Assembly (NCBI GenBank): GCA_031267575.1
Contig: JAIRYN010000003.1
Span: forward strand, 1 to 32,409
Length of the DNA stretch: 32,409 nucleotides
Source of the DNA: Synergistaceae bacterium
GTDB taxonomy: Bacteria > Synergistota > Synergistia > Synergistales > Aminobacteriaceae
Direction of reading: 5' to 3'
Made by a program: the position numbers and the translations under genes
Notes under the pieces: generated by a model
What the model saw: only the letters and a program-made list of their open reading frames with translations
What the model was told of the DNA's origin: nothing
Databases searched by the model: none
In this document: piece by piece, positions 1-32,409 of the stretch
Layout: each line of letters starts with the position of its first letter
Numbering within the stretch: the first letter of the stretch is position 1

Positions 1-25
1 AGCCAGGATCAAACTCTCAGCTCAT
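1..25 (-). rRNA. rrs: 16S rRNA, extreme 5' end (partial)
   Basis: Read on the minus strand this is GAGAGTTTGATCCTGGCT, the near-universal start of bacterial 16S rRNA (the 27F primer site). The gene runs leftward out of the window. Only about 20-25 bases are present, and the exact mature 5' end cannot be fixed. Confidence 0.9.
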
Positions 26-119
26 TCTTTTCACTTACGAAACTTTGCATAACGTTTCCTTTTACTTATTCATTACTGCTTAGCCTCTGTTGGCTCGCCT
101 GTAAAATTGTCAAGATTCA
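1..119. repeat. Left arm of 119-bp terminal inverted repeat (rrn leader plus 16S start)
   Basis: Bases 1-119 are the exact reverse complement of 32291-32409, and identity stops at base 120. The repeat holds the distal rRNA leader and the first 16S bases, so it marks two copies of an rRNA operon in opposite orientation. The sequence probably ends here because an assembly could not cross the rRNA repeat. Confidence 0.95.
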
Positions 120-184
120 AAAATCATGTTTATCACTGCTTTTTTCAAACTTAATCGTCCACTTTCTCGCGGACAACGAAAGAG

Positions 185-212
185 ATAATACCACGTTCTG
201 AAAAAGTGTCAA
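185..212 (-). promoter_or_regulatory. rRNA operon promoter (left)
   Basis: On the minus strand there is a perfect -35 TTGACA (212-207), a 16-bp spacer and -10 TATTAT (190-185). An A/T-rich stretch resembling an UP element lies upstream at about 225-245. It fires toward the 16S start at base 25, giving a leader of about 160 nt. It lies outside the inverted repeat, so the two operons have different promoters. Confidence 0.85.
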
Positions 213-260
213 TACCCTTTTCGCGTTTTTTATAAAAAATCAAAACGAAATTCAACAAAC

Positions 261-1466
261 CTACAAAACGGACTTGACGGCTTCAGCCGCTTTCCTCGCT
301 CTGGACGCGGCTTCTTCTTCCGTCCAGTCCAACTTGATGCTGAGGGAAATGCAACGGGACATCCACTTATTGGACGCCGAGAAATCCGCCTTAGAATAAT
401 CCGGCATTCCCTCCAAGAAAATCGGGGAGATCGGGTTTGCGAAACGGCGCTCTTTGAAGCGAGTCTTGAGGTGGGTCCAGTTCCGAACGTAATGCCAATT
501 GTTATCGTACCAATGGAAGACGCCCTCCGTGCCGCTTTCCTTCAGCGCGCGGGCGGCTGATCGTGCGAGTTCCTCCTTCGGCATAAAAAAGGAAATGAAC
601 GTGGCGCTGTCGCCCTCAGGGTCCAAAACGCGGCGGAAAGTGATTTCTTGGATATCGGACAACGCTTCTTTAAAGGGCTTTTTATTTCGGTGCTGCCGTT
701 CCAGAAAATCCCCCAGCTTGCTGATCTGAGCGCATCCTATAGCGGCATGCAGCTCGGAAACGCGATAGTTGTAACCCGGAAAAAGGTGTCCCTCCGCGCC
801 CCTGTCGTCGTTTTCGTGATCGTGCCCATGATCGTGATACATGTCGGCTCTTTTGTAGAGCGTGCCGTCATTCGTCACCACGGCTCCACCCTCACCGCAG
901 GTCACTATTTTATTGAAGTCGAAAGAATAGCACCCGACGTCTCCGATGCTCCCCAAGAACTTTCCTTTGTAACTGGCACCGAAGGCTTGGCAGGCGTCCT
1001 CCACCAGGAACAAGCCCCTTTTTGCGCAGATCCCTTTCAGCGCGTCCATATCCGCCGACGCTCCGCACATGTGTACGGGCATGACCACCTTGGTGCGGGG
1101 CGTGATGGCCTTGCGGACCGCGTCCGGGTTCAAACAAAGCGTGTCGTCCACATCGGCCAAAATAGGAATCGCCCCCGCCGCCATAATCGACTCGAAACTG
1201 GCGACGAAGGTAAAGGTGGGCATGATCACCTCGTCTCCGCTGCCGACGTTCAGCGCCGCCAAAGCGGTGGTCAAGGCCGCGGTCCCGTTCGCCAGCAGCA
1301 GCGCGTGACCGACCCCCGCCCGTTTGCGGATAGCGTCCTCCATCTCCAGCGCCTTCCATCGCCCGGCCCGGACAGCTTTGAAGCCATAGCGCATCAACAC
1401 CCCTGTTTTCATAACTTCCGCAACCGCTCCACGTTCTTTTTCATCGAACAACTCAAAGCCAGGCAT
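261..1466 (-). CDS. DegT/DnrJ/EryC1/StrS-family PLP aminotransferase, KdnA-like
   Basis: This 401-residue protein is a fold-type I, PLP-dependent sugar aminotransferase. The expected PLP lysine is K186 in SFDFNKIVTCGEGG, and VEDACQAFGASYKG precedes it as in the family. A histidine-rich YHDHGHDHE stretch near residue 215 and the MPGFELF start recall the KdnA branch (8-amino-3,8-dideoxy-octulosonate transaminase, outer-membrane sugar synthesis). That substrate is from memory of the family and is not proven. AGGAGG lies 9-10 nt before the ATG. No partner sugar genes are adjacent. I see no hairpin terminator between its stop and the rrn promoter about 50 bp downstream on the same strand. Confidence 0.85.
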   Translation of the reverse strand: MPGFELFDEKERGAVAEVMKTGVLMRYGFKAVRAGRWKALEMEDAIRKRAGVGHALLLANGTAALTTALAALNVGSGDEVIMPTFTFVASFESIMAAGAIPILADVDDTLCLNPDAVRKAITPRTKVVMPVHMCGASADMDALKGICAKRGLFLVEDACQAFGASYKGKFLGSIGDVGCYSFDFNKIVTCGEGGAVVTNDGTLYKRADMYHDHGHDHENDDRGAEGHLFPGYNYRVSELHAAIGCAQISKLGDFLERQHRNKKPFKEALSDIQEITFRRVLDPEGDSATFISFFMPKEELARSAARALKESGTEGVFHWYDNNWHYVRNWTHLKTRFKERRFANPISPIFLEGMPDYSKADFSASNKWMSRCISLSIKLDWTEEEAASRARKAAEAVKSVL

Positions 1467-1652
1467 GACCGACCCTCCTTAATCTCCCCGCTAATGTCCC
1501 CGCTGTTTTTCAACACGCGGAGTATCTCCAGATTTTCCGCCTTCCCCAATGGAAAAGAGAACAGTCACGCGGCTGAAAGATAGGGCTCGTTTTTTTGCAT
1601 TGAAGAGCATTTATAAGACCCACTACGTTTTTTCAAGCTTGAATACCCTTCC

Positions 1653-1661
1653 TGATATAAA
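1653..1661 (+). promoter_or_regulatory. Candidate extended -10 promoter for the ATP pyrophosphatase gene
   Basis: TGATATAAA is an extended -10 element (TG, one base, TATAAA) about 43 bp before the mini-ORF start. No good -35 is present; TTCAAG 18 bp upstream is weak. The same CCTGATATAA core occurs before the ComB-like gene at 10959-10968. Confidence 0.45.
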
Positions 1662-1703
1662 ATGAACAAAAGGAAGAATGAACAAGAGGAAGGCGGACAA
1701 ACA

Positions 1704-1769
1704 ATGACGCGGGTAATCGACTACATTCCCTATGAGATTCAAAATGAGATTCAAATGAGATTCAAATGA
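1704..1769 (+). CDS. Mini-ORF (21 residues) overlapping the ATP pyrophosphatase start
   Basis: An ATG at 1704 is preceded at 10 nt by GAGGAAGG, the best ribosome-binding site in this stretch. The frame runs 21 codons (begins MTRVIDYIPYE) and stops with TGA at 1767-1769, overlapping the ATG at 1766 as ATGA. The downstream gene has no Shine-Dalgarno of its own, so translational coupling is a reasonable inference. The second half of the peptide is encoded by the 11/12-bp repeats. It may equally be a former N-terminus thrown out of frame by repeat expansion (see findings). I recognise no family. Confidence 0.4.
   Translation: MTRVIDYIPYEIQNEIQMRFK
1732..1765 (+). repeat. Three tandem copies of ATGAGATTCAA(A)
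   Basis: Units are 1732-1743 (12 bp), 1744-1754 and 1755-1765 (11 bp each), followed directly by the gene's own ATGA. Each unit brings an ATG; none but the ATG at 1766 is in frame with the gene. Confidence 0.95.
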
Positions 1770-2428
1770 ATGACAAGGTAAAGTTCACTGCTTCTTATAG
1801 CGGCGGTAAAGACGGCGCGTTGGCCCTATACCGGGCTATAAAGAGCGGGCATGAACCGATCAGTTTGCTGACTACCTACAACGAGAGCGTTGGGTGTTCG
1901 TGGTTTCATGGCGTTCCGACAGAGGTGGCGGGTAAAGTCGCGGAATCGATGCGCCTCCCCCTAGAATGGGTCAAGACCGGGGAAGGAAGCGCCTACGCCC
2001 GCGATTTCGAGGCTGCCCTGACGCGATTGAGAAAATGGGGGGTCCGCGCCTGTGTTTTCGGAGACATCGACATACAGCTTCACTATGATTGGTGCGCTTC
2101 GCGTTGCAAGGCCGCCGGGCTCGAAAGCCTTTTCCCTCTCTGGAACGGTGGCAGACGGGAACTCGTCCACGAATTTATCGACGCTGGATTTGAAGCCGTC
2201 ATCACCATCGTGGACACGTCGCGTTTGAGCGAAAAATTTCTGGGTAAACAACTCACGCGGGAACTGGTGGAGGAAATTGCCCTTGAAGGCGCGGACATCT
2301 GCGGGGAAAACGGTGAATATCACACTTTCGTCCACGATGGCCCATTGTTCAGAGAGCCCGTGAAAATTCAATTCGGCGAGGCCACAAGACGCGGCCATTA
2401 CGCGATCCTGCCTGTTTTGTTGGTGTAG
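1766..2428 (+). CDS. Dph6-related ATP pyrophosphatase (diphthine-ammonia ligase family)
   Basis: This 220-residue protein belongs to the PP-loop ATPases related to archaeal and eukaryotic diphthine-ammonia ligase (COG2102/MJ0570 type). The pyrophosphatase loop SGGKDG is at residues 12-17, and the family's second signature GENGEYHT is near 183-190. Length matches the usual 210-230. Bacteria lack diphthamide, so the bacterial substrate is unknown; adenylation followed by amide formation on some substrate is the likely chemistry. The start is taken as the ATG at 1766 because family members begin a few residues before the loop. Translation is probably coupled to the mini-ORF upstream. The stop codon lies inside a triplicated 14-mer. 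Confidence 0.85.
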   Translation: MNDKVKFTASYSGGKDGALALYRAIKSGHEPISLLTTYNESVGCSWFHGVPTEVAGKVAESMRLPLEWVKTGEGSAYARDFEAALTRLRKWGVRACVFGDIDIQLHYDWCASRCKAAGLESLFPLWNGGRRELVHEFIDAGFEAVITIVDTSRLSEKFLGKQLTRELVEEIALEGADICGENGEYHTFVHDGPLFREPVKIQFGEATRRGHYAILPVLLV

Positions 2429-2465
2429 GATTGGATGGTGTAGGATTGGATGTGTAGGATTGGAT
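2423..2465 (+). repeat. Three tandem copies of GTGTAGGATTGGAT
   Basis: Copies lie at 2423-2436, 2438-2451 and 2452-2465. The first includes the TAG stop of the upstream gene, so later copies add stop-bearing sequence after the gene. Confidence 0.95.
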
Positions 2466-2640
2466 GGAGGGAATTTTCCCTGCTTGATGGCGCCCAAACG
2501 GTCGAGGTTGATTGCAAAATAAGTCGTGGGAGTATGTTAACTGCTACACGAAGCCACTTTCGGCTTTGTGGCAAAATCTTTAGCTCGAAAAAACGGGGAA
2601 CCGATTTGTGGTAATCCTCACGCCCTCGGTAGGTATCCAT

Positions 2641-2685
2641 AAATTTTAAAACATCGCTTCGGGCCAACTTGACTCGAAGCGATGT
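2641..2685 (-). terminator. Rho-independent terminator of nifJ
   Basis: ACATCGCTTCG (2651-2661) pairs perfectly with CGAAGCGATGT (2675-2685) around a 13-base loop. On the minus strand the stem is followed by TTTAAAATTT. It lies about 70 bp after the nifJ stop. Confidence 0.8.
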
Positions 2686-2704
2686 CTAATAGCGATGTCT
2701 AATA
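2679..2704. repeat. 13-bp tandem duplication GCGATGTCTAATA
   Basis: Exact copies are at 2679-2691 and 2692-2704. The duplicated unit begins inside one arm of the nifJ terminator stem, so the second copy could compete for pairing. Confidence 0.9.
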
Positions 2705-2756
2705 TAGAAACTATGAAAATTTAGATCTTTATTTTAGGTTTTTTACCTTGAATTGG

Positions 2757-5700
2757 CTATTCAGCTTTAATGGGTTCCGCGCCCAGTTCCGCGAGAGTCT
2801 TATAGGCGTTGTAGCGCTGACGAGCCTCTTTCTCCGCCTGGTCAAACAGGGCGTCCGCCACGTCGGGGAAGCTCTGTTTCAAAGAGGCGTAACGAACTTC
2901 GCTTTCGAGGAACTCTTTGAAACCAGCTTTCGGTTCCTTGGAGTCCAAGGTGAAGGGGTTCTTCCCTTGATCGGTTAGGGCGGGGTTGTAGCGATACAGG
3001 TGCCAGTAGCCCGCGTCCACGGCCTTCTTCGACTGCTCTTGGGTCTTGCCCATGCCGGCTTTTATGCCGTGGTTGATGCAGGGCGCGTAGGCGATGACCA
3101 ACGAGGGGCCCTTGTGAGCCTCGGCCTCAGCCAGAGCCTTGAGCAACTGGTTTTTATCCGCGCCCATAGCCACTTGCGCCACATAAACATGTCCATAGGT
3201 CATGGCCATACGCCCCAGGTCCTTTTTACGGACGCGCTTGCCGCTGGCGGCGAACTTGGCAATAGCCGCCGTGGGTGTCGATTTCGAGGATTGCCCTCCC
3301 GTGTTAGAGTAGACCTCGGTGTCCAGAACCAGAATGTTGACGTCCTCACCGCTGCCCAAAACGTGATCCAACCCGCCGTAGCCGATATCATAGCCCCAGC
3401 CGTCGCCCCCGAAGATCCAAACGGACTTCTTGACCAGATAATCGCGGTAGTTGTGAATTTGTTCGTAGTGGGACAGAATTTCCTCTGAGGCAGCAACGCT
3501 GTCGCAGGTACAGTTAGGCCCGTCGCAGCAACAGCAGAGCGCTTTCTCCAGTAACGCCTCCACTTTCGCCGCGGATGCCTTGGACTTTTCCCCATCGTTG
3601 CGGGTCTCCAGCCACTCCGCGAGAACCGCCTTGTCCTCCTGAGGAATGTCCAGCTTCAGCAACGCCTCCGCGGCGCTGACGAGGTAACTCATCATGACGT
3701 TAAGGGAGAGCTTCATCCCGTAGCCATACTCGGCGTTATCCTCGAAAAGGGAGTTGCCCCAGGCCGGACCATGTCCATTGGCGTCCACAGTATAGGGCAT
3801 ACTTGGGGAGGACGCGCCCCATATGGAGGAACAGCCCGTGGCGTTGGCGATCATCATGCGACTGCCGAAGAGCTGGGTGATCAGCTTGGCGTAGGGCGTC
3901 TCGCCGCAGCCAGCGCAAGCGCCGCTGAACTCCAGTAGGGGACGCTGGAATTGACTGCCTTGGATGGTGAACTTGTTCCCGGCGTTCTCCTTGTCGGCGA
4001 TATTTTCTATTGCGTGGGTCCAGTTGGGAATCTCCGCGTTCTGGGTGGCAATGGGCTTCATCTCCAGAGCGCTTACCGGGCAAATATCCGCGCAGTTGCC
4101 ACAGCCCATGCAGTCCAGCGCGTCTACCTGCATCTTGTACTTGTAGCCGGCTTCTTTGAGGTTCTTGGCTTTGGGATCGACGGCGCCGAATCCATCGGGA
4201 GCGGATTTTCGCTCGCTTTCGTTCAACAAGAACGGACGAATGGCCGCGTGGGGACAGACCATAGCGCACTGATTACACTGGATGCACTTGTCGCTCTTCC
4301 ACTCGGGGACGTTGACCGCCACACCTCGCTTTTCGTAAGCGGAGGTACCGGAGGGGAACCGGCCATCTTCCCAGCCAAGGAAGGCGCTGGAGGGCAGGTC
4401 GTCCCCTTCTTGGGCGTTGATGACCATGCAGACGTTCTCGATGAAATCGGGGATCTCCGTGGGCAGCCCCAGCTTCTCCACGGGCTTGTCCTGAGTGTTG
4501 GCCCAGTCGGCGGGGACCTTTATCTCTATGAGGTTTTTGAGTCCCGCGTCCACGGCGTTGTTGTTCATTTTGACGACCGCCTCGCCCCTCTTGCCGTAGC
4601 TGTGCTCGATGGCTTCCTTCATATATTTCACCGCGGCGTCGATGGGAATAACGTTGGCTAGCTTGAAGAAAGCGGACTGCATAATGGTGTTCGTCCTGTT
4701 GCCCAACCCCAGCTTCTCCGCCTCATCCACGGCGTTGATGACGTAGAACTTGCATTCATTAGCGGCCAGGGCGCGCTTGACCTTGGGGGGAAGCTGGGCC
4801 TCTAGGTCCTCCAGGGTGACCCACTGTGTATTTAAAAGGAAAGTGCCGCCTTTTTTAATGCCGCGTAGGACGTTATACTGATGGACATACTCCTGTTTGT
4901 GACAGGCGATGAAATCCGCGGCGTCGATGAGGTAGGTAGACTTGATAGGCGACTTGCCGAAACGCAGGTGAGACACCGTGATACCCCCGGACTTCTTGGA
5001 GTCGTAGGCGAAATACCCCTGAGCGTACATGTCGGTATAGTCCCCAATGATCTTGATGGAGTTTTTGTTGGCGCCTACCGTTCCATCGGAACCCAATCCC
5101 CAGAACTTGCAGCAAACCGTGCCCTCTGGAGCGGCCACGATTTGCTCTTTCACCGGCAGGGAGGTGTCACTGATGTCGTCTACGATGCCGACAGTGAAGT
5201 GATCACGGGGCTCGTAGAGCTTCAGATTGTCGAACACGGTCTTGATGTGGGAGGGCGTCGTGTCCTTGGATCCGAGTCCATAGCGTCCGCCCACGATTTT
5301 GGGGGCGCAGCAACCCTTTTCGAAGAACAGGGTACGGATATCCTCATAGAGAGGCTCACCAAGAGAACCGGGTTCTTTGCAGCGGTCGAGGACGGCGATG
5401 GATTCCACTGTGGAGGGCAGAACGCGGAAGAAATACTTCGGAGAGAAGGGGCGATAAAGGTGAACCTCCACAACGCCTACCCGCTCACCTCGGGCGTTCA
5501 AGTAGTCCACGGTCTCCTCGATAGCCTGGCAGGCGGAGCCAATGGCGACCACCACACGAGTTGCTTCAGGGTGTCCGTAGTAGTTGAAGGGATGGTATTC
5601 CCGGCCCGTGAGTTTCTTGATCTCCTGCATATAGAACTCCACCGTGTCAGGTATTCCCACGTAGTAGGGAGACGCGGCTTCTTTCGCCTGGAAAAAGATG

Positions 5701-6371
5701 TCTGGGTTTTGGGCTGTTCCTTTATGAAAAGGGTTTTCTGGCCTCATGGAGCGGGTTCGGAAGGTGTCGATGGCGTTGTAGTCCACCAGTTTCGCCAAGT
5801 CGTCGTACTCCAGGGAGTCGATCTTCTGGACCTCGTGGGAGGTGCGGAACCCGTCGAAGAAGTTCAGGAAAGGAACGCTGGAACGAATGCTCGCCAGATG
5901 GGAGACGGCGGAAAGGTCCATTGTCTCCTGCACGCTTCCAGATGCCAACATGGCGAAGCCAGTCATGCGGGCGGACATGACATCGCTGTGATCGCCGAAA
6001 ATGGACAACGCGTGTCCCGCCACAGCCCGCGCCGAGACGTGGAAGACACTGGGCATCAGCTCGCCCGAAATTTTATACATATTGGGGAGCATCAGCAAGA
6101 GACCCTGAGACGCGGTGAAGGTACTCGCCAGGGAACCCGCGGACAACGCTCCGTGAACCGCCCCAGCGGCTCCTCCCTCGGACTGGAGTTCTGTCACCTT
6201 CACGGTCTGCCCGAAGATGTTTTTGAGGCCGTGAGCGGCCCACTCGTCGATCATTTCCGGCATGGTGGACGAAGGCGTGATCGGAAAAATCGCTGCAACT
6301 TCCGTGAACGCGTAGGCTACATGGGCCGCCGCCGTGTTCCCGTCCATCGTTTTCCAATGTTTTTTTGCCAT
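2757..6371 (-). CDS. nifJ: Pyruvate:ferredoxin (flavodoxin) oxidoreductase, single-chain
   Basis: This 1204-residue cytoplasmic homodimer-type enzyme makes acetyl-CoA, CO2 and reduced ferredoxin from pyruvate. Domain order is canonical: N-terminal TPP/pyruvate domains (FPITPSS near residue 30), the EKR motif (YEKRG near 680), and a 2x[4Fe-4S] ferredoxin insert (CIQCNQC from C696, CMGCGNC from C754). These are followed by proximal-cluster cysteines (CAGCGETPY, ATGCSS, APCINHG) and the C-terminal TPP site (GDGWGYDIGYGG near 990, EVYSNTGGQ near 1020). The ATG at 6371 is chosen because GAGGGGG sits about 9 nt upstream; an earlier in-frame ATG at 6392 would overlap that site. Odd: a six-cysteine CCCCDGPNCTC insert at C946-C956. 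An IS200/IS605 remnant ends about 70 bp upstream. Confidence 0.97.
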   Translation of the reverse strand: MAKKHWKTMDGNTAAAHVAYAFTEVAAIFPITPSSTMPEMIDEWAAHGLKNIFGQTVKVTELQSEGGAAGAVHGALSAGSLASTFTASQGLLLMLPNMYKISGELMPSVFHVSARAVAGHALSIFGDHSDVMSARMTGFAMLASGSVQETMDLSAVSHLASIRSSVPFLNFFDGFRTSHEVQKIDSLEYDDLAKLVDYNAIDTFRTRSMRPENPFHKGTAQNPDIFFQAKEAASPYYVGIPDTVEFYMQEIKKLTGREYHPFNYYGHPEATRVVVAIGSACQAIEETVDYLNARGERVGVVEVHLYRPFSPKYFFRVLPSTVESIAVLDRCKEPGSLGEPLYEDIRTLFFEKGCCAPKIVGGRYGLGSKDTTPSHIKTVFDNLKLYEPRDHFTVGIVDDISDTSLPVKEQIVAAPEGTVCCKFWGLGSDGTVGANKNSIKIIGDYTDMYAQGYFAYDSKKSGGITVSHLRFGKSPIKSTYLIDAADFIACHKQEYVHQYNVLRGIKKGGTFLLNTQWVTLEDLEAQLPPKVKRALAANECKFYVINAVDEAEKLGLGNRTNTIMQSAFFKLANVIPIDAAVKYMKEAIEHSYGKRGEAVVKMNNNAVDAGLKNLIEIKVPADWANTQDKPVEKLGLPTEIPDFIENVCMVINAQEGDDLPSSAFLGWEDGRFPSGTSAYEKRGVAVNVPEWKSDKCIQCNQCAMVCPHAAIRPFLLNESERKSAPDGFGAVDPKAKNLKEAGYKYKMQVDALDCMGCGNCADICPVSALEMKPIATQNAEIPNWTHAIENIADKENAGNKFTIQGSQFQRPLLEFSGACAGCGETPYAKLITQLFGSRMMIANATGCSSIWGASSPSMPYTVDANGHGPAWGNSLFEDNAEYGYGMKLSLNVMMSYLVSAAEALLKLDIPQEDKAVLAEWLETRNDGEKSKASAAKVEALLEKALCCCCDGPNCTCDSVAASEEILSHYEQIHNYRDYLVKKSVWIFGGDGWGYDIGYGGLDHVLGSGEDVNILVLDTEVYSNTGGQSSKSTPTAAIAKFAASGKRVRKKDLGRMAMTYGHVYVAQVAMGADKNQLLKALAEAEAHKGPSLVIAYAPCINHGIKAGMGKTQEQSKKAVDAGYWHLYRYNPALTDQGKNPFTLDSKEPKAGFKEFLESEVRYASLKQSFPDVADALFDQAEKEARQRYNAYKTLAELGAEPIKAE

Positions 6372-6439
6372 AAAAAGTACCCCCTCTTTCATTGTTTAGC
6401 GCGCCTGTCCCCAAAAGACAATACGCAGCGTTTTATGGC

Positions 6440-6620
6440 CTCGGATACGCTTGACATACTCCCACGACTAAAGTTGTGGGATTTTAAGATCGACAAAGAC
6501 AGCCGACTGAAACCGGTCTTACGTCTTCTCCTTTAAGAGTGGATGCCCCCACTCTGAGAATATTTACAGCCATATTGATATCCCGGTCGTGTTCCGCCCC
6601 GCATTTCGCGTTGATAAGCC
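6440..6620 (-). mobile_element. IS200/IS605-type element remnant, right end
   Basis: On the minus strand a TnpB C-terminal coding fragment is followed by the hairpin CCCACAAC-TTTA-GTCGTGGG (6461-6480, one G-T pair) and then AGTATGTCAA. This is the usual arrangement at the right end of IS605-family elements, where the hairpin is the TnpA recognition structure and lies in the omega-RNA region. No TnpA and no left end are visible, so the element is a dead fragment. Confidence 0.75.
6484..6618 (-). pseudogene. TnpB (OrfB) C-terminal remnant
   Basis: The last 44 codons read as a TnpB C-terminus: KCGAEHDRDINMAVNILR, then GEDVRPVSVGC. This covers part of the zinc ribbon and the DRD segment holding the last catalytic Asp of the RuvC-like nuclease. 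The preceding CxxC pair and the whole N-terminal body are missing. The frame stays open upstream to about 6831, but that part does not resemble TnpB (it includes LKGARSVFVYDKAILIQRLK) and is unassigned. It cannot encode an active nuclease. Confidence 0.8.
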
Positions 6621-6660
6621 ATAAAAGGAGTTTAACATGAAAGTAGACATATGGCAAGAA

Positions 6661-6696
6661 ACCAAATACAAAACAAACGCCACCGTTGGCGGCGTT
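6661..6696 (-). terminator. Probable terminator of the DUF2993/DUF4153 operon
   Basis: On the minus strand AACGCCGCC-AAC-GGTGGCGTT forms a 9-bp stem with one G-U pair, followed by TGTTTTGTATTT. It lies about 175 bp beyond the DUF4153 stop. Three bases away, a second 17-bp stem (6700-6716 with 6719-6735) precedes it in the transcript. Confidence 0.5.
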
Positions 6697-6754
6697 GCAA
6701 TTCTCGTCCAATGGCTTCAGCCGTTGGATGAGAATCGCTTTATCGTAAACAAAG

Positions 6755-6790
6755 ACGCTGCGTGCGCCTTTGAGCTCGTAGCGTTTTTTT
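6755..6790 (+). terminator. Terminator-like hairpin with T7 tract
   Basis: ACGCTGCG (6755-6762) pairs with CGTAGCGT (6777-6784) with one G-U pair, and T7 follows at 6784-6790. On the plus strand no clear gene precedes it, so what it would terminate is unknown. Confidence 0.4.
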
Positions 6791-6870
6791 ACTTTTCTTT
6801 CTTCTTGTATTTTACTACAAGAAGTCTACCGCAAATCCGTCATTGCGGCCCTCCTATCGCGTCTCTGGGC

Positions 6871-8598
6871 TCACCACGGAGTGAAGGGCATGATCTGGTA
6901 GCGCCATCCGCCCAACTCGATGTCCTTGAACTGGGGCTCCATAATTTTTACATCCTCGGACTTTAGGAAAGAGAGGTCCATCTCGATTCTGAACACTCCT
7001 ACGGTACGAGGCTCCTTCAAAGAAACGTCGAAAACCATGCTCGTTCCCATTGTGATCAGCAGAAGTTCCTCCTGATCTCGCTGATCTCGCTCATTTATGA
7101 CTTTTTTAAATGAAAAAAACAAATCAGAGCTTTTCCGAATGTTGCGAAGGGGGGGAAAACCGGGCTCGCCCCATCGAGACACCAAAACGTTCACCAGAGC
7201 GGGCGAGAGAACTCTCCCCTCCGGGTAGACTTTCGCCCCGGCTAGGATTTCTCGCCTCCGACTTTCGGGAAGCAGTCCATTTTGGACGCTGAACCAATGT
7301 TCCTTGGGGTCGATAGAGGTCGCGGGACCCAGGTACTCTTGGATAGCCGCGCCTGTGTCTCCGTTGGCGTTCTTCAGGCGAGAGAGAGCGTAATTGCCGT
7401 AGCGTCCCAGATTGAAACGCAGATAGAGGAAGTCGAAATTTTCGGGCCTCGTGCTCCCTTCCAAAAGACGTTCCACTTGATTGTTGGCGGATAAGCGGTA
7501 AGGATCCAAGAGAGGAGAATTCATCGCCACGACGATGATCGCGAGAATCAGCGTCGCGGTGGTATTGACGCGTGCGATTGCCGAAGGCCACTGGCGCAGA
7601 AAGACAGAACCTGCGTAGCCCAGACCCCAGACGCCGGTCACAACAACGAAAAACGTTGCGTGGATACGGTCCACGCTCCAGCCGTACTGCTGAACGCGGA
7701 GTCCCAGGGAGCGGAAGCACAGGGCCGTGTAGATGGGCAAGCAAGGCAACAGAGACAGTTTCGAAACAAAGTCCACCACTTTGTTGGAAAAAGGGTTATG
7801 GGTTCCGTCCAACCACGCCGCGTTGGCCAATAATATAGTGGCGAACTGCAACAAAAGCATGAGAGAGCTGGCCTGTCCGGTGTTCCACAGGTTCTGGAGC
7901 CCTGAAAAGAGAAGAGACACGACGAATACGGTGGATAGGATCGAAAAGGGCAGTAAAAGCCAGGCCAGGATGGCAAGGATCCAACGTCCCACCGAGTCGA
8001 TACCGGGGTGTTTCAAGGCCAAAGTGGTGGACAGGGCGATGGTGAGGCTCGTAAGGGGAAACGCCACCAGGGGATTGAAGATGATCTGGGGAACGAAGAC
8101 GAGTCCGATGATCTCGAAGAGCAGAGAAGCGGTGAGCAGTAGGGCCCAAAAGACCGCCGTGACAATGACGGCCTGAAAAAGCAGGAAAACGTTGCGGCAA
8201 AGTTGAAAGAAAATATCCGAGTAGGGAACTCGCCAGCTCCAAGAAGCAATGCGGCATTGGAAAAACGGCAGGAGCAAAAAAGCGGCAATAGCGGTTCTGA
8301 CCAAGTTCATGTTTTGCGTGGGCAGAGCGTAGATCTCTGAGTCTGATGGAAAGACGGACCAGAGCCAGTAGGCGTGGAAAAGGGCAAGGATCGCTGCGAG
8401 GGAGCCTAAAAAGCGTCTGAGGCGTCTGCCCCAGTATTCCTGCCCCAACCAGAGGGCGAAGGGGACCACTACCACCAAACTCAAGGGCAGGGTCAGAAAA
8501 ACTCCGGAACTGGTATAGACGTACTTGCCCAACAAGAAACCCTGGAGCAAGGCCGAGGCGCTAACCCAGAAATAGCGTTTGCGATCAATGCCGTACAT
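6871..8598 (-). CDS. DUF4153-type multi-pass membrane protein
   Basis: This 575-residue integral membrane protein has roughly ten to twelve hydrophobic segments in residues 1-370. A soluble C-terminal part of about 200 residues follows. The junction (DPYRLSANNQVERL, then FDFLYLRFNLGRYG) is the pattern I associate with DUF4153, a family of unknown function. The ATG at 8598 has GGAG 5 nt upstream and lies 2 nt after the stop of the exported DUF2993-like gene. A GTG at 8604 overlapping that stop is the alternative. The two genes clearly form an operon. Near the C-terminus a 9-bp in-frame duplication (7072-7080, 7081-7089) gives RDQRDQ. Confidence 0.8.
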   Translation of the reverse strand: MYGIDRKRYFWVSASALLQGFLLGKYVYTSSGVFLTLPLSLVVVVPFALWLGQEYWGRRLRRFLGSLAAILALFHAYWLWSVFPSDSEIYALPTQNMNLVRTAIAAFLLLPFFQCRIASWSWRVPYSDIFFQLCRNVFLLFQAVIVTAVFWALLLTASLLFEIIGLVFVPQIIFNPLVAFPLTSLTIALSTTLALKHPGIDSVGRWILAILAWLLLPFSILSTVFVVSLLFSGLQNLWNTGQASSLMLLLQFATILLANAAWLDGTHNPFSNKVVDFVSKLSLLPCLPIYTALCFRSLGLRVQQYGWSVDRIHATFFVVVTGVWGLGYAGSVFLRQWPSAIARVNTTATLILAIIVVAMNSPLLDPYRLSANNQVERLLEGSTRPENFDFLYLRFNLGRYGNYALSRLKNANGDTGAAIQEYLGPATSIDPKEHWFSVQNGLLPESRRREILAGAKVYPEGRVLSPALVNVLVSRWGEPGFPPLRNIRKSSDLFFSFKKVINERDQRDQEELLLITMGTSMVFDVSLKEPRTVGVFRIEMDLSFLKSEDVKIMEPQFKDIELGGWRYQIMPFTPW

Positions 8599-8600
8599 GA

Positions 8601-9431
8601 TCACTCCGCCGCGTAATGGTAAGTGATGCCGTCTTCCGGTGGTTGCGGAAGGTTACGAGTAGCCAAAAGGGCCTGTCCCTCTTGAAATTCGATCTTGTGC
8701 AGTTTGAGCGGCAGAGGGAAGCGTCTCAGGCTCAGTAGAGGCTGTATCTGAGAGATAGCCTGCTTGGTAATGTAGTCCGGAACGCTCATTGTGTTGACCC
8801 GCACTTTGTAGCCCTCCAGCCACAGCTCCTTGTTCTCCACAATTTTTAGCCCGCTTTCGACCTCCAACAAAATACGCAACGTAACGAACAAAACTTTCGC
8901 GATGTAGGTTCCCTTGGCGTAAAGCCCGGACGGAGCGATTTTCATGGAAATGTCTTGCCAATGGTCGTCTTTTCCGAAGGTTTCCGTCGCCAGCTTGCGG
9001 TTGATATCTTTCTCCTTAAGAAGACACTGGGCGTATATCTGGAGCACGCTCTCGCACTCTACCTCACCGGACGCCCATTTTGTCGGTGCGTTAAACTGCG
9101 CGTCGTACATACGGAAGATCAGTTTGTCCAGGCGGATTCCCTCAATCAAAACCCCCGTCAGGTTCATGTAGATGTCGCGAAAACGTCCCGTTTCGTCGGG
9201 TTGCTCATCGATGCACAGATCCAGTGTTTCGGGAGAGAACTCCTTAACGTAGTAAGCCAGAAGGCGTGACGTAGGATCCTGGGCGTCGATCTTTCCTTTA
9301 AACTCAAAGTGCGCCCCGGATGCCGGGATAGCGAACAGGATTACTCCCAAGCACAAATTAAAAAATAGATGGGAAAATAGATGGGAAAACAGGTGGGAAA
9401 ACAAATGAAAAATAGCGCGTAGAATCTTCAT
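8601..9431 (-). CDS. Exported DUF2993/LmeA-like lipid-binding protein
   Basis: This 276-residue protein has a signal peptide ending about ASGA-HFEF. The mature part resembles DUF2993 (LmeA-like, phospholipid-binding) proteins: an N-terminal NLTGVLIEGIRLDKLIF strand segment and a C-terminal QIQPLLSLRRFPLPLKLHKI segment. The assignment is by pattern memory, and the role would be envelope lipid handling. The ATG at 9431 is favoured over an upstream start at 9461 because AAAGGAGA lies about 10 nt before it. The signal peptide is odd: HLFS is repeated three times by a 12-bp tandem repeat. It is first gene of the operon with the DUF4153 protein. Confidence 0.7.
   Translation of the reverse strand: MKILRAIFHLFSHLFSHLFSHLFFNLCLGVILFAIPASGAHFEFKGKIDAQDPTSRLLAYYVKEFSPETLDLCIDEQPDETGRFRDIYMNLTGVLIEGIRLDKLIFRMYDAQFNAPTKWASGEVECESVLQIYAQCLLKEKDINRKLATETFGKDDHWQDISMKIAPSGLYAKGTYIAKVLFVTLRILLEVESGLKIVENKELWLEGYKVRVNTMSVPDYITKQAISQIQPLLSLRRFPLPLKLHKIEFQEGQALLATRNLPQPPEDGITYHYAAE
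9365..9412. repeat. 12-bp tandem repeat inside a signal peptide
   Basis: ATAGATGGGAAA is repeated exactly at 9365-9376 and 9377-9388. Diverging copies follow at 9389-9400 (ACAGGTGGGAAA) and 9401-9412. In the minus-strand gene each unit encodes one HLFS step, so the frame is kept. Confidence 0.9.
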
Positions 9432-9557
9432 CGGAAAAATCTCCTTTACCGAAATTATCAAGTGAAATCAGAAATCACAAGGACATGAAGCCATTCTAGC
9501 GCATAAACAAACTCCCGGATACCGTGACGTGACGAAATAGAGGTTCGGAAAATCCGC

Positions 9558-10835
9558 TCAAGGTAAACGCTTTAGACAGTCGAACCAAACAGACAGGGAT
9601 CTCTGAGTCGTCGTCCCGTTGAGCCAGTCCGCCTTGCCCCCACCCCGCGCTTCAAGTTCGGGGAATTTTTTGAGTAATCCCAACAGGTCCACGGGAAGCT
9701 CGGCCCCCCGCAGCAAGATGAAGGGGAAAGGGGTATTGATAGAGGTATCGGGTATGAGAACGAGGCAAAAAGCGTTTGGGTGCTCTGCGACGCAGTTACG
9801 CGCGGGTATCGAGAGCAGCTCCTTTGTCAGTCCGGAAAGCAGAGCGAAGTAAAGGGGGTAATTTCCCACCTCGCGCTCCTCCCAGACGATGGAAATATAG
9901 GGACGTACCTTGTCCGTCACCTGGCGAAGAAAAGCGTTCTCGGCTTTTTGCCGGGCGAAGACCTCCCCCAGTTGGTCTGGTCGGCAGCCCACGTCCCGCA
10001 GCAAGCGCCTCATTACGCGGGTGTACTCCCGTACACGTACTTCCTTTTCCACGGTGAAGCGTACCTCCCAGTCGGGGGCGGAACCATTGAACCCCGTAAC
10101 CAGAAACCCGCCGATTTCTCCCGTCCGTTTCACGTGAGTCCCCGCGCAGGCCGTGGCGTCAATACCCGCCACACGCACCACCCGTATCCGCTCGTCGTGG
10201 ATGCGGTCCCACTTGGCCTTCAGCTCTGGGATTTTCTCCGCTTCCTCTCTGGAGGTCAGGAAGGACTCCACCGGCAGGTCGGCGCGGATGACTGCAGCCG
10301 TCTTTTCCTCCAGCTCAAACAAAGACTCCCAGGTCAGAGGGCCGTCGTAGCGAACGTAGACGACGCTTTCGTCCACCCCGATGTTCACCTTGAGGGTTTC
10401 GAGGCCCTCGCAGGCGTTTTCTTGCAAGCGAGAAAATAAATGCTGCCCCGTGTGCATCTGGGACAAAATCATGTTGCGCGCTGTGTCGACCTCCGTCACG
10501 ACTTCCATGCCAGGTTTCGGTTTCCCCTCAATCAAGGTCAGATCGAGGATCGTTTTATAAAACGGAGAGCCAGCGAGGCGGGAGCTGCGCGAATCGCTTA
10601 GTTTCTTCTCTATCGAGTCTTCTATTGAGTCTTCGTGCTTGTGGGCGTCGCGGACCTCGGCGCGGAATCCCTCGGTTCTCAGCGTTCCCGTATCTCCCGG
10701 CTGACCTCCGCCGCTGGGGTGAAAGGGAGAGTTTTCCAGGACGATCTTGGCTTTTTTATTGCTGAGTTCGAGAACATCAACAATTTTTGCAGTTTTTGCG
10801 GTTTTTTTTTCTCCTTCGTCTCGACGCGTTTCCAT
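9558..10835 (-). CDS. alaX: AlaX-type alanyl-tRNA editing hydrolase
   Basis: This 425-residue cytoplasmic protein would free mischarged Ser or Gly from tRNA-Ala. It carries the AlaRS editing-domain signatures: HPSGGGQPGDTG near residue 40, the zinc motif HTGQH (H128, H132) and CAGTH (C230, H234). A C-terminal DHHA1-like segment with RGGGKADWLNG near 400 makes it the long AlaX class, lacking the aminoacylation domain. AAAGGAG lies about 11 nt before the ATG, and a TATAAT (minus strand, 10876-10871) sits further upstream. A 12-bp in-frame duplication gives DSIEDSIE in a charged linker. It is divergent from the ComB-like gene. Confidence 0.9.
   Translation of the reverse strand: METRRDEGEKKTAKTAKIVDVLELSNKKAKIVLENSPFHPSGGGQPGDTGTLRTEGFRAEVRDAHKHEDSIEDSIEKKLSDSRSSRLAGSPFYKTILDLTLIEGKPKPGMEVVTEVDTARNMILSQMHTGQHLFSRLQENACEGLETLKVNIGVDESVVYVRYDGPLTWESLFELEEKTAAVIRADLPVESFLTSREEAEKIPELKAKWDRIHDERIRVVRVAGIDATACAGTHVKRTGEIGGFLVTGFNGSAPDWEVRFTVEKEVRVREYTRVMRRLLRDVGCRPDQLGEVFARQKAENAFLRQVTDKVRPYISIVWEEREVGNYPLYFALLSGLTKELLSIPARNCVAEHPNAFCLVLIPDTSINTPFPFILLRGAELPVDLLGLLKKFPELEARGGGKADWLNGTTTQRSLSVWFDCLKRLP
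10609..10632. repeat. 12-bp in-frame duplication in alaX
   Basis: TCTATCGAGTCT (10609-10620) and TCTATTGAGTCT (10621-10632) differ by one base and encode the DSIE DSIE doublet. Confidence 0.85.
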
Positions 10836-10960
10836 GTTCGCGACACTCCTTTGCGTTTTGAATATGCTGCATTATACAAAAAATCAAAGGGTGAAGAAGA
10901 AAAAATTCACTTTATATATTTATTTTATGGAAACCTTTTGGTCCGAATCGCTTCACTCCC

Positions 10961-10969
10961 TGATATAAT
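10961..10969 (+). promoter_or_regulatory. Extended -10 promoter of the ComB-like gene
   Basis: TGATATAAT is a consensus extended -10 (TGN plus TATAAT) 32 bp before the ATG. The -35 region is poor, as expected for extended -10 promoters. Confidence 0.6.
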
Positions 10970-11001
10970 CTAAAGATCGAGTCGAGTGAGGGGGATGCGG
11001 C

Positions 11002-12012
11002 ATGTCGAAACTCGTACAAGTCGAGACGGTTTTTTCGTATAGCGAACACTTGCCTGTGGTGGATGTCTGGTTGGTGGTGGATATTTTGCGGGCAACAACT
11101 ATGATAGTAACTTGGTTCGCTGCGGGAGGCGCCGAACTCTACCCTACTGTTTCCGTGGATGCCGCGAGGTCTCTTGCGGAACATCTGAAAGAAGAGGGCG
11201 GGCAACCCCTTTTGATGGGAGAACAAAACGCTGTCGCGCCCCAGGGGTTCGACTTGGGAAATTCTCCATTAGGCATTACGCCGGAAATGATCCAAAAATA
11301 TTCTTGCGCTGTCATGGCTACCACAAATGGCACAAAGGCCATATCGAAGGCTGCCTCCATGGGAACACCCGTTCTCATTGCTTGCGCACGCAACGCCTTT
11401 GCCGCTCTCGATTTGGCGCTCACCAAAGGGAACCGGTTGGGTATTTTTTGTTCCGGGCGCAAAGGACGTCCGGCGTGGGACGACACGTTGTGCGCGGGAC
11501 TTTTCATCGCCATTCTGAAAGAACACTTCCCCGACATACGTCTCGCCGACAGCTCGCGGTTGGCCTTGCTAGCCTGGTCGGAGCCCAAGAACTTCAAATC
11601 ATCCCTTAAAACCGCTGATCACGCTATTTTTTTGGAAAAGATCGGATATGGAGATGATATCGCTTTCGCGGCTGAGATCGATGCCGTCCGTGTCGTCCCC
11701 GAACTTCATGAGCTTCCCAGTGGAAACGAAACGCGGTTGGTCCTGCGCCCAGGTATGGTCCCCGAAAAACCTCTCGCGTTGAACCGCCAAGCCTCATGGG
11801 CTCTGAAAATATTGGAAAAAAACTCGCGCGGAGGGGAAATTTTCTCTGAACCTACCGCCTTGATTCGGTTGCTCGCTCCGAACCGGACCGAAGATGATGC
11901 CTTATCTGATTTTTCACCTATGGCGGAGGGAAGGCACAGTCCAGGAAACGTTTTCTTCGGTGGTGAACTTTACCGGCGACGACGCAGAAATAAGGTTAAA
12001 AGAACCTCTTGA
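11002..12012 (+). CDS. comB: ComB-like 2-phosphosulfolactate phosphatase family protein
   Basis: This 336-residue protein matches the ComB family (Mg-dependent phosphatase of coenzyme M synthesis in methanogens). Signatures include VDILRATT near residue 27, GNSPLG near 85, TTNGTKA near 107 and a C-terminal VPEL. In bacteria without coenzyme M the substrate is uncertain, so treat the name as a family label. GAGGGGG lies about 8 nt before the ATG. At 336 residues it exceeds the usual roughly 240. The extra tail ends in a basic run (YRRRRRNKVKR) and overlaps an open +2 frame that leads into LarC, so the last 40 residues may reflect a frameshift or decay. Confidence 0.8.
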   Translation: MSKLVQVETVFSYSEHLPVVDVWLVVDILRATTMIVTWFAAGGAELYPTVSVDAARSLAEHLKEEGGQPLLMGEQNAVAPQGFDLGNSPLGITPEMIQKYSCAVMATTNGTKAISKAASMGTPVLIACARNAFAALDLALTKGNRLGIFCSGRKGRPAWDDTLCAGLFIAILKEHFPDIRLADSSRLALLAWSEPKNFKSSLKTADHAIFLEKIGYGDDIAFAAEIDAVRVVPELHELPSGNETRLVLRPGMVPEKPLALNRQASWALKILEKNSRGGEIFSEPTALIRLLAPNRTEDDALSDFSPMAEGRHSPGNVFFGGELYRRRRRNKVKRTS

Positions 12013-12032
12013 ATTTCTGATTGAATTTCTAA
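12009..12032 (+). repeat. 12-bp duplication at the ComB-like stop
   Basis: TTGAATTTCTGA (12009-12020) and TTGAATTTCTAA (12021-12032) lie end to end. The first contains the TGA stop of the ComB-like gene. Confidence 0.85.
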
Positions 12033-12076
12033 ACACGAGAGACAACATCATCAGATGTGGAGTGAATAGGTCAGTT

Positions 12077-13258
12077 ATGAAGACGTTATATTTAGATTGT
12101 TTTGCGGGTATTGCTGGCGACATGTTGGTGGGGGCGCTCTTCGAGTTTGCTCCAAATCTGGACCGACTCAGAGCTGAGTTGGCTAAAATGACGAAACTTT
12201 CGACCTCGGATTACGAAATTCAGATAGAAAAAGACGTCAGGGGCGGCATCGCAGGAAACTATTTTTGCGTGAAGACCCATGAACATCATCCCCACAGAGG
12301 ATTGAAAGAAATAGAGGACATCGTCGTGACCAGCGCTCTTTCTACTCGTATCCAGCGCGAGGCCATGAGAGCTTTTGCTCTGCTGGCGGAGGCCGAGGCG
12401 AAAGTCCATGGCGTTACGCCGGAGGAGATCCATTTTCATGAAGTGGGGGCCATCGACTCCATCGTGGACATCGTGGGGGCCTTCATTTTAATTGATCAGT
12501 TGGAGTGGCCCAGGGTACTATGCTCCACTATTAACGTGGGGTCAGGGACCGTCACGTGCGCTCACGGGCTGTTGCCCGTGCCCACTCCAGCGACGGAGAT
12601 TCTGCTCCATGGCCTGCCGGTTTGTTCGAGGGGAGAGCCTATGGAGCGGACAACGCCTACAGGCGCGTTATTGGTCCGTTGTTTGGCGGACGGATTCTGC
12701 GAGATCCCGGAGGGAACGATTCTGACTTCCGGTTACGGACTGGGGACTCGGAAATCGGACCTGCCCAACCTCCTCCGCGTTCTTCTGATGGAGTGCAAAG
12801 AGCTGGGGGGGCAGGGCGTGAAGCATGATCGCGTGACACTGCTGGAAAGTAATATCGACGACATGAATCCTCAGGACTTCGAACTTGTCACAGAGCGGCT
12901 TTTTGAAGAGGGCGCCTTAGATGTTTGGTTGGAGTCCATCGACATGAAAAAAGGACGTCCGGGAGTGAAGTTTTGTTGCCTTTGTTCCCCCGAAAAAGCT
13001 GAGGCGCTTTCGTGGATCGTTTTGCGCGACACCACCACTCAGGGGGTGCGGCGAGCAACTCTTGACCGCTCTAAATTATGTTATAAGATAGACGAAGTTT
13101 TCACCTCCCTGGGCGCTCTGAGGGTGAAAACGGCTTTTATGGGGGAAAACCCCATTCGCCGTACTCCAGAATATGACGACATCAAGCATTTAGCGAAGGA
13201 AAAAAGGCTTCCTCTGTCGGAGATTCGCAATCAAGTTCTTCGTGAGTTGCCGCAATGA
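12077..13258 (+). CDS. larC: LarC, nickel-pincer cofactor (NPN) nickel insertion enzyme
   Basis: This 393-residue enzyme inserts Ni into the pyridinium-bisthiocarboxylate mononucleotide cofactor of lactate racemase-type enzymes. MKTLYLDCFAGIAGDML begins the family, HFHEVGAIDSIVDIVG and RTTPTGALL follow, and the C-terminal LESNIDDMNPQ domain is complete. In some lactobacilli the gene is split by a programmed frameshift; here it is one uninterrupted frame. The ATG at 12077 matches the family start, although the frame is open 61 codons further upstream, and the ribosome site is weak (AGG at 6 nt). LarB, LarE and LarA are not in the window, so the cofactor's user must be elsewhere. Confidence 0.92.
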   Translation: MKTLYLDCFAGIAGDMLVGALFEFAPNLDRLRAELAKMTKLSTSDYEIQIEKDVRGGIAGNYFCVKTHEHHPHRGLKEIEDIVVTSALSTRIQREAMRAFALLAEAEAKVHGVTPEEIHFHEVGAIDSIVDIVGAFILIDQLEWPRVLCSTINVGSGTVTCAHGLLPVPTPATEILLHGLPVCSRGEPMERTTPTGALLVRCLADGFCEIPEGTILTSGYGLGTRKSDLPNLLRVLLMECKELGGQGVKHDRVTLLESNIDDMNPQDFELVTERLFEEGALDVWLESIDMKKGRPGVKFCCLCSPEKAEALSWIVLRDTTTQGVRRATLDRSKLCYKIDEVFTSLGALRVKTAFMGENPIRRTPEYDDIKHLAKEKRLPLSEIRNQVLRELPQ

Positions 13259-13380
13259 TCGTTACGGTTTCTACAGGAGATTGCGGAAAAAGGAACAATA
13301 TTTCTTCGAGCGCACAAGCGCGGTTGATTATTGGATTGGCTGCATTGTTTCGTATCCTTGCGGGAATACAAACCAAATAA
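13255..13380 (+). CDS. Possible small protein coupled to larC
   Basis: An ATG overlaps the larC stop as ATGA and opens a 41-codon frame to TAA at 13380. The peptide begins MIVTVSTGDCGK and has a hydrophobic stretch (LIIGLAALFRILAGI) that could be one membrane helix. I know no family. Tight coupling and the membrane-like segment are the only support; chance is quite possible. Confidence 0.3.
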   Translation: MIVTVSTGDCGKRNNISSSAQARLIIGLAALFRILAGIQTK

Positions 13381-13418
13381 AAAACTATAGATTCTAAAAA
13401 TCAGAACGGAGGTTCCCC

Positions 13419-14120
13419 GTGAGTATTATCATAACCCTTTTGCTTGTGGCTTCTGTGGTGATCAATGTGTGGCTCTTGAGACGAAGGCCGGGCCTCGGAA
13501 AACGTTCCTCTTACTCCACGTTGTTGGAGGGGATCAAAAATATCAAGGAGCTGGCGACGATACGGCAGGCTTTTCAATCTATTGTCATGTTCGAGGATTC
13601 CAAGTCCCTATTGGGTTTTTCCCTGCCGGGGACGAGACGTAAGTTTATTCTAAAGTACGCCGGTACTATCGTCTGTGGCAACGACTTGGCGCAGGTGACG
13701 ATCACGGAGCGCTTCGCACTCAACCGGGTGCGTATGGTCGTGCCTCGCAGCCGATTGCTGGATCTCTACGCGGACATGAAAAGCGTTCAGGTTTACGACC
13801 AAAGGGCGGGTATATTCACCTCCATCGAACTGCAAGATCAGAATCGGGAAATCGCCAACAACTTGGAAGAAGTACGGCAGGACGCTCTTCAGAGCGATAT
13901 TCTGCGTCGGGCGGACGAAAACACGCGGGCAGTTCTTACCTCTTTGGCCGCGTCTCTGGGTATGATAGCAGAAGTCGTCTTCGATCAGGAGGAGGAGGTT
14001 CTCCACGTTTCGGCTCCGACAGATCCAGAACTTGAGCCATCTCTTGTTTCTGGGGAAATCGCCAGGGAGATCGGAGTCGAGTCCGAGGTTCTCTTTCCAG
14101 AAAAAGTCAATCTGCCTTAA
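13419..14120 (+). CDS. DUF4230 membrane-anchored protein
   Basis: This 233-residue protein has one N-terminal hydrophobic helix (residues 2-19) followed by RRR. The soluble part fits DUF4230 (ELATIRQAFQSIVMFED, then KFILKYAGTIVCGNDLAQV). Function of the family is unknown. The start is GTG with CGGAGG about 6 nt upstream. It stands alone, followed by a strong terminator. The C-terminal region (ISVESEVLFPEK-like, acidic) shows no catalytic pattern I can name. Confidence 0.8.
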   Translation: MSIIITLLLVASVVINVWLLRRRPGLGKRSSYSTLLEGIKNIKELATIRQAFQSIVMFEDSKSLLGFSLPGTRRKFILKYAGTIVCGNDLAQVTITERFALNRVRMVVPRSRLLDLYADMKSVQVYDQRAGIFTSIELQDQNREIANNLEEVRQDALQSDILRRADENTRAVLTSLAASLGMIAEVVFDQEEEVLHVSAPTDPELEPSLVSGEIAREIGVESEVLFPEKVNLP

Positions 14121-14134
14121 AAAATGGCGATGTG

Positions 14135-14156
14135 AAAAAAGATATAAAAAAGATAT
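14135..14156. repeat. 11-bp duplication AAAAAAGATAT
   Basis: Exact copies at 14135-14145 and 14146-14156 lie between the DUF4230 stop and its terminator. Confidence 0.9.
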
Positions 14157-14166
14157 AAAACAAAAT

Positions 14167-14205
14167 AAAACCCGTCGAAAAGGCTTTTGACGGGTTTTAT
14201 TATTT
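14167..14205 (+). terminator. Rho-independent terminator of the DUF4230 gene
   Basis: AAAACCCGTC (14167-14176) pairs with GACGGGTTTT (14189-14198). Inner GAAA/TTTT pairs extend the stem around an AGGC loop, and TTTTATTATTT follows. Confidence 0.9.
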
Positions 14206-14257
14206 GGTGGGCTCGGACGAATACAATCGCATGTTGTTTACGAAAACCTAAACCACA

Positions 14258-14299
14258 TTACGTATTCAAATAATATTACGTATAAATAATATTACGTAT
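14258..14299 (+). repeat. ATTACGTAT repeats upstream of the TRAP promoter
   Basis: A 16-bp unit AAATAATATTACGTAT is exactly duplicated at 14268-14283 and 14284-14299. A third ATTACGTAT is at 14258-14266. The three cores start 17 and 16 bp apart, and the last base overlaps the -35 at 14299. Each core contains the palindrome TACGTA. This could be a regulator-binding array, or simple slippage. Confidence 0.85.
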
Positions 14300-14328
14300 T
14301 GAAACAATGCGTGACTTTTTATTATAAT
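14299..14328 (+). promoter_or_regulatory. Promoter of the TAXI-TRAP operon
   Basis: TTGAAA (14299-14304), an 18-bp spacer and a perfect TATAAT (14323-14328) lie about 125 bp before the binding-protein start. Confidence 0.7.
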
Positions 14329-14451
14329 ACAACGAATTTTACGGAAAGCAGCTGTAAAAGGAATTAGGAATTTCTGGTCGCTGCGGAGACCCGCGCAAAG
14401 TGCTCGGGAAAATCGAGATTTTGGACAAGAAAGAATGGAGGAGAAGTGACA

Positions 14452-15435
14452 ATGAAGAAAACATTAGTCGTTTTGGGTGTCATTCTCGTTTTGGCGGCGA
14501 CCTGTTCCACAAGCAGCGCGATGGATCCCGTGAAGAGAAGCGATTACTTCATCACTGTGCTGACGGGGCCTTCCAGTGGAATTTATTTCCCGATCGGCGG
14601 AGCTTTTTCGACGTTCGTCGGCAAACTGGGGTACAGAGCCTCGGCTACCGCTACCGGCGCTACGGCGGAGAACATCAATGCTCTTCAGACCGGACAGGGA
14701 GAAATGGCCATCGCTATGGCCGACTCAGTTATTCAGGCTGTGGAATCCTTTGGCGCTTACGAGGGACAGCCTCCTGCGGACGATTTGCGCGCGATGATGG
14801 GACTGTGGCCCAATTTCTGCCAGATCGTCACTACGGTGGACTCAGGCATCGCGAAGTTCACCGACATGAAGGGTAAACGTGTAGGAGTGGGTGCTCCCAA
14901 TTCGGGAGTGGAACTTAACGCTCGAATGATGTTCGAGGCGCATGGAATGACCTATGATGACTGCAAAGTGGACTACCTCAGCTACGGCGAGGCCATCGAC
15001 CAGATGAAAAATGGCTTATGCGACGTGGCGTTCGTCACTTCCGGACTCGGCAACGCCACCATTATGGAGCTGGGGACCAGTAAAAAAATTTCCTTCGTCC
15101 CAGTCGAGGGCGAGGCGCTCCAGAATCTTCTGAAAAAATATCCTTTTTACATCGAGGCCACGATTCCGGCCACGACTTATGGAACGAACAGCGACACCAC
15201 CACGGCCGCCGTCATGAACATCATGCTCGTCGATGTTAAACTACCCGCGGAGGTAGTATACGATCTGCTCGATAATATCTACTCGCCCGCGGGTATCGAG
15301 GTGATCCAGGGATCTCACGCCACGGCGAAGGCCAACATCAGCCTCGACACCGCCCTGCGCGGCATCGTGGGAACTTCCGTTCCTTTCCACAACGGAGCCG
15401 CCCAGTTCTACAAAGACAAAGGTTTATTGAAGTAG
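14452..15435 (+). CDS. TAXI-family TRAP transporter solute-binding protein
   Basis: This 327-residue periplasmic receptor delivers an organic solute to the fused TRAP permease encoded downstream. The signal peptide (MKKTLVVLGVILVLAAT) would be cleaved after SSA at about residue 24. TAXI features include TGPSSGIYFPIGGAF, TATGATAENINALQTGQ and KGKRVGVGAPNSG. The ATG at 14452 is chosen because GGAGGAG is 8 nt upstream; a GTG two codons earlier is too close. The ligand cannot be read from sequence. It heads the operon and is typically the most highly expressed TRAP component. The cysteine in the signal region is not in a good lipobox. Confidence 0.92.
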   Translation: MKKTLVVLGVILVLAATCSTSSAMDPVKRSDYFITVLTGPSSGIYFPIGGAFSTFVGKLGYRASATATGATAENINALQTGQGEMAIAMADSVIQAVESFGAYEGQPPADDLRAMMGLWPNFCQIVTTVDSGIAKFTDMKGKRVGVGAPNSGVELNARMMFEAHGMTYDDCKVDYLSYGEAIDQMKNGLCDVAFVTSGLGNATIMELGTSKKISFVPVEGEALQNLLKKYPFYIEATIPATTYGTNSDTTTAAVMNIMLVDVKLPAEVVYDLLDNIYSPAGIEVIQGSHATAKANISLDTALRGIVGTSVPFHNGAAQFYKDKGLLK

Positions 15436-15507
15436 TCGAAGGCGTGACGAACGAATTGAACGTCATAGTCGCGAAGCCATATCCGGGAATTTTTTCTCCC
15501 AATTGAG

Positions 15508-16029
15508 ATGCGTGGGCGCATGAAAATTCTGTTGACCGTTATTGCTGCGATATTCGCCGCGATTTTGGCTCAGGTGTCTTTATGCGTTCATGCGGAATCA
15601 GTGGAATTAATAGAATCAACGGAATCAGTGGAATTAACGGAATTCACGTTGCGCGTCAGCGACTGGAAAACCGGCGTCATCTACTCCGAAGTTCCAGCAA
15701 AGGCCGGAAGCAAACTCTTTTTCGGCTGGATTCACTCACTGGAAAAAATCCCCTGGAACGAATATTACCACATCGCCGAGGACGGAGCTCTGATACTGGA
15801 CTCCGTCACCTTCCCTGCCTTTGGTGCCGGTATCCCCGAAAATAAGGGGAAGGTGTGCTATATCGAGAACGGTTTGATTCATATGGAAAAAATCGATCAA
15901 ACGTTTGAAGAGTTGGTATGGCTCAATTCCCACACGGCGACCCAGGAAATACTGCTAGACGGCGAGTACGTGACGAGAGGCAGCGACCTGCCTCACCATG
16001 CTCGATTACGTTTGGTCATCGGTGATTGA
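15508..16029 (+). CDS. DUF1850 exported protein of a TAXI-TRAP operon
   Basis: This 173-residue protein has a signal peptide ending about residue 29 (CVHA). The body has the DUF1850 pattern (FGWIHSLEKIPWNEYYHI, then a TFPAFGAGIPEN-like turn). DUF1850 proteins are found with TAXI-TRAP systems but have no settled role. The start is uncertain: ATG at 15508 or 15520, neither with a clear Shine-Dalgarno. Just after the signal peptide a 27-bp duplication encodes ESVELIEST ESVELTEFT, which lengthens the mature N-terminus. It lies 72 bp after the receptor gene and about 115 bp before the permease. Confidence 0.85.
   Translation: MRGRMKILLTVIAAIFAAILAQVSLCVHAESVELIESTESVELTEFTLRVSDWKTGVIYSEVPAKAGSKLFFGWIHSLEKIPWNEYYHIAEDGALILDSVTFPAFGAGIPENKGKVCYIENGLIHMEKIDQTFEELVWLNSHTATQEILLDGEYVTRGSDLPHHARLRLVIGD
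15594..15647 (+). repeat. 27-bp in-frame duplication in the DUF1850 gene
   Basis: Units 15594-15620 and 15621-15647 share an exact first 17 bp (GGAATCAGTGGAATTAA) and then diverge slightly. The period is nine codons. Confidence 0.9.
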
Positions 16030-16040
16030 TCCCTTACGAC

Positions 16041-16117
16041 CTTACTATCGAGTTGCTTACTATCGAGCTGCTTTGATGCCCACTCTCGCCTACATAAACA
16101 TAGGACATAAACATAGT
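16041..16117 (+). repeat. Two different tandem duplications before the TRAP permease
   Basis: CTTACTATCGAGTTG (16041-16055) is repeated with one change at 16056-16070. ACATAAACATAGG (16092-16104) is repeated with one change at 16105-16117. Both lie in the 114-base gap before the permease start. Confidence 0.9.
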
Positions 16118-16143
16118 GAAATGTTGATTTGAAGGTATTGTCT

Positions 16144-18210
16144 ATGAAAGAGGTGATGGCAGTGGAGCAGGATAAAATGGAAGGCGATTTTTTGAAAGGA
16201 AGCTCGGACTTGAAAAATAACGCAGGTGACGCATTGAATGAGGAGATTACCCAGGCGATGGGAGGAGTTCTAACTCAAACACAGCAAGAACTTATCGAAA
16301 AACTCGACAAAGAGGCTAGTACTCGTACTTTGCAAAATCCTTTGATGGCAAAACTCTTCTTTTTCGCCTGCGTCGCTGTTTCTGTGTACCACTTCGTCAC
16401 TTCACTATATGGGATGCCAGTCGTGCTCAAGCATCGTTCGTTACATGTAGCCATGATGTTGGTCCTGGGGTTCATCATGTATCCCTTCGGCAAGAAAAGC
16501 GACTACAAGCACATAAGCTGGGTTGATTGGCTGTTGATCGTCCTGGCGATGCTTGTGCCGTTGTACGTTTGGATCGACTATCTGGGTATCGTTAGCCGAG
16601 CGGGAAGGGCCAATGTCTACGATCTGGTCGCTGCGACGGTTTTGGTGCTATTGGTGCTGGAGGCCTCGCGGCGCATGTCCGGCTGGGCGCTGCCCATCTT
16701 GAGTATGGTCTTCATCGCCTACGGCCTTTATGGGCGCGGGTTGCCAGGGATATTCGGGCATCGCGGCTATACATGGCTGCAACTTTCCAACCATTTCTTC
16801 GCCAATACGGAGGGCATCTACGGCTCTTCGGTGAGCGTGGCCGCCAGTTATATTTTCTTGTTCATTCTCTTCGGCGCGATCATGGGTCGATCTGGAATGG
16901 GGGCCTTCTTCAATGATATTTCTATGGCTCTGGCTGGTCATTCCAAAGGCGGCCCGGCAAAAGTCTCCGTCGTCGCGTCAGGATTGTTGGGTTCTATCAA
17001 TGGATCCGCCGTCGCCAATGTCGTTACCACGGGAGCTTTCACCATCCCTCTCATGAAAAAAACCGGTTACTCCAAGGAATTTGCGGGAGCCGTCGAAGCC
17101 TCGGCTTCGGTGGGTGGCCAGTTGCTTCCTCCCGTCATGGGCGCCGCGGCTTTTATCATGGCAGAGATCCTGAGTATACGTTACTCCGTGATCATCGTAC
17201 ACGCGGCCATTCCCGCCCTCCTTTACTACCTGGGTATCATCATTCAAGTGCACCTGCGCGCTTGCAAAAACAACCTGCTGGGTCTACCGAGAGACCAGTT
17301 ACCCCAGGTAGGGGCCGTGCTGAAGGCGAGGGGACACTTGCTCATACCCATCGTCATCTTGCTTTACCTGCTTCTCTTTTCCGGCACGACCGTCGTTTTC
17401 TCCGCCGTTGTGACGATCGTCGCCACGGTCGTCGTCGCCTGTCTCAGGAAATCCACTCGAATGAGTTTCGACGACGTATGCCAGTCTTTCGCGGAAGGCG
17501 CGCGCTCCACGGTCCCGGTGGCAATGGCCTGCGCCTGCGTGGGAATTGTCATCGGCGTTATTTCAAAAACCGGCTTCGGATTGATAATGGCGAACAGCAT
17601 CATTGCTTTGGGTAAGCAAAGCCTATTTCTCACGTTGATCTTCACCATGATCACCTGCATGATCCTCGGCATGGGGGTTCCCTCCATTCCAGCCTATATC
17701 ATCACGGCCACAATCGCGGCGCCCGCTTTGGTTGGACTAAATGTAGGGATTGAGCCGGTTGCGGCTCACATGTTTGCTTTTTATTTCGCCATGTTCGCCA
17801 ATCTGACTCCCCCTGTGGCCTTAGCGGCTTTCGCGGCGGCGGGTTTGTCCGGCGGGGATCCTATGAAAACGGGGTTTGCTTCGGTGAAGCTGGCAATCGC
17901 GGGCTTCATTGTTCCCTACATGTTTATTTATTCTCCGCAATTACTTCTCATCAATACTTCGCTTCTTGAAGGCATTCGCGTCGCGATAGGCGCTTGTGTG
18001 GGGGTACTGATGATCGCCGTAGCCGTCGAGGGGTATCTTTTCACAAAAGTACATTCACTTCTGAGGGTGATATCCTTCGGCGGCGCGGTCTGTTTAATTG
18101 ACAGTGGGCTGGTGACGGACCTGATCGGCGGCGTTATCTTGGTGGGGTTGCTCGCGACCCAACATTACGCGGCTCTAAAAGAACGAGGGCGAGGCGCGCT
18201 GGTGGCGTGA
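16144..18210 (+). CDS. TRAP transporter fused 4TM/12TM permease
   Basis: This 688-residue membrane protein fuses the small (DctQ-like) and large (DctM-like) TRAP subunits, as usual for TAXI systems. It uses an ion gradient to take up the ligand bound by the TAXI receptor. Large-subunit motifs include GLLGSINGSAVANVVTTGAF, EASASVGGQLLPPVMGAAAF and GMGVPSIPAYIITA. The ATG at 16144 has GAAGG 8 nt upstream. The first 58 or so residues form a hydrophilic, partly helical N-terminal tail (DKMEGDFLKG to QELIEKLDKEAS) before the first membrane segment. That is somewhat long for the family. It ends the operon and a strong terminator follows. Confidence 0.93.
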   Translation: MKEVMAVEQDKMEGDFLKGSSDLKNNAGDALNEEITQAMGGVLTQTQQELIEKLDKEASTRTLQNPLMAKLFFFACVAVSVYHFVTSLYGMPVVLKHRSLHVAMMLVLGFIMYPFGKKSDYKHISWVDWLLIVLAMLVPLYVWIDYLGIVSRAGRANVYDLVAATVLVLLVLEASRRMSGWALPILSMVFIAYGLYGRGLPGIFGHRGYTWLQLSNHFFANTEGIYGSSVSVAASYIFLFILFGAIMGRSGMGAFFNDISMALAGHSKGGPAKVSVVASGLLGSINGSAVANVVTTGAFTIPLMKKTGYSKEFAGAVEASASVGGQLLPPVMGAAAFIMAEILSIRYSVIIVHAAIPALLYYLGIIIQVHLRACKNNLLGLPRDQLPQVGAVLKARGHLLIPIVILLYLLLFSGTTVVFSAVVTIVATVVVACLRKSTRMSFDDVCQSFAEGARSTVPVAMACACVGIVIGVISKTGFGLIMANSIIALGKQSLFLTLIFTMITCMILGMGVPSIPAYIITATIAAPALVGLNVGIEPVAAHMFAFYFAMFANLTPPVALAAFAAAGLSGGDPMKTGFASVKLAIAGFIVPYMFIYSPQLLLINTSLLEGIRVAIGACVGVLMIAVAVEGYLFTKVHSLLRVISFGGAVCLIDSGLVTDLIGGVILVGLLATQHYAALKERGRGALVA

Positions 18211-18230
18211 TCTCGGAAACAAGAATAACA

Positions 18231-18263
18231 TGCCGGGTTCCTCGAGGAAACCCGGCATTTTTT
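18231..18263 (+). terminator. Rho-independent terminator of the TRAP operon
   Basis: TGCCGGGTT (18231-18239) pairs with AACCCGGCA (18249-18257), with CCTCGAGGA between, and T6 follows. The minus strand has a weaker T-rich tail (TGTTATTCTTGTTT), so it might also serve the convergent surface-protein gene. Confidence 0.9.
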
Positions 18264-18338
18264 GGCGCATGAGCGCGAGCTTTAGGGAATAAGATATAGC
18301 CTACTAGTCTACTGGAAGTTCAGTTTAAGAAGCTGAAC

Positions 18339-21300
18339 CTACTTGCTCCGCCTCATAAGGAGAGGAACGAGAGAGAATAGCGCAAGCGCCGCGTAACCCA
18401 CGTCACAGCCACCACTGCTGCCGGATCTACCGTCAGCGCCCTGTTCACCGGGATCGCCTTTGTCACCTTTATCACCTTTCTCGCCAACGGCGGCGGTGTG
18501 TGCGTACCCTGCTGCCAATTGCCCGCTGAAAGTCGGGTTGTTATTGACGCTTTCGTAAGCGATATCGTAGATACCGGAAGGCAATGTACTCACATCGATG
18601 TTCAATACACTCTTACCATCAACCATGGTGGCGAATCCATAAAACGTCTGGGATTCGTTCGCGTTCGCTCGGACGGAGTCCGAGGACGCGGCGGTGTTCA
18701 CACTTGCGGTGTACTTAAGTAGAACGCCCGAGGGAATGATCACGCCATCGGCTTCGAATACGAGGGTGTTAGGCTGAGCTGACGACTGTTGGACAGGAGC
18801 AAACTTTTCTAGCGGATACGAAATTTCGAAGTGTCTGTCCGTTGTGTTGAGGGGTTTCTCCGTGCCATCGTTGTAAATGACGGTGACGGCGCCGGTGGCT
18901 TCGTCTATGGCGATCTCTACGATGTCCTTGGGATTCTTCACGGCTTCTGTTTCGCCAGGCTTACCGGGGTTCGGTTCCTCCATATTCACAAGCCACGTCC
19001 TGTCCTGGTCGGCGAACTCCAGGTCGAGATGTATCGGTACATCCATGCTTGCGAGGGGCCTCCCGCCATCGAGATACTTGATCTTAGCCGAGTCTCCATC
19101 GTCGGAGTAACGGCTGTAAGCCACGTCACCGCTATTGGTTTCCGTGCTGAAACCTTCTCCAACTGTATTGCCACTAAATGTCGAGATACCGTAGAGCGTG
19201 ACCTCAACGTCGGACGATACCAAGCTGACGCCCATTCTGCCTGGTTGAGGACTGTCGCCATAGTGAATATCCACCGCGCCGCCCGCGTAGGTCGCCTTGT
19301 TGCCGGTAAAGGTAGAGGTCGTGATGTCCAGCGTTCCGATGCCCTTCACACCCACCGCGCCGCCCGAAAGCGCTTCATTGTTGTTGAACACGGTGTTGAC
19401 GAGGGTAACGGCGCCGTTTCGTGCCGAGATGGCTCCGCCCATGCCCATGACGTCATTTCTGCCCTTGGCCTTGTTGCCGTTGAAAATGCTGTCCGTAGCG
19501 TTCAACATCGGCAATCCTGTGCCGTGTGGGTCCATATAGATTGCTCCACCGCCGCCGGCGCCCGCCGTGTTGTTGTTGAAGGTCACCCTGTTCAGGTTGA
19601 GCGTAGCGTTGCCCTCCACAAAAACCGCGCCGCCCGGCTTCGCGTTGTAGGCGCCATTTTTGACGACCACGTTACTGAGGTTGGCGACTACCGTCCTCTC
19701 CCCGCCGTCGAAGTCGAGAACGGGGTATCCGTTACCGTCGATAATGTGCCCGTTGCCGAAGATTGACACGTTCTTCGTGATGAAGACGGTTGCGCCGGTA
19801 TCCGCGTCGGTTTTGGAAGTTGTGCTGGAGTTATAGGAATGTGTATCATAAGTCAGGTTCGAGTTGATAACGATAATATCCCCATCCTCGGCGATACCTT
19901 CAGTTATAGCAGTATCTTTCGTACCACTTATGGAGTAATTCCAGTAGCCCAAAGCCTTTTTCAGGTCCTCATGGCTATTGACCTCGATGGGCGGGGTTAT
20001 CACCGCTGAACGGTTCGCGTCAGCGAAGTATGTCGCTGGCCAGGCGTTTTCACCTACAATCAAAGTGCCAAATTTTGCGTCGTAGGGATCAGCGGTTACC
20101 TCTTCGGTAAAGGTGGGTGGATAGTGGGCGCTCAAGACGTAATCGTCTGTCTCGGTGCCGTCGATACCGTCGCTGTTGCCTTTGAACGTGGCGTTGATCG
20201 TCGCGGCGATGGGAGTCGGGAAGTAATTATTGCCGCTCGTGCCGTAAATGTGAATGGCGCCGCCCGACCACCCAGCGGTATTATCGGTAAAACTGGAACT
20301 GGAGTCTACGTTGAAAATCGGGCTATTGGGCATAGTGGAGAACGCTATAGCGCCGCCCAGTTGATCCGCGCTGTTGTTGACGAAGGAAGTATTAGCGACA
20401 GTGAGCGACCCATTGACGTGAATGGCGCCGCCCCTACGATGCGTCGTGTTTCCTGAAAAAGAACTGTTACTAATGTCCAGGCGGGCGTTGTTCTGCATAA
20501 AAATCGCGCCGCCGCCCATATTGGCGCTGCCTGTTGTGGTCCCATAGCTCGTATTGTCTTTGAAGGCGCTGTTTTTGATGGTGAGCTCACCGGCAAAGAC
20601 GGCGACTGCTCCGCCTCCAAATCTATAACCGTCACTCTCACCGTCCGAGTCCGCATCTTTACCGCTTTGTAGATTTTGCAGGGTTAGATTGTACAGGGTG
20701 ATTCTGTTGCGCGTGTCATCGGTACGGTTACTCCCAAAGCGCAAAGCGGTGTCCGCGCCATTCTTCCCGTCGAGTGTGTGACCCTGTCCATTAATGAAGA
20801 TCCATTTGCCGTCGGTCGCGGCGGTACCATGCAGGCTGCTCGCTCCATAGGTGGTCGATGTCACAGCGTCAATATCGTTTTCCAGGTAGAGGGCCGTCAC
20901 CGTACCGGATACCGCTGTTTTAATCGCGTTATCTAATTCTTCACCGGTTGCTATGGGTTTCACGTCGCCCACGCGCAACAATCCCTCACCGTATTCATAC
21001 GCGCCGATATCGGCTGCCACCCTCACGAAACCGCGCTGATCCGCAAAAGGAGCAAAACCACTGTTTGCCGCGTCAATTGCCGGAGATTTCGCCTTGAGAG
21101 CAAGCGTTCCGTCAGTGCCCGGCGTGGTCGCCGTAAACAAATCTCCCATGATTACGCCGATCGTGGAGGTTTCGTTATGACTATTATTAGTACTAAAGCC
21201 TATCAAGTTATAGCCGTCGTCGAAGTTGTCGACATCGTTGTTTAATGCTGTTGTGCTGGTTGTGTTGACCTTATTGCCGACGACAATACTGTTGACGAGT

Positions 21301-22085
21301 TTGACGGTACTATTGACCCCTTTCGCCAAACCGCCTCCCTTATAGTCTCCCGTCACGGTATTTCCCACGATGGTACAGTTCGCGATTGTTCCAGTGGCAA
21401 CGGAGTCTCCTGCTCTGTTGCTGTTTCCCGCGTAAATGGCGCCACCAGCGCGCGCCGATTTATTTCCAAAAAAAGTACTGTTGATGATGTTCAGCACGCC
21501 ATTATTCTGTAAAAACACGGCGCCACCGAGCGCGTTGTTTCCGGTCCCTACGCTTTCGTTATTTATGAACGCGCAATTTTCAATTGTAACGATTCCTGAA
21601 CGCACACTGAGAGCGCCGCCGCCATAACCATAGGAACCACCTCTGGCTGTAGTCGCGCCGCCTGTGCCGCCGACCTGAAAGTCCTTAAAGGTCAGGTTAC
21701 GCAATACGATAATGTTGCCATCATCGCCGCTGGCAGTACCGTCAAAACGCAAACCCGTGTTCGCCCTGTTCCCAAAGCTACCGTTTGTCGCCGTGAGAGT
21801 ATGTCCCTTCCCATTGATTGTCACATGCCTAGAGGTTGCGTAGGTAGCCGCGGAAACCGCGTCAATGTCTTTACTCAACTCTACATAAGTCATTACGTCC
21901 TCAGATGCCGCGGACTTGATTGTTTCATCCAGCTCACTCCAAGTTATGACAATGTAGGGCTCGCTCGCTGTTCCCTTCCCCGTTGTCGCGTAGGCTGCCG
22001 GCAACGGAGCCAATAGCGCCAGTACGCTAATCAATACAATTGTTAGTTTTAACAAACTCCTAAAAAGCGCCCAAATATTTTGCAC
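18339..22085 (-). CDS. Giant beta-helix surface protein with collagen-like stalk and Synerg-CTERM anchor
   Basis: This 1248-residue secreted protein has a signal peptide cleaved after AYA near residue 33. It contains three related modules starting near 42, 377 and 700. Each opens with a helix-strand unit (WSELDETIK, GEELDNAIK, HEDLKKALG), passes INGKGHTL-type turns and enters repeats such as NNTAGAGGGGAIYM. This is the parallel beta-helix pattern of polymorphic outer-membrane proteins. A C-terminal domain leads to about eight Gly-X-Y triplets (GDKGDKGDPGEQGADG, near 1200), then SGGCD, a hydrophobic stretch and MRRSK, matching Synerg-CTERM. The GTG at 22085 is chosen because AGGAGAGG precedes it; a GTG at 22109 lacks a site. 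DADTGAT (760-766) fits the ApbE flavinylation pattern. Likely an adhesin or surface-layer component. Confidence 0.85.
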   Translation of the reverse strand: MQNIWALFRSLLKLTIVLISVLALLAPLPAAYATTGKGTASEPYIVITWSELDETIKSAASEDVMTYVELSKDIDAVSAATYATSRHVTINGKGHTLTATNGSFGNRANTGLRFDGTASGDDGNIIVLRNLTFKDFQVGGTGGATTARGGSYGYGGGALSVRSGIVTIENCAFINNESVGTGNNALGGAVFLQNNGVLNIINSTFFGNKSARAGGAIYAGNSNRAGDSVATGTIANCTIVGNTVTGDYKGGGLAKGVNSTVKLVNSIVVGNKVNTTSTTALNNDVDNFDDGYNLIGFSTNNSHNETSTIGVIMGDLFTATTPGTDGTLALKAKSPAIDAANSGFAPFADQRGFVRVAADIGAYEYGEGLLRVGDVKPIATGEELDNAIKTAVSGTVTALYLENDIDAVTSTTYGASSLHGTAATDGKWIFINGQGHTLDGKNGADTALRFGSNRTDDTRNRITLYNLTLQNLQSGKDADSDGESDGYRFGGGAVAVFAGELTIKNSAFKDNTSYGTTTGSANMGGGAIFMQNNARLDISNSSFSGNTTHRRGGAIHVNGSLTVANTSFVNNSADQLGGAIAFSTMPNSPIFNVDSSSSFTDNTAGWSGGAIHIYGTSGNNYFPTPIAATINATFKGNSDGIDGTETDDYVLSAHYPPTFTEEVTADPYDAKFGTLIVGENAWPATYFADANRSAVITPPIEVNSHEDLKKALGYWNYSISGTKDTAITEGIAEDGDIIVINSNLTYDTHSYNSSTTSKTDADTGATVFITKNVSIFGNGHIIDGNGYPVLDFDGGERTVVANLSNVVVKNGAYNAKPGGAVFVEGNATLNLNRVTFNNNTAGAGGGGAIYMDPHGTGLPMLNATDSIFNGNKAKGRNDVMGMGGAISARNGAVTLVNTVFNNNEALSGGAVGVKGIGTLDITTSTFTGNKATYAGGAVDIHYGDSPQPGRMGVSLVSSDVEVTLYGISTFSGNTVGEGFSTETNSGDVAYSRYSDDGDSAKIKYLDGGRPLASMDVPIHLDLEFADQDRTWLVNMEEPNPGKPGETEAVKNPKDIVEIAIDEATGAVTVIYNDGTEKPLNTTDRHFEISYPLEKFAPVQQSSAQPNTLVFEADGVIIPSGVLLKYTASVNTAASSDSVRANANESQTFYGFATMVDGKSVLNIDVSTLPSGIYDIAYESVNNNPTFSGQLAAGYAHTAAVGEKGDKGDKGDPGEQGADGRSGSSGGCDVGYAALALFSLVPLLMRRSK

Positions 22086-22290
22086 TATAAACACCTCTCC
22101 TAATTTCACTCTGCATCATAAAGGACTGTTCCGATTTGAATTGCCGAATTTCCCAGTGCGCTCACAACTCTCTGCCGTCTCTTAATCCGACGACGCTCGT
22201 TACTACACCAACCTCAATCGATGAGTTCTCGCCTCCTTTGCCTCCGGAGCTGCCAATCCCGTTCGGGCGGGTTTTCGTGAACGTAAGCGA

Positions 22291-23439
22291 TCACGACTTA
22301 TCAGCGCTCGCCATTATTTTCGACAAGGGCAGGTAGCCCCTCGTCGCCATCTTCGTTCCATCCTCCGTTACCCACAAGGCCTCCGCGCCGTGTCTTAAAA
22401 GTAGCTCCCGCGCCTTGTCCAGCGGAAGGATGAAGGCGGCGGTTGAGAGAATGTCGGCAGTAGCGGAGTCGGGGTGAAGGACGGTGACGGATTTCAATCC
22501 CTCAGCGGGAAAGAACGTTTTCGGGTCAATGATGTGGTGATAGCGCCGCCCTCCCACCATGAAATAGCGTTGATCGTTGCCGCTAGTGACGGCTGCCCCA
22601 TCCGTGAGCCGGAGGACGTCGAGAATTTTCGATCTGTCCTCTTCCTCCGTCGGGGCGTGGATGCCGATGTTCCAAGCGCCGCGACCGTCGAGAGGCTTGC
22701 CAATAATGGCCACATTGCCCCCCGCGTTGATAAGACCGGACCTCATACCTGCCTCCCGAAGGCATTCGATGGTTTTTTGCACCGCGTATCCCTTGGCCAC
22801 GGCCCCCAGGTCCAGGCGCATGTCTTCATGACGTAACGAGACCATTGAGTTCTCCTGATCGATAAGGATATCCTCCACAGAGACGTGAATCGCGGCCTGG
22901 CGAAGCTCCTCCTGAGATGGAATCGAAACCGGTTCCTCGCCCGCCAGTACTTTTTCTCGACTGTCATGCCAAATCTTCAGGACTGGCCCCAGAGCGATGT
23001 TGACCGCCCCGCCCGTATCCCCGTAGGCCGCTTTAGCTCTTTCTAGAAGATCCACAAGAGAACGATCAACCCGCAAAGGCGCGTTTTCCGCGCCCGCGTT
23101 GTCGTTGATCGTTTTTATATTGAGCAGCCCGTCGTACTCGTGATAGATATCGAACAGGCGGTGTAGACGGCTCATTTCGCCGCGGACAATCTCCGCGTAT
23201 CGCTGGAACTCTTCCTCGCTCTCAGCGAAGGCTGTGAAAGAGACGATGGTATCAAAGGTATCGAAAAATTCCATGGAAAACTTGGGAGGGTTTCCTCCTA
23301 TAAGGTTTTCTCCTATTTTGGGCACGCTACCGGACTCCGTCCGCCCGCTCCAGGTCCAAACAGCGAACATAACAAGAACCACAAGCGACAGCGCCGCGCC
23401 GAAAAAGCGACCTCGAAAGCGGCTCATGTTGTGACTCAT
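22291..23439 (-). CDS. apbE: ApbE, FAD:protein FMN transferase
   Basis: This 382-residue extracytoplasmic enzyme transfers FMN from FAD to Thr/Ser in acceptor proteins. An N-terminal membrane anchor spans residues 13-31 with no lipobox. Family motifs are intact: LDLGAVAKGYAV near 210, NAGGNVAIIGKP near 240, TSGNDQRYF near 285, HHIIDPKT near 300 and ADILSTAAFIL near 330 (metal-binding D/T). The ATG overlaps the stop of the Gx transporter gene as ATGA, so translation is coupled. The cluster with NusG-II and Gx proteins resembles part of Gram-positive flavin-based electron transfer loci (FmnB role) and also occurs near Rnf-type genes. No classical FMN_bind protein lies in the window. Confidence 0.95.
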   Translation of the reverse strand: MSHNMSRFRGRFFGAALSLVVLVMFAVWTWSGRTESGSVPKIGENLIGGNPPKFSMEFFDTFDTIVSFTAFAESEEEFQRYAEIVRGEMSRLHRLFDIYHEYDGLLNIKTINDNAGAENAPLRVDRSLVDLLERAKAAYGDTGGAVNIALGPVLKIWHDSREKVLAGEEPVSIPSQEELRQAAIHVSVEDILIDQENSMVSLRHEDMRLDLGAVAKGYAVQKTIECLREAGMRSGLINAGGNVAIIGKPLDGRGAWNIGIHAPTEEEDRSKILDVLRLTDGAAVTSGNDQRYFMVGGRRYHHIIDPKTFFPAEGLKSVTVLHPDSATADILSTAAFILPLDKARELLLRHGAEALWVTEDGTKMATRGYLPLSKIMASADKS

Positions 23440-23972
23440 GTCTGAGAAACGTGAGCGTTCCTCATGGGAACGTTCTTATTCTTGTTATTCTTGAAAAGAG
23501 GCATCACCACGCGAAGCATCACGGCCGTTAGGCTACCGGCCACGACGCCCGCTACCACCATGACGGGAAGCAGGAAAAGCAACAGGTTGGAGGAAGCCAG
23601 CCAAGAGGCCACGGCCAGTTGCGCCATGTTGTGAGTAATGGCTCCCGCGACGCTGAGCAGAAAGTACGAGGCGTTCCGCCACAGAGCCGCCAGAAGAGCG
23701 ATAACGGTCAGAGAGAGTATTCCGCCGCTCAAGCTCAAAAGTCCCGCCACCAACCCCCTCGTCAGAAGGACAAACAAAGACTTCATCAACGCTAATAAGA
23801 AGGCGGATCGTCTGCCCATGAAGAAGAGCGCATACATCGTCACCACATTGGAAAGCCCAAAACGCATGTGAAACGGCAGGGGTGGAAACATTCCCTCCAG
23901 TATGGATAACACGAAGATCATGGACAACATGAAAGAAAGTGTCGTCAATTCGCGCGCCGTAAAATTTTTCAT
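23436..23972 (-). CDS. Gx transporter family membrane protein (EetB-like)
   Basis: This 178-residue hydrophobic protein has about five to six membrane segments. It belongs to the family once labelled heptaprenyl diphosphate synthase component I, now Gx transporter; FPPLPFHMRFGLSNVVTMYAL is the typical first loop and helix. In Gram-positive electron transfer loci a protein of this family is called EetB; that link is from memory. The ATG at 23972 is preferred over a TTG at 23978 because GAGGAG lies about 9 nt before it. It sits between the NusG-II gene (61-bp gap) and apbE (4-bp overlap). Its substrate, perhaps a flavin or quinone precursor, is unknown. Confidence 0.85.
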   Translation of the reverse strand: MKNFTARELTTLSFMLSMIFVLSILEGMFPPLPFHMRFGLSNVVTMYALFFMGRRSAFLLALMKSLFVLLTRGLVAGLLSLSGGILSLTVIALLAALWRNASYFLLSVAGAITHNMAQLAVASWLASSNLLLFLLPVMVVAGVVAGSLTAVMLRVVMPLFKNNKNKNVPMRNAHVSQT

Positions 23973-23999
23973 TGCCAACTCTCCTCGTTCTGAACATTC

Positions 24000-24021
24000 T
24001 TTATAACTCTTTTATAACTCT
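24000..24021. repeat. 11-bp duplication TTTATAACTCT
   Basis: Exact copies at 24000-24010 and 24011-24021 lie between the Gx and NusG-II genes. Confidence 0.9.
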
Positions 24022-24033
24022 AATGTATAACCT

Positions 24034-24432
24034 TCAATATATAACGCTATCCAAAGCCTCTTCTTCCCGCTCACGAGTGACAACACGAATAACCACTCTG
24101 TTAGGAAGACACACGGCCGATTGTCCTGGCAACGATAAAAAGCCCATGTGAACACATATCTTGTCTGGACAGTCGGATTGGACAAACCCCACCGTTTCCT
24201 CTCGCACGACAATCTTCACGCCGGGCAAACCGGTAGGACTGTAATAAAACCTTTTTTCGCTCAGGGGAACCAGCTGGTCCATTTGTCCGTTTACGGTGAT
24301 CTCCGCGTACCTCTCTCCTTTGCTTCCTCGATAGGTCGAGACAAAGTAAGAGACAAAGTAAAAAGAAGAAAGTACCAAAAATAGAAACGACAAAGCCCAG
24401 AGATCGCGCCAGACAAAAAATTTTCTCTCCAC
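24034..24432 (-). CDS. NusG domain II-containing membrane protein (EetA-like)
   Basis: This 132-residue protein has one N-terminal transmembrane helix (about residues 11-30) and an extracytoplasmic NusG-II-type domain. ITVNGQ is followed by DCPDKICVHMGF and SAVCLPNRVVIRV. The three cysteines in CPDKIC...C are the usual signature of this small family, which accompanies Gx transporters and is called EetA in some Gram-positive flavin electron transfer loci. The start is GTG with AGGGTG about 6 nt upstream. A 12-bp in-frame duplication in the helix gives YFVSYFVS. It is first gene of the three-gene operon with the Gx protein and ApbE. Confidence 0.85.
   Translation of the reverse strand: MERKFFVWRDLWALSFLFLVLSSFYFVSYFVSTYRGSKGERYAEITVNGQMDQLVPLSEKRFYYSPTGLPGVKIVVREETVGFVQSDCPDKICVHMGFLSLPGQSAVCLPNRVVIRVVTREREEEALDSVIY
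24338..24361. repeat. 12-bp in-frame duplication in the NusG-II gene
   Basis: GAGACAAAGTAA is exactly repeated at 24338-24349 and 24350-24361. On the coding (minus) strand it encodes the YFVS doublet in the membrane helix. Confidence 0.9.
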
Positions 24433-24640
24433 AGAACACCCTACATTTCTCGAACATTGTCATCCAAACATGTCTTATCAAACATATCTTACATATCTTA
24501 CAAAAGTTGGGCTAGCCAATAAACAAACATGAATAACGTAATGTTTATGTAGCGTAATTTAGCATTAAATATTTGTATTGTCAAACACAATTAGAATTTC
24601 TGAGATAAAATATAACCCTTTCTATCTTGGAGCAGTTTTG

Positions 24641-24649
24641 TGCTATACT
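24641..24649 (+). promoter_or_regulatory. Extended -10 promoter of rpsB
   Basis: TGCTATACT is an extended -10 (TGN plus TATACT). The -35 region is poor. Transcription from here would give a leader of about 135 nt before rpsB. Confidence 0.55.
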
Positions 24650-24696
24650 TACCGACGTGTCAATACACACACAGATTGACAGCAGGCAAAAGGGTG

Positions 24697-24749
24697 TTTC
24701 GCGCGAGAAGGCGTCGCCGAAAGGGGATGAATATGGGCGCGAAATTTTT
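24697..24749 (+). promoter_or_regulatory. Terminator-like hairpin in the rpsB leader
   Basis: TTTCGCGC (24697-24704) pairs with GCGCGAAA (24737-24744) and T5 follows. An inner GGCG/CGCC-type hairpin sits in the loop. It lies upstream of the gene, so it would act as an attenuator. S2 is known to control its own mRNA in other bacteria; whether this structure does so is inference. Confidence 0.5.
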
Positions 24750-24790
24750 GTCTGTCGCTGTGGAGGAATAACTATAGGGAGGTTGAACAA

Positions 24791-25636
24791 TTGGCGGTTG
24801 TGAGTATGAAGCAGTTGTTGGAGTGCGGGGTGCACTTCGGGCATCAAACGAGGCGATGGAACCCCAAGATGAAGCCCTACATCTTTACAGAGCGTAATGG
24901 AGTTTACATTATCGACTTGCAAAAAACCGTAAAGGGCTTGGATAAGGCCTACGATTTCATTCGAGAGATCTCAGCAAAAGGGGGCGCCATCCTTTTTGTG
25001 GGAACCAAACGCCAGGCGCAGGAGACTATTCGGGACGAAGCTATACGTTGCGGGCAACATTACATCAATCAACGCTGGCTAGGGGGATTGATGACCAATT
25101 TCCCCACCATTCGCAAGCGAGTGCAGCGTATGATCGAGTTGCGCCGATACGACGAGGAGAACACCTGGGACGCGTTCTCCAAAAAAGAAGTGGCTACGCT
25201 GCGTAAGGAGCAATCCAAGCTGGAAAAATATCTTGGGGGCATCGCCAAAATGGACGGCGTTCCCGACGCTATTTTCCTCATCGACCCGCGACGGGAGGAA
25301 AACGCTATTGCCGAGGCGCGCAAGTTAGGTATCCCCGTGATTTCTATTGTAGATACCAACTGCGACCCGGAGGTGATCGATTACCCCATTCCCGGCAACG
25401 ACGACGCCATCCGAGCTATCAAGCTGATCGCCGGACTGATGGCCAACGCTATCGTCGAGGGCAACCAAGGCCAGGACGCCGTGCCTGCGCCGATCGCCGC
25501 TCCCCAGGCCGTTCAGGTCTACGAAAAACCTGCTGCGCCTCAGGAGAAACCCATTGAGGTGAGCGAGGCGGATATTATCGCCGTAAAAGAACGCTTGCAC
25601 GAAACTTACGATCCCGAAAACGCCGACGGCGCGTAG
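24791..25636 (+). CDS. rpsB: 30S ribosomal protein S2
   Basis: This 281-residue small-subunit protein has the full S2 pattern: [47 protein letters not shown] and [13 protein letters not shown]. The start is TTG, supported by GGGAGG 8 nt upstream and by alignment of [11 protein letters not shown] with the family. A 45-residue acidic, proline/alanine-rich tail extends past the conserved core. It heads the classical rpsB-tsf-pyrH-frr order. Confidence 0.97.
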
Positions 25637-25701
25637 AGTTTCACGCAAAAGCGAGGCAGGAAATATAGTCAATCAACTTAAAAAACGTTACGTTGGACGA
25701 T

Positions 25702-25758
25702 GCTAAAAATAGCGCATTGCTTGCTTTTAGCTATTCTAACTTTAGGTTTTTTATCTTG
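25702..25758 (+). terminator. Weak hairpin between rpsB and tsf
   Basis: GCTAAAA (25702-25708) can pair with TTTTAGC (25725-25731), or AATAGC (25708-25713) with GCTATT (25730-25735). These pairings are mutually exclusive. A T-rich stretch follows. It may be a partial terminator in the 153-bp gap. Confidence 0.3.
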
Positions 25759-25789
25759 ATTCACTATAATAAAGGGGAGAATGGTAGGA

Positions 25790-26386
25790 ATGAGTGAGAT
25801 TGCGGCAAGCGTCGTGAAAGAGTTGAGAGAGCGCACAGGTTCCGGTATGATGGACTGCAAGACGGCTCTTGCGGAGACAAATGGAAACATCGAGAAAGCG
25901 ATCGACTATTTGCGGGAAAAAGGGCTGGCCAAGGCAGCCAAAAAGGCGAGCAGGGTGGCCTCTGATGGGCGTATTTTCCACTACGTCCACACCAATTTCA
26001 AGGTAGGCGCGTTGCTTGAGCTGAACAGCGAGACGGACTTCGTCGCGAAAACAGACGAATTTAACGCCCTAGGGCACGAGTTGGCAATGCACATCACCGC
26101 GGCGAATCCTCTGTACTTGAAAACCGAAGACGTGCCGGCAGAGGATCTCGAACGAGAGAGGGGCATTTATCGTCAGCAGCTGATCGATGAGGGTAAGCCT
26201 GCGGACCGCCTCGACAAAATCATTGAAGGAAAGATCAACAAGTTTTACGAAACCACCTGCCTTCTAGAGCAGCCTTACATTCGAGACGGCAGTAAAAAGA
26301 TTAAAGACCTGCTCGTGGAAATCATTGCCAAGCTCGGAGAAAACATTGTCATCCGAAGATTTTCTAGGTTTATGATCGGGGAGTAA
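25790..26386 (+). CDS. tsf: Translation elongation factor Ts
   Basis: This 198-residue guanine nucleotide exchange factor for EF-Tu has the N-terminal UBA-like segment LRERTGSGMMDCK with TALAETNGN. The core follows (RVASDGRI, ELNSETDFVAKTDEF). It is the short, single-core form of about 200 residues also known from Thermus, not the 280-residue form of E. coli. The ATG at 25790 is chosen because GGGGAG is 10 nt upstream; an ATG at 25781 lies only one base after that site. A strong terminator follows. Confidence 0.96.
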   Translation: MSEIAASVVKELRERTGSGMMDCKTALAETNGNIEKAIDYLREKGLAKAAKKASRVASDGRIFHYVHTNFKVGALLELNSETDFVAKTDEFNALGHELAMHITAANPLYLKTEDVPAEDLERERGIYRQQLIDEGKPADRLDKIIEGKINKFYETTCLLEQPYIRDGSKKIKDLLVEIIAKLGENIVIRRFSRFMIGE

Positions 26387-26415
26387 CGGTCAGGATAATC
26401 AGCAACTAACCATTG

Positions 26416-26454
26416 GCTCCGGCGTGGATCGTTCTTTCCGCGCCGGAGCTTTTT
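26416..26454 (+). terminator. Rho-independent terminator between tsf and pyrH
   Basis: GCTCCGGCG (26416-26424) pairs perfectly with CGCCGGAGC (26441-26449) and T5 follows at 26450-26454. It splits the rpsB-tsf pair from pyrH-frr. A short GGGAAA-CACG-TTTCCC hairpin follows at about 26468-26483. Confidence 0.9.
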
Positions 26455-26508
26455 CTAGAGTCTAGAGGGGGAAACACGTTTCCCTCATTCTTGGGAGGGA
26501 TGTCCGTT

Positions 26509-27222
26509 ATGCCGCGGTACAAACGCGTGTTGCTCAAGCTATCGGGTGAGGTGTTGGCCGGGGGTGAGCATTTTGGCCTAGATTTTGACGTGATGCGTCG
26601 CATCGGGGAGGAGGTTTCCGCCGTTTACAAAACGGGGACAAATCTGTGCATGGTTGTGGGAGGAGGAAACATGTTGCGCGGCAAAGAAGTAGAAAGGCTG
26701 GGCATTGAGCGGGTTCAGGCGGACTATATGGGGATGCTGGGGACGGTCATCAACGCCCTGGCATTGCAGTCCGTTCTGGAGCAGTTGAACGTACCGACCC
26801 GCGTTCAGACCGCCATTGAGATGCGCTCCGTGGCCGAGCCCTACATTCGCCGCCGGGCGCTTCGCCACATGGAAAAAAGACGCGTCGTGATCTTCGCGGC
26901 GGGAACAGGGTCACCCTACTTCTCCACAGATACGACGGCGGCACTTCGTGCGGCGGAGATGAACGTCGATTGCATGGTGAAAGGGACGAAAGTCGACGGT
27001 ATTTATGACGACGACCCTCATGTGAACCCTTCGGCCCAGTTGATGTCAAACCTCACCTACCAGGATGCCCTGGACAAACGCATCGGGGTCATGGATACCT
27101 CCGCCTTTTTACTGTGCATGGAGAATAAGATCCCCATTCTGGTGATGAACATCTTAAAGCAGGGCAACTTGGTGTCTCTGCTTGTAAAAGACGAGCAAAT
27201 TGGTACAATCGTCTGTGATTGA
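26509..27222 (+). CDS. pyrH: UMP kinase
   Basis: This 237-residue cytoplasmic enzyme phosphorylates UMP to UDP, the first committed step from UMP to UTP/CTP. Amino-acid-kinase family motifs: YKRVLLKLSGE, VVGGGNMLRG, AAGTGSPYFSTDTTAALRA and KGTKVDGIYDDDP. The ATG at 26509 is chosen because GGGAGGG ends 9 nt upstream; the ATG at 26500 touches that site. Length fits the hexameric bacterial type. The only upstream space is 54 bp after the tsf terminator, so expression relies on read-through or an unrecognised promoter. The stop lies within a 12-bp duplication. Confidence 0.97.
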   Translation: MPRYKRVLLKLSGEVLAGGEHFGLDFDVMRRIGEEVSAVYKTGTNLCMVVGGGNMLRGKEVERLGIERVQADYMGMLGTVINALALQSVLEQLNVPTRVQTAIEMRSVAEPYIRRRALRHMEKRRVVIFAAGTGSPYFSTDTTAALRAAEMNVDCMVKGTKVDGIYDDDPHVNPSAQLMSNLTYQDALDKRIGVMDTSAFLLCMENKIPILVMNILKQGNLVSLLVKDEQIGTIVCD

Positions 27223-27235
27223 ATCTGTGATTGAA
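27212..27235 (+). repeat. 12-bp duplication TCTGTGATTGAA at the pyrH stop
   Basis: Exact copies are at 27212-27223 and 27224-27235; the first includes the pyrH TGA. A 6-bp GAGGGC-type repeat follows at about 27257-27277. Confidence 0.9.
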
Positions 27236-27339
27236 ACTGTGGTTCCACGAACCAGCGAGGGCGAGGGCAAGGGCGAGTTGAACAGAACGTCAAAACGCTT
27301 TCGTGAAATTGTGGAGAGATCGTGAAGGGAGGACTTGTG

Positions 27340-27897
27340 ATGCCAAAGACCGTGGTAAAAAGTTTGCGGGAAAAGATGGACAAGGCTCTGGAATTTTTAG
27401 GCGGAGAATACCTGGCGATACGCACGGGGCGCGCGCATCCGGGGCTAGTCTCCGATATCAAGGTGGACTACTACGGTAACCAAACGCCTCTGAAGCAAAT
27501 GGCCAACATCACGATTCCCGAAAGCCGTAAAATCCAGATTTTACCTTTCGACCGCGGCAGCTTGAAGGCGGTGGAAAAGGCGATTTTAGCGTCTAACCTG
27601 GGCATCACGCCCCAGAATGATGGGGAATCCGTCCGTTTGACCCTACCAGAGTTGACGAGAGAGCGCCGTCAGGATTTAGTAAAGCTCGTGAGCAAAAAGG
27701 CGGAAGAAGCCAAGGTCGTCATGCGCAACCAGCGCCGAGACGCCGTCGAAGCGCTGAAAAAAATGGAAAAAGACTCCAAGATCACGGAGGATGACCTGAA
27801 AAAATTCAGTAAAGACGTTCAAGACATTACAGATGATTTTATCAAGAAAATAGACGACGCTTTTAAGGTGAAAGAAAAGGAAATTTTGGAGGAATAG
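27340..27897 (+). CDS. frr: Ribosome recycling factor
   Basis: This 185-residue protein dissociates post-termination ribosomes with EF-G. Signatures: EYLAIRTGRAHPGLV, VDYYGNQTPLKQMANI, ILPFDRGSLKAVEKAI, NDGESVRLTLPELT and RRDAVEALKKMEKD. The ATG at 27340 has GGGAGG 7-8 nt upstream; an in-frame GTG at 27322 is less likely. It lies 117 bp after pyrH and probably shares a transcript with pyrH and cheR. Confidence 0.97.
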   Translation: MPKTVVKSLREKMDKALEFLGGEYLAIRTGRAHPGLVSDIKVDYYGNQTPLKQMANITIPESRKIQILPFDRGSLKAVEKAILASNLGITPQNDGESVRLTLPELTRERRQDLVKLVSKKAEEAKVVMRNQRRDAVEALKKMEKDSKITEDDLKKFSKDVQDITDDFIKKIDDAFKVKEKEILEE

Positions 27898-27939
27898 CGC
27901 GGGGAAGTAGGGAAAATAGGGGAAATAGACGGGAAACAA

Positions 27940-28020
27940 ATGGAGGAGAAACACGTAGGAACCAAATATGAACTTCAATATAATCCTCAAGAGCAGGTGA
28001 TGTCGCGTGGAAGAACCTAA
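27940..28020 (+). CDS. Possible short ORF overlapping the cheR start
   Basis: ATG at 27940 opens a 26-codon frame (begins MEEKHVGTKYELQ) ending in TAA at 28018-28020, 14 bases inside cheR. It could couple translation to cheR. The ribosome site is unclear, and a second mini-frame from ATG 27968 competes, so support is weak. Confidence 0.2.
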   Translation: MEEKHVGTKYELQYNPQEQVMSRGRT

Positions 28021-28810
28021 TATCTATAACTCGCCCGATTACGAAATTTTCAAGCAAAAGCTGCGTAAGATTATCGATTTGGACTTAAATTCTTATAAGA
28101 ACCAGATCCATCGGCGGGTACATATGCTGAAAGATCGTTGGAACGTCAAAACCTACGATGATTATTTCAGCATGATCAAAAACGACGACAAGAAGCTCCG
28201 GGAGTTTTTGGACTACCTGACTATCAACGTTTCGGAGTTCTTCCGCAACGACAGGCAGTGGTGGAAGTTGCGCGACCAGATCATCCCTGAGATGATCGGA
28301 AAACGGGGACACAAACGCCTCAAGTTATGGAGCGCCGGGTGCGCCACGGGAGAAGAACCCTACTCTTTGGCAATTTTATCATCCGTTTGCGGCCTAGACT
28401 CTACTATTTCCGTGCTGGCCTGCGACATCGACCAGGGAGCCTTGGCAATCGCGCAGAAAGGGCAGTATTTGAAGCGGCAACTCCTGAACGCCCCCCCTGA
28501 TTACCTCCACAAGTACTTCACCACTTCCGACGGGGGGGAAACTTATCAGGTTAACGCCGAAATCAAGCGCCGAGTGACATGGAAGCGTTTCAACATGATC
28601 GACGACGCTTTTGGATCGGGGTTCGACATCATCCTCTGCCGCAACGTGGTTATCTATTTTACGCCGGAGACGAAGGAGGCCCTTTACGTGAAATTTTACA
28701 ACGCTTTGGCTCCGGGAGGGTATTTCCTGGTTGGTTCTACCGAACAGATTTTTGAGTATAAGAAAATAGGTTTCGAGAACGCGGGACCGTTTTTGTACGT
28801 GCGGAAATAG
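28007..28810 (+). CDS. cheR: CheR-type protein-glutamate O-methyltransferase
   Basis: This 267-residue cytoplasmic enzyme would methylate glutamates of chemoreceptors using S-adenosylmethionine. The N-terminal CheR helical domain (residues 10-80) includes LTINVSEFFRN. The methyltransferase domain carries LWSAGCATGEEPYSLA, ACDIDQGALAIA and DIILCRNVVIYF. The start is GTG with AGGTGATG upstream. Its place after frr, with no other chemotaxis gene nearby, is notable. Motility or receptor genes must be elsewhere, or it acts in another signalling path. A terminator follows. Confidence 0.92.
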   Translation: MEEPNIYNSPDYEIFKQKLRKIIDLDLNSYKNQIHRRVHMLKDRWNVKTYDDYFSMIKNDDKKLREFLDYLTINVSEFFRNDRQWWKLRDQIIPEMIGKRGHKRLKLWSAGCATGEEPYSLAILSSVCGLDSTISVLACDIDQGALAIAQKGQYLKRQLLNAPPDYLHKYFTTSDGGETYQVNAEIKRRVTWKRFNMIDDAFGSGFDIILCRNVVIYFTPETKEALYVKFYNALAPGGYFLVGSTEQIFEYKKIGFENAGPFLYVRK

Positions 28811-28846
28811 GGTAGCGAAAAAACCGGCGAGCGCACGTAACACCTA

Positions 28847-28884
28847 CGACTCCCCTCGCGTCGGGGAGTTGTTTATTTTTATTT
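28847..28884 (+). terminator. Rho-independent terminator of the frr-cheR transcript
   Basis: CGACTCCCC (28847-28855) pairs with GGGGAGTTG (28863-28871) with one G-U pair, followed by TTTATTTTTATTT. Confidence 0.9.
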
Positions 28885-28937
28885 CGTTCCGAAGGCGAGC
28901 CGTTGGGTCGAGGGTTTTATCAGCGTGTTATCATCAT

Positions 28938-28973
28938 GTACTGTTTAAATTGTAAGTACTGTTTAAATTGTAA
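28938..28973 (+). repeat. 18-bp exact tandem duplication GTACTGTTTAAATTGTAA
   Basis: Copies at 28938-28955 and 28956-28973 lie 64 bp before the GGDEF gene, in the AT-rich zone where its promoter should be. Confidence 0.95.
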
Positions 28974-29036
28974 GTTTATTGTTAAAATTAAAAAAGAATT
29001 TAAAAATCTGAAGACAAGACAGGTGGGAAGCTCCCA

Positions 29037-30746
29037 GTGCGAAAGTTGCTTGCCTTCATCTTGATAGGTGTTTTGGGCCTGTCAAACGGGAATTCACGCG
29101 CTTCTGCGGCCGAGAAAAAACCCGTTTCCTACTTCAAGGATGTAGAGGTTCTGTTTTTGCAGGATCATACTTTTGGGGTTTTTGAGGTAGCCAGACGCTA
29201 CGCCGGCGATTTTCAGCCTATTTCCGGGAAGGGCATCCGTTTTTGGAACCCGGAGGAATCGTTGTGGATTCGTATTCCCATGTCGAAGTTGCGGGAGGCT
29301 CAGGAGGCCTTTTTCGGCGAGAGCACCGTCCTCATTCTGTGGAACGAGTACGTGTCAGTCGTCGATTTTTTCCTACCTGTCGCTCCCGGAGAGTTCAAGC
29401 ATTGGGTTCACGGCTTGGACACGCCCGTCGAGCGACGGAGTTTCCCGTCCCGTTACCCTTCTTTCCGACTGGAAGATGGCTATGATGAAGGCTACGCCTA
29501 TTTAAACGTAAGCTCGGCCATTCCCGTCGCTTTTGGGCTCGCGGTACAGGAAGAACAGGGTTTTCAAGGAATGTTCGTCGACTATTTGACGCAGTACATG
29601 GCTTTCTTCAGTTTCCTGGCGGCATTGGCCTTGACTTATCTCTTTTTTTATTTCATGACGGGGGACTGGGGTTACTTCATCGTCGTGCTGCGTCAGTTGA
29701 TGACGTTCGTTTTTCTTTTCGCCTTCCACGGGTATCTTCAGTATTATTTCCACCTTTCGCCCCGGATCGTCGATGCTATTTACTGGCCAGCCTTAGGGTT
29801 ACATTGCGTCATGACATCGTTCTTTGGCAAATACCTGTTGCAACTGGACATCGTACCTAAATGGCTTCGTAAGCTGATATTCGTCCAAACCCTGACGGCA
29901 GCTTCAATGATCATCTTCGCTTTGAGTGGGCTGCGCCAGTTGACGGGGATAGCGGTGGTGCTCTCCGCTCTGATGGAGGTGGCATCCATCACATTCATGG
30001 GGATTATAAAACTCCGCCAAGGCTATCGCTTGATCCTTTTCTGCGTGCTTTCCAGGATTTCCTTCCTCTTGGGATTAGTGTTTCTTCTGCTCAACGTTTT
30101 ATTCGTCTGGTCAACGCACGCTTTCGAGTATCTTTCCATGTTTTCTTTTTTACTTGACCCGATTTTTCTCGCCTTGATGATGATTCCCGGCACTCGGAGT
30201 CGCTTTGAAAACTACTTTTCCATTGAGCAACAGAGCCTGTGCTACGAAAGCCTAGGGCAACGCGACGGCATGACGGGCCTTTACAACAAAGCTTATTTTC
30301 TAGCCCTTCTAGACGAAAACCTCCAGGCCGCGTTGCTCGCGAAAAAACAACTGGCCTTCATCATGATGGACGTCGATTATTTTCAAAAATTCAACGACCT
30401 TTGGGGATACCCGGAAGGGGATAAAGCGCTATTTTCTCTGGCAAAGCTCATCCGGCAGTGTCTTCGGGAAAGCGACATCGCCGCTCGTTACGGCGGTGGG
30501 GAGTTCGCCATTATTTTGCCGGGCGGCACTCTGCCCTCTTCCGTTCTCATGGCTGAACGCATCCGTCAGACTTTTGAAAAACAGACCTACATGCTTGGTA
30601 AGGACAAAGCGGTTACTTTATCCTTGGGTTTGGCTTTTCTCAGAGCTGGGGATACGGTCGCGATGTTGATCCAACGAGCTGGCGAAGCCCTTGATCGTGC
30701 CAAGGTCAACGGCCGCAATCGCACGGAGTTCGAGGTTGCCCCTTAA
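29037..30746 (+). CDS. 7TM membrane protein with C-terminal GGDEF domain (variant GGGEF)
   Basis: This 569-residue membrane signalling protein has a signal peptide of about 25 residues. An extracytoplasmic region (to about 180) and seven or so membrane helices (185-390) follow, in the 7TMR-DISM layout. The GGDEF domain (405-565) keeps DGMTGLYNKAYF, DVDYFQKFND, an EGD in place of the usual GH..GD, and the inhibitory-site RESD (R477-D480) five residues before the signature. The signature reads GGGEF (486-490): the third position, normally the metal-binding Asp or Glu, is Gly. Cyclase activity is therefore doubtful, while product binding may persist. Start is GTG. It stands alone. Confidence 0.88.
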   Translation: MRKLLAFILIGVLGLSNGNSRASAAEKKPVSYFKDVEVLFLQDHTFGVFEVARRYAGDFQPISGKGIRFWNPEESLWIRIPMSKLREAQEAFFGESTVLILWNEYVSVVDFFLPVAPGEFKHWVHGLDTPVERRSFPSRYPSFRLEDGYDEGYAYLNVSSAIPVAFGLAVQEEQGFQGMFVDYLTQYMAFFSFLAALALTYLFFYFMTGDWGYFIVVLRQLMTFVFLFAFHGYLQYYFHLSPRIVDAIYWPALGLHCVMTSFFGKYLLQLDIVPKWLRKLIFVQTLTAASMIIFALSGLRQLTGIAVVLSALMEVASITFMGIIKLRQGYRLILFCVLSRISFLLGLVFLLLNVLFVWSTHAFEYLSMFSFLLDPIFLALMMIPGTRSRFENYFSIEQQSLCYESLGQRDGMTGLYNKAYFLALLDENLQAALLAKKQLAFIMMDVDYFQKFNDLWGYPEGDKALFSLAKLIRQCLRESDIAARYGGGEFAIILPGGTLPSSVLMAERIRQTFEKQTYMLGKDKAVTLSLGLAFLRAGDTVAMLIQRAGEALDRAKVNGRNRTEFEVAP

Positions 30747-30754
30747 AACCTCTT

Positions 30755-30982
30755 TCATAGGTTTAATCCCAAATACACGGCATCGAGCTCGTCCTGCTCT
30801 ATTCCTAAGTAGCGCAATGTGTCGCCGTTGCTAGTGTGGTTCAGCAGCTTCTGAACTAACGCTAGATCCTTCGTCCGACGTTAAGTGTGATACGTGAAGG
30901 TTTTTCGTTAATTTTGTTCTCTCAGGATTTGTTTCATCAATTCAATTTTTTTTGCTTTTTTGATCGGATATACGGTTTTCAT
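30755..30982 (-). pseudogene. Internally deleted tyrosine recombinase (integrase) remnant
   Basis: On the minus strand, ATG at 30982 opens an integrase-like N-terminus (MKTVYPIKKAKKIELMKQIL) of 24 codons ending in TAA. The same frame then continues with an integrase C-terminus: RKTFTYHT, a second TAA, then KDLALVQKLLNHTSNGDTLR, YLGIEQDELD and TGA. The catalytic C-terminal H and Y (NH.S, RY.G) are recognisable; the middle of the protein is absent. All 76 codons are in one frame, so a large in-frame-sized deletion plus two nonsense codons (or join artefacts) explain it. It marks a former mobile element. Its stop is 8 bp from that of the GGDEF gene. Confidence 0.75.
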
Positions 30983-31029
30983 TTTTGGTCTCTCGCATTT
31001 GAAATTATTTCTCCCGGACGAGCTTCGTG

Positions 31030-31050
31030 TGTCAATATAGCACATTGACA
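31030..31050. promoter_or_regulatory. Inverted repeat TGTCAAT-N7-ATTGACA, operator candidate
   Basis: Two perfect 7-bp arms (31030-31036, 31044-31050) lie about 80 bp upstream of the aldolase -35. The right arm contains TTGACA, but no matching -10 is at the right distance. Confidence 0.35.
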
Positions 31051-31079
31051 ATGCTCATCTACATATTTATCGCAATATA

Positions 31080-31134
31080 ATTATTGATCCATAATTGATC
31101 CACAATTGATCCATAATTGATCCATAATTGACAG
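31080..31134 (+). repeat. Five tandem 11-bp units, consensus ATAATTGATCC
   Basis: Units at 31080, 31091, 31102, 31113 and 31124 read ATTATTGATCC, ATAATTGATCC, ACAATTGATCC, ATAATTGATCC and ATAATTGACAG. The 11-bp period is close to one helical turn. The last unit supplies the -35 TTGACA of the downstream promoter; the earlier ones carry TTGATC at the same place. Confidence 0.95.
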
Positions 31135-31156
31135 ATATGTTTCGTGAATGTACATT
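31128..31156 (+). promoter_or_regulatory. Promoter of the aldolase gene
   Basis: Perfect TTGACA (31128-31133), 17-bp spacer, and TACATT (31151-31156, four of six matches) lie about 60 bp before the ATG. The -35 sits in the last 11-bp repeat. Confidence 0.65.
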
Positions 31157-31217
31157 CGAATGAGACGACACTGAAGCTCCGGCAAAACAGAAAAAACAGG
31201 AGAAAGAGGGAGAAACC

Positions 31218-32117
31218 ATGAGGAAAATAGAAGGCGTGTTTGCCCCCATTGCCACACCGTTCAAAGAAGATGAGACAATCGATTTCGGAAGATACGCAGA
31301 GAACCTGGCGAAGTTTGATAGAACGGGCCTCGCGGGCATTACCGTGTTGGGCAGCAACGGAGAGTTCACAATGCTCTCCCATGCTGAGAAACTCGACTTA
31401 GTCGCGGCAACACGCAAGGGACTGAGTCCGAACAAGGTGGTGATCGCTGGGACGGGGTGCGAATCTCTGAGAGGAACGATAGAACTCACCAAGGCGGCGG
31501 CGGATAGAGGGGCAGACGCGGCTCTGGTCATCAATCCCTGTTACTATAAGCGGGACCTAACGGAATCGGTTCTCGAAAAGTTTTACGTGGCGGTGGCGGA
31601 CGCGGCTCCCGTTCCCGTGATGATCTACAACATGCCGGGCAACAGCGGCGTCAATCTCTCGTCGAAGCTGGTGGTGAGGCTCTCCGCCCACGAGAACATC
31701 GTGGGCGTGAAAGATTCTGGCGGAAACATCGTGCAAATCTCAGAGATTATCGTCGGGGTAGGAGAGGATTTTTCCGTGTTCGCGGGGTCGAGTAGTTTTC
31801 TTTTCGCGACGAGCGTGCTGGGGGGCAGAGGGGGAACCTTGGCCGCGGCAAACGTGGCGCCGGATCTCTGCTCGGAGATTTACGCTCTCTGCCGACAAAA
31901 GGAGCACGAAAAAGCGCGCGAGATCCAGCTCGATATTTTAGAACTCAACGCTTGCGTCACGAGTCGTTATGGTATCGGTGGAATGAAGGCGGCGATGGAC
32001 CTAGCTGGGTTCTTTGGTGGCATTCCCCGGCTGCCCCTTCTGCCCGCTAGCAGTGCCGCCGTCGCGGACATTCGAGTCCAACTGGAGAAACTGGGCCTCC
32101 TGAACAAGTATCAGTAA
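31218..32117 (+). CDS. DHDPS/NAL-family aldolase, 4-hydroxy-2-oxoglutarate aldolase-like
   Basis: This 299-residue TIM-barrel class I aldolase has Schiff-base lysine K165 (GVKDSGGN) and catalytic tyrosine Y137 (YNMPGNSG). The substrate loop reads GSNGEF rather than the GTTGE of true DapA. With GTGCES, NPCYYK, ANVAPD and VTSRYGIGGMKAAMD it strongly recalls mammalian HOGA1, which splits 4-hydroxy-2-oxoglutarate into pyruvate and glyoxylate. The exact substrate is inferred; another 2-keto acid aldol is possible. GAGGGAG lies about 5 nt before the ATG. It is monocistronic, with its own promoter, upstream repeat array and a terminator at its stop. Confidence 0.85.
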   Translation: MRKIEGVFAPIATPFKEDETIDFGRYAENLAKFDRTGLAGITVLGSNGEFTMLSHAEKLDLVAATRKGLSPNKVVIAGTGCESLRGTIELTKAAADRGADAALVINPCYYKRDLTESVLEKFYVAVADAAPVPVMIYNMPGNSGVNLSSKLVVRLSAHENIVGVKDSGGNIVQISEIIVGVGEDFSVFAGSSSFLFATSVLGGRGGTLAAANVAPDLCSEIYALCRQKEHEKAREIQLDILELNACVTSRYGIGGMKAAMDLAGFFGGIPRLPLLPASSAAVADIRVQLEKLGLLNKYQ

Positions 32118-32135
32118 AAATACTGAGCGTTTTTT
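32111..32135 (+). terminator. Compact terminator at the aldolase stop
   Basis: TCAGTA-AAAA-TACTGA (32111-32126) forms a 6-bp stem including the stop codon, followed by GCG and T6. The stem is A/T-rich, so it may be weak. Confidence 0.5.
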
Positions 32136-32157
32136 AAAGAAATTTGAAATTAGGGGC

Positions 32158-32186
32158 TTTACAAAACTTCAAAACGGAGGTAATAT
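32158..32186 (+). promoter_or_regulatory. rRNA operon promoter (right), candidate
   Basis: TTTACA (32158-32163), 17-bp spacer and TAATAT (32181-32186) lie about 200 bp before the 16S start. It is weaker and differently placed than the left rrn promoter. Confidence 0.5.
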
Positions 32187-32256
32187 TACCAAGCTCTGTA
32201 ATGAGAGATTGAGATATAAGATTTCTTTCATAAGAGTAAGCCTTTGAAAATTTTCT

Positions 32257-32283
32257 CTTAGAGACTAATCTTAAGAGACTAAC
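32257..32283. repeat. Imperfect 13/14-bp duplication in the right rrn leader
   Basis: CTTAGAGACTAAT (32257-32269) is followed by CTTAAGAGACTAAC (32270-32283). It lies just outside the shared inverted repeat and has no counterpart in the left leader. Confidence 0.8.
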
Positions 32284-32290
32284 AAAGGAA

Positions 32291-32409
32291 TGAATCTTGA
32301 CAATTTTACAGGCGAGCCAACAGAGGCTAAGCAGTAATGAATAAGTAAAAGGAAACGTTATGCAAAGTTTCGTAAGTGAAAAGAATGAGCTGAGAGTTTG
32401 ATCCTGGCT
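32291..32409. repeat. Right arm of 119-bp terminal inverted repeat
   Basis: Exact reverse complement of 1-119. It contains the distal rRNA leader (with an AGCC/GGCT mini-hairpin) and the 16S start. Confidence 0.95.
32385..32409 (+). rRNA. rrs: 16S rRNA, extreme 5' end (partial)
   Basis: Ends in GAGAGTTTGATCCTGGCT, the 16S 5' signature, running rightward out of the window. Confidence 0.9.

Follow-up and report, generated by a model that had tools for sequence, protein, structure and literature searches.

A NusG_II-Gx-ApbE gene set in a Synergistota genome and a neighbouring beta-helix surface protein as its proposed flavinylation client

Introduction

An ApbE-type FMN transferase encoded next to EetA- and EetB-like membrane proteins raises a simple question: on which protein is the flavin placed? 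We address it for a locus of a Synergistaceae bacterium (assembly GCA_031267575.1), found in a stretch of 32,409 nucleotides (hereafter, the window) that makes up an entire contig (C3) of a genome of 2.76 Mb, 97.1% complete. The first-pass annotation of the window had interpreted the locus as a module for flavin-based extracellular electron transfer (EET). In Listeria, EetB (a member of the PF07456 family) binds FAD, and export of FAD to ApbE depends on it along with an ECF-T protein and ECF ATPases; deletion of eetA leaves EET unchanged, and across bacteria eetB co-localises most commonly with Rnf and EET systems (PMC9973259). ApbE recognizes the target motif D-x-x-[S/T]-G-A-[S/T], and substitutions within this motif lower flavinylation (PMC12052999). 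The substrate classes named in the available text of two surveys are FMN_bind, DUF2271, DUF3570, Flavodoxin_4 and FMN_red (PMC8238504, PMC11334425).

Gene content and boundaries of the locus

Three head-to-tail genes on the minus strand encode a NusG_II-domain protein, a Gx protein and an ApbE protein (Table 1). Pfam profiles confirm the families and coordinates given in the first-pass annotation, and the spacing that it described, a 61-bp gap between NusG_II and Gx followed by an ATGA overlap between Gx and ApbE, can be read directly in the sequence (the gap is measured to the ATG at 23972, a more probable Gx start than the one at 23978). Its description of ApbE as membrane-anchored with intact motifs also agrees with the sequence, in which the N-terminal segment is hydrophobic and the conserved motifs are present. 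The operon was described as having three genes; these are as stated, but a fourth gene, which follows downstream and encodes the likely client, was missed. A promoter-like site and a terminator-like hairpin (consensus matches only) enclose four genes, not three.

Table 1. Features of the locus; positions refer to the window and residues to the beta-helix protein
Feature	Position	Strand	Evidence or remark
NusG_II-domain membrane protein (EetA-like family)	24034..24432	-	PF07009, E 3.4e-23; motif C-P-D-x-x-C...C-L-P
Gx / Hpre_diP_synt_I protein, EetB family, putative ECF-type FAD exporter S-subunit	23436..23978	-	PF07456, E 1.4e-27
ApbE, FAD:protein FMN transferase, 'window-type' subfamily	22291..23439	-	PF02424, E 7.7e-71, 239 bits
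Large secreted beta-helix surface protein, three motif-bearing modules, Synerg-CTERM tail; proposed FMN acceptor	18339..22109	-	
Promoter-like site TTGACA-17-TAAATT, upstream of NusG_II	24556..24584	-	Consensus match; site count in the region equals chance expectation
Strong terminator-like hairpin, 12-bp stem, directly 3' of the beta-helix gene	18230..18258	-	
Site 1, motif-like DAVSAAT, residues 83-89	21843..21863	-	D and T identical in all eight aligned proteins
Site 2, motif-like DAVTSTT, residues 414-420	20850..20870	-	
Site 3, canonical ApbE motif DADTGAT, residues 768-774	19788..19808	-	Matches D-x-x-[ST]-G-A-[ST] (PMC12052999)
Synerg-CTERM sorting tail SSGGCDVGYAALALFSLVPLLMRRSK, residues 1231-1255	18345..18419	-	TIGR04564, 28.4 bits against a cut-off of 22.5

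The cysteine pattern of the NusG_II protein, found in CPDKICVHMGFLSLPGQSAVCLP, is retained in 79 out of 93 homologs. The genome encodes one NusG_II protein, one PF07456 protein, two ApbE proteins and two ECF-T (CbiQ) proteins; both CbiQ genes are found elsewhere in the genome and neither is beside the operon. Among 151 Synergistota genomes, 51 encode NusG_II, with Gx and ApbE genes nearly always adjoining where the contig is long enough, and since the triplet recurs across the phylum in this way, its grouping is not due to chance. In one genome (G144, L060), NusG_II and Gx genes are found at 9456-10610 with no intact ApbE recognised alongside, and a relative in the same genus has the full set.

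Because PF07456 proteins (EetB) have been described as ECF-type FAD exporters that feed ApbE, the triplet can be read as a flavin-export and FMN-transferase module. The flavinylation module proposed in the first-pass annotation is thus retained as a prediction from family membership, ApbE on the one hand and Gx, of the EetB family that serves FAD export in Listeria (PMC9973259), on the other. Such a flavin-supply and transfer triplet does not by itself imply EET.

The window-type ApbE subfamily

Judged by its sequence, the window ApbE is a member of the FAD:protein FMN transferase family with the conserved FAD/Mg site residues present. It matches TM1553 and other FMN transferases with the catalytic motifs intact, and its motifs (DLGAVAKGYA, NAGGN, TSGN, HHIIDP and TADILSTAAF) are largely invariant within its subfamily. 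It belongs to a clade of its own, apart from the rnf-linked ApbEs of Synergistota: in 188 Synergistota genomes, full-length proteins of this window type score more than 580 bits, as compared with at most 198 bits for every other ApbE. Whole or partial window-type ApbEs were found in 15 of the 188 genomes (eight genera). The gene order differs as well, NusG_II-Gx-ApbE for the window type versus ApbE-NusG_II-Gx for the usual Synergistota set, and the latter directly adjoins rnf in a good part of the Synergistota genomes.

The nearest named relatives of the window ApbE come from metagenome-assembled 'Synergistaceae bacterium' genomes. Outside the phylum the closest relatives are clostridial (44-46% identity) and are often encoded alongside Rnf genes; a search of their neighbourhoods for beta-helix or other motif-bearing partners found only Rnf subunits and one unrelated ORF. 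Within the phylum, there is one case (G071) in which no ApbE but the window-type one was seen beside RnfG. Given this case and the clostridial relatives, Rnf may be a client of the subfamily too.

Architecture of the beta-helix protein

The fourth gene encodes a protein of 1,256 aa with Chlam_PMP (polymorphic-membrane-protein) repeats (E 7e-13); its true start is likely the GTG at 22085, after AGGAGAGG. It contains three modules, and each module has one motif site, located in a loop ahead of the first strand. Of these sites, only DADTGAT is fully canonical; DAVSAAT and DAVTSTT deviate from the consensus. In an alignment of eight beta-helix proteins there are 19 invariant columns, among them the first D and the last T of the motif, and in six modules of the C type, the one represented by site 3, the residues D, T, A and T never vary. 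Across the homologs the motif occupies equivalent places, directly before a strand with the pattern VTIxGxGHTI, and the C-terminal parts of the proteins vary (e.g. leucine-rich repeats or collagen-like sequences).

Scanning the window protein and its homologs with Pfam profiles (E-values up to 10) gave no FMN_bind, DUF2271, DUF3570, Flavodoxin_4 or FMN_red domain, the sole exception being an FMN_bind match (E 0.16) over the motif of one homolog. AlphaFold models of two modules (mean pLDDT 81.8 and 72.9) are beta-helix folds in which the loop with the motif leads up to the first strand, which suggests that the motif loop would be accessible. The best solved-structure match is rhombotarget A (9cdu), a weak match with identity of ∼15% and a TM-score below 0.5.

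The genome encodes another member of this family (contig C47:48732-53390, equivalent to L274:8733-13391, plus strand), which has 1,553 aa, three modules with the sites DAIASST, DAVTSST and DAVTSST, and a Synerg-CTERM-like tail. Its gene has no apbE linkage.

Conservation of the neighbour and of the motif

The conserved downstream gene was found by an all-against-all comparison of ApbE neighbourhoods. Out of 15 genomes with the window-type subfamily, 11 have a beta-helix homolog downstream of the ApbE gene. The spacing between the two reading frames is 4-217 bp in 10 of these 11 genomes and 1.6 kb in G104; in one of the 11 (G139), the adjoining apbE is a remnant. This adjacency, conserved across genera, rules out a chance neighbour. 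In G139 the remnant covers the C-terminal part of a window-type apbE (contig C104, L133, 10193-10543), and a full-length window-type apbE is found on another contig (C15) with no beta-helix neighbour in view.

We also searched the 188 genomes with two beta-helix module alignments. Strong matches were found in 13 genomes, 11 of which have a window-type ApbE (seven out of seven when counted by genus), and the co-occurrence is significant (Fisher p 5e-13 by genome and 1e-8 by genus, uncorrected for relatedness). The family is present and no window-type ApbE was found in G114 and G124, both of which are incomplete genomes; the assemblies compared are for the most part fragmented.

For the motif, domains were collected by a profile in which the seven motif columns were masked, giving 27 non-redundant strong domains. 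A relaxed motif, D-x-x-[S/T]-[G/S]-A-[S/T] with near variants included, is found at the same place in 26 of the 27, and the remaining domain has DAIVSAT. Eight of these domains have the tightest form, D-x-x-[S/T]-G-A-[S/T], and 15 have Ser or Gly at position 5 together with Ala at position 6; Ser at position 5 is also seen in Synergistota RnfD (DGLSSAT). Strict matches number 17 in 12,911 residues, versus ∼0.5 expected by composition. Among weaker domains the motif is found in three out of 12, all from genomes that have the family (G114, G104 and G064), and in none of the remaining nine low-scoring beta-helix domains, which are from genomes without the family, a small control set that argues against the motif being a general beta-helix feature. 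The domains share ancestry, and therefore the motif could persist for structural reasons.

Once the hypothesis had been formed, seven more loci were examined. Three of them have a beta-helix gene beside ApbE (the ApbE remnant in the case of G139), with the sites DAIASST, DAMTSAT and DAITSAS; three (G178, G181 and G108) show none beside the window-type ApbE in the sequence available, which is short in some; and in the seventh (G176) the sequence ends inside ApbE. The motif or a near variant of it is found in the domains seen since then, those of G177, G173, G139, G124 and G114, the C47 protein of the same genome, and a second protein of G140.

The last of these genomes belongs to a genus (g9) in which no FMN_bind protein and no RnfD were found in three out of three genomes (98, 88 and 82% complete). 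The window-type ApbE is the only ApbE of G140, and this genome encodes two motif-bearing beta-helix proteins (sites DAVTSAT, DSDTGAT and DDITGAT, the last two being found in the second protein). In this genus, no candidate target other than the beta-helix protein was seen.

Rnf and other flavin proteins of the genome

The genome has a complete rnfCDGEAB cluster on another contig (C60; L006:6021-12292), followed by a second, different apbE gene; the contig of the operon (C3) has no rnf genes. RnfG, encoded within this cluster, is the sole FMN_bind protein in a genome-wide profile search. The RnfG site in Synergistota is mostly [QEL]AISGAT, in which the first Asp, strictly conserved according to the literature, is replaced. 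The surroundings of the C60 cluster, named from sequence, include a large membrane transporter ORF downstream, and molybdenum-hydroxylase-like and permease ORFs upstream.

The first-pass annotation considered that its EET reading would fail if the genome had a complete Rnf/Nqr cluster with RnfG and RnfD as the only flavinylation targets and no extracellular acceptor. A complete Rnf is indeed present, but its two subunits are unlikely to be the sole targets, because the adjoining gene in the operon encodes a beta-helix protein with ApbE motifs.

Proposed function of the locus and alternatives

The observed gene content and order, together with the conserved pairing of subfamily, neighbour and motif, point to a four-gene unit that probably puts FMN on the neighbouring surface beta-helix protein. 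We infer the following steps. Gx would export FAD from the cytoplasm, using shared ECF subunits whose genes lie elsewhere; ApbE, anchored in the membrane, would cleave FAD and join FMN to the last Thr or Ser of sites resembling D-x-x-[S/T]-[G/S]-A-[S/T]; and the beta-helix client would be modified in the periplasm while held there by its C-terminal tail. By analogy with MYXO-CTERM proteins, for which one model proposes folding in a state anchored to the inner membrane and outward transport afterwards (PMC11980579), the Synerg-CTERM tail may then direct the protein to the surface, where a redox role is conceivable. The C47 protein would be a likely further client, and the Rnf complex would be served by its own ApbE on the other contig. 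Such a unit predicts FMN on the threonines T89, T420 and T774.

A rather unlikely alternative is that the module supplies FAD and FMN transfer only to Rnf (RnfG and RnfD), the beta-helix protein being an unrelated adhesin with a structural or coincidental motif. The complete rnf cluster with the only FMN_bind protein of the genome would fit this, as would the ApbE-NusG_II-Gx sets adjoining rnf in many other Synergistota, the frequent position of the clostridial relatives of the window ApbE after rnfB, and the 572 Clostridia genomes in which eetB and Rnf are co-localised (PMC9973259). However, within the phylum the conserved neighbour of the subfamily is the beta-helix gene rather than rnf, and the motif is found in members of the family and is absent from other beta-helix domains. 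The alternative is further weakened because rnf has an ApbE gene of its own on C60 and because the Rnf-less genus g9, as seen in G140, keeps both the window-type ApbE and the beta-helix proteins.

Two other readings are compatible with flavinylation of the beta-helix protein and concern what its flavin would do. The EET interpretation of the first-pass annotation is not supported as stated, considering that EetB-family genes accompany Rnf too, that Listeria EET was spared by the eetA deletion, and that there is no PplA-like FMN_bind protein. The annotation had itself pointed out that an FMN-bearing lipoprotein is lacking; this is correct for a PplA-like protein, but the likely acceptor is the next gene downstream. 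Plain membership of the EET loci was rejected because the genome has no FMN_bind lipoprotein and because neither Ndh2 nor a quinone gene could be recognised in the locus. A looser, Listeria-like path, from a membrane carrier through a surface flavoprotein to an outside acceptor (iron or quinones), seems improbable to us. The EetB and ApbE families are in common, the operon encodes a surface-sorted candidate flavoprotein, and nifJ in the window could be a source of reduced ferredoxin; but no Ndh2, demethylmenaquinone-synthesis or PplA-like genes were recognised in the window (for the first two, on inspection by eye of the ORFs surrounding the operon), the one FMN_bind protein of the genome is RnfG, the sites in the window protein are ∼330-350 residues apart, which we estimate to be too far for direct hopping along the chain, and a diderm envelope requires a route across the periplasm, and none was found. 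Somewhat less doubtful, and still only a possibility, is a role other than electron export, such as attachment, chemistry on oxygen or sulfide, or redox enzymology in the periplasm or at the surface: single sites scattered where each beta-helix module begins and the variable C-terminal parts of the homologs are consistent with it, and the lack of a conserved catalytic partner gene adjoining the operon is not. It is a speculative idea, to be held loosely, that Synergistota have dedicated multi-site FMN loading of rod-shaped surface beta-helix proteins for redox exchange with microbes, humic matter, iron or quinones.

Comparison with known systems

The Listeria monocytogenes EET locus (EetA, EetB, FmnA, FmnB, PplA and Ndh2; PMC9973259) similarly combines EetB-family and ApbE-type genes with a secreted candidate acceptor in one operon. 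The candidate acceptor, however, is a beta-helix surface protein here and an FMN_bind lipoprotein there, no Ndh2, quinone-synthesis or FmnA gene was recognised here, and the host has a separate Rnf. The Rnf-associated ApbE-NusG_II-Gx clusters of Clostridia and other Synergistota contain the same three families, whereas in the window the beta-helix gene takes the place of rnf, which is found elsewhere with another ApbE.

Multi-flavinylated proteins and other ApbE substrates (PMC8238504, PMC11334425) resemble the beta-helix protein in that a secreted protein encoded by an apbE-linked gene has several motifs. The window protein differs in being a right-handed beta-helix with no FMN_bind match, outside the classes described in the available text of these papers. 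In the open-access literature we found nothing on flavinylation together with beta-helix proteins, or on ApbE together with polymorphic membrane proteins, so that as a client of ApbE, a role suggested by its motifs and gene neighbourhood, the beta-helix fold probably represents a class without known covalent flavin. If this is true, ApbE gains a new substrate fold, flavinylation extends to adhesin-like beta-helix proteins (a large group unsuspected as redox proteins), and the fermentative Synergistota gain a candidate flavin-based surface redox system. With MYXO-CTERM and GlyGly-CTERM sorting and with rhombotarget A (9cdu), the protein shares a C-terminal tag, a TM helix and a basic tail, and the architecture of a beta-helix surface protein. 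None of these is known to be flavinylated.

Other genes in the window

Convergent to the operon, a TAXI-type receptor ORF, a DUF1850 protein and a DctM-type TRAP permease are encoded in a row at 14446-18210 (plus strand). Overlapping genes at 6871-9461 (minus strand) encode a DUF4153 membrane protein and an LmeA-like phospholipid-binding protein, and a LarC-type nickel insertion protein (PF01969, 432 bits) is encoded at 11894-13258 (plus strand).
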